Below, one piece after another: positions 1-64,000 of a stretch of DNA of 64,000 nt. The notes below the pieces were generated by a model. It did no database searches. It was not told the DNA's origin and saw only the letters and a program-made list of their open reading frames with translations. The position numbers were made by a program, and so were the translations under genes. Position 1 is the stretch's first letter; every line of letters begins with the position of its first letter. Source of the stretch: Chitinophagales bacterium (GTDB taxonomy: Bacteria > Bacteroidota > Bacteroidia > Chitinophagales > CAIOSU01); contig BPHB01000001.1 in assembly GCA_026003335.1 (NCBI GenBank), forward strand, positions 446,591 to 510,590, in the 5' to 3' direction.

Positions 1-656
1 ACTTTCCCGGCAATCATCACATCGGTGGCTCTGCGTATGGCATCTACCAGCGATTCGCGGCAACCATACTTATTGTCAAATTTTGACTTTGTTACCGAGT
101 CATTCACGTTAATGGCCGGTACCGGCAGGGTACCTTTCCGCACACGCTCATATAGGCGATGTACACCTGTAGTAGTTTCTTCCGTAATTCCCCTCAGATG
201 GGGCACCAGCTCAGGATAGCGGTCAAGCACTACATTGGTCAGGTCTCCTCCGTCATCCAGAATCATATTTAAAGGCCGGGATTCATCGCCAAAGAATAGG
301 GTTTGCTCAATGCACCAGTAAAACTCTTCTTCGGTCATTCCTTTCCAGGCAAACACTGGAATGCCTCGTGCGGCAATGGCTGCTGCCGCATGATCCTGGG
401 TTGAAAAAATGTTGCAAGATGACCAGGTTACCTCTGCGCCTAGCTCTATGAGGGTTTCAATAAGTACGGCAGTTTGAATTGTCATATGCAGGCAGCCGGC
501 TATACGAGCACCTTTCAGGGGTTTCTTGCTACCATATTCTTCACGCAAAGCCATCAGGCCAGGCATTTCGGACTCAGCGAGTTTAATTTCCTTACGGCCC
601 CATTCTGCCAGGCTGATATCTCTTACTTTGTAACGTGCAGTGGTGTTGCTTATCAT
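1..656 (-). CDS. ahcY: Adenosylhomocysteinase, N-terminal 218 residues (runs off window)
   Basis: S-adenosylhomocysteine hydrolase splits SAH to adenosine and homocysteine in the cytoplasmic methyl cycle. I translated this by hand from the ATG at 656; the reading frame stays open to the window edge, so the NAD-binding domain and C-terminus are missing. Family signatures of the substrate domain are clear: [15 protein letters not shown] near residue 53, [14 protein letters not shown] near 78, DDGGDLT near 130, [11 protein letters not shown], and [13 protein letters not shown] with its substrate Lys and Asp. It is divergent from the FG-GAP gene at 718, with only about 60 bp between them and no room for a SAH or SAM riboswitch. 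A TATTTTTG promoter element lies 17 nt upstream. The assignment is secure; only completeness is limited. Confidence 0.95.
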
Positions 657-672
657 CTCGGTTGTTTTTCAG

Positions 673-680
673 CAAAAATA
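673..680 (-). promoter_or_regulatory. Bacteroidota -7 element upstream of sahH
   Basis: Read on the minus strand this is TATTTTTG, a full match to the TAnnTTTG -7 consensus of the Bacteroidota primary sigma factor, about 17 nt before the sahH ATG. I see no convincing TTG at the usual -33 spacing, so the call rests on the -7 element alone. Confidence 0.35.
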
Positions 681-774
681 AGAAACCCCCTCTGAGTTTT
701 CAGGATTACGTTGGAAAGTGTTTTATAAAAAACTATTTAGTACATATTTTCTAACTTACCGGAGTAGCAGTATT

Positions 775-3411
775 ATGAGATGCTTTGTCTCCTGTATTTT
801 CTTCTTTCTAAGTACCCTTTGCATGCGGGGACAAACCTTTACGGAGGTGGGTCACCAAGCCGGCATTTCTGCTTATTCTTATAATGTGATTGGTGGAGGT
901 GCCGCGATGTTTGACTATAATAATGACGGATGGCTGGACATCTACATTACCGGTGGTAATGACCGTGACTATCTCTATCGCAATAACGGAGATGGTACAT
1001 TTACCGAAGTAGGCATTGCTGCAGGCCTGGCAGTAACAGGAAGCTACAGTACTGCAGGTGTCACTACCGGAGACATTGACAATGATGGCTTTAGAGATGT
1101 ATTTGTTACCACGTGGGGAGGTGTCCCAACCATTCCGGGTCAGATGCGTGCTAATCTGCTTTTCCGGAATAATGGAAACGGTACGTTTGCCAATATCTCC
1201 AATCAGGCCGGCATTACCCATGCTGCATGGAGTGTAACAGCCACCATGGGCGATTACAATCTGGATGGCTTTCTGGATATCTATGTAGCCAACTATGTGG
1301 ATAGCGTGAGAATGATTCAGGATTCATCTGGTACGGTGATTGGTTTTGCGCACACAGGATACAACAATTTTCTGTATATCAACAATGGGAACAATACTTT
1401 TACCGAGTCCGCAGCCAGACTGCGGGTTAATCATCATGGTACAGCCCTGTCAGCTATCTTTACAGACTTTGATAATGATCATGATCTGGATTTGTATGTG
1501 GCCAATGACTTTGGCCAATGGGTAGAGCCTAATGTGCTGTACCGGAATGAATTTCCTGCAGATTCCTTTACCGATGTGAGCGCACCTGCCGGAGCCAACG
1601 TGGCCATTTATGCTATGGGCATTGCTGCAGGAGACTACAATGAAGATGGTTATCTAGATTATTACATAACCAATATCGGTCGCAATGTCTTGCTGCGCAA
1701 TCGGGGCAATGGCACCTTTGATGACATGACGGATTCTGCAGGAGTTGCAGATACCTTTGTGGACAGCGCTTACACTTCAGGCTGGGGTACAGGATTCTTT
1801 GATTTCAACAACGATACCTACTTGGACATTTACGTGTGTAACGGACTTATACCTGCCGCTCCTTTTATTTATAATGCCCCCAAAAACCCTGACAAGCTGT
1901 TTAAAAACAATGGCGATGGCACGTTCACGGATGTATCTCTGCAGGCTGGAGTAAGTGATTCTTTAGTAGGAAGAGGTCTGACTATCGGGGATTATGACAA
2001 CGATGGTGATCTGGATGCCTTGGTAGTAATTACTTCTACCGATATTCCTACATCGGTGCGATCGCATTTGTATCGTAATGAATCTAGCAGCGGAACTAAC
2101 TGGCTGAAGGTTTCCCTTCAAGGCACCCTCTCCAATCGGGATGGCTATGGCTCGCGTATTGAGCTTTATTTTTCAAACAGGAGGCTGATACGGGAAATTG
2201 ACGGGGGCTCCAGCCATGCCTCGCAGCACAGCTCCATTGCCCATTTCGGGCTGGGTAATCATACACGCATAGACAGTATACTCGTGATATGGCCGGGAGG
2301 CAGACGGCAAACTATAGATACTCCGGCAGTCAATCAGCATCTGCACATTGTGGAAAATGGATCCGCCTATACTGTGAGCTATCTATCCCCTGAAATATGC
2401 CAGGGCGATAGCTTCTTTATTGGACATGGCTACAAGACCATTGCCGGAATATACTTTGACACAGTAGACCATCCTGGCCTGAAGGACACAATCTATATCA
2501 CGCGGTTGCGTGTTTCGCCAAAGTCCGAAAAGCACCTTTCTTTTACTTTATGTCACGGTGACAGCATACTTGTGGGAGGAAGTTATCGTCACACTAGTGG
2601 TACTTATTACGATAGCTTAACCGGGCATAATGGGTGCGATAGTGTGTTGATTACCCACTTGGTGGTGCATCCGATTATACAGACTACACGACATGTCACC
2701 CTTTGCCCGAACGATAGTATCTGGGCCGGAGGTGCATGGCAAAAAGACCCGGGGATATATGCCGACACGTTTAGTTCTTTCACTGGCTGCGATAGTGTTT
2801 TACTTACACAGATATTTGTTGAAACTGCCTCGTTTATTAGCCAGCATGTACATATCTGCGAAGGCGATAGCTTCTTCGCGGGAGGTAATTTTCAGTTTGC
2901 GGATGGAATATTTTATGATACTATCACAAATCTTTCAGGTTGTGACAGTATCACAGAAACTCAACTTACATTTTTACCCTCTTATTTACTCACAAGAGAT
3001 ACCACACTTGCCCCAGGAGATAGCATTTTTGCAGGCGGAACATGGCAACATATGCCAGGGATTTACTATGACACCCTTCACGCCTCCAATGGGTGTGACA
3101 GCCTGATTGTAACCTCAGTATCTGTTATTTCCACTGTTGGCCAAACTGCGCAAAAGCCTGGTTGGTCTGTTTTCCCTAACCCGTCATCCGGATACTTTGA
3201 AATGCGCTTCCCTATGCGGAAAACAGAAATGGTGCATCTCACAGTATGGAGTCCTGACGGAATCGTTTATCTATCAGAGATTATAGGGCCGTTTGCCCCT
3301 GGCTGGCAATCCATACAGGTAAATACATCCGGGTTACCATCCGGAGTGATTTTTATAAGAGCTATGACCTCCGAAACGCTTCGCCAAATCCAATTGATTT
3401 TAACCAAGTAG
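775..3411 (+). CDS. CRTAC1-like FG-GAP/ASPIC-UnbV protein with repeat region and T9SS sorting domain
   Basis: Large secreted protein of unknown substrate. The open frame begins at 718 (897 residues), but the ATG at 775 gives a normal signal peptide (MRCFVSCIFFFLSTL, then cleavage near RGQ) and is preferred. Residue numbers below count from 718. Residues about 45-450 hold FG-GAP/VCBS propeller repeats with Ca-binding DxNxDG loops (DYNNDGWLDIY, DIDNDGFRDVF, DYDNDGDLDAL). Residues 458-545 are an ASPIC/UnbV domain (NRDGYGSRIELYF, HFGLG, VIWPGG). Residues 555-803 hold five repeats of about 50 residues with a GDS-x(4)-GG...GxYxDT...GCDS pattern. Residues 817-897 are a type A T9SS sorting domain beginning VFPNPSSGYFEM. 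The family is usually extracellular or surface-bound. It stands alone, divergent from sahH. Confidence 0.88.
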   Translation: MRCFVSCIFFFLSTLCMRGQTFTEVGHQAGISAYSYNVIGGGAAMFDYNNDGWLDIYITGGNDRDYLYRNNGDGTFTEVGIAAGLAVTGSYSTAGVTTGDIDNDGFRDVFVTTWGGVPTIPGQMRANLLFRNNGNGTFANISNQAGITHAAWSVTATMGDYNLDGFLDIYVANYVDSVRMIQDSSGTVIGFAHTGYNNFLYINNGNNTFTESAARLRVNHHGTALSAIFTDFDNDHDLDLYVANDFGQWVEPNVLYRNEFPADSFTDVSAPAGANVAIYAMGIAAGDYNEDGYLDYYITNIGRNVLLRNRGNGTFDDMTDSAGVADTFVDSAYTSGWGTGFFDFNNDTYLDIYVCNGLIPAAPFIYNAPKNPDKLFKNNGDGTFTDVSLQAGVSDSLVGRGLTIGDYDNDGDLDALVVITSTDIPTSVRSHLYRNESSSGTNWLKVSLQGTLSNRDGYGSRIELYFSNRRLIREIDGGSSHASQHSSIAHFGLGNHTRIDSILVIWPGGRRQTIDTPAVNQHLHIVENGSAYTVSYLSPEICQGDSFFIGHGYKTIAGIYFDTVDHPGLKDTIYITRLRVSPKSEKHLSFTLCHGDSILVGGSYRHTSGTYYDSLTGHNGCDSVLITHLVVHPIIQTTRHVTLCPNDSIWAGGAWQKDPGIYADTFSSFTGCDSVLLTQIFVETASFISQHVHICEGDSFFAGGNFQFADGIFYDTITNLSGCDSITETQLTFLPSYLLTRDTTLAPGDSIFAGGTWQHMPGIYYDTLHASNGCDSLIVTSVSVISTVGQTAQKPGWSVFPNPSSGYFEMRFPMRKTEMVHLTVWSPDGIVYLSEIIGPFAPGWQSIQVNTSGLPSGVIFIRAMTSETLRQIQLILTK

Positions 3412-3582
3412 GAAAAATCAGGTTTATTAATCCTTATAGCTCGGTGCAGCAAACCAAGCCTTATTCAACCGAATTCCATTCGTTTTAAATAAAAATGAAG
3501 CCCTATTTCCCCAGTCCTTTCACCGGGAGTCAAGAAAAGCTTTTTCTAAATGCTTGGTTTAAAACTCTTTGATTCCAAGAAA

Positions 3583-3885
3583 TCAGAGCTGTTTGCACAT
3601 TCTCAAAAAGCGTTTTATCTCCGCATCATTTACACTATACCATATCTTTTTGCCATCCCGCTTTGTTTTGACAAAACCTGCTTCTCTGAGGATAGCAAGA
3701 TGTTGTGATGCTACAGATTGCTCTATACGAAGTTTAACGTATATGTCAGTTACGCATATTTTGTTGCCATTTGCTTTTATAACAGTTAAAATTTTTTGTC
3801 GTAACGGATGGAGTAAAGCCCGCACTCTGCCTTTCACGTTTTTCACTATTTCGTTCTGTTTTGCATTAAGGTAACTCATTTGCAT
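3583..3885 (-). CDS. ArsR-family winged-helix transcriptional regulator
   Basis: A 100-residue DNA-binding protein with the ArsR (HTH_5) layout. The first helix carries VRALLHPLRQKILTVIK, the recognition region reads IEQSVASQHLAILREAGFV, and a basic wing follows with KTKRDGKKIWYSVND. I see no Cys-x-Cys or other metal-sensing cysteine pair, so it may be a non-metal member like the BigR/SoxR-type or redox-insensitive subgroups; that is inference. Starts at codon 1 or at Met3 (3879) are both possible. No cognate efflux or metal gene lies next to it. The only neighbours are the FG-GAP gene, convergent, and the 750 bp gap upstream, where its own promoter and perhaps its operator should be. Confident for family, not for ligand. 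Confidence 0.85.
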   Translation of the reverse strand: MQMSYLNAKQNEIVKNVKGRVRALLHPLRQKILTVIKANGNKICVTDIYVKLRIEQSVASQHLAILREAGFVKTKRDGKKIWYSVNDAEIKRFLRMCKQL

Positions 3886-4632
3886 TAAATATTTCTTTTG
3901 TTAAATAATGATGTAAAATTAATTGATTTATGATTACTAAACTTTTATTTTGATAACTTTCAAATATAAATAGACGCACATTTCAGGTTTTTTAACAAAG
4001 ATTTACCCAAATTGTTTCCATTCACTTCAATTTTTACTGAGTTGCAAACGCAATAGTTCATACCATAAGTAAGAATTATCACGTTCGTAAGCATACATCC
4101 AAAAAAGCAACCCAAAAATCAATCTGGAATGTACGTATCGTTTTTAGGATTAGGATGTAGGGTCATTTAATTGAGCTTAACCGCGCAACCGGTTTAGTTT
4201 TATTCATGTTGTCAGACCACACAACAATGGCCGGTGCTTTTCTTATAATAGTCCAATTAGGCTTAAAGAGCCCCTGCGGGCTGTCCCCGAATAATAGCCA
4301 TAGCCACACCTTGCATGTGAGGCCGAGATTTTCAAATCCTAAAGGCTTCGTAACAGTAAAAGGATAACCCGTGACACTTCTATCCGCTATGTTAAAACAA
4401 AGCTGTCAGAACCCAAGCCCTGACTTCCCCTATCAGATTCTGTTTTGTATGGCAGGGTAACTATTGCTATCTTCCGCAATATCTGGCCATTTTTTATTTG
4501 CAGCAGGCATACAACCAAAAGAACTTCTCTTCAGTCATCTCAAGAGGGGTAAAGCCGATAAAGTACAGGAACTTTGTTTTGATTTTACCCGTAGTAATAA
4601 GTAAAATATGAAAGATAAAGGGTATTGCTTGA
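3886..4632. other. Gene-poor 747 bp interval
   Basis: No gene can be supported here. The first 200 bp are strongly AT-rich and lie upstream of the ArsR gene, so they probably contain its promoter. From 4163 to 4405 the minus strand has an 80-codon stretch without a stop. It has only one internal Met close to its end and no family I recognise, so it is at most a decayed gene remnant. The plus strand is also open in one frame over roughly 4400-4605 without a convincing start. Confidence 0.5.
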
Positions 4633-6081
4633 ATGAGCATGCATAATTTTTATGTTGACATACACTGCCATCCAAACCTGAAGGCCTTTAATAGCGGACA
4701 TCCGGAGCCGGTCCGCAATATGTGGGAGAGAATTGAGCATCCCTATACTGATAATGCATTGACCCGTTTATTCAGGAGAAAGTCCAACGCTATCGCCAAA
4801 TACTCTCAGTCTAACCTTTATACTCTGACCAAGGGAGGCGTGAGGGTGGCCATTATTTCGCTTTACCCTATTGAGAAAGGTTTTTTGCAGTTCAGACGGG
4901 TCCCCCACGCCATCTTTGGAGGTGAAACGGTCAACGATGTGCTAGAACATATCATGGCGGTACGTAAGGACCGCCTTGTTGCGCTTCAGCAGCAGGAGAA
5001 CCACTATTTTCATGAACTGGTGCGGGAATATGAGTATGTGAAAAACGGTCAGGGGAAAAGTCCTGATAACCGCTACGAATACTCCATAGCTGACAACTAT
5101 GCCCACTTACAAGAAATTCTAAGGAAGCCGGATACGATTGCCCTTATTCTTTCCGTGGAGGGAGCCCATGCCTTGGGATGCGGGAACCGCGTTACCGAAA
5201 ATATGACTCCAGACCAGCTGATAGAGGATTTAACCCGGAACATTGCCAGCATGAAAAGGTGGCATCATCCACCCTTTTTTATCAACCTTGCTCATCATTT
5301 CTGGAACCAGCTGTGCGGGCATGCCCCCAGTATTCCATTCCCTTTTAATCAACTGGTAAACCAGAACAAAGGGATGAACGAAGGCATTACACAATATGGT
5401 TGGCACGTTTTGCACGAATTACTGGGCAGGCACAATGGCAAGCGCATTCTAATAGATATCAAACATATGAGTGTAGCGGCCCGATTGCAGTATTACGAAT
5501 ATATCAGAAAGCATAATCGGTTAAATCCCAGGGATAAAATACCAGTCATTGCCAGCCATGTTGGCTTAAATGGCTATGAAACGATGAAGGAGTCCATAGA
5601 AAAAAGAGACTCCAATCGCAAGAGCAGAAACAGCTATCTGCACCGCAGAAGTATTAATCTGTCAGACGAGGAGGTAAGAATCATTCATGCCTCAGGTGGT
5701 TTATTAGGTATAATGATGGATAAGGGGAACCTTGCCGGCATAAAGACCTTGCAATATCTGAGCAGTATCCACGATGAAGAAAAGAAAAAAGAAGAATGGT
5801 GCCGGCTGATCTGGACCAATATCTTTCAGGCCATCAAAGCGGTGAAACAGCGATCAGCCTGGGACATTATAGCAATAGGAACGGACTATGACGGGGGTAT
5901 CTCCCATGTAGATCTTTACCAGAGCGCTGAAAACATGGGTGATCTGGAGAAAGACCTCATTACCTACCTTGACAAAACCAAATTTCACCGTGAACTTTGG
6001 TACGGATACCATCCCGATGAACTGGTTGCCAAAATAATGAGGGAAAATTCCATTGGATTCTTAAAAGCCCATTTTCAATAA
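4633..6081 (+). CDS. Membrane dipeptidase (peptidase M19)-like metallohydrolase
   Basis: Predicted zinc-dependent TIM-barrel hydrolase of the renal dipeptidase family, 482 residues. Metal ligands expected for M19 are visible: DIHCHPN at residues 9-15, a bridging Glu in SVEGAHALG near 174, His in LAHHFWN near 219, SHVGL near 306, and the terminal Asp in GTDYDGG near 415. The sequence is longer than classical M19 enzymes (about 330-400), with extra loops around residues 60-150 and a KKKEEW insertion near 385. There is no signal peptide, so it should be cytoplasmic. The start ATG at 4633 follows a weak purine stretch. A PLP enzyme follows after 3 nt, so the two are surely one transcript. The natural substrate cannot be told from sequence; M19 members cleave dipeptides, including those with D-residues. 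Confidence 0.8.
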   Translation: MSMHNFYVDIHCHPNLKAFNSGHPEPVRNMWERIEHPYTDNALTRLFRRKSNAIAKYSQSNLYTLTKGGVRVAIISLYPIEKGFLQFRRVPHAIFGGETVNDVLEHIMAVRKDRLVALQQQENHYFHELVREYEYVKNGQGKSPDNRYEYSIADNYAHLQEILRKPDTIALILSVEGAHALGCGNRVTENMTPDQLIEDLTRNIASMKRWHHPPFFINLAHHFWNQLCGHAPSIPFPFNQLVNQNKGMNEGITQYGWHVLHELLGRHNGKRILIDIKHMSVAARLQYYEYIRKHNRLNPRDKIPVIASHVGLNGYETMKESIEKRDSNRKSRNSYLHRRSINLSDEEVRIIHASGGLLGIMMDKGNLAGIKTLQYLSSIHDEEKKKEEWCRLIWTNIFQAIKAVKQRSAWDIIAIGTDYDGGISHVDLYQSAENMGDLEKDLITYLDKTKFHRELWYGYHPDELVAKIMRENSIGFLKAHFQ

Positions 6082-6084
6082 AGC

Positions 6085-7533
6085 ATGCCCGGACAAAAGA
6101 AAACATTTCCTGAAAAAGGGAGCACCGAAAATGCCTTGCTGGAAACCATGCAAGCCGCCCAAGCCCAGGATGCGCGCTGGCGTGAGGGGCGCACCTTCAG
6201 CATGGTTTTTTACCCAGGCATGGAAGCCGCTAAGATTCAGCAGGAAGCCTACCGCATGTTTTTCTTTGAAAACGGGCTGAACCCTTCGGCCTTTCCCAGC
6301 CTGCGGAAGTTTGAAACCGAGGTTGTAGCTATGTCGGCTGATTTAATGCACGGAGATGAACATGTTGTCGGGAATATGACCTTTGGCGGCACCGAAAGCA
6401 TCTTGTGCGCGGTTAAAGCTGCCCGTGAGTGGGCTCTTGAGCAAAAAAGGAATAGCTCTTTTCGTCCGGAGATGGTAGTGCCCTTGAGTGCGCACCCGGC
6501 TTTTGACAAGGCTGCACACTATTTTGGAATAACCATTCATCATGCCCCTCTTGGCCCCGACTATAGGGCCAACGTGGAGGAAATGCGCAAGCTTATTAAT
6601 GAGAATACTATCTTAATAGTAGGGTCAGCCCCGGCCTACCCTCATGGGGTCATTGATCCGATAGAAGAGCTGGGTAAGCTTGCTCTTGAGAAAAATGTAC
6701 TGCTGCACGTGGATGCCTGCGTGGGTGGATATATTCTTCCCTTTGTAGAAAGGCTGGGTTATCCGATACCTAAATTTGATTTCCGCGTTCCGGGTGTAAC
6801 CTCGCTCTCCATGGACTTACACAAATACGGATATGTCACCAAGGGCGCCTCTGTCATTCTTTACAAAAACTCAGAATTGCGCAAGAAACAGTATTTCGTC
6901 TATACCGGATGGCCTGGTGGTATTTATGCTTCTGCCACTGTTTCCGGCAGTCGGGGTGGAGGAGCCATTGCCGCATCTTGGGCTATGCTGCACTATATGG
7001 GCATAGAAGGCTACCTGAAAATGGCCAAAGCTGTGATGGAGGCTGTGGAAAAAATTAAAAAACGGGTGAGTGAAATAGAGGGCATCCATCTAGTAGGAAA
7101 TCCGGATGCCAGTGTGCTTGCAATCAGCTCAAATCACATGGATATATTTGGAATCGGTGACGAGCTCACAATGAAAGGCTGGCATATTGACCGCCAGCAA
7201 AACCCCGGTAGCCTCCACCTGACCATCACCTATGGTAACACCCCATATATAGATGAATTTCTGGAAGACCTAGAGCAGGCTGTGCGGGAAATGAGAAAAC
7301 CCAATCTGCACAAGCTATCTGCGAGGATGACCATTGGTCTGGTAAAAGGCGCATCCAAAATTCTTCCTCCCAAAACTATGAGCCGCCTGACCTCAAAATT
7401 TGGCAACAGGAAAAAGAAAGGTATTCCAAAGCGTTCTGCGGCCCTGTATGGCATGATGGGTGTACTGCCTAACAAAGGAGACCTCCGCCAGATTATACTG
7501 AATATGTTGGACGGTCTGAACAAAATGGATTAA
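6085..7533 (+). CDS. PLP-dependent lyase/decarboxylase, sphingosine-1-phosphate lyase-like
   Basis: Fold-type I PLP enzyme of the group II decarboxylase superfamily, 482 residues. The PLP-binding lysine is Lys247 in SMDLHKYGYVTKGASVILY. Upstream are GNMTFGGTESILCAVKAARE (cofactor phosphate loop) and LLHVDACVGGYILPF (the Asp that pairs with the pyridine nitrogen). The block YTGWPGGIYASATVSGSRGG is typical of sphingosine-1-phosphate lyases and their bacterial relatives, as is the N-terminal segment FYPGMEAAKIQQEAYRMFF. Eukaryotic S1P lyase has an N-terminal membrane anchor; none is present here, as in bacterial homologues. It sits 3 nt after the M19-like gene and overlaps the convergent DUF4920 gene by 4 nt. 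An S1P-type carbon-carbon lyase fits best, but a tyrosine or glutamate decarboxylase-like role is not excluded. Confidence 0.8.
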   Translation: MPGQKKTFPEKGSTENALLETMQAAQAQDARWREGRTFSMVFYPGMEAAKIQQEAYRMFFFENGLNPSAFPSLRKFETEVVAMSADLMHGDEHVVGNMTFGGTESILCAVKAAREWALEQKRNSSFRPEMVVPLSAHPAFDKAAHYFGITIHHAPLGPDYRANVEEMRKLINENTILIVGSAPAYPHGVIDPIEELGKLALEKNVLLHVDACVGGYILPFVERLGYPIPKFDFRVPGVTSLSMDLHKYGYVTKGASVILYKNSELRKKQYFVYTGWPGGIYASATVSGSRGGGAIAASWAMLHYMGIEGYLKMAKAVMEAVEKIKKRVSEIEGIHLVGNPDASVLAISSNHMDIFGIGDELTMKGWHIDRQQNPGSLHLTITYGNTPYIDEFLEDLEQAVREMRKPNLHKLSARMTIGLVKGASKILPPKTMSRLTSKFGNRKKKGIPKRSAALYGMMGVLPNKGDLRQIILNMLDGLNKMD

Positions 7534-8027
7534 TCCCCCATCTTCAGAATAACGCCCCTGGCCTCAAAGGCAAGTTCTTGCTTGGGTTCAGTAATAGCCG
7601 CGATCTCCTGTTTGGATTTGCCAGCATCTTCCGCATAATGGCGTAACATCTCCACTGAAGTAGTGCGATAATAGGCTATCCCATCCATGATAACCGTCAT
7701 TCCTTCGCTATCCTTAGGTACAAAAAATCCGTAGTCTTTAAAAGTAACCCGCATTTGCTGCCCGTTACCAAGGTCTACCATCATCCAGCAACCCTTCACC
7801 TTGCAGACAGAAACTATTTTACCTTCTACTTTTATCTCTAAGCGATCTCGTCCATTCATGAGCTCAGGTAGCTGAGCTGCCGGCACAGCTCCTTTGGGAC
7901 TGATTTTCCGGCCCCTGTAAAGAATTTCCTTTTGTTCGGCTGTTGTATTGCCCTCATTTACCGAATGCTGGGCAAAAACTCCGGTTAGCCCCAAATAGGC
8001 AACCAGCGCACTTATCAGGATTTTCAT
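7530..8027 (-). CDS. DUF4920 domain-containing secreted protein
   Basis: A 165-residue protein with a signal peptide (MKILISALVAYLGLTGVFA, then Q). The body matches the DUF4920 pattern: a small beta-domain with KVEGKIVSVCKVKGCWMMVD, MRVTFKDYGFFVPKD, and a C-terminal half containing YYRTTSVEMLRHYAEDAGKS. Proteins of this family are exported in Bacteroidota and have no established biochemical role. The two cysteines in VCKVKGCWM resemble a redox or metal site, but this is only suggestive. It is convergent with the PLP enzyme (4 nt overlap of the tails) and divergent from the membrane protein at 8135. Confidence 0.8.
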   Translation of the reverse strand: MKILISALVAYLGLTGVFAQHSVNEGNTTAEQKEILYRGRKISPKGAVPAAQLPELMNGRDRLEIKVEGKIVSVCKVKGCWMMVDLGNGQQMRVTFKDYGFFVPKDSEGMTVIMDGIAYYRTTSVEMLRHYAEDAGKSKQEIAAITEPKQELAFEARGVILKMGD

Positions 8028-8134
8028 TCTTGAAGAATTTTGGCAGATTTTAAAAATGCAAAAGCAAGTTAGTGCGTAACGAGCACTTTTAGAAAGGGAT
8101 AAAATTAGTATTATTGTGCCTCAACTCTTTGTGC

Positions 8135-8716
8135 ATGAATGTAAAAATTGCTGCAAATATCATTCTATCCATAGTTATTGCGGGTATGGGCTTTTGGCTC
8201 TATAAGATCATCCGCGAACCAATAGTTTTTGAAAAAGAAAAAAAGGTACGTTACGAAAAAACTATCCAACGGCTGAAAGATATCCGGACTGCACAGATAG
8301 CCTATAAAGACCTGAAAGGCCGTTTTGCCAAAAATTTTGACGAGCTTATTTTCTCGCTTAAGAATGATTCCGTGCCGGTTGTAAAAGCGATAGGCGATGT
8401 GCCGGACAGCTTAACGGAGGCTCAGGCGCTTGCACTAGGTATAATCATTCGCGATACTATCTATGAGCCTATGCTCCAACGGACATTTCCCCAGGGGGTT
8501 GAGCTGGATTCCCTGCCCTATATACCGTTTACCAATATTCGGTTCACTATTAATGCCGGAGAAATCAGGCGGAATAACGTAATGGTGCCGGTATTTGAGG
8601 TAAGCGCTCCGGATACCATTATTCTGCGGGGCCTGAATGAAAAATTCATTGACCCCAAACATGAACTGAAAGTTGGTTCAATGACCGAGCCTACTTACAC
8701 TGGAAACTGGGAATAA
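8135..8716 (+). CDS. Single-pass membrane protein of unknown function, pilin-like layout
   Basis: About 193 residues from the ATG at 8135; a TTG seven codons earlier (8114) is a poorer start. One N-terminal membrane helix (IAANIILSIVIAGMGFWLY) is followed by a charged helix with KVRYEKTIQRLKDIRTAQIA and then YKDLKGRFAKNFDELIFSL. That order, a hydrophobic helix, an amphipathic helix, then 'A-x-x-A-Y-x-x-x-x-G-x-F', resembles the N-terminal part of type II secretion pseudopilin-like proteins that are common and unnamed in Bacteroidota. The C-terminal half is soluble and periplasmic if the N-terminus is cytoplasmic. It precedes the DUF3822-rsmD pair closely and may be cotranscribed. I do not recognise a named family. 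Confidence 0.75.
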   Translation: MNVKIAANIILSIVIAGMGFWLYKIIREPIVFEKEKKVRYEKTIQRLKDIRTAQIAYKDLKGRFAKNFDELIFSLKNDSVPVVKAIGDVPDSLTEAQALALGIIIRDTIYEPMLQRTFPQGVELDSLPYIPFTNIRFTINAGEIRRNNVMVPVFEVSAPDTIILRGLNEKFIDPKHELKVGSMTEPTYTGNWE

Positions 8717-8777
8717 CATATTACCTGCTACCGAATTTCACGATGACCAGTTTCGCTCCCTTAAACCCGGGGAGTGT

Positions 8778-9557
8778 GTGTTATCTGTGCTTATTACCCC
8801 GGCTGAAATATACACCAGCCACCTGAACGCTATCCATAACAAGGTTGTTTCCCTCGCAATTTATCCTTTAAAGGATGAAGGTGCTGATTCGTCCGAAGCA
8901 AGGATGTCTCTATTGCAGGAAATTGTACGAAACCGAGCTTCCGCGGCTTCCATTCGTTTAGCCCTTGACCTGGAGGGCAACATGCTGATCCCCGCTGAAT
9001 TATATGATGCTAATCATCAGGAAGTATATTTAAAGCTAGGACTTTCTGCCCCAACCGGATACATACAGGCCGATTATATCCCAAAATTGGGAGCATACAA
9101 CGTGTATGCTGTTTCTGAAAAGTGGCTTACATTTCAAAATAACCCAACCGGTGCAGTACATGTCCTGCACGCATCCACTCCTTTCATCCGACTCTTGCTT
9201 CATGAATATGCCGGTGCTCCGGGCGAGAGGATTTTTGTCGCCCTGCTTCGCGGTCGTACTCATATGGCTGCAATGCAAAACGGAAAGCTGGTTTTCTATA
9301 ACATATTCAAAACCGAGACAGGGGAAGATTTTACTTACTATCTTTTAGCCGTTTGCGAAGAGCTGGGGTTTCATCCCGAGGAGACCCATTTTCTGTTATC
9401 CGGTACAATAGATATGGATTCTCCGCATTATCAGATTCCGCGAGCTTATCTCAGGCATCTGCACTTTATGGACAGACCAAAAGCGTTGAAATATGCCGAT
9501 AGATTGAATCAGGTGCCACAGCATAGGTTTGCGTTTATTTACGCTATTCACTTATGA
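8778..9557 (+). CDS. DUF3822 family protein
   Basis: A 259-residue protein that matches DUF3822 by general pattern (VLITPAEIYTSHLNA..., the central FIRLLLHEYA, HMAAMQNGKLVFYNIFKTET, FTYYLLAVCEELGF, HFLLSGTID) and by position, as this family typically sits directly before rsmD in Bacteroidota. The fold is thought to be actin-ATPase-like, but no function is established. The start is uncertain. No in-frame ATG lies upstream before a stop inside the previous gene, and the first in-frame ATG is codon 44, too late. The GTG at 8778, just 3 nt after GGGGAG, is the best choice. The stop overlaps the rsmD start (ATGA at 9554-9557), so translation is probably coupled. Confidence 0.8.
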   Translation: MLSVLITPAEIYTSHLNAIHNKVVSLAIYPLKDEGADSSEARMSLLQEIVRNRASAASIRLALDLEGNMLIPAELYDANHQEVYLKLGLSAPTGYIQADYIPKLGAYNVYAVSEKWLTFQNNPTGAVHVLHASTPFIRLLLHEYAGAPGERIFVALLRGRTHMAAMQNGKLVFYNIFKTETGEDFTYYLLAVCEELGFHPEETHFLLSGTIDMDSPHYQIPRAYLRHLHFMDRPKALKYADRLNQVPQHRFAFIYAIHL

Positions 9558-10084
9558 GAATCATAGGAGGAAGCCTGAAAGGAAGACGTTTTCATCCGCC
9601 CCGTTCGTTACCAGTGCGGCCTACTACTGACTTTTCAAGAGAAGGCATCTTTAATATTCTGTCTCACCACCGAAATCTCCACCAGGTCAGGGCACTGGAT
9701 TTATTTGCCGGAACAGGCAGCATCAGCTATGAACTTGCCTCCCGAGGATGTCCGCTGGTAATTGCTGTAGATAATAACCGCAACTGCATCCGATATATCC
9801 AGGAAACCTCCACAAAGTTAGGTATTGATGCCATTGAAGCTATTCAGGAAGATGCCCTGGAATTTCTTGAATATGGAGTAAAGCAATTTGATCTCATTTT
9901 TGCCGACCCGCCTTACACTTTTCCCAATACTGAAAAAATCATAGAAAGCATTTTTTTCCATAACCGCCTGAGCCAGGGAGGATGGTTTATCCTTGAACAT
10001 TCTCCTCGCCTTGCTTTACAGCAACATCCGCACTTCTGGCGGCAGTGCAAGTATGGTTCCAGTATGTTTACTTTTTTTCAGTAA
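9554..10084 (+). CDS. rsmD: 16S rRNA (guanine(966)-N(2))-methyltransferase
   Basis: SAM-dependent methyltransferase acting on G966 of 16S rRNA in the assembled small subunit. At 176 residues it is a little short of the usual 180-200. The N-terminus MRIIGGSLKGRRF and the VRPTTDFSREGIFNIL block are diagnostic of RsmD. The SAM-binding loop reads ALDLFAGTGSISYELASRG near residues 52-70, and the catalytic DPPY motif appears as IFADPPYTFPN near 117. The start overlaps the DUF3822 stop by 4 nt. No anomaly is seen. Confidence 0.95.
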   Translation: MRIIGGSLKGRRFHPPRSLPVRPTTDFSREGIFNILSHHRNLHQVRALDLFAGTGSISYELASRGCPLVIAVDNNRNCIRYIQETSTKLGIDAIEAIQEDALEFLEYGVKQFDLIFADPPYTFPNTEKIIESIFFHNRLSQGGWFILEHSPRLALQQHPHFWRQCKYGSSMFTFFQ

Positions 10085-10177
10085 CCCGTGGTAGGCATTT
10101 TTTCTTTTTAAACATTTTGGCACGATGATTGATGTATAATGGGTGTACTTATTTATTCAACCCAAAAACCAAAAGCC

Positions 10178-10354
10178 ATGCTGGAACTACTTATCCATCA
10201 CAGACTGCTCAGCCTTCGCAAGCAGTACAAAAAAGTAATGAGCGAGGCGGTAAACTATATGCAGAATGGCAATCTGAAAGAATATCTTCATAAACTTATG
10301 GAAGCCAGTAAAATAAGAAACGAATATTCCGAAACGCTGACGCTTCAGGCTTAA
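10178..10354 (+). CDS. Small protein, possibly Lacal_2735 (DUF6435)-like
   Basis: A 58-residue mostly helical protein from the ATG at 10178; an upstream in-frame ATG at 10139 would add 13 residues. The pattern L-R-K-QYKKVMSEA followed by a second helix with YLHKLMEASKIRNEYSE resembles the small two-helix Lacal_2735 family of Bacteroidota. In that family about 20 residues precede the QYKK-like segment, which favours the 10178 start. It is followed within 35 nt by a strong terminator, which supports a real transcript ending here. Function unknown; the family match is tentative. Confidence 0.6.
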   Translation: MLELLIHHRLLSLRKQYKKVMSEAVNYMQNGNLKEYLHKLMEASKIRNEYSETLTLQA

Positions 10355-10385
10355 GCATAGAAGGACTATCCTTTTCATGACCGAA

Positions 10386-10420
10386 AGAGTCGTCCCTTCA
10401 TCGGGGCGGCTCTTTTTTTT
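10386..10420 (+). terminator. Rho-independent terminator after the small protein gene
   Basis: Stem AGAGTCGTCCC (10386-10396) pairs with GGGGCGGCTCT (10403-10413) through G-C and G-U pairs, with a 6 nt loop, and runs into eight Ts. It ends the transcript of the gene at 10178 and lies before the real start of the DUF3078 gene. Confidence 0.85.
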
Positions 10421-10481
10421 CTTGTTTCTTTACAATAAAATTATTTTAGCCGGCAGTTCAACATATCAAGCTAAAAAGGTC

Positions 10482-11450
10482 ATGAAAAAAACTATCCTCC
10501 CGGCAGTGTGTACTCTTTGCGCTCTGAGCTTCCTGCACGCACAAAATGTGGATACCGTAAAAGGGCCGTGGCACATCAGCGGCTTCGGTGCCCTTCAGTT
10601 CAATCAAGTAAGTTTCACCAATTGGGCACAGGGAGGAGATAACTCCATTGCCTTTTCCATTGTTGGCTTGCTGAAGGCTGATTACGCCCAAAACCGCCAT
10701 AGCTGGAACAATCGCGCAGACGCACTGTTTGGGTTAATTCGTACTGATGAATTCGGGCTTCGTAAAAACGATGACAAGCTGGAGCTGGAATCAAAGTACG
10801 GCTATGCGGTTACCAAAAATGAAAAACTTTATACAACGGCACTTGCAAACTTTAAGTCGCAATTTGCACCCGGTTATAATTATCCCAACGATTCTGTTAA
10901 GGCTTCAGAATTTGCTGCCCCCGGGTATCTGGCTCTTGGCCTGGGTATTGATTATAAACCTTTGAGTTACTTCTCATTGTACATATCTCCTATTACCGGT
11001 AGAATTACCTTTATCAGAAACCAGCATATCGCTAATCTGGGTACTTACGGTAATGACCCCGGAATCGCAATAACGGATACAGCCGGCAATATCATTGGCT
11101 ACAACCCGCTGGGGAAAAAGACCCGATACGAATTCGGAGCCTATCTGACGGTAAAATTTGAAAAGGAAGTGCTTAAAAACTTTACCCTTATGACCAAGCT
11201 CAATCTGTTTTACGACTATTTAAATAAAGACCCACAAAGTCGGAAATATATTGATGTGGACTGGGAAACCAATATGTTGTTTAAAATAAATGAGTGGCTA
11301 TCCGCAAGTCTTATCCTGCATTTCATTTACGACTATGACATAAAAATCCCCGATCCGGATGACCCCACAGATCTCAGGGACCGTGCTCAATTCAAGGAGG
11401 CGCTGGGGATAGGATTAACCTATAAATTCAGTAATGATAAAAGGCAATAA
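10482..11450 (+). CDS. DUF3078 domain-containing outer-membrane-type protein
   Basis: A 322-residue exported protein. The frame is open from 10377, but that ATG would place the coding start across a strong terminator. The ATG at 10482, 2 nt after AAAAAGG, begins a proper signal peptide (MKKTILPAVCTLCALSFLHA, then Q) and is chosen. The mature part carries the DUF3078 hallmarks: WHISGFGALQFNQVSFTNWA, GGDNSIAFS, WNNRADALFGLIRTDE, then alternating beta strands with aromatic ends down to ALGIGLTYKFSNDKRQ. The last strand ends in aromatic and charged residues like an outer-membrane barrel. Probably an outer membrane or periplasmic beta-protein of unknown role. It stands alone between the terminator and the convergent L,D-transpeptidase. 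Confidence 0.82.
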   Translation: MKKTILPAVCTLCALSFLHAQNVDTVKGPWHISGFGALQFNQVSFTNWAQGGDNSIAFSIVGLLKADYAQNRHSWNNRADALFGLIRTDEFGLRKNDDKLELESKYGYAVTKNEKLYTTALANFKSQFAPGYNYPNDSVKASEFAAPGYLALGLGIDYKPLSYFSLYISPITGRITFIRNQHIANLGTYGNDPGIAITDTAGNIIGYNPLGKKTRYEFGAYLTVKFEKEVLKNFTLMTKLNLFYDYLNKDPQSRKYIDVDWETNMLFKINEWLSASLILHFIYDYDIKIPDPDDPTDLRDRAQFKEALGIGLTYKFSNDKRQ

Positions 11451-11503
11451 CCTTCTATTTATCAATCTATTACCTAAAAATCAGGAATTGGGTTATGAAG
11501 AAT

Positions 11504-12163
11504 TTAATACATCGGTGGTGCATTCATGATAATCACGAGGGTACCGGTATTTACCATTTCAAAGAGCTCCGCCACATCGTGGTTGCGCATGCGCACACAA
11601 CCATGCGAAGCGGGAGTGCCAATAAGACCTTCTTCCGGAGTGCCGTGGATGTAAATATAGCGGGTACGGGAATCTATTCCCTCTCCCTTGTTTATACCGG
11701 GCTCCAGTCCATCCAGCCATAAAATACGTGTGGTTACCCAATCTTCTTCCATATCTATAGGTTCGGTAAGGGGCATCGCCAGTTTAGCGCTGTTTTTTCT
11801 ACCGATGAAAATGGTATTCAAAGGCGCACCCTCCCCTATCTTGCTTGCAATACGATGCACACCCAAAGGCGTCTTACCGCTTCCGGAACGGTTGCCGGTA
11901 CCCAACTTGCTGGTGGAAACAGGATAAGAATTTACTACGGAATCACCCTGTAAAACATACAGCATTTGTCTGTCTACCGAAACCCATAAAAAGAGTTCTT
12001 GCCTGTTGTAGCTGAATTGCGTTTCCAGTCTATGGATTGTTCTTTTCAAAAAAGATTCCTGTGCGGCCGAGTTACAGAGGAAAAAAGTCATGAAAACCGC
12101 TACCCCCATAAGTTTACATATTATACTTCGTTCCCGTTTCTGGATGAAATTCTCTCTAGACAT
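11504..12163 (-). CDS. L,D-transpeptidase (YkuD domain)
   Basis: Periplasmic peptidoglycan cross-linking or lipoprotein-attaching enzyme family. The C-terminal two thirds form a YkuD domain: QMLYVLQGDSVVNSYPVSTS, then GSGKTPLGVHRI, then the catalytic segment YIHGTPEEGLIGTPASHGCV with Cys near residue 190 and RMRNHD after it. Several starts are possible. The open frame begins at 12241, but Met at 12163 or at 12109 gives a better N-terminus, with the export segment LMGVAVFMTFFLCNSAAQ. I list 12163; with 12109 the leader would be a simple signal peptide. It is convergent with DUF3078 and probably cotranscribed after serS on the minus strand, about 100 nt downstream. Confidence 0.88.
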   Translation of the reverse strand: MSRENFIQKRERSIICKLMGVAVFMTFFLCNSAAQESFLKRTIHRLETQFSYNRQELFLWVSVDRQMLYVLQGDSVVNSYPVSTSKLGTGNRSGSGKTPLGVHRIASKIGEGAPLNTIFIGRKNSAKLAMPLTEPIDMEEDWVTTRILWLDGLEPGINKGEGIDSRTRYIYIHGTPEEGLIGTPASHGCVRMRNHDVAELFEMVNTGTLVIIMNAPPMY

Positions 12164-12263
12164 CACTGGGTATAATTGAACGCTTTCAGTGTTTAGTATA
12201 AAAATCATGTTCAAGCGGTAGCCCAATGTATGCCCATACAAACCCGATATTTACCGCAAATAC

Positions 12264-13535
12264 TTAGGTGATTTTATTGAACCCCGTGTACTCATGCAGC
12301 ACTTCGGGGATAAGAATCCCCTCAGCGGTTTGATTGTTCTCAAGCAAAGCAGCTACAATGCGAGGCAAAGCCAGAGCACTGCCATTGAGGGTATGAGCCA
12401 GGTGTGGTTTATTATCAGCTCCCCGATAACGCAGCTTCATCCGGTAAGATTGAAAAGTTTCAAAGTTTGAAACCGAACTCACTTCAAGCCAGCGTTTCTG
12501 AGCCGCTGAATACACTTCCAGATCATAGGTAAGTGCAGAGGCAAAACTCATATCCCCCCCACAAAGCTTCATCACCCGGTAAGGCAACTGCAACTTTTGA
12601 AGCAGGCTGCACGCATACTGCACCATTTCCTCTAAGGTCTGGTAGGATAATTCGGGCTTTTGAATCTGCACAATTTCCACTTTATCAAATTGATGCACCC
12701 GGTTAAGGCCCCTTACATCTTTCCCGTAGGAGCCGGCTTCTCGCCTGAAACAAGGCGAGTAGGCGACCCGCTTTACCGGTAGGTCTTTTTCCTCCAGAAT
12801 CATATCGCGGAAGATATTGGTCACCGGCACCTCGGCAGTGGGAATCAGATAGAGTTTATCCAGCCGGGTTTCATACATCTGGCCTTCTTTATCGGGCAAC
12901 TGCCCTGTGCCAAATGCAGAGTCTTCATTTACCAGAAATGGAGGTATCACCTCTTCGTATCCTGCCTGGATGGCTTCATCCAGAAAAAACTGAATCAAAG
13001 CGCGCTGCAGACGTGCACCCCGTCTGGTATAGAGAGGAAAACCTGCCCCGGTAATTTTAGTGCCCGCTTCTATATCAATCAAATCATATTTTGACATAAG
13101 TTCCCAATGCGGAGCAGCATTATCGGGCAGTTGCGGCATGGGACCTCCTTCGGCTACTTTTTCATTTTGCTCTGAACCGGTTCCTGGCGGCACAGATTCA
13201 TGAGGCAGATTGGGGATAAGCAACAGTTTTTCACGCAACGCCTGCTCGGTTTTACTGAGTTCTTCATTTAGTTTTTTAACCGTTTCTTTTAATTCAGCCG
13301 GCCGGTGTTTAAGTGTTTCAGCCTCCTCTCGCCTGCCCTGACTGTAAAGCTTACCCACTTCTTTGGATATACGGTTTATTTCGGCAAGGGTAGTATCGGC
13401 CTGGTACTGTATTTTTTTTCGCAGGGTATCCAATGCTATCACCTCATCTATCAGGTTCATTTCCTTAAAATTTTTCTTTTTCAGTGCACTAATCACGCGC
13501 TCTTTATTTTCTGTTATGAATCCGGCCTGAAGCAT
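12264..13535 (-). CDS. serS: Seryl-tRNA synthetase
   Basis: Class II aminoacyl-tRNA synthetase charging tRNA-Ser. About 423 residues from the ATG at 13535, the usual length; a TTG 21 nt upstream (13556) is less likely because SerS typically begins with ML. The N-terminal antiparallel coiled coil that grips the tRNA long arm spans about residues 25-105. Motif 2 is seen in FRREAGSYGKDVRGLNRVHQ, and motif 3 in NGSALALPRIVAALLENNQ. Serine-site residues lie in the LIPTAEVPVTN segment. A TAAATTTG element is found 19 nt upstream. Assignment is secure. Confidence 0.97.
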   Translation of the reverse strand: MLQAGFITENKERVISALKKKNFKEMNLIDEVIALDTLRKKIQYQADTTLAEINRISKEVGKLYSQGRREEAETLKHRPAELKETVKKLNEELSKTEQALREKLLLIPNLPHESVPPGTGSEQNEKVAEGGPMPQLPDNAAPHWELMSKYDLIDIEAGTKITGAGFPLYTRRGARLQRALIQFFLDEAIQAGYEEVIPPFLVNEDSAFGTGQLPDKEGQMYETRLDKLYLIPTAEVPVTNIFRDMILEEKDLPVKRVAYSPCFRREAGSYGKDVRGLNRVHQFDKVEIVQIQKPELSYQTLEEMVQYACSLLQKLQLPYRVMKLCGGDMSFASALTYDLEVYSAAQKRWLEVSSVSNFETFQSYRMKLRYRGADNKPHLAHTLNGSALALPRIVAALLENNQTAEGILIPEVLHEYTGFNKIT

Positions 13536-13553
13536 GTACAAATATGTTTCGGG

Positions 13554-13561
13554 CAAATTTA
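13554..13561 (-). promoter_or_regulatory. Bacteroidota -7 element upstream of serS
   Basis: The minus strand reads TAAATTTG, a full TAnnTTTG match, 18-26 nt before the serS ATG at 13535. No clear -33 TTG is visible, so support is moderate. Confidence 0.35.
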
Positions 13562-13657
13562 TCTGTTTAGCATAAATGTCCTATCCACATTATATTATCA
13601 GACCAGCACTTTCCATACTGAGGTTTGCTATCTTTATGCCCAAACACACACAGTGGT

Positions 13658-14458
13658 ATGTATGCCGATAAAAAGCCTTTAGGGCTAATCATTGTAATTA
13701 CAGGCCTGCTGCTTCTCACCCGGTGTGGGGATGAGGGTTTTAATATTTTTTCCATTGAAGACGATAAGATGCTGGGTAAACAACTGGCAGATACCATTGC
13801 TGCTAACCCTTCGGAATATCCGTTGCTCAGTGAAACCCAATATGCCGAGGCTTATGGCCATCTTTACCGCATAAGAGATTCCATACTGAATTCCGGCAGA
13901 GTAACCTACAAAGATGAGTTTGTCTGGAGTTTAAAAATTATTCATGATGACAATGTGTTAAATGCCTTTTGCGCTCCGGGTGGCTATATTTACGTTTACA
14001 CGGGCCTTATTAAATTCCTGGATAGCGAAGACCAGCTTGCAGGCGTATTAGGGCATGAAATAGCGCATGCCGATAAACGCCATACTACGGAGCAGCTTAC
14101 CAAATTGTATGGTATTTCCCTGTTGCTGGAGGTGGCTCTGGGAAATAATGCTCAGCTGCTTGGAGAAATTGCTACTTCATTAATTGCTTTGAAGTTTTCA
14201 AGAAACCATGAAGAAGAAGCCGATAACTTCTCTGTGAAATATTTATGTCCTACTTCCTACAACGCTGCCGGTGCAGGCGGCTTTTTCCAGAAACTGATTG
14301 ATCAGGGGCAATCCGGCAATGTGCCGGAATTTCTGAGCACCCACCCCAACCCAGATAATCGGGTAGCCAATATTGAGGCTCAAAAAGATGCCGAAGGCTG
14401 TGCGGGAAACAACACCTACAGCAGCCGTTATCAGCAACTTAAGGCAAGCTTGCCTTGA
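13658..14458 (+). CDS. M48 family metalloprotease lipoprotein
   Basis: Zinc protease, 266 residues from the ATG at 13658 (a TTG at 13625 also opens the frame). The N-terminus is a lipoprotein signal: hydrophobic LGLIIVITGLLLL, then the lipobox LTRC, so it should be anchored in the membrane facing the periplasm. The catalytic motif is GHEIAHADKRH near residue 131, and the third zinc ligand is the Glu in RNHEEEADNFSVKYL near 188. The C-terminal FLSTHPNPDNRVANI is typical of M48 proteins of the BepA/LoiP type, which degrade or assemble outer-membrane proteins. This role is inferred from family. It stands between the divergent serS and the convergent uvrA. Confidence 0.9.
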   Translation: MYADKKPLGLIIVITGLLLLTRCGDEGFNIFSIEDDKMLGKQLADTIAANPSEYPLLSETQYAEAYGHLYRIRDSILNSGRVTYKDEFVWSLKIIHDDNVLNAFCAPGGYIYVYTGLIKFLDSEDQLAGVLGHEIAHADKRHTTEQLTKLYGISLLLEVALGNNAQLLGEIATSLIALKFSRNHEEEADNFSVKYLCPTSYNAAGAGGFFQKLIDQGQSGNVPEFLSTHPNPDNRVANIEAQKDAEGCAGNNTYSSRYQQLKASLP

Positions 14459-14466
14459 ACCAACCA

Positions 14467-17310
14467 TTAGCAAGCTGCGGTTAGTTTTTCTTTCAGGAAG
14501 GCTGCCGTGTAGGAGTCTTTACATGCTAACAGTCCTTCGGGAGGTCCCTGATATAACAGGTAACCTCCTTGAGCTCCTCCTTCCGGGCCAAGGTCAATAA
14601 TCCAATCAGCACTTTTCAGCACCTCCATGTTGTGCTCAATGACAACGACTGAATGTCCCTTGTCCACAAGGGCATTAAGCGAGGCAAGCAATTTTTTTAT
14701 ATCATGAAAGTGCAGGCCGGTAGTGGGTTCGTCAAAGATAAAAAGGGTTTGTCCTTCTGTTGCCCCTTTGCTGAGAAAATAAGCCAGCTTGACCCGCTGA
14801 GCCTCGCCACCGCTCAGAGAGCTTGATGATTGTCCCAATTTTACATACCCTAATCCAACATCGGCAAGCACACGGAGCTTTTCGCAAAGGGAGGGGTGTC
14901 CGTCAAAAAAATCCAGAGCCTCATCTACGGTGAGCTCCAGCACATCAAAAATGCTTTTGCCCCTATATGTTACTTCAAGCACTTCGTCTTTAAATCGTTT
15001 CCCCCTGCATTCCTCACACTGCAAGTGCACATCAGCAAGGAACTGCATTTCTATCACCTGTTCACCTTCACCTTTACATACCTCACATCGTCCGCCTTCC
15101 ACATTAAAAGAAAAGTAGCCGGGCTGGTAGCCCCGCAAACGAGCCATGGGCTGAGAGGCAAATATTTGTCGGATATCATCGTAGGCTTTGATGTAAGTAA
15201 CCGGATTAGAGCGCGAAGATTTACCAATTGGATTCTGGTCTACCAATTCCACCCGCTTAAGCGCTTCCAAGGGGCCACGTAATCCGCTGAATCTGCCTGG
15301 TTTACCCACATTGAAACCTAGGTGAAGGGCTAAAGCCGGATAAAGAATTTGTTTTACAAGCGTGGTTTTGCCCGAGCCACTGACACCTGAGATAGCGGTA
15401 AGTGCGCCAAGCGGAATTTTTACATCAATGTTTTTCAGGTTATTTTGAGCGGCTCCTGTGATGTGCAGAAAACTTCGCGCTTTTCTGCGATGTGCAGGCA
15501 CAGGGATGCTGAGCCTGCCGCTCAGGTAGGCGGCAGTCAGGCTGTGACGCGACTTAGAAACCTCTTCCAGAGTGCCCTGAAAAACCACTTCCCCGCCCTG
15601 AGAGCCGGCAAGCGGCCCCATGTCAATAAAATAATCACTGGCACGAATAATTTCTTCCTCATGCTCAACCACTATCACAGTGTTGCCCATGTCTCGCAGG
15701 GATTTCAATACTTTAATAAGCCGGGTGGTGTCGCGAGGATGAAGCCCCACGCTTGGCTCGTCCAGGATGTAAAGTGCATCAGTAAGATTGCTGCCCAGAG
15801 AGCGTGTCAGGTTGATACGCTGGGTTTCTCCGCCAGATAAGCTAACCGCAGTGCGGTTGAGGGTAAGGTATCCAAGCCCAACTTCTTCCATAAGCGTCAG
15901 GCGATGGATGATTTCTGAAAGCAACCTGCTTGCAATGTGCTTTTCATGTGAGGATAGCGATAGTTCCCGAAAAAAAGTGCTCAGGTCAGAAATCTGCATC
16001 ATCAACAGCTCCCCAACAGATTTGCCGTTGATTTTCACATAAGAAGCATCTTTTCTTATTCGGGAGCCTCCGCAATCCGGGCATACAGTGCGTCCCCGAT
16101 AGCGTGAAAGCATAACCCTATATTGAATTTTATAGCTTTTGGATTCAAGATATCGGAAGAACGCATCAAGTCCCTGAAAGTAGGTATTGCCTGTCCAAAG
16201 GAGTCTTTTTTGTTTTTCCGTTAAATCTTTATATGGACGATGAATCGGGAAATCAAAACGAATAGCATTTTTAACCAGCTCGTCCAGCCATTCTCTCATT
16301 TTTTCACCGCGCCAGCAGGCGATGGCTCCTTCATAAATAGAGAGATTTTTATCAGGGATAACCAGGTCTTCGTCAATACCTATTACCGTCCCAAAGCCCT
16401 CGCAGCGGGGGCAAGCGCCATAAGGACTATTAAAGTTGAAAAAGTGAGGGGTTGGTTCTTCAAACCGCATACCGTCTTCTTCAAACCGATTAGAAAACAC
16501 CATACGTGTTGAGTTGTCTCCTACAACTTCAATCACGCACTCGCCTTGTCCTTCATAAAATGCGGTTTGCACGGAGTCAGCAGCCTGATGCCACATCTGC
16601 TCGTCACTATGGTCAACAACCAGGCGGTCAATCAGTAGTTCAGGGCTTCGGGCAGCAGTTAGCTGTTTTATTTTTTCGGGTGTTTCCACACACTCCTGGA
16701 TTTTCAGCACTTCTCCATTGACGTAAAGGCGGGCAAATCCTTTCTGGAATAAAAGAGAAAGCTGCCCCGGCTTTAGCCCCCGGGCAGCGTGAGGAAGGCC
16801 GGCCAGCACCAGACAGCGTGTGCCCTGATCCAGTGTTTTCAGATAGTTTATGACGTCCTGCACATCGTGCTTTTTTACTTCCCGGCCGGAAACCGGAGAA
16901 AAAGTTTTGCCGATACGCGCGTAGAGCAATCGCAGGTAATCATAAATTTCAGTGAGCGAGCCCACTGTGGAACGGGTTGTTCCGGTGCTCACTTTCTGAT
17001 CAATCGCCAATGCAGGAGAAATACCGTGGATATAATCTACATCTGGTTTATTCATGCGCACCAGAAATTGTCGGGCATATGCCGAAAGACTCTCTACATA
17101 TCTTCTTTGCCCCTCGGCATAAAGCGTATCTATGGTAAAAGATGATTTTCCCGAGCCGGAGACACCGGTAACTACCACGAGTTTGTTTCTGGGAATCTGT
17201 ACATCAATGTTTTTTAGGTTATGGGTTCGGGCGCCTTTAATAAATATACAATCAGCAAGTATCGTAGGTTCGTTCGGTTCAGGAAGTTGCTGTGGTTTTT
17301 TAATAGTCAT
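14467..17310 (-). CDS. uvrA: Excinuclease ABC subunit UvrA
   Basis: DNA-damage recognition ATPase of nucleotide excision repair, 947 residues, the normal length. Two ABC modules are complete: first Walker [21 protein letters not shown] near residue 51, first signature [16 protein letters not shown] with [11 protein letters not shown], second Walker [18 protein letters not shown], and second signature [12 protein letters not shown] with [12 protein letters not shown]. The zinc modules are present as [17 protein letters not shown] and [10 protein letters not shown]...CEECRG. The start ATG at 17310 suits the family. It is a single gene with 8 nt between its stop and that of the convergent protease. 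No anomaly is seen; uvrB is not in the window. Confidence 0.97.
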
Positions 17311-17502
17311 GTATTAACCAATAAAGTGTACAACCGTTGTTCAAAATATCACACAGCCCGATATTTCCTCCAGCCGGAAAATGTTAAAAAAACGCATTCC
17401 TTACTTCCGATAAGAGTTTGGCAAGGTAGTTGCCTTTAACCATGCAGTCCCTCACTCAGCGGTTGCACATTCAATATTAAACCAAAAACAAGGATTACTG
17501 CT

Positions 17503-18081
17503 ATGATTAAAACAAATCTTCCTGACCAGGCTCTTGTTGCCAGCTACATAGCCGGTGACGAAGCCGCCCTGGAATGTCTGATACAAAGACATAAGGAAAA
17601 GGTTTTTACAGCCATTATCATGTTTGTCAGAGATCGCTATCTGGCAGAAGATCTTTTTCAGGAAACCTTTATAAAAGTAGTTAATACACTGCGTTCAGGA
17701 CATTACAACGAAGAGGGGAAATTTCTGCCTTGGGTGATGCGGATTGCCCACAATCTGTGCATTGATCATTACAGGCGCACCAAACGAGCCCCCTCGATCA
17801 CCAACAGTGAAGGATTTGATATCTTCAATATTCTGCGTTTCGCAGATGAGAATGCAGAAGATTATATTACCCGGGAAGAAACCTACACAAAGGTTAACCG
17901 TCTGCTGGAGTTTTTACCACCTGAACAGCGCGAAGTGGTTGTTTTAAGACACTATCACAACATGAGCTTTAAGGAAATAGCCGAAAGAACGAATGTGAGC
18001 ATTAATACCGCATTAGGTCGTATGCGTTATGCCCTGATTAACCTCAGAAAGCTGATTGCTGAAAAGCAAATCGTTCTCTAA
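17503..18081 (+). CDS. RNA polymerase sigma factor, ECF (sigma-70) family
   Basis: Alternative sigma factor of 192 residues. Region 2 is seen in MFVRDRYLAEDLFQETFIKV (core binding and -10 recognition) and FLPWVMRIAHNLCIDHYRR. Region 4 is seen in LPPEQREVVVLRHYHNMSFK, then EIAERTNVSINTALGRMRYA. There is no region 1 or 3, as in ECF factors. A 77-residue acidic protein follows 161 nt downstream on the same strand, in the usual position of a regulatory partner. There is no transmembrane anti-sigma factor of the FecR type nearby, so it is unlike TonB-linked FecI sigma factors. Confidence 0.95.
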   Translation: MIKTNLPDQALVASYIAGDEAALECLIQRHKEKVFTAIIMFVRDRYLAEDLFQETFIKVVNTLRSGHYNEEGKFLPWVMRIAHNLCIDHYRRTKRAPSITNSEGFDIFNILRFADENAEDYITREETYTKVNRLLEFLPPEQREVVVLRHYHNMSFKEIAERTNVSINTALGRMRYALINLRKLIAEKQIVL

Positions 18082-18133
18082 CCGTATTGCAACTGCGTTT
18101 CTGGCGTTTTCTCCGGAATTTTTAGTGGGAACT

Positions 18134-18218
18134 TTCCTGTATGAAAAGATTTCTTACGGGGGTGCAATAATCTGCCTGTATCCTCGTTTTAATCGTGCTT
18201 TGTAAAAACATACAGGAA
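18134..18218. repeat. 10 bp inverted repeat between sigma factor and partner gene
   Basis: TTCCTGTATG at 18134-18143 is exactly complementary to CATACAGGAA at 18209-18218, with a 65 nt loop, inside the 161 nt gap between the ECF sigma gene and the small gene at 18243. The right arm ends 24 nt before that ATG. It could fold in the mRNA leader or act as a spaced operator; nothing more can be said from sequence. Confidence 0.4.
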
Positions 18219-18242
18219 TTTTAACTCATCAAAACCCCTTTT

Positions 18243-18476
18243 ATGAAAAACACTTTTACGCACTATCTGCTTATCAAAAAGATTTACGGAGAAATTTCCA
18301 AATGGGAAGAGGAAAGGCTTCAGGAAGCTTTGGCGAAAGACTGGGCACTTAAAGAGGAGCTGGAAGATTTAGAGGAAACAGCACGGCTTCTAAACTCCGC
18401 CTCCTATTCGCCCGGCAACAACACGATTAAAGCTATTCTGCAATACAGCAGAAACGCACAGGCGGTGGTAATTTAA
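18243..18476 (+). CDS. Small acidic helical protein beside ECF sigma factor (putative anti-sigma-like)
   Basis: A 77-residue protein with no membrane segment or signal. The first part reads YLLIKKIYGEISKWEEERLQ, resembling the 'Y-L-Y-G-E-L-S ... E-x-x-x-L' opening of short zinc-finger-less anti-sigma domains in Bacteroidota. It continues with EALAKDWALKEELEDLEETA and ends with NTIKAILQYSRNAQ, a pattern often seen in short proteins coded next to ECF sigma factors. No HxxxCxxC zinc motif is present. Position and composition suggest a binding partner of the sigma factor; this is inference. The preceding 161 nt hold a 10 bp inverted repeat. Confidence 0.7.
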   Translation: MKNTFTHYLLIKKIYGEISKWEEERLQEALAKDWALKEELEDLEETARLLNSASYSPGNNTIKAILQYSRNAQAVVI

Positions 18477-18489
18477 TGGACACAATACC

Positions 18490-19296
18490 TCAGTGACCAG
18501 CACGGCTGGCCCACACCGAATAAAATCGGCTGAAACGGCTCAGGTTGTCTACATTTATCCAATCTACACCTGCTTGCAGCAACTCATTCCATACGGATTT
18601 CCGCTGAGGACATGCCCAGAAGCGGATTTTCCTTCCCTGCTCATGGGCAGAAGTCACTAACTGTTTTAGCTGCAGGCGCTCCTCTGCAGGCATAACACCT
18701 CGACCTCTCCATCGAAAAACACTTCTATAAGCAGCACTTACCCGGCAAATAACATTTGCATCCAGGGGCGAATCAATATCCGACAGTCCTCCATCTATGG
18801 AAAAATAGCGAGGATTCCATTTTGCGGCAAGGTATTTAGCCCCATCTCCCGACAGCAACAACCTGACTGCTCCGGGCTGCTTTTCCCCATTTACAAACAC
18901 AGTTAATATATGCCGATAGCGCTCTGCAAGTCTGTTGAGACTATCCAGAGCTTCTTTGCTCCAAACACCTTTCAGGTCAAGCATAAGTTCCAACTCCTGA
19001 GGACTATCAGTATAAATGTTTCCCTTATTTTCATGATACCGGTTGCTGAGGGGCATCAAATACAAAGATTCCAACGTCTTCTTTTTGCGGATTCCCCAGG
19101 AAGTATGGGCTATGCAAAAGCGTCCTTCAGCATAAAACACATCGGCTTCAATACTGAAAAAACGTTGTTCCAGTGCATCCAGCAAAGGCCTTTTGCGCAG
19201 GTAATCATTATGGGAGTGGCCGTGAAGCTTAAACGGCTGAGTGAAAGCCGACAATGCTATTGCCGAGAAAACAATACAAAGCCATGCCTTTGCCAC
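18490..19296 (-). CDS. Exported PI-PLC/GDPD-fold phosphodiesterase-like protein
   Basis: A 268-residue TIM-barrel protein with a signal peptide (AWLCIVFSAIALSAFT, then Q). The first strand carries HGHSHNDYLRKRPLLDAL, the second SIEADVFYAEGRFCIAHT, giving the His, Glu, Asp, His set typical of PI-specific phospholipase C and glycerophosphodiester phosphodiesterase folds. The later strands ELELMLDLKG and the end GVDWINVDN fit the same barrel. This subgroup resembles the AIM6-like branch, whose substrate is not known. The start is GTG at 19296; no in-frame ATG is near. It is convergent with the small sigma partner and divergent from a second member of the same fold at 19452, so the two may have arisen by ancient duplication, though identity looks low. 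Confidence 0.8.
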   Translation of the reverse strand: MAKAWLCIVFSAIALSAFTQPFKLHGHSHNDYLRKRPLLDALEQRFFSIEADVFYAEGRFCIAHTSWGIRKKKTLESLYLMPLSNRYHENKGNIYTDSPQELELMLDLKGVWSKEALDSLNRLAERYRHILTVFVNGEKQPGAVRLLLSGDGAKYLAAKWNPRYFSIDGGLSDIDSPLDANVICRVSAAYRSVFRWRGRGVMPAEERLQLKQLVTSAHEQGRKIRFWACPQRKSVWNELLQAGVDWINVDNLSRFSRFYSVWASRAGH

Positions 19297-19451
19297 ATTG
19301 CAAAAAAACGAATTTTACCGTCTTCAGTCCATTTGTTTTGCCAATTACATCACCAGCCTTAACTTATTGTTAACTAAGTGTTAATTGAGTATGCGCTACC
19401 AAGGATATTTGATTAGATTATATTGCAACGCAAAACCCTTTGCATAGCCTG

Positions 19452-20408
19452 ATGCGATTGAATGCTTGTTTATTTCTGCTGTTTTGTGCACCAGCGGGTA
19501 TCACCGATGTATGCTTGTACGCCCAAAACCCGCTGATGCGGAATGACATGGAGCAATTTGATGTGCAAGGCCACCGGGGTGCACGCGGCAGTTACCCTGA
19601 AAATTCCATTCCGGGTTTTCTGTATGCTTTAACAGCCGGAGTGCATACGATTGAAATGGATGTGGTTATTTCAAAAGACAACCAGGTTGTAGTTTCTCAT
19701 GAGCCGTGGATGTCCGATAAAATATGTATATACCCGGATGGCAGGATGATAGGCCCCAAAGACGCCCGGAAAATCAACCTGTACCAGATGACCTATGCAG
19801 AAATCGCATCTTTTGACTGCGGCAGTAAAGGTAATCCGGATTTTCCCGGGCAAAAGCCAATGCCTGTAAGTAAGCCTTTGCTTTCTTCGGTAATTGACAC
19901 GCTGGAAAAGACCATAAGGCAAAAACAATTGAATCCTGTTTTTTACAATATTGAAGTAAAAAGCAGTCCTCGTAAAGACAATCTTTATCATCCGCAGCCC
20001 GAAGAGTTTGTACGTTTGCTCATGGAGGCCATCGCTCCTTTTCAGATAGAAGAAAGAATTACCATACAATCATTTGACCTCCGGCCATTGCGGGAAATCC
20101 GGAATAAAAACTACCACGTAAAGATTGCCCTGCTGACTGCCGAAGGTCGTATGCGGTACAAGCTCAAGCGTCTGGGATTTATACCGGATGTGTACAGCCC
20201 GCACTACCGTATCGTCAACAGGCGCACGATGCATAAGGCGCATGCACTAGGCATGAAGGTCATTCCATGGACGGTTAATGAGCCAAAGCACATGTCAAGG
20301 TTGATAGAACTAGGAGTCGATGGCATTATTACAGACTATCCGGAAAGATTAGTCAGATTATTGAGCGAAAAGTACAATGAAAGAAAAATTCAAAGCGAAG
20401 CACCATAG
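19452..20408 (+). CDS. Glycerophosphodiester phosphodiesterase
   Basis: Hydrolyses glycerophosphodiesters to glycerol-3-phosphate and an alcohol. 318 residues from the ATG at 19452; a TTG at 19440 is also in frame. A signal peptide is present (LNACLFLLFCAPAGITDVCL), so it is periplasmic or outer-membrane. The family motifs are QGHRGARGSYPENSIPGF, then HTIEMDVVISKDNQVVVSHE, then YNIEVKSSP, and at the end MKVIPWTVNE with GVDGIITDYPERL. All catalytic positions (His, Arg, Glu, Asp, His) are present. Its 3' end overlaps the ppk1 start by 32 nt, which suggests one transcript for phosphate release and polyphosphate storage. Confidence 0.92.
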   Translation: MRLNACLFLLFCAPAGITDVCLYAQNPLMRNDMEQFDVQGHRGARGSYPENSIPGFLYALTAGVHTIEMDVVISKDNQVVVSHEPWMSDKICIYPDGRMIGPKDARKINLYQMTYAEIASFDCGSKGNPDFPGQKPMPVSKPLLSSVIDTLEKTIRQKQLNPVFYNIEVKSSPRKDNLYHPQPEEFVRLLMEAIAPFQIEERITIQSFDLRPLREIRNKNYHVKIALLTAEGRMRYKLKRLGFIPDVYSPHYRIVNRRTMHKAHALGMKVIPWTVNEPKHMSRLIELGVDGIITDYPERLVRLLSEKYNERKIQSEAP

Positions 20409-22524
20409 GCCGCAACAGGATGATTCCCGCTGGTGGCTTGCTATTAAAAGTTTCAAAAAACTAAACTCCAAGGGTGCAAAGTTCATCAACCGGGAGTTGA
20501 GCTGGCTATCATTTAATGAGCGCGTATTGCAGGAAGCTGCCGACCCTAATGTGCCTGTTTTTGAGCGCCTGCGGTTTCTGGGTATCTTTTCCAATAATCT
20601 GGATGAATTTTTCAGAGTACGCGTTGCCACAATAAAACGTATTCTTCGCTACGGCAAGCAAAAAGAACCAACCAAAGAACTTTTGGGCAGCTCTCCGAAA
20701 ACCATTCTGAGTCAAATACAAAAAATTGCTTCTGACCAGCATGTACACTTTGACAGAATTTATAATCAGATATTGGAAGAACTGAAAAAGAAGTATAAAA
20801 TACATAAACTCAATGAGCGCACCCTAAATGAAGAACAGGGTGAATTTGTCAAAATATACTTTCAGGAAAAAATCCGTTCGGCACTCACTCCTATCATGCT
20901 CAGCCCCGAATCGCGCTTCCCTAAGCTGTTGGACAAAACCATCTACTTTGCCATCAAGCTATCCAGTCATCATACAGGAGAGGTAAAGTATGCACTGATG
21001 GAAATTCCTACTTCCATTGTTCCACGGTTTTTGGTACTGCCGGAATCCAGAGGCAACAAATTTTTCATCCTGCTGGATGACGTAATCCGTTACAATCTGA
21101 AAGATATCTTTTACATTTTTGATTTTGACCGTATTGAAGCCTATACTATCAAGGTTACGCTGGATGCCGAGCTGGATATTGACAATGATGTATCCAAAAG
21201 TTTTATTGAACTTATATCAAAAAGCCTGAAAAAACGCGAATTAGCAAACCCCGTCAGGCTGATTTACGACCAAAATATACCTACAGACCTGTTCAGTTTT
21301 ATCATTGAAAACCTTCAATTGACGGAGGAAGAAAACATTATTGCAGGAGCCCGATATCATAATTTCAAAGATTTTATGCATTTCCCGGATTTCGGGATAA
21401 TGGAAGGCAAATATCCCCGGCTGCCTCATCTCCGGCACCGACACCTGCTGCCTTCGGTAAGCATGTTTTCCCAAATTGCTCAGCGCGACATATTGCTTTA
21501 TTATCCCTATCATTCTTTCCATCACTTTAACGATTTACTGCGCGAAGCCGCCATTGATCCTAAAGTAAAATCCATAAAAATTACACTCTACCGGGTTGCA
21601 GAAGAATCCACTGTAGTGAAAGCGCTGATCAATGCACTGAAAAACGGCAAAGAGGTCACTGCAGTGGTGGAGTTGCAGGCACGTTTTGATGAGCAAACCA
21701 ATATTTACTGGGCAAACAAACTGGCAGAAGAAGGAGCAAAGGTCATTTATGGCGTTAAAGGATTAAAGGTGCATGCCAAACTCTGCCTGATTACCCGCAA
21801 AGAAGGGAAAAAGACACTGGATTATGCCAACATAGGAACGGGCAACTACAACGAAGAAACAGCTAAACTCTATACCGATCACAGCCTCTTCACCAGCGAT
21901 CCGCGCATAACCCGCGAAGTAGCTGCATTATTTGAATTTTTTGACAACAACCTTGAAATAGGTAAATACAAACACCTGCTTGTTTCTCCATTCAACATGC
22001 GTAAACGACTAAACAAACTCATTCAACACGAAATAAAAAATGCCCAGTCAGGTAAACCAGCCTACATCTGGCTGAAACTGAACAATCTTGTGGATCCGGA
22101 TATGATTAAAAAACTTTACCAGGCTGCAAAGGCAGGGGTAAAAATAAAGATCATCGTACGAAGCATCTGCTCGCTCATACCACAAAAAAAAGGGTTAAGT
22201 GAAAATATCACGGCTAAAAGTATTGTGGACAGGTTTCTGGAACATTCCCGTTTTTATATCTTTTGCAATGGTGGTGAAGAAAAATATTACATCAGCTCAG
22301 CTGATTGGATGACACGCAACCTGGACCACCGCAGCGAAGTGGCCTGTCCAATTTACGATCCCGAGCTGCAAGCGGAAATCAAAGATATATTTAACCTGCA
22401 ATGGGCTGATAATGTGAAAGCGCGCTATCTGGACGAGAAACAATTAAATCAATATGTGCGCAACAAACGAAATCCTCTGCGTTCTCAGATGGAAATTTAC
22501 AACTACTACAATAGTAAAAAATAA
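20377..22524 (+). CDS. ppk1: Polyphosphate kinase 1
   Basis: Makes long-chain inorganic polyphosphate from ATP. 715 residues, the normal PPK1 length. The N-terminal domain begins FINRELSWLSFNERVLQEA, typical of PPK1, followed by FLGIFSNNLDEFFRVRVATI. The autophosphorylated histidine lies in GLKVHAKLCLITRKEGKK near residue 465, with the PLD-like HxK pattern. NIGTGNYNEETAKLYTDHSL follows, and the second PLD-like site is near 625-650, with SSADWMTRNLDHRSEVACPI. The start ATG lies within the preceding phosphodiesterase gene, and ppx follows 105 nt later. Confident. Confidence 0.96.
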   Translation: MKEKFKAKHHRPQQDDSRWWLAIKSFKKLNSKGAKFINRELSWLSFNERVLQEAADPNVPVFERLRFLGIFSNNLDEFFRVRVATIKRILRYGKQKEPTKELLGSSPKTILSQIQKIASDQHVHFDRIYNQILEELKKKYKIHKLNERTLNEEQGEFVKIYFQEKIRSALTPIMLSPESRFPKLLDKTIYFAIKLSSHHTGEVKYALMEIPTSIVPRFLVLPESRGNKFFILLDDVIRYNLKDIFYIFDFDRIEAYTIKVTLDAELDIDNDVSKSFIELISKSLKKRELANPVRLIYDQNIPTDLFSFIIENLQLTEEENIIAGARYHNFKDFMHFPDFGIMEGKYPRLPHLRHRHLLPSVSMFSQIAQRDILLYYPYHSFHHFNDLLREAAIDPKVKSIKITLYRVAEESTVVKALINALKNGKEVTAVVELQARFDEQTNIYWANKLAEEGAKVIYGVKGLKVHAKLCLITRKEGKKTLDYANIGTGNYNEETAKLYTDHSLFTSDPRITREVAALFEFFDNNLEIGKYKHLLVSPFNMRKRLNKLIQHEIKNAQSGKPAYIWLKLNNLVDPDMIKKLYQAAKAGVKIKIIVRSICSLIPQKKGLSENITAKSIVDRFLEHSRFYIFCNGGEEKYYISSADWMTRNLDHRSEVACPIYDPELQAEIKDIFNLQWADNVKARYLDEKQLNQYVRNKRNPLRSQMEIYNYYNSKK

Positions 22525-22629
22525 GAACCCTAAGTTTCAACATAACTTACATCTGGTGGAAAAAAAATTTTCCCGCTCCCGGGTGAATTCAAAACCTTTA
22601 CATAAAATGAGTTTATCTGATTATTCTCC

Positions 22630-23547
22630 ATGAAGCTTGCTTCTATTGACATAGGCTCCAATGCAGCAAGGCTGCTGCTGGTTAATGTGTTTGAGCACAA
22701 CTATAAAACAGTGTTCAGAAAGGAGAGCCTGGTGAGAGTGCCCGTAAGGCTAGGCTTTGACACATTCTCTACAGGTGAAATCTCACTTGCCCGAACGGAT
22801 AATTTGCTGAAAACCATGGTTGCTTTTAAATACCTCATGGAGGTACATGACGTGCAGGGATATAAAGCCTGTGCTACAGCTGCCATGCGTGAAGCTAAAA
22901 ACGGATCGGATATCGTAAAAAAAATACATGCACTTACCGGCATACAGGTAGAGATTGTTTCCGGCCGCAGAGAGGCCAGCATCATATACTCTAATCGTGT
23001 GGAAGAACAACTCAACCATAACAACACCTATTTATACATCGACATTGGAGGGGGCAGCACCGAACTATCTTTGTTTCACAAGGGTAAGGTGATAGATACC
23101 GCTTCTTTCCCTATTGGAACTATCAGGCTGCTTTACAAACAAGTGCGTGAAGGGGATTGGCTGCCCATGAAAAAAATGCTGAAAAAAATCAGCGATACCT
23201 ACACAACCATTTACGGCATCGGCACGGGTGGAAATATTAACAAGCTCTATAAACTCTTTGGAAATACTAAAGACCATTCATTAAGCCGCAAATCTGTGCG
23301 AGAAGCCTATCAGATTATTTCCGGCTATTCGTTTACCGAACGTGTAAGCATCTTGGGGCTTAAGCCCGACCGGGCTGATGTGATTGTGCCGGCTGCTGAA
23401 ATCCTCCTTCTGGTAACCAAATGGGCAGGCATTGAAAAAACATTTGTACCCAAAATCGGCCTGGCCGATGGTCTGATTCACGAGTTGTTCAATGAACTTT
23501 ACAACAAACCGGTAACTGAAATTTTTTACGAAGACGATAAGCTCTGA
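22630..23547 (+). CDS. Ppx/GppA family phosphatase (exopolyphosphatase)
   Basis: Degrades polyphosphate or ppGpp-type substrates. 305 residues, only the core ASKHA-fold domains I and II, as in short Bacteroidota members; the C-terminal HD-like domain of E. coli Ppx is absent. Phosphate loop 1 reads SIDIGSNAARLLLV at residues 4-17, and phosphate loop 2 YIDIGGGSTELSLF near 138. TCATAAMREAKNG-like catalytic context is seen as ACATAAMREAKNGSDIV, and GIGTGGNINKL near 196. It directly follows ppk1, the usual functional partner. Its tail overlaps the convergent rdgB by 22 nt. Confidence 0.93.
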   Translation: MKLASIDIGSNAARLLLVNVFEHNYKTVFRKESLVRVPVRLGFDTFSTGEISLARTDNLLKTMVAFKYLMEVHDVQGYKACATAAMREAKNGSDIVKKIHALTGIQVEIVSGRREASIIYSNRVEEQLNHNNTYLYIDIGGGSTELSLFHKGKVIDTASFPIGTIRLLYKQVREGDWLPMKKMLKKISDTYTTIYGIGTGGNINKLYKLFGNTKDHSLSRKSVREAYQIISGYSFTERVSILGLKPDRADVIVPAAEILLLVTKWAGIEKTFVPKIGLADGLIHELFNELYNKPVTEIFYEDDKL

Positions 23548-24125
23548 TTGTTTTTTAAAAACTCCATCATTTTTACAAGAGCCTGCCTGCGATGGCTCTT
23601 GCTGTTTTTCACTTCCGGTGGCATGCGGGCAAAAGACACCGAACTCCCTTCAGGTATGAAAACCGGATCATAACCAAATCCCCAGTCGCCATCAGGATAC
23701 TCTGCTATATCACCCGTTATCACGCCTTCAAACACGTATTCCTTCCCCTCCAGAATCAAGGCAATGACCGTTCTGAAACGGGCTTTACGATGGGTTTTGC
23801 CTTCCATCTTCTTCAGCAACAAGGCAATATTATCCGATGACGACTTATCCGGACCGGCATAGCGGGCAGAATAAACACCGGGCTCCCCACCAAGAGCTTC
23901 TACTTCCAACCCTGTATCTTCGGCAAAGCAATTCACGCCATACATGCTGCTGACAAAACGTGCTTTTTCCAAAGCATTTTCCTCAAGGGTATCATGCGTT
24001 TCGGGCAATTCAATATGGCACTGTATATCCTCCAGGCTCAGTATCTGAATGGACTCTCCGACTATCTGTCGTGCCTCGGCAAGCTTGTTCGGATTATTGG
24101 TGGCAAATACCAATTGTGTTGTCAT
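23526..24125 (-). CDS. rdgB: Non-canonical purine NTP pyrophosphatase (RdgB/HAM1)
   Basis: Removes dITP, XTP and related deaminated nucleotides from the pool. About 199 residues from the ATG at 24125, the usual length; the frame is open up to 24164 but the family starts at MTTQLVFATNNPNKLAEARQ. Nucleotide-binding motifs: ETHDTLEENALEKARF near residue 55, CFAEDTGLEVEALGGEPGVY near 70, and the C-terminal GFGYDPVFIPEG with FARM and KNSKSHRRQAL. The catalytic Asp is in AEDTG. It is convergent with ppx and divergent from ilvE, with 101 bp between the starts. Confidence 0.95.
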   Translation of the reverse strand: MTTQLVFATNNPNKLAEARQIVGESIQILSLEDIQCHIELPETHDTLEENALEKARFVSSMYGVNCFAEDTGLEVEALGGEPGVYSARYAGPDKSSSDNIALLLKKMEGKTHRKARFRTVIALILEGKEYVFEGVITGDIAEYPDGDWGFGYDPVFIPEGSSVSFARMPPEVKNSKSHRRQALVKMMEFLKNNQSLSSS

Positions 24126-24226
24126 ATGTGAATGACGATAAACATTTGCTGCATACGCTTCCACTCCTGCCCGGTTTGCTCTTTAGAAATAATAAAAGTA
24201 TTTTTAGACAATCTTGCAACCAGGCT

Positions 24227-25318
24227 ATGGAAAGCCAAATTACCATAGAAAAAGCAAAGTACTCCCGGATAAAGGAAGTAGATTTCACTAACATTCCTTT
24301 CGGACGGATTTTTTCCGACCACATGTTTATGGCAGACTATTATGACGGGGCATGGCGTGATTTCCGTATTGTTCCGTTTGGAAAATTCCCTTTTCATCCT
24401 GCTACCAGTGCTCTACACTACGGGCAATCCATTTTTGAAGGACTGAAGGCTTACAAAAGCATTCATGGAGAAGTGCAGCTATTCAGGCCCCAAAAAAATA
24501 TTGAAAGGCTCAATAAATCAGCCAGAAGAATGGCTATGCCCGAATTTCCGGAGGATATATTTTTTCGGGCACTGAATGAGCTTATGCGCTTAGACCATGC
24601 ATGGATTCCTTCCAATGATGAAGGTTCTTTATATATCCGGCCGCTGATGTTTGCCACTGATGAATATGTAGGCATCAAGCCTTCAGACAATTACCGTTTG
24701 ATAATATTCACCTGTCCGGTAGGGCCATATTACGATAAGCCGGTTAAGGTATGGATGGATGACCGCTTTGTACGTGCTTTCCCCGGAGGGGTGGGTACTG
24801 CAAAGGCTGCCGGCAATTACGGTGCTACTCTCTATGCGGTGAAGTTGGCACGGGCAAGAGGGTATGATCAACTATTATGGCTTGATGGCATTGAACACCG
24901 TTACCTGCAGGAAATCGGCACCATGAATGTATTCTTTCAGATAGATGAGTGTTTGGTTACCCCAACTCTGGAAGAAGGCACTATACTGGAAGGCATCACC
25001 CGCGACAGCGTGATTACACTCTTACGGGAAGAAGGTGTTGAAGTGCAGGAACGCAGGGTAACGGTAGATGAGATTTTTGAAGCTTACGATAAGGGCTTAC
25101 TCAAAGATGCTTTCGGCACGGGCACTGCCGCCACCATATCTCAGATTGCCGAAATAGGATACAAGGATAAAAAAATCATCCTGAACCAATTAGCTGCCGA
25201 TAGGTATTCTTCCATGCTCAAAGAAAAACTGGAAGATATTAAAAGATCTAAAATCCCTGACCGCTATAATTGGATGTACCGTATTGAAACCTCCGTTGCT
25301 GCCAGCAAAAGCAAATAA
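24227..25318 (+). CDS. ilvE: Branched-chain amino acid aminotransferase
   Basis: PLP enzyme (fold type IV) of leucine, isoleucine and valine synthesis. About 363 residues from the ATG at 24227. The open frame extends upstream to 23960, but that part overlaps rdgB and is not conserved. HPATSALHYGQSIFEGLKAY near residue 65, SLYIRPLMFATDEYVGIKPS near 128, the PLP lysine in GGVGTAKAAGNYGATLYA near 195, WLDGIEHRYLQEIGTMNVFF, and LEGITRDSVITLLRE are all typical of the IlvE type II group. The genes for the rest of the pathway are not here. A single gene, with a promoter presumably in the short gap to rdgB. Confidence 0.96.
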   Translation: MESQITIEKAKYSRIKEVDFTNIPFGRIFSDHMFMADYYDGAWRDFRIVPFGKFPFHPATSALHYGQSIFEGLKAYKSIHGEVQLFRPQKNIERLNKSARRMAMPEFPEDIFFRALNELMRLDHAWIPSNDEGSLYIRPLMFATDEYVGIKPSDNYRLIIFTCPVGPYYDKPVKVWMDDRFVRAFPGGVGTAKAAGNYGATLYAVKLARARGYDQLLWLDGIEHRYLQEIGTMNVFFQIDECLVTPTLEEGTILEGITRDSVITLLREEGVEVQERRVTVDEIFEAYDKGLLKDAFGTGTAATISQIAEIGYKDKKIILNQLAADRYSSMLKEKLEDIKRSKIPDRYNWMYRIETSVAASKSK

Positions 25319-25339
25319 CGATACGGGTCAAAATCTGCT

Positions 25340-26215
25340 TTAAAAGCCATATCCCTCGTAATCAGGAGTAAACTCCTTCTCGGAGAGTGCCGGATTTATC
25401 TGCAGGTTATGAAACTCGTAGCGTTCAAATTGCCCTTTCTCATCAAACATGATCTGCACTATCGGCAAAAGGGTGGCTTTATCAATGTAAAGAATAGTTT
25501 TCTTGGCATAGGACGTAGGAATTTTTACCGTCATTCCCGGTTTGAGATCATCAAAATTTTTCAGTCCATTTTTTTCCAGAATCAAATACCCGCATATCAT
25601 TTTACGGGCGGCTATGCTATTGATATCTTCTCCTTCCTGCACCGTATAATTTACATACTGAAATTCGGGATCTTCAATCACCAGTTTGTAACAGGGTCTG
25701 CCCTCCCAGGTGATATCTCCTTCATAGCGGAAATATCGCCCAAACTCTCCGGGCCGTTCATTATCCGCTCTTTTCACGGCTGCCCGAACAATGGTGGCCA
25801 GTGTACCAAAGCCAGATTGTAGCAGGGTGTTATGCTGCCGCTCCCGCATACGTGAGCTATAGGGGCTAAACCAAAGGTTGGGTAACCATTTCCCCGCGTT
25901 TACCAGTGCCTTGTTGTTGTTTTGGCCGTGTATATATAGTACTTCTACCCCCTGGTTGCGTTTGGATTTGGTAAGCATGTAAACCCGGAAAGGATTTACC
26001 GACATCTTCACATCAAATTCCGAATATTCGGTTTCATCTCCAAAGCGTTCATACGACTTGAAGGTATATTTCAGTGTTTGTATGCGATCAATAGACTGCA
26101 ACATACTGTTGATAATTTCACGTGAGGTGGTGTTGGAGTCTACCCCTGCCCGGCAGAAGAGAGAAACAAACAGTGTTCCGGTAAACAGCAGCAGGTTGTT
26201 CAGACGCATGTGCAT
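25340..26215 (-). CDS. DUF1571 protein with embedded LysM-like segment
   Basis: About 291 residues from Met at 26215 (Met at 26209 also possible), with a signal peptide (LLLFTGTLFVSLFCRAG). The body has DUF1571 features: LQSIDRIQTLKYTFKSYERF near residue 40, DVKMSVNPFRVYMLTKSKRN, and the C-terminal FERYEFHNLQINPAL and FTPDYEGYGF. Between them, about residues 195-245, lies a LysM-like module (YTVQEGEDINSIAARKMICG ... LEKNGLKNFDDLKPGMTVKI). LysM modules bind peptidoglycan, so the protein may lie in the periplasm at the wall, but no enzyme motif is seen. It lies convergent to ilvE. A terminator shared by both directions separates it from the next minus-strand gene upstream. Confidence 0.8.
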   Translation of the reverse strand: MHMRLNNLLLFTGTLFVSLFCRAGVDSNTTSREIINSMLQSIDRIQTLKYTFKSYERFGDETEYSEFDVKMSVNPFRVYMLTKSKRNQGVEVLYIHGQNNNKALVNAGKWLPNLWFSPYSSRMRERQHNTLLQSGFGTLATIVRAAVKRADNERPGEFGRYFRYEGDITWEGRPCYKLVIEDPEFQYVNYTVQEGEDINSIAARKMICGYLILEKNGLKNFDDLKPGMTVKIPTSYAKKTILYIDKATLLPIVQIMFDEKGQFERYEFHNLQINPALSEKEFTPDYEGYGF

Positions 26216-26262
26216 GATTTTTTGATGCAGCAAATTTAATCTCCCTTTACCCTATATCAGCG

Positions 26263-26299
26263 AAAAAAAAAGGCTGCTTCACAGGGAAACAGCCTTTTT
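26263..26299 (-). terminator. Terminator after the T9SS gene at 26326
   Basis: The arms AAAAAGGCTG (26267-26276) and CAGCCTTTTT (26290-26299) are fully complementary with a 13 nt loop. On the minus strand the stem is followed by nine Ts, a classic rho-independent terminator for the gene ending at 26326. It also has Ts on the plus strand and could act both ways. Confidence 0.85.
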
Positions 26300-26325
26300 G
26301 CATCGTTGACAAACTGACTGACAGT

Positions 26326-27162
26326 CTATTCAGCTATTGTTATCCTGCGGGTAACCGCTTTTCCATCTTTGGAGAGGGTGAAGAAATAAACTCCTTCTGC
26401 CAGATTATTGCGATGGAGAATGTATCTGTTAGTGCCTGTTGAAACAACCAGCTCTTCGTTCAAAACAGTTTTGCCGGCTAAATCGCGCAGGCTGACCTGA
26501 TACATTCCACTTTCTTTAGCAGTAAAGCGTATCTCGGTTTGTGTAGTAAAAGGATTGGGAACGATGGTAATGTCATCAATGCTCTGCACAGTGGGTATGG
26601 CATTTACCACATTACAGTTTCTAAATGAGTTCCATTCTGCTGCCATGGTATCTCCGCGGGACACTACAGGAGCATTTGTATCACATACTCCACCTGCATT
26701 AGTCACATTGATATAGTAACCAAACGGGCAGTTGCCACTGGCAAGTATGCCGTAAAGCACGCAAGCCTCGTTGGAAAATGACCCCAGAGCAAGCGTAACG
26801 GTGGCATAGATACCGAGTTTATAGCGCCCTACCGGACAATTGGTCGTACCAAACACACTGGCGCAACCGGTAGCTCCCGGTGCAAAAGTTTTTGTTTTCT
26901 GCCCGTTGTCAAACAAATAATCAAGACCTTCAGGCAACCCTACTATGCTGTCAATCCGCAGCGAAGTAATCCCGAGCGTATCAAAATTTTCTACGTTAAT
27001 GGTGGCGCTATAGGCAACACCCTGTTCCACGCAGGGCAACTGTTGCCAATCTGGGCTTATGCCTGGATCTCCACTTGGAGCAGGAGGTGTACAGGACTGG
27101 GAATAGGCATTGGTGCCAACCAGCACCCAGCAAGCAAAGAATAACGTAATAGACTTTTTCAT
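26326..27162 (-). CDS. T9SS type A sorting-domain protein, unknown function
   Basis: A 278-residue secreted protein. It has a signal peptide (SITLFFACWVLVGTNAYS, then Q), a middle of about 170 residues with many cysteines and no family I recognise (SCTPPAPSGDPGI, FGTTNCPVGRYKLGIY, ACVLYGILASGNCPFGYYI), and a C-terminal sorting domain from about residue 200: IVPNPFTTQTEIRF ... SLRDLAGKTVLNEELVV ... LAEGVYFFTLSKDGKAVTRR. The cysteine spacing suggests disulfides in an extracellular domain. It follows the PKD/C2 T9SS gene on the same strand after a 60 nt gap that holds its own likely promoter, and a strong terminator follows it. Confidence 0.85.
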   Translation of the reverse strand: MKKSITLFFACWVLVGTNAYSQSCTPPAPSGDPGISPDWQQLPCVEQGVAYSATINVENFDTLGITSLRIDSIVGLPEGLDYLFDNGQKTKTFAPGATGCASVFGTTNCPVGRYKLGIYATVTLALGSFSNEACVLYGILASGNCPFGYYINVTNAGGVCDTNAPVVSRGDTMAAEWNSFRNCNVVNAIPTVQSIDDITIVPNPFTTQTEIRFTAKESGMYQVSLRDLAGKTVLNEELVVSTGTNRYILHRNNLAEGVYFFTLSKDGKAVTRRITIAE

Positions 27163-27193
27163 GGTTTTAATATTTTTTTATGACCGAATGGGG

Positions 27194-27226
27194 CAAATAT
27201 CTGAAAAATATGCCGCAATCTGTCAA
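27194..27226 (-). promoter_or_regulatory. Likely promoter of the T9SS gene at 27162
   Basis: On the minus strand TTGACA (27226-27221) is followed 22 nt after its TTG by GATATTTG (27201-27194), a 7 of 8 match to TAnnTTTG. The spacing between -33 TTG and -7 is within the Bacteroidota range. The -33 box overlaps the stop of the preceding gene. Confidence 0.45.
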
Positions 27227-29070
27227 TGCATCATCAACATTTTTTTCACAGTCTGTCCTTCAGACACACGCAAAGTGATAATGTAAGGCCCTCGCTCAAG
27301 ATGGGATAAAGGCACCTGCATTATTTGCCCGGCACTCATCAACCGGGTTTGAGCATAAACCACACGTCCCGTCAGATCGCAGATAGATAAATGAATCGGC
27401 TCCCCTTCTGCTGACGGCACTGACACCTGCAGTACCTGACCGGATACTGTAAGATGAAATGGTGCTTTGTCCGGCTCTGAAACCGCAGTGCCCAGAGCGC
27501 TTAAATGCTTTTCAGGTGAAATTACCGAACATCCCAGAGCATTAAAAAATTCAACCTGATAGGTGCCAGTATCGGTTACCATAAGCGTGCTGGTATTGGC
27601 TCCCGAAAGAGGCATACCATCTTTATACCATTGAATGTGTTTCACGGAAGAATTATGATTTACCGTATATAGCAAGCCGGTAGCCGGATTGTAGTAAAAC
27701 TCCGGAGTAAAAGGATATGGCACCACAGTAACGGTGAAATCATCACTTTGGGCAGCACACCCGTCAGCGCTCACAGCCTCCACCCAGTAAACACCCGCTT
27801 CTGCGGTAGAGTAAAAGGTATCGGTGACATGAGTCAGTGGAACCGAATCTTTAAACCATGCATATTGGTATATTTCGGAGCCGGAAATAAACAAAGTGGT
27901 TGTATCTCCTCCGCAGATACTGTCGCCCGGTAACGCATATACCTGCACTTCTGGTGTTACCCCAATAGTGATATTAAGGGTATCGGTAAATACATCGCTC
28001 ACCGTATCGTTGAGCATGATATCGCCATTGGTAGCAGTACCGGCCGAATCCGTCCACAGGAAGCTGCCACTGCCTACCTGAATCAAAGCTGCACCCAGAA
28101 AATCATCCGGTGAGCCCAACGGAGGTCCATTATCCTTGTCATATATTTCTATAGTGATAAAACCTGTGCCCACCGGAATGGGGATGGATAGGTTTTGCCA
28201 CGTAGCAGGCAGGGAGGCATTGGTTTTCTCGGAACTGGTATATCCGACTTCCGGAATTTTAAAGTATAGATCCGGAGCATTGAGGAATGCCGTGAGCTCT
28301 TCAATATCTCCGGTCCAGCTTCCATTTACCTGAATAACCCGCACGCGCCTGATTACATAGGCATAAACTGTGGTCTCCAGAGACACATCGTACTTGCCTG
28401 GCTGGCTATAGGTTTGTGCCGGGGGCGTCTGCATATTGCTGGTTTGCCCATTGCCGAAATCCCAGTGATAAGTAACGGGGTTTACCGGATTGGTGATATT
28501 GGCCTGAAAATGCAACGTCAGGGAATCACAGCTGGATAGGATGAAAGGCGTCACACTGAATGTAGACACACCCCCGGAGGTATCCGGCAATATTATAATC
28601 ACCGCATTACTGTATGTCTGCTGCTGATTTTTAACCTGTCCCACAACAGGTGCCGTCACATCCGCCAACAGATAAACTGTAAGCGGAAAGGTATCTGCCT
28701 GAATGGGTGTGCCACATAAGCGTACACATCCCACAGTATCTCCGCTCTGGGGATAATACTGATTGCCATTAGCAGAATGATTGGACTCCCAGCTTAAGCC
28801 CAGAGGCAGACCGGAAACCGCTGTTACCTGAATGCGATCTAACTGCACATATCCTCCGCCCGGAAGCAAAGTGGTATACACCTGTTTAGGCATATAAAAA
28901 GATATGTTTTCATCCAATGGATGATTTGCCATGCCTATCACCACAGTATCGCAAAGTCCTCCATCGGGATTATTTGCTGAACAATCTACCGGAGTGCATC
29001 CCGGACACTGCGCCTCCAGACGCATAACCATCCCCATCATGGAGACAATAATAAGAAGAGCCCTAAGCAT
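27223..29070 (-). CDS. T9SS sorting-domain protein with PKD and C2-like domains
   Basis: Secreted multidomain protein of about 615 residues from Met at 29070; Met at 29124 would add 18 residues ahead of the signal peptide (MLRALLIIVSMMGMVMRLEA). Residues 20-160 are an uncharacterised N-terminal domain rich in Cys (QCPGCTPVDCSANNPDGGLC). A PKD-type domain lies at about 185-255 (VTYHWDFGNGQTS, YSQPGKYDVSLET). A C2-like domain lies at about 255-340 (DLYFKIPEVGYTSSEKTN ... LSIPIPVGTGFITIEIYDKD ... DDFLGAALIQV), with aspartates placed as in calcium-binding C2 loops. Two Ig/PKD-like segments follow (ICGGDTTTLFISG, and IQWYKDGMPLSGANTSTLMV), then the sorting domain at 545-615 ending TLRVSEGQTVKKMLMMH. 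Substrate unknown. Confidence 0.85.
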   Translation of the reverse strand: MLRALLIIVSMMGMVMRLEAQCPGCTPVDCSANNPDGGLCDTVVIGMANHPLDENISFYMPKQVYTTLLPGGGYVQLDRIQVTAVSGLPLGLSWESNHSANGNQYYPQSGDTVGCVRLCGTPIQADTFPLTVYLLADVTAPVVGQVKNQQQTYSNAVIIILPDTSGGVSTFSVTPFILSSCDSLTLHFQANITNPVNPVTYHWDFGNGQTSNMQTPPAQTYSQPGKYDVSLETTVYAYVIRRVRVIQVNGSWTGDIEELTAFLNAPDLYFKIPEVGYTSSEKTNASLPATWQNLSIPIPVGTGFITIEIYDKDNGPPLGSPDDFLGAALIQVGSGSFLWTDSAGTATNGDIMLNDTVSDVFTDTLNITIGVTPEVQVYALPGDSICGGDTTTLFISGSEIYQYAWFKDSVPLTHVTDTFYSTAEAGVYWVEAVSADGCAAQSDDFTVTVVPYPFTPEFYYNPATGLLYTVNHNSSVKHIQWYKDGMPLSGANTSTLMVTDTGTYQVEFFNALGCSVISPEKHLSALGTAVSEPDKAPFHLTVSGQVLQVSVPSAEGEPIHLSICDLTGRVVYAQTRLMSAGQIMQVPLSHLERGPYIITLRVSEGQTVKKMLMMH

Positions 29071-29188
29071 AAAAGTGAATATAACAGGTACTTGATGAAT
29101 CAAAGATAAGCAGCCAGCTTGCATTTTACATGCTGAGCCGGGTCAGAATGAAAAAAACATCAGGAATACGGCAAAAAGGGAAATTCTA

Positions 29189-29196
29189 TATCTTTG
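29189..29196 (+). promoter_or_regulatory. Bacteroidota -7 element before first TonB-dependent receptor
   Basis: TATCTTTG fully matches TAnnTTTG, 104 nt before the likely ATG at 29300. No clear TTG at -33. The leader between it and the start would be long for a simple promoter, so a regulatory leader or a start nearer 29240 is possible. Confidence 0.35.
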
Positions 29197-29299
29197 ACCG
29201 CTTTCATGCATTTTAAATCCACAACAGGATAAAGGAAAGATGCCCTTTGTCAATATTTTAGACATTACTTTATCTGAAAAATTTTTAAAGCACGTGCAA

Positions 29300-31792
29300 A
29301 TGAAACCTTTTAGTAAGATGCTTTTAACAACTATTCTTGGCTTTCTGCTTATTCAAATCGGATTTGCTCAAAAAGGCAGTCTGAAAGGGACCGTAACCGA
29401 TGAAAAAAGTGGTGAACCCATTCCGTTTCTCAATGTATACACTGCCGACAAAAGCGTAGGGGCAACCACCGATTTTGATGGTCAATACACCCTGGAATTG
29501 GAAGCCGGTACTTACGAAATCATTTTCTCCTCAGTGGAATATGGAAAAACAACAAAAACTGTAACTATCCGCTCAGGTGAAACCACCACGCTGAATGTAG
29601 CCCTTGTGAAAGCGGATATAAAGATGGAAACCATCCTTGTGAAAACCGAAAAGTATGCCAAACCGATAGAAGAGGTGGTGACATCTATGGACGTAATTAA
29701 ACCCAATGTGATTGAAAACAAAGGCGCAACAGATGTAACCGTAGCACTGGAACAATCACCCGGACTTACCATCGTAGATAACGAACCGCAACTGCGTGCC
29801 GGCAGCGGATACAGCTTTGGGGCTGGCAGTCGGGTGGCTATTCTGGTAGATGACCTGCCTCTGATGACCGGTGATGCAGGCCGACCAAGCTGGGGTTATA
29901 TACCAATTGAAAACATTGAGCAGGTGGAAATTATTAAAGGCGCAGCATCCGTACTTTATGGTTCAGCGGCTTTAAACGGTGTAATCAATGTAAGAACGGC
30001 TTACCCTAAAACAGAACCTATGACAAGAATAACCCTGAACACAGGAGTATATGATGCTCCGGCCAGAAAAGAGGCTAAATGGTGGGAGGAAAATTTTCCG
30101 TTTTACTCTAATATCAGCTTTCTGCATTCACGCAGGGTCACCAATTCACCCAATGATAAAGTAAACTTCTCTTTTGTGGTAGGGGGCAATGCCAATGTGG
30201 AAAATGGCTTTATCGGCCCGCCTCCCACAGATGCCGAAACAAAAGTACCTGAGTGGGAGACATTACGTAACCAGGGTAAAATAACGCAGCAGCAATATGA
30301 AGATTCTCTGAAAACGCTTTCCAAGGAATTAAAAAAAGGAGAATTTGAAAACCGGGCGCGCATCAATTTCAACACCTACTTCAAAATTCCCAAAGTAAAA
30401 GGTCTGGCTTTCGGGATAAACGCCAATTTGATGTATGGCCGCTCAGCCAGTTCTCTCATCTGGCTCAATAATGACGATGGCCTTTTACGCGCCTACCCGG
30501 GAGCTCTTACCACTACCCTGCAGACCACCTTCAACGTTGATCCTTACATAAGCTTCTTTGACAGCAAAGGCAACAAGTATTCCTTTAACTCCAGAATCTT
30601 TTATCAGAATAATGATAATGACAACAACCAGCAAAACCAAAATACCGTTTACTATGGTGAATTCCGATACATCAAAAATTTGCAACGGGTAAAGAATTTT
30701 ACCATTTCAACCGGAGCAATGGGTAATTATGTGGTAGCTTCCTCACAGCTGTTTGCCGGAAACTATACCCAGGGCAATATTGCTATTTATGCTCAGATGG
30801 ATGTGAAAGTGCTGGACAGACTCACCCTAACCGCTGGCGGTCGCTGGGAATATTTCCGTGTTGCCGGGGATACAGTTCCTACCTTCTCGGATAATGAACC
30901 AGTAGGACGCCTCGGACTAAATCTCCGTGTTGCACGGGCTACTTACTTTAGAGCATCATTCGGACAAGGATTTCGCTTCCCCACTATTGCCGAACGCTAT
31001 ATTGAAACCACCGTTGGAGGTATTCCCATTGTATCCAACCCTAGCCTCAAGCCAGAGAAAAGCTGGAATCTGGAAGCTGGTCTTAAGCAGGGTATCAAAA
31101 TCGGAAAGTTTCTCGGTTACATTGATGTAGCTGGGTTTTTACAACAATATAGAGACTACGTGGAATTTATAGCAGCGCTCTGGAACAAACCCGACCTGAA
31201 CCGCCCGGGGAGTTCCGCAGCTAAACTGGGGCTGGGATTCAAATCGCAAAACACCAACCGCACCCGCGTGTCAGGTCTTGAGCTGACTGTCCTCGGACAG
31301 GGCAACTTTACGGACATATTCGCCCTCAATATTCTGGCCGGTTACACCTGGGCGCGCCCCGTCAGCCTTGACCCCAATAAAGAATTTGCCCGCGATGTGA
31401 ACGACCAGCCTCTTACTTACATCAACTCCAGTACCGATACATCAAACTACATCCTCAAATACCGCTACGAGCATCTGGTGAAAGCGGATATTGAACTGCA
31501 CATAAAATGGTTTGCCATAGGAGGCAGCTACAGATACTACAGTTTTATGCAAAACGTAGATGCTATATTCTACAATCCTTTGATTAACACACTGGGTATT
31601 GATGCCAAAGGTTACCGCGATGCCAATCACCATCCTGAACACGTTTTTGACTTCCGCATCTCCGCACAAATCGCCAGGCACTCTAAAGTTTCTTTCATAG
31701 TAAACAATGCTTTCAACCGGGAATATGCCCTGCGCCCTCTGGTTATCAATCCACCCCGGTCCTACGCTCTGCAGTATGCAGCAACTTTTTAA
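29300..31792 (+). CDS. TonB-dependent receptor with carboxypeptidase-regulatory-like N-terminus
   Basis: Outer-membrane active transporter, about 830 residues. The frame opens at 29240, but Met at 29300 begins a clean signal peptide (MLLTTILGFLLIQIGFA). Residues about 24-105 are a carboxypeptidase-D regulatory-like domain (GSLKGTVTDEKSGEPIPFLN ... TTDFDGQYTLELEAGTYEI). The plug follows with VEEVVTSMDVIKPNVIE-like TonB-box region, SRVAILVDDLPLMTGD and EQVEIIKGAASVLYGSAALN. The barrel occupies residues 240-830 and ends with an aromatic (YALQYAATF). There is no SusD partner after it, so it is not of the SusC type. A second receptor of the same family follows 101 nt later. Substrate cannot be read from sequence. 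Confidence 0.92.
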   Translation: MKPFSKMLLTTILGFLLIQIGFAQKGSLKGTVTDEKSGEPIPFLNVYTADKSVGATTDFDGQYTLELEAGTYEIIFSSVEYGKTTKTVTIRSGETTTLNVALVKADIKMETILVKTEKYAKPIEEVVTSMDVIKPNVIENKGATDVTVALEQSPGLTIVDNEPQLRAGSGYSFGAGSRVAILVDDLPLMTGDAGRPSWGYIPIENIEQVEIIKGAASVLYGSAALNGVINVRTAYPKTEPMTRITLNTGVYDAPARKEAKWWEENFPFYSNISFLHSRRVTNSPNDKVNFSFVVGGNANVENGFIGPPPTDAETKVPEWETLRNQGKITQQQYEDSLKTLSKELKKGEFENRARINFNTYFKIPKVKGLAFGINANLMYGRSASSLIWLNNDDGLLRAYPGALTTTLQTTFNVDPYISFFDSKGNKYSFNSRIFYQNNDNDNNQQNQNTVYYGEFRYIKNLQRVKNFTISTGAMGNYVVASSQLFAGNYTQGNIAIYAQMDVKVLDRLTLTAGGRWEYFRVAGDTVPTFSDNEPVGRLGLNLRVARATYFRASFGQGFRFPTIAERYIETTVGGIPIVSNPSLKPEKSWNLEAGLKQGIKIGKFLGYIDVAGFLQQYRDYVEFIAALWNKPDLNRPGSSAAKLGLGFKSQNTNRTRVSGLELTVLGQGNFTDIFALNILAGYTWARPVSLDPNKEFARDVNDQPLTYINSSTDTSNYILKYRYEHLVKADIELHIKWFAIGGSYRYYSFMQNVDAIFYNPLINTLGIDAKGYRDANHHPEHVFDFRISAQIARHSKVSFIVNNAFNREYALRPLVINPPRSYALQYAATF

Positions 31793-31893
31793 GATGTACT
31801 CAACAGAAGAGCATTTGACCAAGCTCAATTTGCTCCTGAACAGGGAGTGTTATTATTGCTTCCGGAATTTGGTTCTGATTTAAACGAGCTCAA

Positions 31894-34270
31894 ATGAAAA
31901 GTACTTTATTTCTCTTGGTGTGTCTGGTGCTGACATCTGTGAGGAGTATTGGGCAGGAGGGAAAAGTGTTCGGGAAAATTACGGATGCTGAAACCCATGA
32001 ACCTTTGGTAGGAGCACATGTAGTGGCAGAGCCTACCCTTATTACCGAAGGTACAGCTAAAGAAATTAAGCCCAAAATCATCACCACGGATATAGAAGGT
32101 AAATATACCTTTCAGCTGCCTCCCGGCACATGGACTATTGACGTTAAATACATCGGCTATGAGCGGGTCCGGCAGCGCATTAAGGTGGCGGCCAACACCG
32201 AAACAGAAGTTTCCTTTTCCCTGAACCCGGAAGCCCTCGGGCTGGAACTGGTTACGGTTTCGGCTTCCAAATACGAAAAAAAGCTGGGTGAAGAATCCGT
32301 TTCCATTCAGGTACTTACTCCCGAGTTTATCCAAAACAACAATGCTATTACATTGGATGAAGCTATTGACAAAGTTCCCGGAGTAAACATGATTGGCGAA
32401 ACAGTAAATATCCGGGGCGGAGCTGGCTACTCAGCCAATGCCGGCAGTCGGGTGCTGATGTTGCTGGATGATGTGCCCTGGATGACACCGCACAACTCGG
32501 GAATAGAGTTTTGGGCGCTTCCTCTGGAAAGTATCAAACAGGTAGAAATCATTAAAGGGGCGTCCTCCACTTTTTATGGTTCCGCTGCCCTCAACGGCAC
32601 CATGAACCTCATTACCGAAAACCCTAAACAAGAGCCCTATTATAAAATACTCGCGTTTTATGGCGCTTATGAAAACCCCTTCAAAGGCAACAAAAAAAAA
32701 TACTACTGGTCAGATCGCCCGCGCATGTTCAACGGCTTTGCCTTTGTGCATCGTAGAAAATTCAATGACAAATTTGACCTGTCACTCAATACAGCCTTCA
32801 ACCGTGATGAGAGCTACCTCTATAAGGATGAAAAAAATATCCTGCGCGGCTTCCTAAAACTAAGATACCGCCCTACTGAAAATCTGACTATCGGAGTGGG
32901 TACGAATGTCGCCTATCAGTATGGTGATTTTTATTTTATCTGGGCTGCAGATACACTTCCCAACGGGCAGAGTATATAGCTGGAACAATACCCCTACAGG
33001 CGATAGCCTGGCTTATGTATTGAACGAACCAGACATGCACACCTTCCGTTACCTGCCCATCAACATAGATCCCTACCTCATTTTCTTTGATAAGCGCGGA
33101 CACAAGCACCATTTTAAGGTAAGATATTATTACATCAAGACACGCAACTCCAATAACGAAAACACCAATGCATGGCTCGGCTATGGAGAATATAATTTCC
33201 ACAGTCGTTTGCGCATTAAGTCGGTGATATTTGATTTTGTAACCGGGGCATCGTTCAGTTATTCTTCAGTAGAAAGTGCCATATTCGGTAAACGCAACTC
33301 AACCAATGCGGCCGCTTTTTTCCAAATGGATACCCGCCTGTTTGACCAGCTCACGCTTACCTGCGGCATCAGAGGAGAAATATACAAACTGGATACTCTG
33401 CCTTTGGCCACAGCCGAACACTCCCTCAGCGGCCCGGTTATTTTCAGGCTGGGAGCCAACTACGCCATTCTGAAAGCCACCCATATACGAGGATCTTTTG
33501 GACTAGGATACCGTTATCCCAGCATTGCCGAAAAATATGTGAAAACGATAAGGGCAAATCAGTATGTCATACCCAATCCTGAACTTAAGCCAGAGAGCAG
33601 CTGGAGTGCAGAGTTAGGCTTTAACCAGGGCTTCAAGTTAGCCAGCTGGATTGGCTACATTGATCTGGCTGGATTTGTAACCCAATATGATGATATGCTG
33701 GAGTTTACGGTGGCTCCTAATAAGGAGAAAGTTAAATATTATCCCAGCGTTCCTCCCTTGTTTGTCTTTTGGTCTGAAAATATCTCTGACACCCGCATTT
33801 CCGGACTTGAAGTATCCGCCATGGGGCAGGGTAAAATTGGAAATGTAACGGCTAATCTGCTCATTGGCTATACCTACATGCACCCGATTGATCGTAATTA
33901 TGATCCCTTCGGTCCCGATAGCCTCAAATATCAGGGCCGCTCCAACATCCTCAACTGGAGATTCAAACATACCGCCAAAGGCGACATGGAATGTTCATAC
34001 AAGGGCTTTATGGTAGGATTCACCACTTTCATCAATAGTTTTATGGAAAACATTGATCCTTTGATAGAATTGATACCCGGGGTAAAAGCTTACCGTGAAG
34101 CTCATCATGGCCCGACCTATTCGGTAGATGCCCGCGTGGGGTACAGTTTAAATGAACAGACCAAACTTACTTTCATCGCCAAGAACTTAACCAATAAGCA
34201 AAATTCCATTCGTCCTGCATATGTGGAAGCCCCGCGTAACTATACGCTTCAGCTTTCCTACGAATTCTAA
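31894..34270 (+). pseudogene. TonB-dependent receptor, frameshifted into two frames
   Basis: One receptor gene is split between frame 31894-32979 (361 residues) and frame 32906-34270. The first part carries the signal peptide (MKSTLFLLVCLVLTSVRSIG), carboxypeptidase-regulatory domain (GKVFGKITDAETHEPLVGAH) and plug (SRVLMLLDDVPWMTPHNSGI, QVEIIKGASSTFYGSAALNG). The second continues the barrel from VYSWNNTPTGDSLAY to the aromatic end YTLQLSYEF. The frame changes by one base within the overlap; the GGG run at 32965-32967 is the likely site, since removing one G gives the smooth reading ...TLPNGRVYSW... A repaired protein has about 792 residues. It is similar to the preceding receptor along its length, so the pair looks like a tandem duplication. 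A sequencing error is as likely as a true mutation. Confidence 0.88.
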
Positions 34271-34357
34271 CTGCGGAAAGCTACACTGCACACCCCATTG
34301 CCGGTAAATTACATCGCTTTTAACGGGGCTATACTCTAACTTCGTAAGCCCAAACAA

Positions 34358-36097
34358 ATGATACATTCCGGTATGTTTAAAGCTGGTGTAGCCAAAGCAG
34401 ATATCACCGCCTTCAAAAAAGGTGTTGGAATGATGGGATATGGCATGTGGCACAACCGCGTGCTGGAAAGAGGCACCGGCCTGTCCGCCCGGGCATTTGT
34501 CTTTGAGAGCGCTTCAGGCAAAAAAGTGGCATTGGTCGTAGCTGAAATTGCCATGATCACCATTTCCATAAAAAAAGGTGTCATCAAAAAACTCTCCCGC
34601 TTCTATCCCGAACTTGGATTTACTAATGACAACGTCCTGCTTACCGCACAGCATACCCATAGTGGACCGGGCGGATACTCTCATTACGGTTTCTACAATT
34701 TCAGCATTCCGGGCTTTGTACCGGATGTATATCAGGCCATAGTGGACGGCATTACCCAGGCCATTGTGGAAGCCGCCCTTAAAACCGTACCGGCAAAATT
34801 GTACCTCACAAAAAGCACTTTCCCTCCCCATGCAGAGGTGGCTTTCAATCGTTCCCTGAAAGCATTTAATCGCAATCCCGAAGTAAAAAAATATCATGAT
34901 GACGAAGCACATCTGGCTGTGGACCGCGACACCTGGGTACTGAAAATTGAAGACCTCTCCGGCAGGCCTCTGGGTTTACTCAACTGGTTTGGGGTACACT
35001 GCACCAGTGTCCATAGTGACAACCATGCAATTTGTTATGACAACAAAGGCTACGCTGCTCAGTTTACCGAAGACACCCTGAGAAAAGACTCGGGCAATCC
35101 CCACTTCCTCGCAGCCTTTGCACAGAGCGCTGCAGGTGATGTAAGCCCCAATTTCATTTTTGATGAAAGGAAAAAATGGATGCGGGGAAAATTTGAAAAC
35201 GATTTTGAAAGCGCAGCCTACAACGGTCGGCTGCAATTTGAGCAGGCTGTTGCCGCAATGGAATCATCGCCTCAGGAAGAAGTAAAAGGCGACATTGATT
35301 ACTGCCTCATGTACTCCAACTTTTCTAACCTCACACCCGACCCGGAGTTTACCGGCAACCACCCGGATGCATGCACCTCTCCGGCCTGTCTGGGTGTAGC
35401 CTTTGCCAAAGGTACGCTGGAAGGTCCCGGACTCACTCCCCTGCAGGGGGAAATAGCATCCCTGCTGGCCGACCTTATCAAATCATGGGAATTGGCCACC
35501 AGCCCGTTTATCAGCAGACAAGAAAGGGAGATGCTTTTCAGAAAATTCAAAGCGCAGAGCCCCAAAAAAATTCTCTTTGAAACCGGGGAAAGAAAAATAC
35601 TCGGCACCCGCAACGTCAAAAATCTCATCATCCCCGCATGGGCTGACCCGGCCATCGCTACCCTGAAAGCGCATCATAAAAGCGGAAGCCTTGATTTCAA
35701 GCCATGGACCCCGCAAACACTACCTCTGCAAATCGTACTACTGGGCAATATCGCGCTGGTAGCCATACCCGGTGAAATTACCACTGTGGCAGGCTGGCGG
35801 CTGCGCGACTCACTGCATGCATTACTCAGAAAAAAAGGCATTATCCATGTCCAGCTCACCTCCTACGCAAATGCTTACAGCGGTTATATCACAACCTATG
35901 AGGAATATCATGCACAATGCTATGAAGGTGGCCACACCGTTTTCGGTAAGTGGACTCTTGCTGCTTTCCAGACGCAATTTAAAAAACTTGCCGTTCAACT
36001 ATTAAAACATCCGGCCGAGCGCGACATCCCGCAGGACGTGCATCCGGCTCATTTTACGGATGAAGAACTTAAAAAACGCAGCTTTGCCGAAGCCTGA
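34358..36097 (+). CDS. Neutral/alkaline ceramidase-like hydrolase
   Basis: Zinc amidase family that splits ceramide into a sphingoid base and fatty acid. 579 residues. The N-terminal domain has the family signature FKAGVAKADIT, the zinc site TAQHTHSGPGGYSHYGFYN near residue 95, NWFGVHCTSVHSDNHAICYD with DNKGYAAQF near 215-235, and GYITTYEEYHAQCYEGG with VFGKWTLAAF near 510-535, matching the conserved GYxTTxEEYxxQxYEGG block. Classical bacterial ceramidases add about 130 residues of Ig-like domain at the C-terminus; here only about 40 residues remain after that block. No signal peptide is seen, so a cytoplasmic enzyme is likely, unlike the secreted Pseudomonas type. It follows the receptors on the same strand, and a PLP enzyme overlaps or abuts its 3' end. 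Confidence 0.85.
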   Translation: MIHSGMFKAGVAKADITAFKKGVGMMGYGMWHNRVLERGTGLSARAFVFESASGKKVALVVAEIAMITISIKKGVIKKLSRFYPELGFTNDNVLLTAQHTHSGPGGYSHYGFYNFSIPGFVPDVYQAIVDGITQAIVEAALKTVPAKLYLTKSTFPPHAEVAFNRSLKAFNRNPEVKKYHDDEAHLAVDRDTWVLKIEDLSGRPLGLLNWFGVHCTSVHSDNHAICYDNKGYAAQFTEDTLRKDSGNPHFLAAFAQSAAGDVSPNFIFDERKKWMRGKFENDFESAAYNGRLQFEQAVAAMESSPQEEVKGDIDYCLMYSNFSNLTPDPEFTGNHPDACTSPACLGVAFAKGTLEGPGLTPLQGEIASLLADLIKSWELATSPFISRQEREMLFRKFKAQSPKKILFETGERKILGTRNVKNLIIPAWADPAIATLKAHHKSGSLDFKPWTPQTLPLQIVLLGNIALVAIPGEITTVAGWRLRDSLHALLRKKGIIHVQLTSYANAYSGYITTYEEYHAQCYEGGHTVFGKWTLAAFQTQFKKLAVQLLKHPAERDIPQDVHPAHFTDEELKKRSFAEA

Positions 36098-36104
36098 TTC
36101 ATAC

Positions 36105-37295
36105 ATGTATCCTTCTTATTCATACTATAAAAACAGCATAAAGGGGTTAACATTGCCACTGGCTTTGGTTGATCTGAAACTCTTTGATGAGAACGCACAA
36201 CTCATTGCCCAGCGAGCAGGTAATAAAAAAATTCGCATAGCCACCAAGTCTTTACGTTGCATAGCCCTGATAAAACGTGCCCTTCAATCCCATCCTGCTT
36301 ATAACGGCTTAATGTGTTATTCTGCTGAGGAAGCTGTTTGGCTAAGTCAAAAAGGGTTTGATGACATCCTCATCGGATATCCCGTATGGCATGAAAAATC
36401 TGTTGAAGCGGCTTGCAGCGAACTGCATAAAGGAAAAACGATAACCTTCATGGTGGACCTTCCGGAGCACATACACCACCTCAACACCATAGGCGAAAAA
36501 TCCCAAACCATTATTCCGCTATGTATAGACGCAGACATGTCTTCGGTGTTTTGGGGGTTGAGATTTGGTGTATGGCGGTCTTCCATAACACGTACCGAAC
36601 AAGCACTTGTTCTCTATGAAAAAATTAAAAACTACCCGTGGGTGCAGTTGGTTGGGCTGATGGGCTATGAGGCCGCCATTGCCGGAGTAGGCGATAATTT
36701 ACCTGGCAAGCGAGTGCAAAACCTGATAGTGCGGGTACTCAAACACTGGTCGGCAAAAGAAGTAGCCCAGCGTAGAGATGCTATGGTGAAAGCCCTCCGT
36801 AAGGCGGGGGCTCAACTGCGTTTTGTCAATGGTGGCGGCACCGGCAGCCTGGAATGGACCACACAAGAACAGGCAGTGACGGAGGTAACTGCCGGTTCGG
36901 GCTTTTATGCTTCTGCCCTGTTTGATTTCTACACTAACTTCCGTCATAAGCCGGCTGCAGTCTTTGCTCTGGAAATAACCCGTCATCCGGCACCTCACAT
37001 ATTCACCTGCCATGGAGGAGGATATATTGCTTCAGGAGCAGTGGGTGCCGATAAGCAACCTCGCCCCTACCTTCCGGAAGGTATGCAACTCATTGCCCAG
37101 GAAGGTGCCGGAGAAGTGCAAACCCCTATCTACTATTCCGGCATGGAACAGCTCGCATTAGGCGATCCTGTTTTTTTCCGACATGCAAAGGCCGGTGAAC
37201 TATGTGAACGCTTCAACGAGCTGCTTCTCATAGACAACGGCCGTATCGCTGATACGGTGCCGACCTATCGCGGAGAAGGGAAATGCTTTGTGTAA
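36105..37295 (+). CDS. Fold-III PLP enzyme, D-threonine aldolase/amino acid deaminase-like
   Basis: About 396 residues from the ATG at 36105, 7 nt after the ceramidase stop; an in-frame ATG at 36060 would overlap it by 38 nt. The alanine racemase-type N-terminal barrel begins PLALVDLKLFDENAQLIAQR, and the PLP lysine is in IRIATKSLRCIALIKRA near residue 54. The barrel continues with MCYSAEEAVWL, GLMGYEAAIAGVGD, and FVNGGGTGSLEW (phosphate binding). The C-terminal beta domain carries FTCHGGGYIASGAVGADKQP, the site where D-threonine aldolase and D-serine dehydratase relatives hold a metal. It probably acts on a D- or 3-hydroxy amino acid. Its coupling to the ceramidase-like gene is of interest for amino-alcohol or amino-acid lipid turnover, but this is inference. 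Confidence 0.82.
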   Translation: MYPSYSYYKNSIKGLTLPLALVDLKLFDENAQLIAQRAGNKKIRIATKSLRCIALIKRALQSHPAYNGLMCYSAEEAVWLSQKGFDDILIGYPVWHEKSVEAACSELHKGKTITFMVDLPEHIHHLNTIGEKSQTIIPLCIDADMSSVFWGLRFGVWRSSITRTEQALVLYEKIKNYPWVQLVGLMGYEAAIAGVGDNLPGKRVQNLIVRVLKHWSAKEVAQRRDAMVKALRKAGAQLRFVNGGGTGSLEWTTQEQAVTEVTAGSGFYASALFDFYTNFRHKPAAVFALEITRHPAPHIFTCHGGGYIASGAVGADKQPRPYLPEGMQLIAQEGAGEVQTPIYYSGMEQLALGDPVFFRHAKAGELCERFNELLLIDNGRIADTVPTYRGEGKCFV

Positions 37296-37375
37296 AGCTC
37301 ACTCCCAGGCTTATATCTTACATTTTTAGCACATCTGCCCTTTCTGAAATGAAAAACATTGACCTGAAATTATTT

Positions 37376-37383
37376 TAATTTTG
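37376..37383 (+). promoter_or_regulatory. Bacteroidota -7 element before tRNA-His
   Basis: TAATTTTG fully matches TAnnTTTG and lies 15 nt before the tRNA 5' end. A TTG at 37359-37361 is 14 nt upstream of the element, shorter than the usual 17-23. Confidence 0.45.
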
Positions 37384-37397
37384 ACCCCGGATTACAT

Positions 37398-37472
37398 GGT
37401 GACCATAGCTCAGTTGGTTAGAGCGCAAGATTGTGGCTCTTGAGGTCGTGGGTTCGACTCCCATTGGTCACC
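37398..37472 (+). tRNA. tRNA-His (anticodon GTG)
   Basis: All arms fold: acceptor GTGACCA (37399-37405) with TGGTCAC (37465-37471), D stem GCTC/GAGC, anticodon stem CAAGA/TCTTG around loop TTGTGGC with anticodon GTG at 37433-37435, T stem GTGGG/CCCAT around TTCGACT. The extra 5' G at 37398 can pair with discriminator C at 37472, the identity pair (G-1:C73) of tRNA-His. CCA is not encoded. The gene is single and not in a tRNA cluster. Confidence 0.97.
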
Positions 37473-37474
37473 CG

Positions 37475-37504
37475 AAAAATCCGCTGCTGAAGGGCGGATT
37501 TTTT
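37475..37504 (+). terminator. Terminator of tRNA-His
   Basis: AAAAATCCGC (37475-37484) pairs with GCGGATTTTTT (37494-37504), loop 9 nt, ending in a T run, directly after the tRNA. Confidence 0.8.
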
Positions 37505-37524
37505 ATTTCTGCTTTTTGAATTTT

Positions 37525-38136
37525 TCAGGCAACTTTTTTCTTGCTGGAGCCAGGCGGCCTGCGATAAGAATAATAATGCAAAACCGTTTCAAGGGCTTCG
37601 GTAATAGCGACATTAATCGGATACTGCTCCGTGCCCAGTGTTGGATCAATTTGGGATAGCCGCATATAATAACAGCTGATTAGCGGTGGTTGCAAATTCC
37701 CACATGCTATCCGTTGCACGGTTTGCTCATATTGAACCGGAGCGGTTTCCTTAATGGTCCTGCAGGTGACCAAAGTCGGTTTTCCGTATTTATCGCGATA
37801 AGCACTGAATCCAAAAAGACGGCAAATCAACCCGCGATACTGGTATGCGGAGCAATTGCCCGCCTGACTATCAACTGTAGTCAACCGAAACAACGCACAA
37901 AACGATGTGTGATTATTGCGCAACACTTCCAGCATCTGTTCTGCACATCCTTCACGGAAGCATTGATAGGCAAATGGTAGAAATTCCAACACAGTGGCGT
38001 GGATGTCTGGCTTGGTGCAACATGCTCCGCAACCAATTTTGCACTGAAGCCCACTTTCGGCCCGAAAGCGCTGCAGGTCATCATCGGTTTGTCTGAAAAG
38101 GCGCTCTACGGCACGTACCTTCCTTTCCAAAGACAT
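37525..38136 (-). CDS. YkgJ family cysteine-cluster protein
   Basis: About 203 residues from Met at 38136. The frame is open to 38448, but the extra 104 codons cross the divergent dioxygenase start and look non-coding. The cluster CKIGCGACCTKPDIHATVLE near residue 32, and the later AGNCSAYQYRGLICRLFG near 97, give the CxxxCGxCC ... C ... C arrangement of the YkgJ family (zinc- or iron-binding, function unknown). An additional pair is found in TLVTCRTIKET and LISCYYMRL. It sits between the tRNA-His terminator and the divergent TauD gene. Confidence 0.85.
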   Translation of the reverse strand: MSLERKVRAVERLFRQTDDDLQRFRAESGLQCKIGCGACCTKPDIHATVLEFLPFAYQCFREGCAEQMLEVLRNNHTSFCALFRLTTVDSQAGNCSAYQYRGLICRLFGFSAYRDKYGKPTLVTCRTIKETAPVQYEQTVQRIACGNLQPPLISCYYMRLSQIDPTLGTEQYPINVAITEALETVLHYYSYRRPPGSSKKKVA

Positions 38137-38370
38137 AAAAATGATAAGCCGGGCAAAATTATGTGCTCTGCGGAATACTATAAGCTTCCCGATACACACA
38201 TTTTTTTCTTTATCCAAACGAACAGAAAAATCCTTTGTTAAAGCGGCAGTAAATACATATAAGCCAGACGCAACTACTCCAGGCATAGCAAGTCTATTCA
38301 GCATTGTTGCTTCGAAAAAAATTTTGTCCGGTAACCATATAACAAATTCAACTCTGATACTAACTTCAAC

Positions 38371-39225
38371 ATGCAAAAAATGAAGTACATGGAAACACAG
38401 GTTATTCAGGTCAAAAAAATAGCGGGCGCCCTGGGTGCGGAAATACAAGGAATAGATTTACGCGAACCTATTACCGATGAAATCTTTACCATTCTTCATG
38501 ATGCCCTTATTGAACACCAGGTGATTTTCTTCCGTAACCAAAATATTACTCCGGCTCAGCATAAAGCCCTTGCCCAGCGATTTGGCAAGCTGCAAACTCA
38601 TCCGGCCTATCCGCATGTAAAAGATTATCCGGAAATTTCCATCCTGGAAAACACGAAAGAAAATCCATCAAAAATTGAGCTCTGGCATCATGATATGACC
38701 TTCAAGCTCAATCCACCTTTGGGCTCCATCCTGCTGGCACGCCATGTGCCGGAAGCCGGTGGTGACACGCTTTTCTCCAGCATGTCAGCAGCCTATGAAG
38801 CCCTGTCTGACAAATGGCAACACTTTTTATCAGGTCTTACTGCCGTGCATGATTTTGCACACGGTTTTAAAGAAAGTCTGGCCGAACCCGGAGGACGTGA
38901 GCGGCTCAAACAGGCACTGATAGATAACCCTCCGGTGGAGCATCCTGTTATCCGCACGCACCCGGTCAGCGGTAAAAAAGGCATCTTCGTCAACGAGTTG
39001 TTTACCCGCAACATTGCAGGCATGAAAGAGCGTGAAAGTCGTGCTATTCTGCAATTTCTGTTTGAACATGTTACAACGCCCGAGTTTACCTGTCGCTTTA
39101 AATGGGAACCCGACTCTATTGCATTCTGGGATAATCGTATTACCCAACACAAACCGGTAAACGATTACTTCCCCCAGTATCGGTGTATGCACCGCATCGT
39201 CATTGAGGGAGATCGTCCACGGTAA
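38371..39225 (+). CDS. TauD/TfdA family Fe(II)/2-oxoglutarate dioxygenase
   Basis: Oxygenase, 284 residues; TauD/TfdA members hydroxylate sulfonates, phenoxy acids or many other substrates using 2-oxoglutarate. The N-terminus reads LGAEIQGIDLREPITDE, close to TauD. The iron ligands are His and Asp in ELWHHDMTFKLNPPLGSILL near residue 107, and a distal His in FWDNRITQHKPVNDY near 263. The 2-oxoglutarate-binding Arg is in RCMHRIVIEGDRP. All essential residues are present. The start may be 38371 or Met at 38389. It lies next to an FAD oxidoreductase gene, but no sulfonate transport gene is near, so the substrate remains open. Confidence 0.9.
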   Translation: MQKMKYMETQVIQVKKIAGALGAEIQGIDLREPITDEIFTILHDALIEHQVIFFRNQNITPAQHKALAQRFGKLQTHPAYPHVKDYPEISILENTKENPSKIELWHHDMTFKLNPPLGSILLARHVPEAGGDTLFSSMSAAYEALSDKWQHFLSGLTAVHDFAHGFKESLAEPGGRERLKQALIDNPPVEHPVIRTHPVSGKKGIFVNELFTRNIAGMKERESRAILQFLFEHVTTPEFTCRFKWEPDSIAFWDNRITQHKPVNDYFPQYRCMHRIVIEGDRPR

Positions 39226-39295
39226 GTCAGTCTCTTACAGACACCCACAATTCTACTATCTTAGTTGCTAATTAATTATTATCCTCCACCCGAGC

Positions 39296-40477
39296 GTGCA
39301 GGCTACCCATCACTATGATGTCGTCATTTTAGGAGCAGGACCGGCAGGTCTGTGTCTGGCTTCCCAACTCCGCAACTCCGGCTTGTCTATTCTGCTGATT
39401 GACAAAAAAAAGTGTGCAGAAGACGTACAATATCACACGCTGGCCAGTTTTATTGATCCACAGCGCTGGGGCCTTCCGGATGACTTGCGAAACCCTATAA
39501 GGGAAAACCGGTTCTTCTCTGAACATGCATCTGCCCGGCATGCCGTAAGAGTATCGGTGATTGACAGGGGTAAGCTCCTTGCCTTTCTGGAAAAACAAGC
39601 AAAGGCTAATCCGGCTCTCACCCTACATTATAACTCTATGGCGACAGGCGTAGCCTGCAAAGGATCAACGATACAGAGTATCATTTACTATAAAAACAGA
39701 CGTGAGCGCAAGGAAGCTACAGCGAAGGTTTTTGCTGACTGTTCCGGATTAACGGGCTTGCTGTGTAAACAAGCCGGGATTTATCCCCGACAACCGATAC
39801 AGGCTGTAGGTGCTGAATATATTGTTCCTCTAAAGAGTGAGCCTCACACTACCGATTTGTTTGTAGGCAAGCGTTTTCAGGGTGGCTACGGATGGATTTT
39901 CCCATTGAATGAAAAAGAGGCCATCATAGGATATGGCACTCTGGATGCCCGAGACTTTAAAAATGCAGCCGTGCGGCTAAGAGAAATGTGGTCATTACCC
40001 CGGGTAGCAGAACGCTGTGTGTTGCGCCCCTTAAAGGAAAGTGCCGCGGTGCTGATTACCGGCATGCCCCAGCAACAACTAAATGCAGGCAATTTGATTT
40101 GCATAGGTGATTGCGTGTTGCAGGCTAATCCTCTGGTGGGTGAAGGTGTTCGTTTTGTCATGGATGCTGCTGCCATGGCTGCCCCCTGGATTGAAAACGC
40201 CATAAAACATAACGAACTCCCGCTGCTGTCAAACTATTCACAGAAATGGCGCAAACGCTACGAGAACAAGTACCGTATCGCCTTTCGGCTACAGCAACGC
40301 TTTATGCAAGTCAGTTCAGATGATGCACGCGTAGATCAGATAGTACGCAAAATGCATATGCTCTCGGATGTGGACATGGAACGCATCATGAGCGGAGAGC
40401 TGAACCGTACGTTCCTTACACGACTGGGCATAAAACTTATGGTAAAAAACACACTGGCCCGCCTGGGCAGCTCTTAG
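39296..40477 (+). CDS. FAD-dependent oxidoreductase, geranylgeranyl reductase/lycopene cyclase-like
   Basis: A 393-residue flavoprotein of the UbiH/geranylgeranyl reductase group. The ADP-binding motif is YDVVILGAGPAGLCLASQLR at residues 7-26. The later FAD motif is NLICIGDCVLQANPLVGEGV near 270, and GYGWIFPLNEKEAIIGYG near 199 matches the substrate-side strand of lycopene-cyclase- and GGR-like proteins. The start is GTG at 39296, and no better ATG exists. There are no carotenoid genes around it, so a role in isoprenoid or lipid reduction is only a family-level guess. It follows the TauD-like gene by 70 nt on the same strand. Confidence 0.85.
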   Translation: MQATHHYDVVILGAGPAGLCLASQLRNSGLSILLIDKKKCAEDVQYHTLASFIDPQRWGLPDDLRNPIRENRFFSEHASARHAVRVSVIDRGKLLAFLEKQAKANPALTLHYNSMATGVACKGSTIQSIIYYKNRRERKEATAKVFADCSGLTGLLCKQAGIYPRQPIQAVGAEYIVPLKSEPHTTDLFVGKRFQGGYGWIFPLNEKEAIIGYGTLDARDFKNAAVRLREMWSLPRVAERCVLRPLKESAAVLITGMPQQQLNAGNLICIGDCVLQANPLVGEGVRFVMDAAAMAAPWIENAIKHNELPLLSNYSQKWRKRYENKYRIAFRLQQRFMQVSSDDARVDQIVRKMHMLSDVDMERIMSGELNRTFLTRLGIKLMVKNTLARLGSS

Positions 40478-40569
40478 AATCAGATGAGATAGCAAAAGCA
40501 CAATGACAGCAAGGCATGCAGTGCAACACTCCCGGATAATCATGGTTCGGCAAACGGCTGATACTTATG

Positions 40570-40577
40570 TATCTTTG
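40570..40577 (+). promoter_or_regulatory. Bacteroidota -7 element before aguB
   Basis: TATCTTTG fully matches TAnnTTTG 17 nt before the aguB ATG. It drives the aguB-aguA pair. The -33 box is not evident. Confidence 0.45.
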
Positions 40578-40593
40578 CACCCTTTAACAGACC

Positions 40594-41472
40594 ATGAACA
40601 AGCAAATCAGAATTGGGTTAGTCCAGTCTTCCTGCAGTGCTGATACAGAGGCTAACTTTGCCAAGGCCGTGGCCGGCATCCGGGAAGCCGCACAGAAGGG
40701 GGCCGCTGTGGTGTGTTTGCAGGAGTTGTTCCGGTCACTTTACTTCTGCGATCAGGAAGATTACGACAACTTTAGCCTGGCGGAGCCGGTGCCAGGTCCT
40801 TCGGTGGAGCGGTTGTGTAAAGTGGCAAGAGAAGCCGACATTGCCGTGATTGCATCTCTGTTTGAGAAGCGTGCCGAGGGAGTATATCACAACACCATTG
40901 CCGTAATAGACCGTTCCGGACAGTATCTGGGGAAATATCGCAAGATGCACATCCCGGATGACCCCGGCTATTATGAGAAGTTTTATTTCACTCCCGGTGA
41001 CCTCGGATATAAAGTTTTTCAGTCTGCCGGCATAAAAGCAGGCACCCTTGTTTGCTGGGACCAGTGGTATCCGGAGGCAGCCCGCATTACAAGCCTGCTG
41101 GGAGCTGAAATTTTATTTTATCCCACCGCCATCGGCTGGGCAACCTCACAAGATGAAGACACCAACCGACAACAATACCATGCATGGCAAACTATTCAAA
41201 AAAGCCATGCTATTGCCAATGGGGTTTTTGTTGCTGCAGCTAACCGGGTAGGAATAGAAAAAAATATGCGGTTCTGGGGAGGGTCATTTGTTGCAGACCC
41301 GTTCGGAAATGTGATATGCCAGGCCTCCCACGACAAGGAGGAAGTGCTCATAGCAGACCTTGACCTTTCCAGAATTGATTTTTTCCGCACCCACTGGCCC
41401 TTTTTACGCGACCGCAGGATTGATTCCTATGAACCCATAACAAAGCGCTTTCTGGATGACTATCCCGAATAA
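40594..41472 (+). CDS. aguB: N-carbamoylputrescine amidase
   Basis: Nitrilase-superfamily enzyme that turns N-carbamoylputrescine into putrescine, the last step of the agmatine route. 292 residues. The catalytic triad is Glu in VVCLQELFRSLYF near 43, Lys in GKYRKMHIPDDPGYYEKFYF near 118, and Cys in AGTLVCWDQWYPEAAR near 153. The FCDQEDY and the HIPDDPGYYEKFYF segments are typical of AguB rather than other nitrilases. aguA follows 28 nt later, and the pair makes the assignment firm. Arginine decarboxylase, which would supply agmatine, is not in the window. Confidence 0.95.
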   Translation: MNKQIRIGLVQSSCSADTEANFAKAVAGIREAAQKGAAVVCLQELFRSLYFCDQEDYDNFSLAEPVPGPSVERLCKVAREADIAVIASLFEKRAEGVYHNTIAVIDRSGQYLGKYRKMHIPDDPGYYEKFYFTPGDLGYKVFQSAGIKAGTLVCWDQWYPEAARITSLLGAEILFYPTAIGWATSQDEDTNRQQYHAWQTIQKSHAIANGVFVAAANRVGIEKNMRFWGGSFVADPFGNVICQASHDKEEVLIADLDLSRIDFFRTHWPFLRDRRIDSYEPITKRFLDDYPE

Positions 41473-41499
41473 GATAAAATTATCAAGGAGCCGTACGGA

Positions 41500-42561
41500 A
41501 TGCAGCCCTTTTCACTGACACTACCCCCGCGGGAAAGGGGATATTACTTTCCGGCAGAGTTTCATCCTCACCGCGCTACGTGGCTGAGCTGGCCGCACAA
41601 AGAAGCCTCCTGGCCGGGAAAGATAGACGCCATTTATCCGGTGTATGCCCGCTTTGTAAAACTGATTGCCGAAGGCGAAAAAGTATGCATCAATGTGCAG
41701 GATGAAAAAATGAAACAGTTTGCCCTGAAATACCTGGAGCAATCGGAAGCCGATCTTTCACAGATTACATTTTATTATCACCCCACCAATGATGCCTGGT
41801 GCCGCGACCATGGCCCGGCATTTCTTATTCATCCGCAGGAAAAGAAAAAGCTAGTTGTAGATTGGGGCTACAACGCCTGGGGTGGAAAATACCCCCCCTT
41901 TGATCTGGATGATAACATCCCTACCCGCATTGCCGAAGTGCTCGGCCTTGAAGTGGTTTATCCGGGCATAGTCATGGAAGGAGGCTCAGTTGATTTTAAT
42001 GGGGCCGGCACAGTATTAACCACTAAATCGTGCCTGCTGAACCCTAACCGCAATCCGCACCTCTCCCAGAAGCAAATTGAAAGCTACCTGAAAGATTACT
42101 ACGGAGTGCAACAGGTGCTCTGGTTGGAAGACGGCATTGCCGGAGATGATACCGATGGGCACATTGATGATATAACCCGCTTTGTAAATGCCGACACCGT
42201 GGTTACGGTGATTGAAGACAACCGGCATGACGAAAATTACCAGCCACTGAAAAAGAATCTGGACCTGCTCAATGCCATGCGCCTTGCCGATGGCAGGGCA
42301 TTAAACATTGAAGTGCTGCCCATGCCGCGACCCGTAGTTTATGAAGGACAACGACTTCCTGCTTCCTACGCTAATTTTTACATCTGCAACAAATATGTCA
42401 TTGTACCTACTTATCGCGATGATAAGCATGATACAAAAGCTCTGGATGTGTTAGCCCGTTGCTTTCCTGACCGGATAGTCACCGGCCTGGATTCTACAGA
42501 TCTCATCTGGGGGTTAGGCAGTTTTCACTGTCTCAGCCAACAGGAACCGGAAATTATTTGA
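41500..42561 (+). CDS. aguA: Agmatine deiminase
   Basis: Hydrolyses agmatine to N-carbamoylputrescine and ammonia; guanidino-modifying superfamily, 353 residues. The N-terminus PAEFHPHRATWLSWPHKEAS is typical, DAWCRDHGPAFL near 102 is the substrate-binding Asp region, GIVMEGGSVDFNGAGTVLTT holds the catalytic Glu, DDTDGHIDDITRF holds the catalytic His, and the nucleophile is Cys in GLGSFHCLSQQEP near 343. Cotranscribed with aguB under the promoter at 40570. The end is convergent with mltG, with 11 nt between stops. Confidence 0.96.
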   Translation: MQPFSLTLPPRERGYYFPAEFHPHRATWLSWPHKEASWPGKIDAIYPVYARFVKLIAEGEKVCINVQDEKMKQFALKYLEQSEADLSQITFYYHPTNDAWCRDHGPAFLIHPQEKKKLVVDWGYNAWGGKYPPFDLDDNIPTRIAEVLGLEVVYPGIVMEGGSVDFNGAGTVLTTKSCLLNPNRNPHLSQKQIESYLKDYYGVQQVLWLEDGIAGDDTDGHIDDITRFVNADTVVTVIEDNRHDENYQPLKKNLDLLNAMRLADGRALNIEVLPMPRPVVYEGQRLPASYANFYICNKYVIVPTYRDDKHDTKALDVLARCFPDRIVTGLDSTDLIWGLGSFHCLSQQEPEII

Positions 42562-42572
42562 ATCGCGTTTTA

Positions 42573-43601
42573 CTACCCCTTTATGTTACGCTCATTCAGC
42601 GCCTTTTGAAATTTTCGGGCGTTTCGTAAATGCTCTCTATAGGTACGCGCAAAAACATGCCTGCCTGAAAAATCATCCCGGGCGCAGAAGTATAAGTAAT
42701 CATGTTCTTCTGCCTGCAGCACCGCTTCAATGGAGCTCTTTGACGGAATGCAAATCGGGCCGGGCGGCAGGCCCTTTACCATATAGGTATTATAAGGTGA
42801 ATACTGACGGATATGGTGATGCAGCACCCTGCGTGCTTCAAAATTCTGCATGGCATATTTCACAGTAGGGTCAGCCTCCAGCTTCATGCCTTTTCTTAAA
42901 CGGTTGAGGTAAACGCCCGCAATAGTTGTTTTTTCCGGATCATAGTTGGTTTCTTCTTCTACAATAGAAGCAAGAATAATTACCTCAACAGGTGAGAGAT
43001 TAAGTTGCTCAGCCTGTTGCAGCCTTCGGCTATTCCAATAATTGCGAAACTCTCTATGCATGCGTTCAATAAACTTCTCTGCAGAAGTATTCCAGTAAAA
43101 TGCATACTGATCAGAAAGAATTACGGCAAGGGCATTGTGGGGATTCAGCCCATACGTTGCAAGAAATGCAGAATCCTCCAGCAGAGCCATAAGGCGGGTT
43201 GAGTCAGCCTCCAGCTTTCCTGCAATGAAGCCGGCCAGCTGACTCTTGGTGCGATATTTCCCTATGTACACATGGACAGGATCCTGTTGCCCTGACCGCA
43301 ATTTTGAAACTATTTCTTTGTTCGTCATGCCTGGAGTTATAAGGTACCTTCCGGGCTTTACCTGCTGCGGATAGCGCATCCTTTTGGCCAACCAGCAGAA
43401 TGCTTCCATATCACGAATGACGCTATCTCTCTCCAGAATAGCCACCACTTCATCAAAACTGGCACCCGTTGGGATAAAGAGGCTATAAGCCTTTTCGGAT
43501 AAAACATTGCGCCCCAAAATGCGCGTATGCAGCATCCAGGCAGCAACAGCCAGGGTTGCTGCTGCCACACAGGCCAACAGGATATAAACACCTTTTTTCA
43601 T
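42573..43601 (-). CDS. mltG: Endolytic transglycosylase MltG
   Basis: Lytic transglycosylase anchored in the cytoplasmic membrane, thought to end growing glycan strands. 342 residues from the ATG at 43601, just one base from the preceding stop (TGATG); a GTG one codon upstream is the alternative. A membrane helix lies at 2-20 (KKGVYILLACVAAATLAVAA). A LysM-like part follows (SFDEVVAILERDSVIRD), then the YceG domain with the catalytic Glu in EVIILASIVEEETNYDPEKT near 219 and AGVYLNRLRKGMKLEADPTV. MVKGLPPGPICIPSKSSIEA is the usual C-terminal signature. Last gene of a six-gene operon that includes a D-Ala-D-Ala ligase, so the operon has a peptidoglycan theme. Confidence 0.94.
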   Translation of the reverse strand: MKKGVYILLACVAAATLAVAAWMLHTRILGRNVLSEKAYSLFIPTGASFDEVVAILERDSVIRDMEAFCWLAKRMRYPQQVKPGRYLITPGMTNKEIVSKLRSGQQDPVHVYIGKYRTKSQLAGFIAGKLEADSTRLMALLEDSAFLATYGLNPHNALAVILSDQYAFYWNTSAEKFIERMHREFRNYWNSRRLQQAEQLNLSPVEVIILASIVEEETNYDPEKTTIAGVYLNRLRKGMKLEADPTVKYAMQNFEARRVLHHHIRQYSPYNTYMVKGLPPGPICIPSKSSIEAVLQAEEHDYLYFCARDDFSGRHVFARTYREHLRNARKFQKALNERNIKG

Positions 43602-45514
43602 CACCTATTATTCATGCCCGATACACGCTGCAGGGCTTCTGCAGCAAGCGGGCTGTGGGGATTCACCTTTTGCAGCCGTTCAGCAAACTCCGTCACCTGC
43701 TCCTGTGCCCCTACATGCAGAGCCAATGCAAGACGGTTAGTCAGCGACAGCTCATGATCGGGATTCAGCGACAGCGCTTTATCCAGACATTCTTTTGCCC
43801 GTTCATAATTCCCTTCCCTCATTAGGAGATAGCCCAGATTACACCAGGCTGATTCAAACTTAGGCTGCTCCACGATGATCCGGTGGTAAATATCTTTTGC
43901 CTCATCATAACGGCCCAGTTGAATAAGGGCGGCAGCCAGTTTATTTTGAAAATCCGGATAAAAAGACAGCTTAGCGTTGGCCTGCAAAAAATAATCATAA
44001 GCGGGACGATAATTGCCCAGTTGGTAGTGTGCTTCTCCGATACGATAGTAGGTCCATGGCTCGGCTGAAGACTGCTCGTTTAGCTTCAAAGCCGTTTGAA
44101 CAACCTTTTCAAAGTTGCCCTGCAGGAAATAGTAGTGTATCTTTTCTTCTATTGCCGATGTATCGCGGGAAAGGTAGTATTGAGCAGAATCCAGCAGATA
44201 GCCGCGCGGACTGAATTTTTCATAAAATTCCAGGTAGGCACGCGCCATTACAGAGGCAGACACCTCAGGTTGTGTATAGCACTTAAGCCTTAAATAATCG
44301 GCCACAGCATCTATTTCGGCTGTATCAGCCGAGGCATAGTTCTTCCGGATAAAATGATCAGTGATAGATACATGCGGAATATCAATGCTCCCCGACCTGG
44401 GCATGTGGCAGCCGATACAGTTATCGGCTTCCTTGCCGGAAAGAGATGCTACAGCGGGGCAGGTTGCCTTGCCTCCTGGGTGACAGCTGATGCACCTGGA
44501 GTTAAACACTTCCCGGGGTGTTTCTTTTACGCTCACATGCGGATTATGACAAGTAATACACGTCATCTGTGATTGCTGGTAGCATTTACTCATGCGCAAC
44601 CGCTGTGCCTGCGAAGCCATGATAAACTTGTCCTGATGATGCTGCGATTCAGGAAGAAAAACGTCCATCACTTCGGATAAGTGCATACCCGGCTTAAAAT
44701 CACTGAATGATTTGCCCTTTCTCAGAATGGCAAGGCCCTGCAAATGACAACGCTGGCACAGGCTCATTTGTAGTTCTTTGGTGAGCCGGGCAGGATTTAC
44801 TATAGAATAATCCGTAAAGCGTGACGTATCTACCCGAATGCCGTTTTGTTTTTGTCTGACGTGCTCGCCTCCCGGCCCATGGCAGCGCTCGCAATCAATG
44901 CCCATGGGCACCAACGCATATTTATTTACTGAACCGGCTTCCATCTGTGGCAGACCGTTATGACAGCTCATACACTCCATTTCAATCGGACGGGAAAAAC
45001 GGGAATTAAATCCTCCTGAAAATCCAGGAGCCAGATCCCATGTTTTTCGCTGGGTATAAAAAGTTATGGGAGCCTGATAGAGATAGCCATTGAAGCTGCA
45101 GATATGGGAGTTGGTGTGCTGTCCGGAGCCAATTATAAAATCAATGCGCTCTGTACGGGCATATATGGTGTCTTTCCCCCGCAACCTGTATTCCAGCACA
45201 AAGAGGGAATCTTCTTTCCAGAAGGGCTGGTAATAAAAATTTTTTATGGAATCATACACCGCCAGATGATGAAATTCGGCTGCACTTTTTACGGGCGTTG
45301 CGGGTCCGAATGAACTGCCCATGCCCGTACGTATGTAACTTTCATAAATATGCGCATGGCAGCCACGGCAGGTCTGCATGCCCACATAAGCCACCGTATC
45401 CGACAGATTCAGATAGGAGCCGGCAGAGGGCTTTTCTTTTCTGCCGCAATGCGGAAAAATGAACAGACAGGAAACAACCACCACAGCGGCTGTACAGGTA
45501 AGCCGTTTCTTCAT
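43601..45514 (-). CDS. Seven-heme c-type cytochrome with TPR domain, lipoprotein
   Basis: A 637-residue protein with a lipoprotein signal: TCTAAVVVVSCLFIFPHC, so probably anchored on the periplasmic face of a membrane. Residues 45-400 hold seven CxxCH heme-binding sites: CRGCH, CMSCH, CERCH, CQRCH, CITCH, CISCH and CIGCH, arranged like the cytochrome c554/c-prime group. Residues 440-630 hold tetratricopeptide repeats (AEPWTYYRIGEAHYQLGNYR, FESAWCNLGYLLMREGNYER). This multiheme-plus-TPR design is found in several phyla, and its partners are mostly unknown. It overlaps mltG by one base and follows the DCC gene by 9 nt. No quinol or terminal oxidoreductase gene is near. Confidence 0.9.
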   Translation of the reverse strand: MKKRLTCTAAVVVVSCLFIFPHCGRKEKPSAGSYLNLSDTVAYVGMQTCRGCHAHIYESYIRTGMGSSFGPATPVKSAAEFHHLAVYDSIKNFYYQPFWKEDSLFVLEYRLRGKDTIYARTERIDFIIGSGQHTNSHICSFNGYLYQAPITFYTQRKTWDLAPGFSGGFNSRFSRPIEMECMSCHNGLPQMEAGSVNKYALVPMGIDCERCHGPGGEHVRQKQNGIRVDTSRFTDYSIVNPARLTKELQMSLCQRCHLQGLAILRKGKSFSDFKPGMHLSEVMDVFLPESQHHQDKFIMASQAQRLRMSKCYQQSQMTCITCHNPHVSVKETPREVFNSRCISCHPGGKATCPAVASLSGKEADNCIGCHMPRSGSIDIPHVSITDHFIRKNYASADTAEIDAVADYLRLKCYTQPEVSASVMARAYLEFYEKFSPRGYLLDSAQYYLSRDTSAIEEKIHYYFLQGNFEKVVQTALKLNEQSSAEPWTYYRIGEAHYQLGNYRPAYDYFLQANAKLSFYPDFQNKLAAALIQLGRYDEAKDIYHRIIVEQPKFESAWCNLGYLLMREGNYERAKECLDKALSLNPDHELSLTNRLALALHVGAQEQVTEFAERLQKVNPHSPLAAEALQRVSGMNNR

Positions 45515-45523
45515 GGTTTAATC

Positions 45524-45922
45524 TTATTCCAGAAAACGCTCTTTCATGCCGGGTTCCGGTACCGCGCAATAGTCCCGTTTACCAAACCACCGATACCGGT
45601 TACGGGCAATAAAATCATACAACGCATCGCGTATGCAAGGCGGAATGACAATAAAAACGTACAGCAACGGCCATAAGCCGGAAAGATGTCGTGCAATGCG
45701 TAAGGCTGCTGTTGAGCGCGTGAAAAATCTGTCGGCTTCAAACAAAACGATGCTGTCCGTCTTGGAAGCATCAAACTGCCTTTCGGTGAAGAACTTTTGG
45801 GCGTAATCAGATTGGAGGGAGGCATAACGAAACCTGTTTTGCTTATCCCTTTTGATTACAAATCTTACACTGGCATTGCACAGGTTGCAAACGCCATCAA
45901 AAAAAATGACGGGTGCATGCAT
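45524..45922 (-). CDS. DCC family (DUF393) thiol-disulfide oxidoreductase-like protein
   Basis: A 132-residue protein of the YuxK/DCC family. The name-giving DxxCxxC site is in VIFFDGVCNLCNASVRFVIK at residues 9-15, followed by RFRYASLQSD and the TDSIVLFEADRFFTRSTAAL block, then LYDFIARNRYRWFGKR at the C-terminus. The family is predicted to be thioredoxin-like, with little experimental proof. It begins 1 nt after the stop of the T9SS gene and ends 9 nt before the cytochrome, so it might assist cysteine or heme-site handling in the cytochrome, though it has no export signal; this is conjecture. Confidence 0.88.
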   Translation of the reverse strand: MHAPVIFFDGVCNLCNASVRFVIKRDKQNRFRYASLQSDYAQKFFTERQFDASKTDSIVLFEADRFFTRSTAALRIARHLSGLWPLLYVFIVIPPCIRDALYDFIARNRYRWFGKRDYCAVPEPGMKERFLE

Positions 45923-45923
45923 T

Positions 45924-48140
45924 TTATAACTTAATAAACCGGATTGACCAGCTTTTTTTACCTGCCACTAGCAGTCGTGCACAATACAACCCGGGAGCCA
46001 ACGAAGAAACATCTACTTCCCGCCCGGGTTGATGAAAGGTTGCTACTCTTGCTCCGTTGAGATTAAATATTTCTATCTTGTCAGGCGGCTGAGGAACGGC
46101 AAAATACAGTTTGTCCGTAGCGGGATTAGGATAGGCATAAACCTTTCCCGCATCGGCCTGCGGCTTGGTTATTGCTGTGGGTAATGGTAACGGACGAGGA
46201 CCAACTACCGGCCGGATCATGGGTGCACCGCGAATGATAGATTGTTTCCACTTCCCATCAGTGTAATAAAACACATGCTGCCGGGCGTCATTATTCAGGT
46301 CTAACCCTACCTGAAAATTCTCTTCAAGAAGTTGTTGCCAGCCGACATAAAATATGCCTGCAGGAATGAACACAGCCGAATCCAACGGATAAATACCGAA
46401 TGCATTATATTCCGGAAGGTATTGAAACCGTACGCCATCCCGGGCATACAAAGTATCTTCCCCTACTCCATCATTATCCAGATCAATACTGCGCCATACG
46501 GTAATTGTGAATTCCTGGGTAGTAAGCTGGTAGTTTATCTGGGTAAAATGAATCAGAATTGCCCGCAGAGAATCGTCTTTATTGAGTTTGAACTCATAGG
46601 CAAATTTCTTCAGGCCGCTCCCCTGCAGGCCAATGGCTTTTTCGGCCGATCCATCATCATAAGCGAAATAGTTCACAAAATGCACAAAAGACGCTACAGT
46701 ATCATTGTCTTTGGATACCGGATTGGCATTGATTTCTACCATACGGGCCTCAGTGGCGATAATCACTGTGTCAGTGTTCGCTGGAGCAAAAGAAGCAAAG
46801 TAGGTACTATCAGGTCGGGTCACCTGCAAAGTGCCGAAGGGCGTAATCTGGGTATTTATATCGGCATCGGTATAGATAGGCGTGCCGGAATGTCTTTCAT
46901 AGGCATAATAATAATATTGTGCTTCCTGGGTAGTGTTGTAGTTGTTATGAATAGAATAAGAAAAAGATCCCTGCATTTCCTGTTGCTTAAAATCCCGGAA
47001 ATGCTCCCAGGGCATGGAGGTATAGTTCTTCAGAAAATTGGATGGCGCATTGCCGATAGCCAGGTCTTCAATATAACCTGTGCCGGCTGTACGGTTGCGG
47101 TTCAGATATACGTAATCCAGATGCCAGTGATCATTGTTGCCGGTAATGGAGGCGTAGTTGCGAAAGCGGAACTGAAAGGCTCCCGTGAAGTAAAAAGCCT
47201 TGTTGGGTAAGCTGCCCAAATCAATCTCCACATAACGAAAGCTGGTATCCGTTAAAATGGAATCTGAGCCTGGGGTAGCCCATATCCTTTCCCAAACATT
47301 ACCCGTAAGTTTGAATTCCAGAATAAGCGAATCTTCCTCATCCGGGCGGTCGCCTAAACCCTGGGTTTGGTAAAGAAAACTGAGTATCACGCCACTGGTA
47401 TCCAGGCCAAGCAGGTTAATAGGCTTAGAGGTCAGTGTATCAGCCGGACCATAGGTGATGCCACTGTTGGCGTTATGCGGTAGTCCGTATGCATTCAACC
47501 CATCCAGGGTCGCCACACCGTAACTGAGTTTTCTGGCCGGATAATTATCATTGATGAAAGCATAATTATCCATCCAGTATGCACGTGTATCTTTCACCAG
47601 ATGATAAACAGAATAGCGGATTACAGAATCCGGACTCACCTCCGTGCTATCCACTACATTACCGGTGAGCGAATCAAAGGTATAACGATAGTATAAAGGC
47701 CAGCCGGTAATGGTATCAGTAGGCTGAAGCGTATTGCCCGGATCGTTGTGAAATATAAACTGAAAAGGGGCTTTCGGTGTGGAGTCCACTTGTTGCGTCA
47801 AAACGTTAAAAGAATAATTCCACGAGGTGTCCCGCATCCATTTTAATTCATAAATGGCGCCTTTTAACAATGTGCTGTAAATAGTCATCACAACCGGAAG
47901 GCCAGCAGTGTCATAAGGTTTGAGATGGTATTTTGAAAAATCATCAGAAAAGGGAAGTTGCAGCGTATCGGGATACACCAGAAAATTATCTGCCGGCAAA
48001 GATTTCATAGCTGCTTCAGCCCCCGCAGGGAAATGCCGGTGATATAATACCGGATTATATGTTAAATCAGAAACTACCAGTTGGGCAGAGAGGTTGCCTG
48101 CCCCCCACAGAATGAAAAAGAAAAGAGAACAATATTTCAT
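45924..48140 (-). CDS. Large T9SS type A sorting-domain protein
   Basis: A 738-residue secreted protein. Signal peptide MKYCSLFFFILWGAGNLSA. The rest up to about residue 655 is beta-rich and matches no family I can name; it has the general look of large unannotated Bacteroidota exoproteins, with AYAYDDG-like stretches (NYFAYDDGSAEKAIGLQGSG) and HWHLDYVYLNRN. The sorting domain is at 660-738: VYAYPNPATDKLYFAVPQP ... IEIFNLNGARVATFHQPGRE ... SSLAPGLYCARLLVAGKK. The start overlaps the PASTA gene stop (ATGA). Its place within a peptidoglycan operon hints at a surface role tied to the envelope, but nothing in it is enzyme-like. Confidence 0.85.
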   Translation of the reverse strand: MKYCSLFFFILWGAGNLSAQLVVSDLTYNPVLYHRHFPAGAEAAMKSLPADNFLVYPDTLQLPFSDDFSKYHLKPYDTAGLPVVMTIYSTLLKGAIYELKWMRDTSWNYSFNVLTQQVDSTPKAPFQFIFHNDPGNTLQPTDTITGWPLYYRYTFDSLTGNVVDSTEVSPDSVIRYSVYHLVKDTRAYWMDNYAFINDNYPARKLSYGVATLDGLNAYGLPHNANSGITYGPADTLTSKPINLLGLDTSGVILSFLYQTQGLGDRPDEEDSLILEFKLTGNVWERIWATPGSDSILTDTSFRYVEIDLGSLPNKAFYFTGAFQFRFRNYASITGNNDHWHLDYVYLNRNRTAGTGYIEDLAIGNAPSNFLKNYTSMPWEHFRDFKQQEMQGSFSYSIHNNYNTTQEAQYYYYAYERHSGTPIYTDADINTQITPFGTLQVTRPDSTYFASFAPANTDTVIIATEARMVEINANPVSKDNDTVASFVHFVNYFAYDDGSAEKAIGLQGSGLKKFAYEFKLNKDDSLRAILIHFTQINYQLTTQEFTITVWRSIDLDNDGVGEDTLYARDGVRFQYLPEYNAFGIYPLDSAVFIPAGIFYVGWQQLLEENFQVGLDLNNDARQHVFYYTDGKWKQSIIRGAPMIRPVVGPRPLPLPTAITKPQADAGKVYAYPNPATDKLYFAVPQPPDKIEIFNLNGARVATFHQPGREVDVSSLAPGLYCARLLVAGKKSWSIRFIKL

Positions 48141-48955
48141 GGTTCAGTAAACATAGTGTCTGCCGTATATTGTTTCAGGTATTCCGGCAGATTTTGAGTT
48201 AAGAAAATATCCACGGGCTCACCGTAATTGAGTCGTTGAGGAGCAGCAGGATCATATTCTGGCAGCTGTCTGTACACCACAGCAGTGGATGAGTCCGTGA
48301 TGGTGTTATCCCACTTAACAAATCCGAGATTGAGGTTGCTGGAAGTAAGCACCCATTTGGCTTCTTCCAGAGTTCTGCCGATAAGATTGGGCACATCTAC
48401 TGTTGTATCGCCCAGTCCGTTTCCTAATACCAGGTCAATTTTAGAGCCTTTGGGAACCAATGTGCCCGGTTCTATTTCCCTGCCGTTATAACGTTGTTCC
48501 AACACCACATTCAAACCCAGATCAGGGCGATAAATGAGCTCCCCTACCTGCAGACCAAGGCTTTCCAGAATGGGAGTTACTACTCTGAGGTTTTTATTTA
48601 CCAGACTGGGCATTTTTACTTTAGGCGGCACTGTAGAATTAACGGTGACATATACTTTTCTGTTTTCTTTCACTTTTGACAAAGGAGGCGGATCCTGGTC
48701 CAGCACGGTTAGAGGAGGCTTCCCTACGACATAAGACGAATCCATGATAAAATAATCCAGCCTGCGGTTTTGAAGCAAAGTGCTTACTTCGTCAATAGTT
48801 AACCCGCGCAGATCAGGAACGGTAATCGTTTCGCCATGATGTGTGTAGGCTTTCAGATACCACATAGCACCTTGTACCAACAGCAGGACCACCGCCACTG
48901 CCGCAACAAGGTTAATCCAGAAATACTTTGAGCGTAAAAAATCAATAATGCTCAA
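48137..48955 (-). CDS. Membrane protein with three PASTA domains
   Basis: About 272 residues. The frame is open from 48994, but residues homologous to the family start (SIIDFLRSKYFWIN) follow a TTG at 48955, so I take TTG as start; there is no ATG in the N-terminal part. One membrane helix (LVAAVAVVLLLVQGAMWYL) is followed by three PASTA domains: ITVPDLRGLTIDEVSTLLQN, VKMPSLVNKNLRVVTPILES and VDVPNLIGRTLEEAKWVLTS. PASTA domains bind muropeptides, but here no kinase or transpeptidase is attached, as is common in Bacteroidota. The gene overlaps the end of the ligase gene by 14 nt and the next gene by 4 nt, so all are translationally linked. Confidence 0.88.
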   Translation of the reverse strand: MSIIDFLRSKYFWINLVAAVAVVLLLVQGAMWYLKAYTHHGETITVPDLRGLTIDEVSTLLQNRRLDYFIMDSSYVVGKPPLTVLDQDPPPLSKVKENRKVYVTVNSTVPPKVKMPSLVNKNLRVVTPILESLGLQVGELIYRPDLGLNVVLEQRYNGREIEPGTLVPKGSKIDLVLGNGLGDTTVDVPNLIGRTLEEAKWVLTSSNLNLGFVKWDNTITDSSTAVVYRQLPEYDPAAPQRLNYGEPVDIFLTQNLPEYLKQYTADTMFTEP

Positions 48956-51629
48956 CCTTGTGTTTTTTGAAGCTAAATTCCAAAATTTTGTCAATAAAGG
49001 CGTAAGGGGTATAGCCGCTGAGTGCAGCCTGATGAAAGATACAGGTTGCAGGTGTCATTCCCGGCAGCGAGTTTACTTCTATGATAATCGTTTCCACCTG
49101 CATATCTTTTGTAACACGCACAAAAGCATCAATCCGGCAATAGCCTTCTATGTGCAGAATTTTTGCAGCCCGTTCCAAATCTTTTTTAACACAGGATGTA
49201 ATAAAACGATATTCTTCCTCATTGGCTCCTAACCGGGCGGGAGTAATGTTTTGCCCTTCACCGGCAAGAAATTTTTCTTCCAGCGACAGCACCTCTCCCC
49301 CGGCAAGGGTTTCAGAAGGTTCAAACACCTCATACTGTATCGTGCCATCATCAGCCATATGGGTTAACATACCGCAGGTAATCTCCATGAAATACTTTGC
49401 ATTGCCCCGCGTGATAAAGTCTTCAACGAGCACAGTTTGTAACTGAGGAAACTCTTCTTTAGGTTTTAGCTTAAGGGCGTCCGCAAGCTTCTTGTCTGGC
49501 TGTGATGCGTCCCGAAAAGCCATCAGCAGATAGTATTTCAATTCTTCTTCTGAAGCTATTTTTTTTACTGCCGAGCTGCACCCTTCGTCCACCGGCTTGG
49601 CAATAAGCGGGAACCCGTGTTTAGATACAACCTGTTGAATAATTTTTTGCGGATGACGAAGGAAATCATCTTTCAAAACAAGGGTTTGTCCGGCTACTTT
49701 AAAGCCATGTTGTTTCAGAATCTGATTGGTTTCAAATTTATTGATGGTGATACGGGAGGAATAAACGCCCGAACCGTTGTAGGGCACGTGTAAAGCATCC
49801 AGCTTACTCTGCACTCTCCCATCCTCCCCGGGGCGCCCGTGCAGGGCTATGAACACTGCATCCACTTCGGTAGCCAGATCTTCATAGGTGATCTGAATCG
49901 GTTCAAATAAAGGCGATTCGTAGGCATATTTGTCCGTAATTCCCCTGGCTGCGCGCTTAATGGCATCCAATACGGGATGCTGGCGAAAGGTGATAATTTT
50001 TTCGCGTATGTCATCGGCATTATCTTTCAGCAAAATATTTACCGGAATCTTGTAAAGCTGATGCTCTTCCAGTGTGCCGGTAAGGAAAACCGGGACAGGC
50101 TCATACTTATCTGAGGAAGCCAGCTTTTCATAAATATTCCTTCCGCTTTCCACTGAAATATGCCTTTCGGTGGAGATACCTCCCAGCAGAACGGCTACTT
50201 TTCTTTTGCGCTTTGCTCCGCTGCGCATCAATATGAGCTCATTGCTGAGCTGCTCACGCAGCCTGACGATGCGTATATTTCCCGCTCCGGACCGTATGCG
50301 CTCCTCCAATGATGTCAAAATGATATAGGTAAGAAACTGGGATGGATTTAAACCTATTTCAGCCGCCTGATGAAAAAAGAAAGAGGAAGGCAGCATACCG
50401 GATGTGGTGTTTGGGTCATTCAGGTAAATGGTGCCATCCGCTTTAATGAATCCGTCAATGCGGGCATATACATGAAAGCCAAAGAAATCAAACAGTTCTT
50501 CACACGCCTTACGGATGTTTTCAATTTTTTCAGGCGGCAGGTTTATGGGTGTTACCTTGCGCGAAAGTCCTGCAAGATATTTTGAACGATAATCATAAAC
50601 CTCTCCGCCTTTGATAATTTCCGTTGGCGGCAGGGCCAGCGGCCGGCCATCAGTGTTGCGCACAACGATGCAAGAAAATTCTTTCCCTTCAATAAACTCT
50701 TCAATCACCACTTCGCTTTCGCTATCTGCTCCCTCCAGCAGGAGAGGTTTATCGTGCTCATAAAAATATCGGTCAATAAATTCCATCAGCTCTTCGGGGT
50801 GGTAAATAGTCTTCCTTCCCGACAACACCGGCAGGCCTATGCCCTCACGTATGTCCACAAGATTACGGATACAAGCTACTTGGCCATCTGGGCTGAGTGC
50901 CTGCCATTCCCCCTTTGTCATGCTGTAGAGGAAGAAGCCCTTTTGCACAGCACGTATAAAAAGGGTTTTATCGGCTTTGTCTACAATACTAACCCCGATA
51001 GATGAACCTTGGTTGGCAGGCCTTACAACCAGTTTATCACCGCCCAGTTGTTGCGCCAGCCTGAAAATCTCATCTTGTCGTGCACGTGTCTGCCACTCGT
51101 GTCGTGATACAGTGATGAACTGTGGAGTGGGTCGCCCGCATGCTGATAACAGCCGTTTTTGAAAAGCCTTGTTCATGCCGATAGCCGAAGGCAAAATGCC
51201 CGAGCCACTGTAAGGGATGCCCAATCCCTGAAGTATGCCCTGTATTACTCCATCTTCCCCGTAAGATCCGTGCAGGGTAAGAAACGCAAAATCAATAAGG
51301 CGGGGAAGCTCCTCCAGTGTGATTTTTTGACCCACCGTTGCTATCATCCGATTAAGGGTCTGCTCATCCATGCTACCCAAACTTTCCAGATAGACCTGAA
51401 AGCGATGCGGACTGTCAGGAAGAAATGCAACCGGAGGATAAAAATCGCGGATGGTTCCTTTGTAAATATGCTGCCAGTTGAGCAGCACAAAGTTTCTGAG
51501 ACTATCCACAAATATCGGGACGGGTTCAAAAAGGGTTTTGTTCAGATTATCATAAACCGTGCGGCCTCCGGCAAAAGAAATTTCTCTTTCGCGGGAAGGA
51601 CCTCCAAACAGTATTCCTACTTTGAGCAT
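48942..51629 (-). CDS. Double-length D-alanine--D-alanine ligase (two fused ATP-grasp ligases)
   Basis: 895 residues, more than twice the usual 310-370. The N-terminal ligase (1-460) shows VGILFGGPSREREISFAGG, FLTLHGSYGEDGVIQGILQG, MNKAFQKRLLSACGRPTP, VVRPANQGSSIGVSIV and an end LNDPNTTSGMLPSSFFFHQA. The C-terminal ligase (475-895) shows VAVLLGGISTERHISVESG, FIALHGRPGEDGRVQSKLDA, INKFETNQILKQHG, LIAKPVDEGCSSAVKKI and IIEVNSLPGMTPATCIFHQA. Each half keeps the nucleotide and metal motifs but each deviates: Asp replaces the usual Glu of E-x-N in the first half, and GSSxGV becomes GCSSAV in the second. One half may be catalytic and the other regulatory, or both may work. First gene of the operon down to mltG. 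Confidence 0.9.
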   Translation of the reverse strand: MLKVGILFGGPSREREISFAGGRTVYDNLNKTLFEPVPIFVDSLRNFVLLNWQHIYKGTIRDFYPPVAFLPDSPHRFQVYLESLGSMDEQTLNRMIATVGQKITLEELPRLIDFAFLTLHGSYGEDGVIQGILQGLGIPYSGSGILPSAIGMNKAFQKRLLSACGRPTPQFITVSRHEWQTRARQDEIFRLAQQLGGDKLVVRPANQGSSIGVSIVDKADKTLFIRAVQKGFFLYSMTKGEWQALSPDGQVACIRNLVDIREGIGLPVLSGRKTIYHPEELMEFIDRYFYEHDKPLLLEGADSESEVVIEEFIEGKEFSCIVVRNTDGRPLALPPTEIIKGGEVYDYRSKYLAGLSRKVTPINLPPEKIENIRKACEELFDFFGFHVYARIDGFIKADGTIYLNDPNTTSGMLPSSFFFHQAAEIGLNPSQFLTYIILTSLEERIRSGAGNIRIVRLREQLSNELILMRSGAKRKRKVAVLLGGISTERHISVESGRNIYEKLASSDKYEPVPVFLTGTLEEHQLYKIPVNILLKDNADDIREKIITFRQHPVLDAIKRAARGITDKYAYESPLFEPIQITYEDLATEVDAVFIALHGRPGEDGRVQSKLDALHVPYNGSGVYSSRITINKFETNQILKQHGFKVAGQTLVLKDDFLRHPQKIIQQVVSKHGFPLIAKPVDEGCSSAVKKIASEEELKYYLLMAFRDASQPDKKLADALKLKPKEEFPQLQTVLVEDFITRGNAKYFMEITCGMLTHMADDGTIQYEVFEPSETLAGGEVLSLEEKFLAGEGQNITPARLGANEEEYRFITSCVKKDLERAAKILHIEGYCRIDAFVRVTKDMQVETIIIEVNSLPGMTPATCIFHQAALSGYTPYAFIDKILEFSFKKHKVEHY

Positions 51630-51768
51630 GCGGTAAAGTTACTGTTTGCTCAACGCTCACCGCTATGATTATGTTTCGTTATCCAACAATCCCCAGCCAG
51701 CAATGACTAAAAATGTAGGCAGATAAGGGTAACTGAAATTTCTGGTATGAGAATGCCGCCTTTTTTTG

Positions 51769-54492
51769 TCACGGCTTTGGCATATATACCATGGGTGCAA
51801 GCAACTGTTGGTCTCTCATGGTAAGCTTCAGAAAATAGGTTCCCTGCGGAAGATCAGAGATATCAAATGCCATATTGCAATAATCCGAAATACTGGCTGG
51901 CGGAAACAGCCGAAGTGTTTGTCCCAGCGCATTCAGCAAAGAGAGTTGCCCATCGACCGAAAGCATCGGGTACAGATGTATCCCAAATGTGCCGCTATGT
52001 GGATTGGGAATAATCTGCATGTGCCCGTGCATTCTGTCTGAAAATTGGTCTGCCCGAAAAGCAGTCATACTATCAGTAATCTGAATCAAGCCATCATAGT
52101 ATATCGCTGTAATCTCCTGAAAGCCAGAATCTGACACTTCCAGCGCAAGAGGATTACTCGCAAAAACAACGGGCGTTTCAGCTCCGGCATTTCCTTTTAA
52201 AGTAAACCGCATGGTGAAGAGAACAGCCGAATCCGGCCGGGTCACTCCGGTCAAGGAAGTATCATACCATGCATACCTGATTTTTCCGAAAGGAATTTCG
52301 TTCAACCCAAAACCGACAACAGACAGGCCCGGAAGCCCCATATAAGTGATCGAGTCCACTCGGGCCACTGCCGTATCAAACAGCAGGGTACCTTGCATGG
52401 AAAGTATATTTTGAAACCGAAGCCCACGTACGGAAATTTCCACTTGCCTGCCGGGAAGACCACCTGCTGAATCGGCAAACAGCACGGCAGCCGGAAGAGG
52501 CAAACTCGTTTTGGCTATTTGTGGATCCCAGCTCTGATTGACGTCTCCCAGTTTAATGGCTATAAAATCCTGATTCGTAAAAGTTCCGGCTGATGTAATC
52601 ACCAGAAAAGAATCTGTTGCTTCAGCAAACGGATGCAGGGAATCAGAAAAAATTTTGCCAGACGGCAGAAAACGCCATATCCGATGGCCGGGCAAAGTTT
52701 CCTCATAGCCCAAAAGCAACGCAGTAATATGTGGAAGATCTGACGAAGAAACAACATCATCCCCATCCACGTCAGCAGCCAGTATTTTGTAGGGAGAGTT
52801 AAGAAATCCCTTCCCGGCAAAATGCCGTTTTATGAGCGCCACATCCAGGATAGATAGTCCATTCATGATATCTGCGTCATGCCCTCTGAAGGGTGTTAAC
52901 GTGCATCCGGACGATGGAAGATTACTAAACGCAAAATGACCCGCGGAATCCGTGACAACCGTCATCGGGCCACAATCTGCCATCAGTGTAACCCCTTCCA
53001 CCGGCATACCCGCTTCTGTGTATACCGTGCCGGTAACAGTAAGTGCTGCTGCAACGGAAAAAGGAATGCAATACACATTATTTTGCTCATCGGCTTCAGC
53101 AAGCGTATTAAACTGATCGGCAGCAACTACCAGATAATAACCACCGGGGGAAGTACTGCCCGGGATGTTCACCTGATGCATCTCTGTCTCGGAGTTATCA
53201 GACATTTCGGAAACTGTCAGCGTTCCCCCATTAAAATGGGGCATCTGAGGAATATGGACAGGGCAACCCTGAGTCAGATTCATTAAATAGTAACCGATTT
53301 CTGTAGTAGCATTAACACTACCGGGGCCCACATTGCTGATTGTATATTCCAGAGTAATTACACCACCGGGCAAACTTACCGCAGGAGTTACTGATCCTTG
53401 TGTGATAACCAAATCGGGCAAAGCAGGTGCAGGGGGATGGGCGATGCAAATGTCAAAGTCAGGAGTAAGTGGGTCAAGGGTACCGTAATCATAAATTCTG
53501 ACATAATACAAATTCCCAGGAATGAGAGCCGAAGTGGTAATCCTTTCTACTCCGCCCAATCCTCCGGTATCAACGCACGCCACTTCCTGATTACAGGCTG
53601 TGTACAGGGAAAGCACAGCATCAAAATCAGAGGAGCCGGCCACGGTTATGGTATGCGTGGGTTGAATAGCCTGGAAAACGAACCAGACGTCTTTCAGGGA
53701 GGGCCCGGAAAAGCCATCACAGGTTGGTTGTGGCAGGCCGCTGACAGTGGCTCCCGCTACGCTGCCACCAACCGGTTGACAGGATAGGCTTGAAATCAGT
53801 TGTTGTGCCTGTGCACAGTTGTCATTTGCAGGTGAAGAAATGCTTCCGCTGCAAAAACTCTGTAAGTCATTTTGCAGGGCCATGTAATATGCCTTAGCAA
53901 ATTGACCCTGCCAGTAGGCATCCTGTAGTTTGGCCAGATCAGACGGATTATCAAAAAAGCCTATCTCATTCAGACATCCGATGGCATTATTGTTATCCAG
54001 CACCCCCAGATGAAATCCCAGATAGGTGTTGTCTTCCACTACCCTCCTGTTCGCCCATTGACCATAGCTCACCATCTGATTCTGCACCGCAGTGGCAAAA
54101 GCCTGGGCAGCGGCATCATTGGAAGGGCTCACATTACACCAGAATGTTTCAGTTCCCGTGCCTCCTCCCGCATTGGCATGAATACTGAGAAAACGATCGG
54201 CTCCCCAGGAGTTAGACATGGTTTCCCGCTGCGTGAGCGTAGGACATTGGCCACAGGCATTACTGGTACGGGTGAGATATACTGTCCAGCTGCAGTGGGT
54301 CTGTATGGTATCACGCAGCTTAAGGGCAACCGCCATGACAGTAAGTACCTCCCCATCCGGGCGGTCGCAGTTCTGGCATGAGGCATACACTCCATGACCC
54401 GGGTCAATGACAATGATCTGCCCGTAGGCTGAAAGATTTACTATGCACAGAATGCACAGAATACCCAGAGTAAAGAGGTGAAAAGTACGCAT
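51769..54492 (-). CDS. Secreted N-acetylmuramoyl-L-alanine amidase with dockerin, cohesin-like and T9SS domains
   Basis: A 907-residue modular exoenzyme. Signal peptide (HLFTLGILCILCIVNLSAYG). Amidase_3 at about 25-215: IIVIDPGHGVYASCQNCDRP, DRFLSIHANAGGGTGTETFW and CLNEIGFFDNPSDL supply the zinc ligands and catalytic Glu. A pre-peptidase-like domain follows at 225-345 (ANDNCAQAQQLISS, VWFVFQA), then a CARDB domain (DLVITQGSVTPAVSLPGGVI), a small prealbumin-like fold (VTGTVYTEAGMPVEGVTLMA), dockerin-like repeats at 538-592 (NGLSILDVALIKRHFAG, ADVDGDDVVSSSDLPHITAL), a cohesin-like region at about 665-785 (VEISVRGLRFQNILSMQGTL) and the sorting domain at 825-907 (IIPNPHSGTFGI). It cleaves peptide stems from peptidoglycan, probably outside the cell. 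It starts 3 nt after the TolB-like gene stop. Confidence 0.87.
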   Translation of the reverse strand: MRTFHLFTLGILCILCIVNLSAYGQIIVIDPGHGVYASCQNCDRPDGEVLTVMAVALKLRDTIQTHCSWTVYLTRTSNACGQCPTLTQRETMSNSWGADRFLSIHANAGGGTGTETFWCNVSPSNDAAAQAFATAVQNQMVSYGQWANRRVVEDNTYLGFHLGVLDNNNAIGCLNEIGFFDNPSDLAKLQDAYWQGQFAKAYYMALQNDLQSFCSGSISSPANDNCAQAQQLISSLSCQPVGGSVAGATVSGLPQPTCDGFSGPSLKDVWFVFQAIQPTHTITVAGSSDFDAVLSLYTACNQEVACVDTGGLGGVERITTSALIPGNLYYVRIYDYGTLDPLTPDFDICIAHPPAPALPDLVITQGSVTPAVSLPGGVITLEYTISNVGPGSVNATTEIGYYLMNLTQGCPVHIPQMPHFNGGTLTVSEMSDNSETEMHQVNIPGSTSPGGYYLVVAADQFNTLAEADEQNNVYCIPFSVAAALTVTGTVYTEAGMPVEGVTLMADCGPMTVVTDSAGHFAFSNLPSSGCTLTPFRGHDADIMNGLSILDVALIKRHFAGKGFLNSPYKILAADVDGDDVVSSSDLPHITALLLGYEETLPGHRIWRFLPSGKIFSDSLHPFAEATDSFLVITSAGTFTNQDFIAIKLGDVNQSWDPQIAKTSLPLPAAVLFADSAGGLPGRQVEISVRGLRFQNILSMQGTLLFDTAVARVDSITYMGLPGLSVVGFGLNEIPFGKIRYAWYDTSLTGVTRPDSAVLFTMRFTLKGNAGAETPVVFASNPLALEVSDSGFQEITAIYYDGLIQITDSMTAFRADQFSDRMHGHMQIIPNPHSGTFGIHLYPMLSVDGQLSLLNALGQTLRLFPPASISDYCNMAFDISDLPQGTYFLKLTMRDQQLLAPMVYMPKP

Positions 54493-54495
54493 GAT

Positions 54496-55434
54496 TTATC
54501 TGCCATATAACAGATCAGCAATGTAGATGTGTCCGCTCTCCGCATCTGTAAAAGCAATCTCATTTCGAGCCGGATGCCAGGAGGGCCACATTTCAATAAT
54601 ATCCGCACTGGAGGTCAGTTTGACAACAGAAGAACCATCGGCAGCAAACAGATATAACTCAGCATTGGTAATCCGATGTCCATCAGCGCTTTCATCCAGA
54701 AATCCGATGAGAAAACGGCTGTCCGGCGACCAGGATGCCACGATACCCCTGCCAAGGGCACTTCGCTGACCACCACGGAGGTGGTAAACATAAATTTCCG
54801 CATCGCGATGCACAGCCACCTGCTGTAAATCCGGTGAAAGAAGCGGCTCATAAAATTGGCCCTCAAAGTCAGTTATGATCCAACGTTCACCCGTAGCCGG
54901 GTCTATACCTTCTACCTGCAACGTCTGGGCATTCAGTTGCAGCAGAGGCCCCTTCCCTCCGGTTTGGGCAAAGCTTTTCACACTGGTGAAGTTGACTTCC
55001 GGATGCAGGCGCACCTCACGGCTTTCCAATGAGATACTTTTAACCACCGGGCGGAAATTTTCCTTTTCAACAAAATACACCTCCTTGCCATCAGCAGACC
55101 ATGCAGCTCCATAACCGGCTCCCTGCTTTTCGGTCAGCGTAATAATTTTTTGCGGCTCATTGAGATATATGAAATAAAGACCCGTGTTTCCTCTGCGGGT
55201 AAACAACAGTTTACTGCCATCCGGTGACCACTGAGGCCGTGTATAGTCGCCTGTCAACAACACTCTTTGATTTATCAATTTTAGGATTCCGGTAAAAGAA
55301 CTATCCGCAGTTGCCGTGGCTTGTGATGGTGTTGGAGCTGAAGACTCCTGCCTCTTTCCTGGCTGGCAGGCTACCAGCAGCAGGCTATTCATTACAATTA
55401 TGGCATATAACGCTATAGGTGCAATGTGCTGCAT
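54496..55434 (-). CDS. TolB-like WD40-type beta-propeller lipoprotein
   Basis: A 312-residue lipoprotein with leader LYAIIVMNSLLLVAC (lipobox LVAC). The rest is built of PD40 propeller repeats: RPQWSPDGSKLLFTRRGNTG, YGAAWSADGKEVYFVEKENF, LLSPDLQQVAVHRDAEIYVY, ASWSPDSRFLIGFLDESAD and PSWHPARNEIAFTDAESGHI. These SPDGxxL blades are typical of TolB and prolyl-oligopeptidase propellers. Here no enzyme domain is attached, so binding or scaffold work is likely. It lies 3 nt upstream of the amidase and shares its transcript, which suggests the two act together at the cell surface. Confidence 0.88.
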   Translation of the reverse strand: MQHIAPIALYAIIVMNSLLLVACQPGKRQESSAPTPSQATATADSSFTGILKLINQRVLLTGDYTRPQWSPDGSKLLFTRRGNTGLYFIYLNEPQKIITLTEKQGAGYGAAWSADGKEVYFVEKENFRPVVKSISLESREVRLHPEVNFTSVKSFAQTGGKGPLLQLNAQTLQVEGIDPATGERWIITDFEGQFYEPLLSPDLQQVAVHRDAEIYVYHLRGGQRSALGRGIVASWSPDSRFLIGFLDESADGHRITNAELYLFAADGSSVVKLTSSADIIEMWPSWHPARNEIAFTDAESGHIYIADLLYGR

Positions 55435-55546
55435 ATCGTTTATATGAACCAGAATTTTCTATCTGTACATAAAGGTAAAACTTTGCTATGCAACATACTA
55501 CTTTCGCCCGCGGCTCTTCAGCCACAATCATAGTAATATAAATACT

Positions 55547-55554
55547 TACTTTTG
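55547..55554 (+). promoter_or_regulatory. Bacteroidota -7 element before kinase-like gene
   Basis: TACTTTTG fully matches TAnnTTTG, 15 nt before the ATG at 55569. No -33 TTG at proper distance. Confidence 0.4.
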
Positions 55555-55568
55555 ACGGCCAAAAGCAA

Positions 55569-56849
55569 ATGCTCAGCCGTCTTAAAAAAATTCTGATACT
55601 GGCAGGCGTATATCTCACGTATTTCCCTTTACTGGTATGTACTTTTATTGTGGTTTTTCTGGACAGAAAATCAGGCCTCCCCTTATCGTTTCCGCGTGAC
55701 GTCAAAAAGCTTTCCGGAAGAAAGGAATGGTGCATTCATGTACTGAAGAAGGCCGGGGCTATTCCGCAAGGAGCAGTGGTGAATGATTTTATTGTAATTC
55801 CGCTTAAACAGGAAATCATTTTTCGCTCCAACGCAGCCCGTATAGAAATTACTTATCGGGAAGGAGATCAAACCCAAACCTTAACATGTTTTGCCAAGTT
55901 TGCTCCAACAGTGGGCAGCACATGGAATCGTACCATATTTACCATTCAGCTAAACCATATTAAGGAAATTTTTTTCAACCGTTATTTTGTAAACCAGGAT
56001 AACCTGCCGGCTCCGAAGGTGTACTATGCTGATATGTCAGCTATCACGGGCAATCTATGCCTGATTACGGAATACATGGCCGGATGCACAGAATTTTTGG
56101 AAGGACATTATTCCGGCTTTACCGATGTGCATCTGCACATGGTGATGCATCATCTTGCCTCCCTGCATAGCCGCTATTGGCACGACCGGTCGGCACGGAT
56201 GAGGAAGATACTTCCTATTCATGCGACCACTGTGGACCTTTTTGAGTCCTTTGTATCTCTTTCCTGGAGCCGTTACGCCAGAAAAATCGTAGTGCAAAGC
56301 TGGAACTACTGCAACCAGCAGGAAACAGTAATTCACGGAGATGCCCGCATAGGCAACATGTTGTTCCCCGGTGAAAACGGAGAAGGCCGCTTTGTATTTA
56401 TAGACTGGCAGGCTGTAAGAAAAGGCAAAGCGGCTTTTGATGTGGCATATTTTATAGTACTTAGTCTGGACAGCACCTATCGTCAGAGTATAGAGATTGC
56501 AGCACTGGACTACTATCATCAGCAACTGATTGCTTGCGGGGTTACAAACTATGACCGGCAGCAACTGGAAGAAGATTATAAACATGCCTGCCTTTGTCTG
56601 CTGGTATTACTGTCGCTTCCTATGTTAAGCGGAGAGGCAAGTGTGGAGGGTGACAGCGCCTTGATTTTTGCTTATGGGCTGAACATCTGGCGGGAACGCC
56701 TGCAGCAAAAATTTTCTTCATTTGACTATGCTTGGCTGGCTGACCGCTATGGTATGACACAAGCACAGGGACAAGGAGCAGTGGCCGAGATGCTCGGGGT
56801 GATGGAAAAACGAATTCGTCTGTTGCAGACGGGAAAATACACCAGCTGA
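55569..56849 (+). CDS. Membrane-anchored EcKinase/CHK-like phosphotransferase
   Basis: A 426-residue protein kinase-fold small-molecule kinase. It opens with a membrane helix (ILILAGVYLTYFPLLVCTFIV, residues about 9-29; positively charged before it). The kinase body resembles ecdysteroid or choline kinase-like proteins: FAKFAPTVGS (ATP-binding lysine near residue 115), EIFFNRYF, LITEYMAGCTEFLEGHYSG (hinge), the catalytic HGDARIGNMLFPG near 256, and the metal Asp in FVFIDWQAVRKGKAAFDVAY near 279. Such kinases are best known in insects and scattered in bacteria. The presence of an N-terminal anchor suggests action on a lipid or membrane-bound alcohol, which is inference. DUF2461 follows 25 nt later. 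Confidence 0.78.
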   Translation: MLSRLKKILILAGVYLTYFPLLVCTFIVVFLDRKSGLPLSFPRDVKKLSGRKEWCIHVLKKAGAIPQGAVVNDFIVIPLKQEIIFRSNAARIEITYREGDQTQTLTCFAKFAPTVGSTWNRTIFTIQLNHIKEIFFNRYFVNQDNLPAPKVYYADMSAITGNLCLITEYMAGCTEFLEGHYSGFTDVHLHMVMHHLASLHSRYWHDRSARMRKILPIHATTVDLFESFVSLSWSRYARKIVVQSWNYCNQQETVIHGDARIGNMLFPGENGEGRFVFIDWQAVRKGKAAFDVAYFIVLSLDSTYRQSIEIAALDYYHQQLIACGVTNYDRQQLEEDYKHACLCLLVLLSLPMLSGEASVEGDSALIFAYGLNIWRERLQQKFSSFDYAWLADRYGMTQAQGQGAVAEMLGVMEKRIRLLQTGKYTS

Positions 56850-56874
56850 AAATTTATTCCTTATTTTACCGCGT

Positions 56875-57546
56875 ATGCCTGTAATCAGTGAATCTACTTT
56901 ACAATTTCTCAAAGCACTCAAAAGACACAACAACCGGGATTGGTTTCAGGCAAACCGTGACCGATATACACTTGCACAAGAAGAATTTTCCGCATGGATA
57001 GATGCGCTCATTCCGGAGCTTGCGGCTGTTGATCCGGACATTGCTCTTCTGAGTGCACGGGACTGTATCTTCAGAATTTATCGGGATACCCGGTTTTCCA
57101 AAGACAAATCACCCTACAAGGTGCACCTCGGAGCACATCTTACCCCGGCTGCGAAAAAAACCGATGTACATGCAAAAGCAGGATACTACGTACATATTCA
57201 ACCCGGAGCTTCCATGCTTGCTGGCGGAGCATATATGCCTGAACCAGTCTGGCTCAAAGCTATCCGGCAGGAAATTGATTATAATGCTGCCGAACTGAAA
57301 AAAATCTTAAACAGTAAAAATTTTAAAAAGTACTTTGGCCAAATGGTAGGAGAAACGCTCAAAACGCATCCGCGCGACTATCCGCCTGACCATCCTGAGA
57401 TTGCATTGCTCAAACATAAAAGCTTTCTTGCCGTACATCGCGTTCCGGATCAGAAGGTGACAGATGCCGGCTTCCTGAAACATGCCGTAAAAGTGTTCAG
57501 CGCTCTTTATCCTTTTAACCAGTTTTTCAACCGGGCTCTAGATTGA
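56875..57546 (+). CDS. DUF2461 domain-containing protein
   Basis: A 223-residue protein fully covered by DUF2461 (TIGR02453). The characteristic blocks are FLKALKRHNNRDWFQANRDR near residue 10, DCIFRIYRDTRFSKDKSPYK near 62, YYVHIQPGASMLAGGAYMPE near 105, and the end LKHAVKVFSALYPFNQFFNR. No function is established for this widespread cytoplasmic family. It starts 25 nt after the kinase-like gene and is probably cotranscribed. It is convergent with miaE. Confidence 0.92.
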   Translation: MPVISESTLQFLKALKRHNNRDWFQANRDRYTLAQEEFSAWIDALIPELAAVDPDIALLSARDCIFRIYRDTRFSKDKSPYKVHLGAHLTPAAKKTDVHAKAGYYVHIQPGASMLAGGAYMPEPVWLKAIRQEIDYNAAELKKILNSKNFKKYFGQMVGETLKTHPRDYPPDHPEIALLKHKSFLAVHRVPDQKVTDAGFLKHAVKVFSALYPFNQFFNRALD

Positions 57547-57579
57547 GGCAAAGGTGACAGCTGCTTGTTTACATAGTCT

Positions 57580-58161
57580 TTAGTGTACCCGGTCACCACG
57601 CAGCTCCAGACTTCGCATGATGCGGGCTTCCGCGTCCAGATATTCCTGCCAGCGCTGATTGACATATTGCTTTTCGCCATATTTTTTAGCAAGGTCAATA
57701 AACAGGCGATAGTGACCGGCTTCTGATACCATAAACTGATGATAAAAGGTGCGAAGGGATTCCTCCTGAATGTGCAGGCTCAAAATACGAAATCGCTCAC
57801 AACTTCTGGCCTCAATTAAAGCGGCAATGAGCAGTTTTTCTATAAGCCGCTCATCGCGTGAACAGTTTTTCCGCTCCAGCTTCAGCAGCTCATTTACATA
57901 AACGTCTTTTCTCTGCCTACCCAGTTTAAATCCGCGTTTTTTCATTTCATGGAGCACCTGCCGGAAATGCCCCCATTCTTCGGTTACCAGAGGGGCAACT
58001 TTTTCAACCAGCTCTTCTTTATCAGGGAATTGCTGGATAAGAGAAATGCAGGTAGATGCGGCCTTCTGCTCGCAGAAGGCATGATCAGTAAGAATTTCTT
58101 CCAGCGACTTTTCAGCTAGATTAACCCATCGCGGGTCCGTAGGCAGTTTAAGTCCCAGCAT
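57580..58161 (-). CDS. miaE: tRNA-(ms[2]io[6]A)-hydroxylase (MiaE)
   Basis: Di-iron hydroxylase that modifies the prenyl group of adenosine 37 in some tRNAs. 193 residues from the ATG at 58161; a TTG 6 nt upstream is also in frame. A four-helix bundle with repeated iron ligands is seen: ILTDHAFCEQKAASTCISLI with Glu near residue 32, TEEWGHFRQVLHEMKKRG (E-x-x-H), AALIEARSCERFRILSLH (Glu), and MVSEAGHYRLFIDLAKKYGE (E-x-x-H). The LGLKLPTDPRWVNLAEKSLE start is typical. The upstream enzymes MiaA and MiaB are not in the window. Assignment is strong at the family level. Confidence 0.92.
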   Translation of the reverse strand: MLGLKLPTDPRWVNLAEKSLEEILTDHAFCEQKAASTCISLIQQFPDKEELVEKVAPLVTEEWGHFRQVLHEMKKRGFKLGRQRKDVYVNELLKLERKNCSRDERLIEKLLIAALIEARSCERFRILSLHIQEESLRTFYHQFMVSEAGHYRLFIDLAKKYGEKQYVNQRWQEYLDAEARIMRSLELRGDRVH

Positions 58162-58218
58162 ATGCAATTGGTGTGTTCAAATTTAAGTAAGATGCCCTCC
58201 TAAGTGAAAAGGCAGTTT

Positions 58219-59394
58219 TTACTTGACAGCAGGTTCTATTTTTCTGACACCATCCACAAGCTCAGCCATGTAACAGGTGGCTGAGAAGCCTGTCATGCGC
58301 CTGTAGGCTTCCAACACGCGCATTTTAAAAAGGTCAGCCTTCTCTTTTTTTACAAGGGCAAATGCACAGCCCCCAAAACCGGCCCCTGACATTTTAGCTC
58401 CTATACATTCGGGTTGGCTTTTTGCTGCATCCACCAAGGCATCCAGCTCCGGGCCTGTGACCTCATAAAGGTTGCGCAGTGAGGCATGCGATTGCAACAG
58501 TAATTCTCCGAATCGTAGTATATCCCCGTTACGCAGGGCTGTTGCAGCTTGCTGCACCCGTTGGTTTTCAGCGATTACGTGCAGGGCGCGTTTCTGCACG
58601 TCACTTTCCGGGATCCATTGTTCAGCATCTTTAAAAGCAGCATCTGCCAAACAGGCAACCGGCCGGTGTCTGCTGATTTGCTGAAAGGCTGTGCCACATT
58701 CCTGCACCCGGATGTTAAAGACACTTTCCGCAAGCCTTCTTTCTTTGTTTGTGTTGAAAATGAGCATCACATAATCGTTCAGGTGTGCCGGCACGTAAGC
58801 ATATTCTAAAGAGCTGCAATTCAACAGGAGCGCATGATTGGCCTTCCCCATGGCAACTGCAAACTGATCCATCAGCCCGCAGCGCACTCCCACAAAATCA
58901 TTTTCAGCTTCCTTACAAAGCAAAGCCATCCTGACGCGGTCTGTTTGCCCGTTTCCAAATAAATTATCAAAAACGAAAGCAGTAAGCACTTCCAGGGCAG
59001 CCGAAGAGGAAAGTCCAGCACCGGCCGGAAGTGTAGACAGGTAGAAAACATCCGCGCCCCCCAGATTGTATCCTGCCTCTTGCATTTTTTTCAATACCCC
59101 TGCCGGATAATTACCCCAGCCATATTCTGGTGTAAAGACGATTTCTTCTTCAGGATTAAGCGTGATGATCCCCGGCTGACTGTCAGAAATAAAGGTTATA
59201 CGCTTTTGATTGTTTACACGGGCCACTGCATATATACCCAATGAAATAGCAGCCGGCAGCACCAATCCTCCATTGTAATCAATATGCTCCCCAATAAGAC
59301 AAAGTCTGCCGGGAGCAAAAAAAACACGGGCAGGTATTGTGCCTGAACCAAAAGCTTCGTTAAACTTATGTAGCAGGTGTGTAACCAAAACCAT
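58219..59394 (-). CDS. galK: Galactokinase
   Basis: Phosphorylates galactose at C1 in the Leloir pathway. GHMP kinase, 391 residues, normal length. The galactokinase signature is FFAPGRLCLIGEHIDYNGGL near residues 25-44, GHMP motif 2 PAGAGLSSSAALEVLTAF near 124, the catalytic Asp in CGLMDQFAVAMGKANH near 175, and motif 3 GAKMSGAGFGGCAFALV near 345. No galT, galE or galM is next to it, so it is a scattered rather than clustered pathway gene here. A hypothetical lipoprotein lies 45 nt upstream on the same strand. Confidence 0.95.
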   Translation of the reverse strand: MVLVTHLLHKFNEAFGSGTIPARVFFAPGRLCLIGEHIDYNGGLVLPAAISLGIYAVARVNNQKRITFISDSQPGIITLNPEEEIVFTPEYGWGNYPAGVLKKMQEAGYNLGGADVFYLSTLPAGAGLSSSAALEVLTAFVFDNLFGNGQTDRVRMALLCKEAENDFVGVRCGLMDQFAVAMGKANHALLLNCSSLEYAYVPAHLNDYVMLIFNTNKERRLAESVFNIRVQECGTAFQQISRHRPVACLADAAFKDAEQWIPESDVQKRALHVIAENQRVQQAATALRNGDILRFGELLLQSHASLRNLYEVTGPELDALVDAAKSQPECIGAKMSGAGFGGCAFALVKKEKADLFKMRVLEAYRRMTGFSATCYMAELVDGVRKIEPAVK

Positions 59395-59439
59395 CGCAGC
59401 TGCACAAAAATAACAAGAGCATAAAAAGAATATGCTGCA

Positions 59440-59817
59440 TCAACGGGCTCTGGTATAGTGCACGGTATAGCCCTGGGGGTAATGAATGTCCAGTAATACA
59501 TCTGTAAGCCGCTTAATGTGCCAGTGCTCCAGGCTATATCGGTTATGATTGATGATTTCCAGCCTGTCACAATCCTGAAGCGTGTAGGTAATACTGTCGT
59601 GAACACCCGCCACTTCCAGTACTCCGGTGGAGCGGAATATAAGCGGAGCTCTTTGATCAAAAGGAGGCTGCGGCAACCACGTATATTCAACCAGATGAAT
59701 GGGAAATATCGTGCAGGATGGTTTAAGAATGCCGTTATTCAGCGAACAGGAATTAATTAAAGCAAGAAAAAAAGAAAAAGCCAGTAATGTTCCTGCTCCT
59801 CTTACATATCCCCTCAT
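59440..59817 (-). CDS. Small hypothetical lipoprotein
   Basis: A 125-residue protein with a lipoprotein leader (GTLLAFSFFLALINSC, lipobox INSC). The mature part of about 100 residues has no family I recognise. It contains HLVEYTWLPQPPFDQRAPLI, a probable beta-rich core, and ends in YPQGYTVHYTRAR. It precedes galK on the same strand and is divergent from the gamma-carbonic anhydrase. It is likely real because of the lipobox and because nothing else occupies the interval. Confidence 0.65.
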   Translation of the reverse strand: MRGYVRGAGTLLAFSFFLALINSCSLNNGILKPSCTIFPIHLVEYTWLPQPPFDQRAPLIFRSTGVLEVAGVHDSITYTLQDCDRLEIINHNRYSLEHWHIKRLTDVLLDIHYPQGYTVHYTRAR

Positions 59818-59894
59818 GGTCCGTTCGTTCAGGTGTATGACTCAGGCTGGTATAATACGGTATGTTCCGTAGCTATGTTTCATTAGGAGCAGTT

Positions 59895-59902
59895 TATATT
59901 TG
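59895..59902 (+). promoter_or_regulatory. Bacteroidota -7 element before gamma-carbonic anhydrase
   Basis: TATATTTG fully matches TAnnTTTG, 26 nt before the ATG at 59929. Confidence 0.4.
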
Positions 59903-59928
59903 CCGGCATGTAAGAATACTTTTTGCCT

Positions 59929-60453
59929 ATGAATCAGCATTTTGAAGCTTTACAAAGTCGGGTAAAAAAGGGGACGGATGTATTTATTGCCCCTGGGGCT
60001 ATTGTTATCGGTGATGTGTATCTGGGCGATCAGGTCTCCGTGTGGTATCATGCCGTTTTACGCGGAGATTCCGACAAAATCACTATCGGCAACAGAACCA
60101 ACATTCAGGATGGGGTTATCATTCACGTAGATCCCGGGGTGCCTGTCTTCATCGGACAAGACAATGTGGTGGGGCATGGAGCCATCCTGCACGGATGCAC
60201 TGTTGGCAACAACAATCTTATTGGTATGCGTTCCACTATATTGAATAATGCACGTATCGGCAACTGCTGCATCATTGGCGCCAACACGCTGATAACCGAA
60301 AACATGGAAGTGCCGGACTACTCTATGGTGTTAGGTTCTCCGGGAAAGATCGTCAGGCAACTTCCCCCGGAAACAGGAAATTTAATTCTTCGCGGAGTGG
60401 AAGAGTATATCCGGAAAGCACAGGCTTATCTCAAGCCTCCGCCTCTCTATTAA
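59929..60453 (+). CDS. Gamma-carbonic anhydrase family protein
   Basis: Left-handed beta-helix protein of 174 residues from the ATG at 59929 (TTG at 59923 also possible). The hexapeptide pattern runs from FIAPGAIVIGDVYLGDQVSV through CCIIGANTLITENMEVPDYS. The three metal histidines expected for the YrdA/CaiE group are in VIIHVDPGVPV, and in NVVGHGAILHGCTVG (two). The Arg and Asp of VWYHAVLRGDSDKITIGNRT are also typical. Whether it has true carbonic anhydrase activity is uncertain for this branch. A family 9 glycosyltransferase gene begins 14 nt later and is probably cotranscribed. Confidence 0.92.
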   Translation: MNQHFEALQSRVKKGTDVFIAPGAIVIGDVYLGDQVSVWYHAVLRGDSDKITIGNRTNIQDGVIIHVDPGVPVFIGQDNVVGHGAILHGCTVGNNNLIGMRSTILNNARIGNCCIIGANTLITENMEVPDYSMVLGSPGKIVRQLPPETGNLILRGVEEYIRKAQAYLKPPPLY

Positions 60454-60466
60454 ACATTGTCTGAAG

Positions 60467-61453
60467 TTGAAAATTCTTCTTATCCGGTTTAGCTCTATCG
60501 GTGATATTGTACTCACCACTCCGGTAATCCGTTGCCTAAAGCAGCAGGTTAAAGACGCAGAAGTGCACTACCTCACCAAACCGGCATACCGGGAAATCCT
60601 GATTGGTAATCCCTTTTTAGACGCCATTCACACTCTCTCAGGCAGCGCTATCAGCACGGCTCTTAACCTCAGGAAAGAACATTATCATTGGATAATTGAC
60701 CTGCATAACAATCCTCGTTCATGGCTTGTAAAAAGTATCATCAATGTCCAAAATCGCAGTTTCCATAAACAAAACATAGACAAATGGTTGCTTGTACATC
60801 TGCATTTCCGCAGATCACCTATCCGGCATGTAGTACATCGCTACCTGGATACAGTTAGGTTTTTGCACGTGGTGGACGATGGGAAGGGGCTGGATTATTT
60901 CATACCCCCAGAGGAAGAAGTAGTAGTCAGCGCTCTTTCACCTTTGCTGGGCAGCGGGTATATTGCGTGGGTTATTGCAGCAGCGCATAACACCAAAAAA
61001 TTCCCGGCTGAAAAAATTATTCGTGCATGCAAAATGATGCACAAGCCGGTAGTGTTAATCGGAGGCAAAACGGAATTTGAAGAAGGCGAAATGATCAGGC
61101 GGGCCATTGGCGAACGGGTTATCAATGCATGCGGCAAATTTTCCATTAACCAATCCGCCTCGCTCATAAGGCAGGCCACTGCAGTGGTGTCTAATGATAC
61201 CGGCATGATGCATATTGCAGCGGCATTCAGCAAACCGCTTGTGTCTCTCTGGGGCAACACTGTGCCTGCATTCGGGATGTATCCTTATTACGGCAGTCAT
61301 TCAGGGCCTCATGCTCTGCTGGAGACAGAAGGACTGCCTTGCCGTCCCTGCTCCAAGCTGGGGTTCAACCGGTGCCCCAGGAAACATTTTTTCTGTATGC
61401 AGCAAATTGACGAGCAACAGATTGTAGCTCTACTGAATTGTTTTGACCGGTAG
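60467..61453 (+). CDS. Glycosyltransferase family 9 (heptosyltransferase-like)
   Basis: Transfers ADP-heptose or a related sugar onto lipopolysaccharide core; 328 residues, GT-B fold, cytoplasmic face. The start is TTG at 60467, since MKILLIRFSSIGDIVLTTPV is the standard family opening and no ATG precedes it. Other marks: VHYLTKPAYREILIGNPFLD, VLIGGKTEFEEGE near 198, and the nucleotide-sugar site VSNDTGMMHIAAAFSKPLVS near 242, then LWGNT. The acceptor sugar cannot be told. Its tail overlaps the convergent DUF4294 gene by 24 nt. Confidence 0.9.
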   Translation: MKILLIRFSSIGDIVLTTPVIRCLKQQVKDAEVHYLTKPAYREILIGNPFLDAIHTLSGSAISTALNLRKEHYHWIIDLHNNPRSWLVKSIINVQNRSFHKQNIDKWLLVHLHFRRSPIRHVVHRYLDTVRFLHVVDDGKGLDYFIPPEEEVVVSALSPLLGSGYIAWVIAAAHNTKKFPAEKIIRACKMMHKPVVLIGGKTEFEEGEMIRRAIGERVINACGKFSINQSASLIRQATAVVSNDTGMMHIAAAFSKPLVSLWGNTVPAFGMYPYYGSHSGPHALLETEGLPCRPCSKLGFNRCPRKHFFCMQQIDEQQIVALLNCFDR

Positions 61454-62014
61454 CTCTTTGCGTTCAATCATACGCACGATGAGCTCCAGATCGGGATTTT
61501 CTTCTGGACGGTATTCCTCTTTCAGGTTCAGTTTATACATCTTGCCACTGATATTCCAGATCATCGCATTGAAGGGACCTTTCATTTCCCGGATGATCTC
61601 AAAGCAACTATTGCCTGTTTCGCGGTTAATCAGTTTGATAAGGATTTCTCCTTGCGCCCTGCTGAAATGGCGGATATCTTCTTCAAACCTTTCCCGCAAT
61701 TGTTTTTCTTTCTGGCTGATATATTTTTTCTGCTTACGCCTGCGGTCTATATCCTCCAGCTCCTGCTTCATATCATTATAAATGGCTACAGCAATTTTTA
61801 CATAAGGATACACTTTAACCGTATTTCTTTTTAGTTTCTCAAACGCAACCCATTCTTCCTGGCTGTTGAAATGCTTCTTCGTCACTACTTCAACTTCTTT
61901 GAGAGTAAAGGACGGCATAGTATCCTTCCCTACCACTTCGGCTATGGCTACCGCCTGGGCTTGCAGAAATAAAGGAGCCCAACTGAAGAGGATATAAACT
62001 CCTATTTTTTTCAT
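61430..62014 (-). CDS. DUF4294 domain-containing protein
   Basis: About 194 residues from the ATG at 62014; a GTG at 62059 opens the frame further. Signal peptide MKKIGVYILFSWAPLFLQA, so periplasmic or secreted. DUF4294 marks: FNSQEEWVAFEKLKRNTVKV near residue 50, YPYVKIAVAIYNDMKQELED, a basic KKYISQKEKQLRERFEEDIR helix, FSRAQGEILIKLINRETGNS and the end EYRPEENPDLELIVRMIERK. The family is almost confined to Bacteroidota and has no known function. The tail overlaps the glycosyltransferase gene by 24 nt. Confidence 0.88.
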   Translation of the reverse strand: MKKIGVYILFSWAPLFLQAQAVAIAEVVGKDTMPSFTLKEVEVVTKKHFNSQEEWVAFEKLKRNTVKVYPYVKIAVAIYNDMKQELEDIDRRRKQKKYISQKEKQLRERFEEDIRHFSRAQGEILIKLINRETGNSCFEIIREMKGPFNAMIWNISGKMYKLNLKEEYRPEENPDLELIVRMIERKELPVKTIQ

Positions 62015-62100
62015 TACGGCTTTTACAGCAAGTATGAGCAAATTAAATACCAGCTTCACAGCAGTTTACACCAAACCCCGCGCATTCTCAAAAAATCTTA

Positions 62101-62736
62101 TCAAGGCATGCGCTGCCAGACCCCTGTGCAATTGGATATGCCCGCCCTGTAACTTACCCTTACTGACTGCCGGTTATCGGAAAGTACACCTTCAAGGCTC
62201 GAAAATTCTACTGCATTGATAACGGTCACACTGCTAATCTGCCTATAAATTACCGTACTACCCTGCTGACTTACACGTGCCTGAATTGAAACCGATGGAT
62301 TCGTAGCCCTCAAGCCGAAAATCTCCAGGTCGGTCTGCAGGGAAGCAGGTTTGATCTTTGCTACATATAGATATGGCATTCCGCTGCAGGTATCGGAAGC
62401 GCTCCAGTAAGACGTATCATATTGTACATCGTGCAGCTGCAGAAAACGGTCACGTAAAAAAGATTTGCATGAATCTGCCGGATCGTAATTGCTCAAACAA
62501 ACGCAGGCGCCTTCAACACATTTACTGTTGGGATAACAGAGAACTCCGGCACAGGGATCCTGAATACTGCAGTCCTCTCCGCTCCAGCCAAAGTCGCAAT
62601 TGCAGACACAGTCTTTATAGTCCTCCAGGGGCGTTCCGTGCTTGCAGGGATAATTTTCGCATGGCTTCAGGTCGCACGAGGCCATCCACCCCAACAATAA
62701 CAAAGCATAAAATACAGTTGACTGGGAGCGTATCAT
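62101..62736 (-). CDS. Lipoprotein with EGF-like cysteine modules
   Basis: A 211-residue lipoprotein (leader VFYALLLLGWMASC, lipobox MASC). Residues 20-95 contain about a dozen cysteines in an EGF-like arrangement: CENYPCKHGTPLEDYKDCVC, then NCDFGWSGEDCSIQDPCAGV, then LCYPNSKCVEGACVCLSNYD. The FGWSGEDC and GACVC turns are typical EGF signatures. The C-terminal half is a beta-rich domain of unknown type (LYVAKIKPASLQTDLEIFGL). It would be exposed on the outside of a membrane, where disulfides form. Similar proteins occur in Bacteroidota and are uncharacterised. It precedes DUF4294 on the same strand, with 87 nt between them. Confidence 0.8.
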   Translation of the reverse strand: MIRSQSTVFYALLLLGWMASCDLKPCENYPCKHGTPLEDYKDCVCNCDFGWSGEDCSIQDPCAGVLCYPNSKCVEGACVCLSNYDPADSCKSFLRDRFLQLHDVQYDTSYWSASDTCSGMPYLYVAKIKPASLQTDLEIFGLRATNPSVSIQARVSQQGSTVIYRQISSVTVINAVEFSSLEGVLSDNRQSVRVSYRAGISNCTGVWQRMP

Positions 62737-62875
62737 TGCTGTTTCGAAGTTACTATTTTGTCATAAGCCCTCCACTATCATTTCCGCGGCTTTGGATAAT
62801 TCAGCGAAACTTTCATATTTTGTAGTAACACCTGCACTGAAAAGACGGATTGCTAAACAATAAAATCATTGAACC

Positions 62876-64000
62876 ATGAAGGTATATGATACTGCCCACA
62901 TTAAAAACATTGTGTTACTGGGACATGCCCATGCTGGCAAAACCACCCTCACTGAAACGATGATTTATGAAGCAGGACTAATCACCCGCAGGGGAAAAGT
63001 GACCGAAAAGAATACCGTTTCTGACTATCACGAGCTGGAACAGGAGAGAGGCAATTCTGTATTTAGTACACTGACTTTTACGGAATGGCGAGGGAATAAA
63101 ATAAACATTATTGATACGCCCGGCTACGATGATTTTATTGGCGAAATCATTGCTCCCCTCAGAGTTGCCGACACTGGCATTCTGCTGATTAATGCTCAAT
63201 ACGGTGTGGAAGTGGGTACGGAGCATATTTGGGAATATGCCGAAAAATTCGGCACCCCTTTGATTCTGGCAGTAAACCAGATTGACCGGGAAGAAGCCAA
63301 TTTTGAGTTATGTGTTGAGCAAGCCAAACAGCGGTTCGGCAATAAGGTTACCGTTGTTCAATATCCGCTGAATCCCGGGCTCGGATTTGACTCGGTGATT
63401 GATGTGCTAAAGATGACCATGTATAAATTTCCGCCTGAAGGAGGCAAACCGGAAAAGCTTCCTATTCCCGATAGTGAGCGAGAACGCGCTAAGCAACTGC
63501 ATAATGAACTGGTAGAGCTGGCTGCCCAGGAAGATGAAAAGCTGATGGAACTATATTTTGACAAAGGCGAGCTGGATGAAGACCACATGGTGCAGGGTTT
63601 GCGTATGGCTATGATTAAGAGAGATATTTTTCCCCTGTTTTGTATTTCTGCTGAACGCAACATGGGCAGTGGCCGTCTGATGGGCTTTATCAACAATGTG
63701 GCCCCTTCGGCAGCAGATATGCCCCCGGCCCGCCTGACAAATGGCCAGACCCTTCCTTGCGATCCCAATGGCCCTCCCTGCATCTTTATCTACAAAACCA
63801 TTTCCGAGCCCCATCTGGGTGATCTCTCCTTTTTCAAAGTCATGTCCGGAGAAATTAAATCCGGAATGGAACTGGTAAACTATCAGAGTGGCCAAACGGA
63901 GCGTTTAAACCAGCTGTTCGTCATGGAAGGGAAAAAACGCGAGCCGATTTCTTCCCTCAATGCCGGAGACCTTGGGGCCGTGGTTAAACTGAAATCCTCG
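62876..64000 (+). CDS. EF-G-like translational GTPase, N-terminal 375 residues (runs off window)
   Basis: Hand-translated from the ATG at 62876; the frame is open to the window edge. G1 is GHAHAGKTTLTETMIYEAGL near residues 16-35, G3 IIDTPGYDDFIGE near 82, and G4 is NQID near 139, in VNQIDREEANF. The last one departs from the common NKxD; NQxD is, as far as I recall, normal for this EF-G-like group in Bacteroidota, not for true EF-G. SAERNMGSGRLMGFINNV and NVAPSAADMPPARLTNG follow the G domain, and FIYKTISEPHLGDLSFFKVM marks domain II. Probably not the main elongation factor but the paralogue (EF-G2-like), whose role is unknown. Confidence 0.92.
   Translation, partial: MKVYDTAHIKNIVLLGHAHAGKTTLTETMIYEAGLITRRGKVTEKNTVSDYHELEQERGNSVFSTLTFTEWRGNKINIIDTPGYDDFIGEIIAPLRVADTGILLINAQYGVEVGTEHIWEYAEKFGTPLILAVNQIDREEANFELCVEQAKQRFGNKVTVVQYPLNPGLGFDSVIDVLKMTMYKFPPEGGKPEKLPIPDSERERAKQLHNELVELAAQEDEKLMELYFDKGELDEDHMVQGLRMAMIKRDIFPLFCISAERNMGSGRLMGFINNVAPSAADMPPARLTNGQTLPCDPNGPPCIFIYKTISEPHLGDLSFFKVMSGEIKSGMELVNYQSGQTERLNQLFVMEGKKREPISSLNAGDLGAVVKLKSS

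Follow-up and report, generated by a model that had tools for sequence, protein, structure and literature searches.

A double-length D-Ala-D-Ala ligase with two divergent halves is the only detected Ddl of many Bacteroidia

We analysed a 64,000-nucleotide stretch of DNA (the window) from a Chitinophagales bacterium (contig BPHB01000001.1, positions 446,591 to 510,590). At 48942–51629 its minus strand carries a gene for an 895 amino acid protein in which two D-Ala-D-Ala ligase (Ddl) modules are joined in one chain. This double form is the only Ddl detected, replacing the usual single-length form, in about 40% of the surveyed genomes of the class Bacteroidia. Antibiotics target Ddl, a textbook enzyme that has been studied as separate chains. 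No description of a Ddl-Ddl fusion was found in the open-licence PMC literature, and the double Ddl is a widespread variant of a known enzyme family that has apparently been overlooked. The explanation that we favour, and hold about as strongly as we doubt it, is that the two modules form a covalently fused Ddl that has subfunctionalised, the N-half being a D-Ala-D-Ala ligase and the C-half an active ligase with a different substrate.

Gene structure and domain architecture

The reading frame extends from an ATG at 51629 to a stop codon at 48942–48944 through 895 unbroken codons. The first-pass annotation, made from the letters of the window, had listed this frame, which is indeed present and uninterrupted; its strand is the minus strand, the plus strand of the same interval containing many stops. 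Pfam domains above the Pfam cut-offs comprise two copies of Dala_Dala_lig_N and a split Dala_Dala_lig_C in both halves, in agreement with the earlier description of two full, divergent Ddl modules on one chain. The tandem arrangement stood, with the boundaries now placed at about residues 1–467 for the N-half (50229–51629, minus strand) and 468–895 for the C-half (48945–50228, minus strand). The motifs that had been read in the two halves are also real, namely GGPSRERE/GGISTERH, LHGSYGEDG/LHGRPGEDG, GSSIGV/GCSSAV and NDPN..GM/IEVN..GM. All matches in a PDB sequence search were Ddl-family ligases, as were the top matches of a Foldseek search with the AlphaFold model (pLDDT 88.9, pTM 0.88).

Against TIGR01205, with a cut-off of 245.65, the whole protein scores 367 bits, the N-half alone 213 and the C-half alone 161. 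The whole protein thus passes the cut-off because two sub-threshold halves add up, and automated annotation would label it a plain "D-alanine--D-alanine ligase". Perhaps it is for this reason that the double form has been overlooked.

The genome of this bacterium (3.9 Mb, ~100% complete) was searched with the protein, which matched this gene alone. The remaining matches to PF07478 were frames of other sizes, including one of 950 amino acids that was matched twice, and by frame size and profile position they resemble other ATP-grasp enzymes. A second, single-length ddl, for which the first-pass annotation had proposed a search, was therefore not found by either route, and the 895 amino acid protein is the only Ddl found in this genome.

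Active-site residues of the two halves

Eighty-seven doubles (70 once those with N-halves more than 80% identical were dropped) were aligned and mapped on E. coli DdlB, whose numbering is used below except where residues of the window's own protein are given. All 87 N-halves possess E15, S150, Y216 and S281, together with D at position 270. In the window's protein these correspond to E14, S209, Y351, S416 and D405, and K144 is replaced by R203 in this copy. The C-halves retain E15, K97, K144, E180, E187, K215, R255, D257, E270 and N272 in 87/87 sequences, and the ATP/Mg residues of the window's C-half (K631, K678, E736, E749, R832, D834, E851 and N853) are intact. Just as uniformly (87/87), the C-halves carry C150, F216, T281, L210, L212 and H17; in the window's protein C684, F787, T862, L781, L783 and H490 replace S150, Y216, S281, Y210, Y212 and E17, respectively. 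The E15-S150-Y216 triad with S281 is accordingly found in every N-half and in no C-half, where E15 is kept and is followed by C, F and T in all 87. The Mg ligands at 257, 270 and 272 are D/E/N in the C-half and D/D/N in the N-half, again in 87/87, and the invariant columns were confirmed on 69 sequences.

Two of these substitutions had been recognised from the sequence at the outset: the "D-x-N" of the N-half is D405-P-N407, that is E270 to D, and the "GCSSAV" of the C-half is S150 to C. Both are real, and the most telling change, Y216 to F in the C-half, had been missed. Decay of the C-half was considered and is contradicted by its conservation, which equals that of the N-half (mean pairwise identities of 0.545 and 0.53, respectively). 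Since the asymmetric residues are invariant and the C-halves are as similar to one another as the N-halves, specialisation rather than decay is indicated, as the earlier reading had supposed.

The omega/acceptor loop of the C-half, LSLEEKFLAGEGQN (residues 781–794; 49248–49289, minus strand), is nearly invariant. It is also the least confident region of the model, residues 781–785 and 787–792 having a pLDDT below 50, as would be expected of a mobile omega loop acting as a flexible lid.

Origin and distribution

A gene tree of both halves, as had been recommended, placed the N- and the C-halves each in a clade of its own, the two being sisters. FastTree supported the C clade and the N+C grouping at 1.0 each; IQ-TREE gave UFBoot values of 100 for the C clade, for the N-halves with the truncated N-only forms described below, and for the union. 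The sister group of N+C consists of 18 single-length Ddls, all but one of them from Bacteroidota. Since the halves are sister clades, the simplest history suggested by the trees is a single internal duplication of a Bacteroidota ddl followed by fusion.

The C-half was matched at E≤1e-30 in 161 of 396 genomes of the class, lying in a long frame except at contig breaks; as a separate gene it was never seen among these 396. Roughly half of the same-order genomes (n=41) have the double form or pieces broken at contig ends, and the others having a match possess a single-length ddl of ~320–410 amino acids. Contigs with GTDB names that carry the double belong to Chitinophagales, Saprospirales and Hymenobacter. 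In a sample of 118 genomes from the phylum, the only matches were in the window's genome and one further genome of the same class, so that, as far as this sample goes, the fusion is restricted to the class. On an rpoB tree of 30 genomes the double and single forms are intermixed across the class, even inside families, and later losses or transfers must therefore be frequent; the tree is compatible with either an early origin and many losses or lateral transfer. One contig labelled "Rickettsiales bacterium" (L053) has a double Ddl with a PASTA neighbour and is probably a mislabelled or mixed MAG.

A truncated form in one family

In family f86, all four sampled genomes (G249, G286, G370 and G336; 6.4–8 Mb; loci L168–L171) have a frame of 558–590 amino acids that comprises a complete N-half and about 100 further residues, which match the beginning of the C-half (E 1e-11 to 1e-5) but have lost its GGxSxERHIS motif. 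At L169 the stub is followed by a stop codon and then by a terminator-like hairpin. The corresponding part of the window's protein, the linker and first lobe of the C-half, lies at residues 441–568 (49926–50309, minus strand). In the AlphaFold model of the truncated form (pLDDT 89.9, pTM 0.90) the stub is a confident folded lobe. No other Ddl was detected in these four genomes by a TIGR01205 search; an extra match of 328 amino acids in G249 was rejected as a second Ddl since it is without the Ddl motifs.

The placement of the f86 sequences is weak, FastTree putting them outside the other N-halves with support of 0.40 and IQ-TREE inside them with a UFBoot value of 66. The remnant of the C-half is stronger evidence for loss than this placement. 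We infer that the catalytic core of the C-half was lost in f86 and that a structurally useful lobe was retained. The truncation would then mean that the N-half is enough for the essential reaction and that the C-half has another role; the essential D-Ala-D-Ala ligase is probably the N-half. These truncated forms offer a ready-made natural experiment.

Possible functions of the two halves

Both halves share the fold, the motif order and, apart from the N-half substitutions at 270 and, in this copy, 144, the ATP/Mg residues of E. coli DdlB; the N-half also shares the E15-S150-Y216 triad. The protein differs from DdlB in having two fused modules, E270 changed to D in the N-half, a rebuilt pocket in the C-half, and halves that each fall under the NCBIfam cut-off. 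In the mechanism that we propose, tandem duplication of a Bacteroidota ddl and a single fusion event would have given rise to the double gene, which would then have become the cell's only Ddl. The N-half would act as an ordinary D-Ala-D-Ala ligase, in which the first D-Ala is phosphorylated by ATP, giving an acyl phosphate that the second D-Ala attacks. The C-half probably forms a built-in pseudo-dimer partner with ATP and Mg bound, and would most likely catalyse a second, related ligation in which its remodelled D-Ala/acceptor pocket (C150, F216, T281, L210, L212 and H17) takes another substrate. The contrast originally drawn between such a chain and the Ddl homodimer is softer than was claimed, since Ddl dimerisation is recurrent yet sometimes weak (PMC6899670).

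Several observations count against parts of this explanation. The catalytic core of the C-half is dispensable in f86, none of the neighbouring genes points to a second substrate, no VanX-type M15 peptidase was found, and the fully conserved ATP-site residues could also serve ATP sensing. In the N-half, the change of E270 to D falls on a metal ligand, and K144 is R in this copy; each half alone, moreover, falls under the curated NCBIfam cut-off for Ddl.

The strongest rival, which we rate clearly below an active C-half and still take seriously, holds that the C-half is a silent pseudo-enzyme partner, lending the N-half stability as a built-in pseudo-dimer and acting as an allosteric sensor of ATP or D-Ala-D-Ala. 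The triad is broken in every C-half, and in f86 the intact N-half is accompanied by just one folded lobe of the C-half, its first, as if this were structurally needed. Silent partner enzymes, however, usually lose some of their ATP/Mg residues, whereas here all of them, including E270 and N272, are invariant, as is most of the flexible loop LSLEEKFLAGEGQN.

Phe in place of Tyr at position 216 sets D-Ala-D-Lac activity in the Ddl of lactic acid bacteria (PMC5996685), and the C-halves have this change in common with the F-type Ddl of Leuconostoc and Lactobacillus, F787 being invariant (87/87). The C-half might thus be a depsipeptide ligase of the F-type, with D-Ala-D-Lac or a comparable ester of a D-hydroxyacid as its product, and one protein would then make both kinds of precursor. 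We consider this improbable, since the F-type Ddl of Latilactobacillus (L. curvatus) and VanA keep S150 and S281 and are without the L210/L212 pair, whereas the C-half has C and T at the former positions and Leu at both of the latter; in addition, no VanX-type M15 peptidase was found in the genome. The pocket of the C-half differs in sequence from that of the dipeptide ligases and from those of both depsipeptide ligases in the comparison. A depsipeptide as the second substrate, suggested in the first-pass annotation, is consequently weakened: Phe is present at 216, but the remaining pocket is unlike that of the F-type Ddl and VanA.

Even less probable is that both halves make D-Ala-D-Ala and that the fusion merely fixes dosage or dimerisation; each half belongs to the Ddl family and keeps most catalytic residues, but the substrate-pocket positions differ in every homologue and one family dispenses with the core of the C-half. 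Finally, a misassembly or chance joining of two neighbouring ddl genes, the objection that the first-pass annotation had named beforehand, is rejected as vanishingly improbable and found no supporting evidence, given that independent assemblies, Hymenobacter isolates among them, have the identical architecture at 42–62% identity, that such homologues occur in 161 of the 396 class genomes, and that each half forms one clade, sister to the other.

The pocket comparison and the lack of a VanX-type M15 peptidase lead us to prefer an active C-half ligase with a different substrate over a silent partner, a depsipeptide ligase or a second D-Ala-D-Ala site. Of the two readings offered in the first-pass annotation, a catalytic half paired with a regulatory one and two halves with different substrates, both are still plausible. 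A more far-reaching version, in which the specificity of the C-half is new for any Ddl and one enzyme, tied to a membrane PASTA sensor, makes two cell-wall building blocks (or passes its product from site to site) across a large part of the class Bacteroidia, is put forward tentatively and with more doubt than belief. It raises the question of whether the cell-wall precursors of these bacteria hold something besides D-Ala-D-Ala.

Two known systems bear comparison. The MurC-Ddl fusion (PRK14573) is likewise a natural fusion of Ddl, but has MurC as the partner and one Ddl; the double scores 162 bits against this model (cut-off 1015), and no MurC domain was found on the 895 amino acid chain. CarB, the large subunit of carbamoyl phosphate synthetase, sets a precedent, as its ATP-grasp halves are duplicated, fused and specialised for different steps (PMC6022934). 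It differs in belonging to another ATP-grasp family and in having a known reaction sequence and an ammonia supply, and serves as an analogy only.

Gene neighbourhood

The ddl gene is the first of a conserved cassette, followed by a gene for a PASTA membrane protein and then by one for a T9SS-secreted protein. The former (48137–48994, minus strand) overlaps the 3' end of ddl and encodes a single-TM PASTA-domain protein of 285 amino acids counted from a TTG, the true start being uncertain. The latter (45924–48140, minus strand) encodes 738 amino acids with a T9SS sorting tail and no other Pfam domain. Among loci with long flanks, a homologue of the PASTA family is present at 23 of 27 doubles and 5 of 8 singles, and a T9SS-tailed protein at 22/27 and 0/8, respectively. 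A single-TM PASTA protein adjoins ddl in many Bacteroidota, in double and single forms alike. At two loci, L049 (a Lewinella MAG; 3596–7318) and L151 (G346; 1447–5046), Ddl-Ddl-TM-PASTA is found in one polypeptide, the TM segment having been read by eye. By Rosetta-stone reasoning, these fusions suggest that the ligase works near the membrane under a peptidoglycan-binding sensor.

Directly upstream of ddl lies a gene (51769–54492, minus strand) for a T9SS-tailed N-acetylmuramoyl-L-alanine amidase with CARDB and other domains. Further genes in the window encode a multihaem cytochrome-like protein with TPR repeats (43601–45514, minus strand), which matches decahaem families, and a kinase-like protein (55569–56849, plus strand) matching the EcKL/DUF1679/APH families, which are best known from animals. 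Elsewhere in the genome, MurF has two matches over the cut-off (G000:C1:1674022-1675260 and G000:C2:1095787-1097085). One lies in a frame of 842 amino acids which, from its length, we take to be a candidate for the fusion of MurF with alanine racemase that is known from Bacteroidota.
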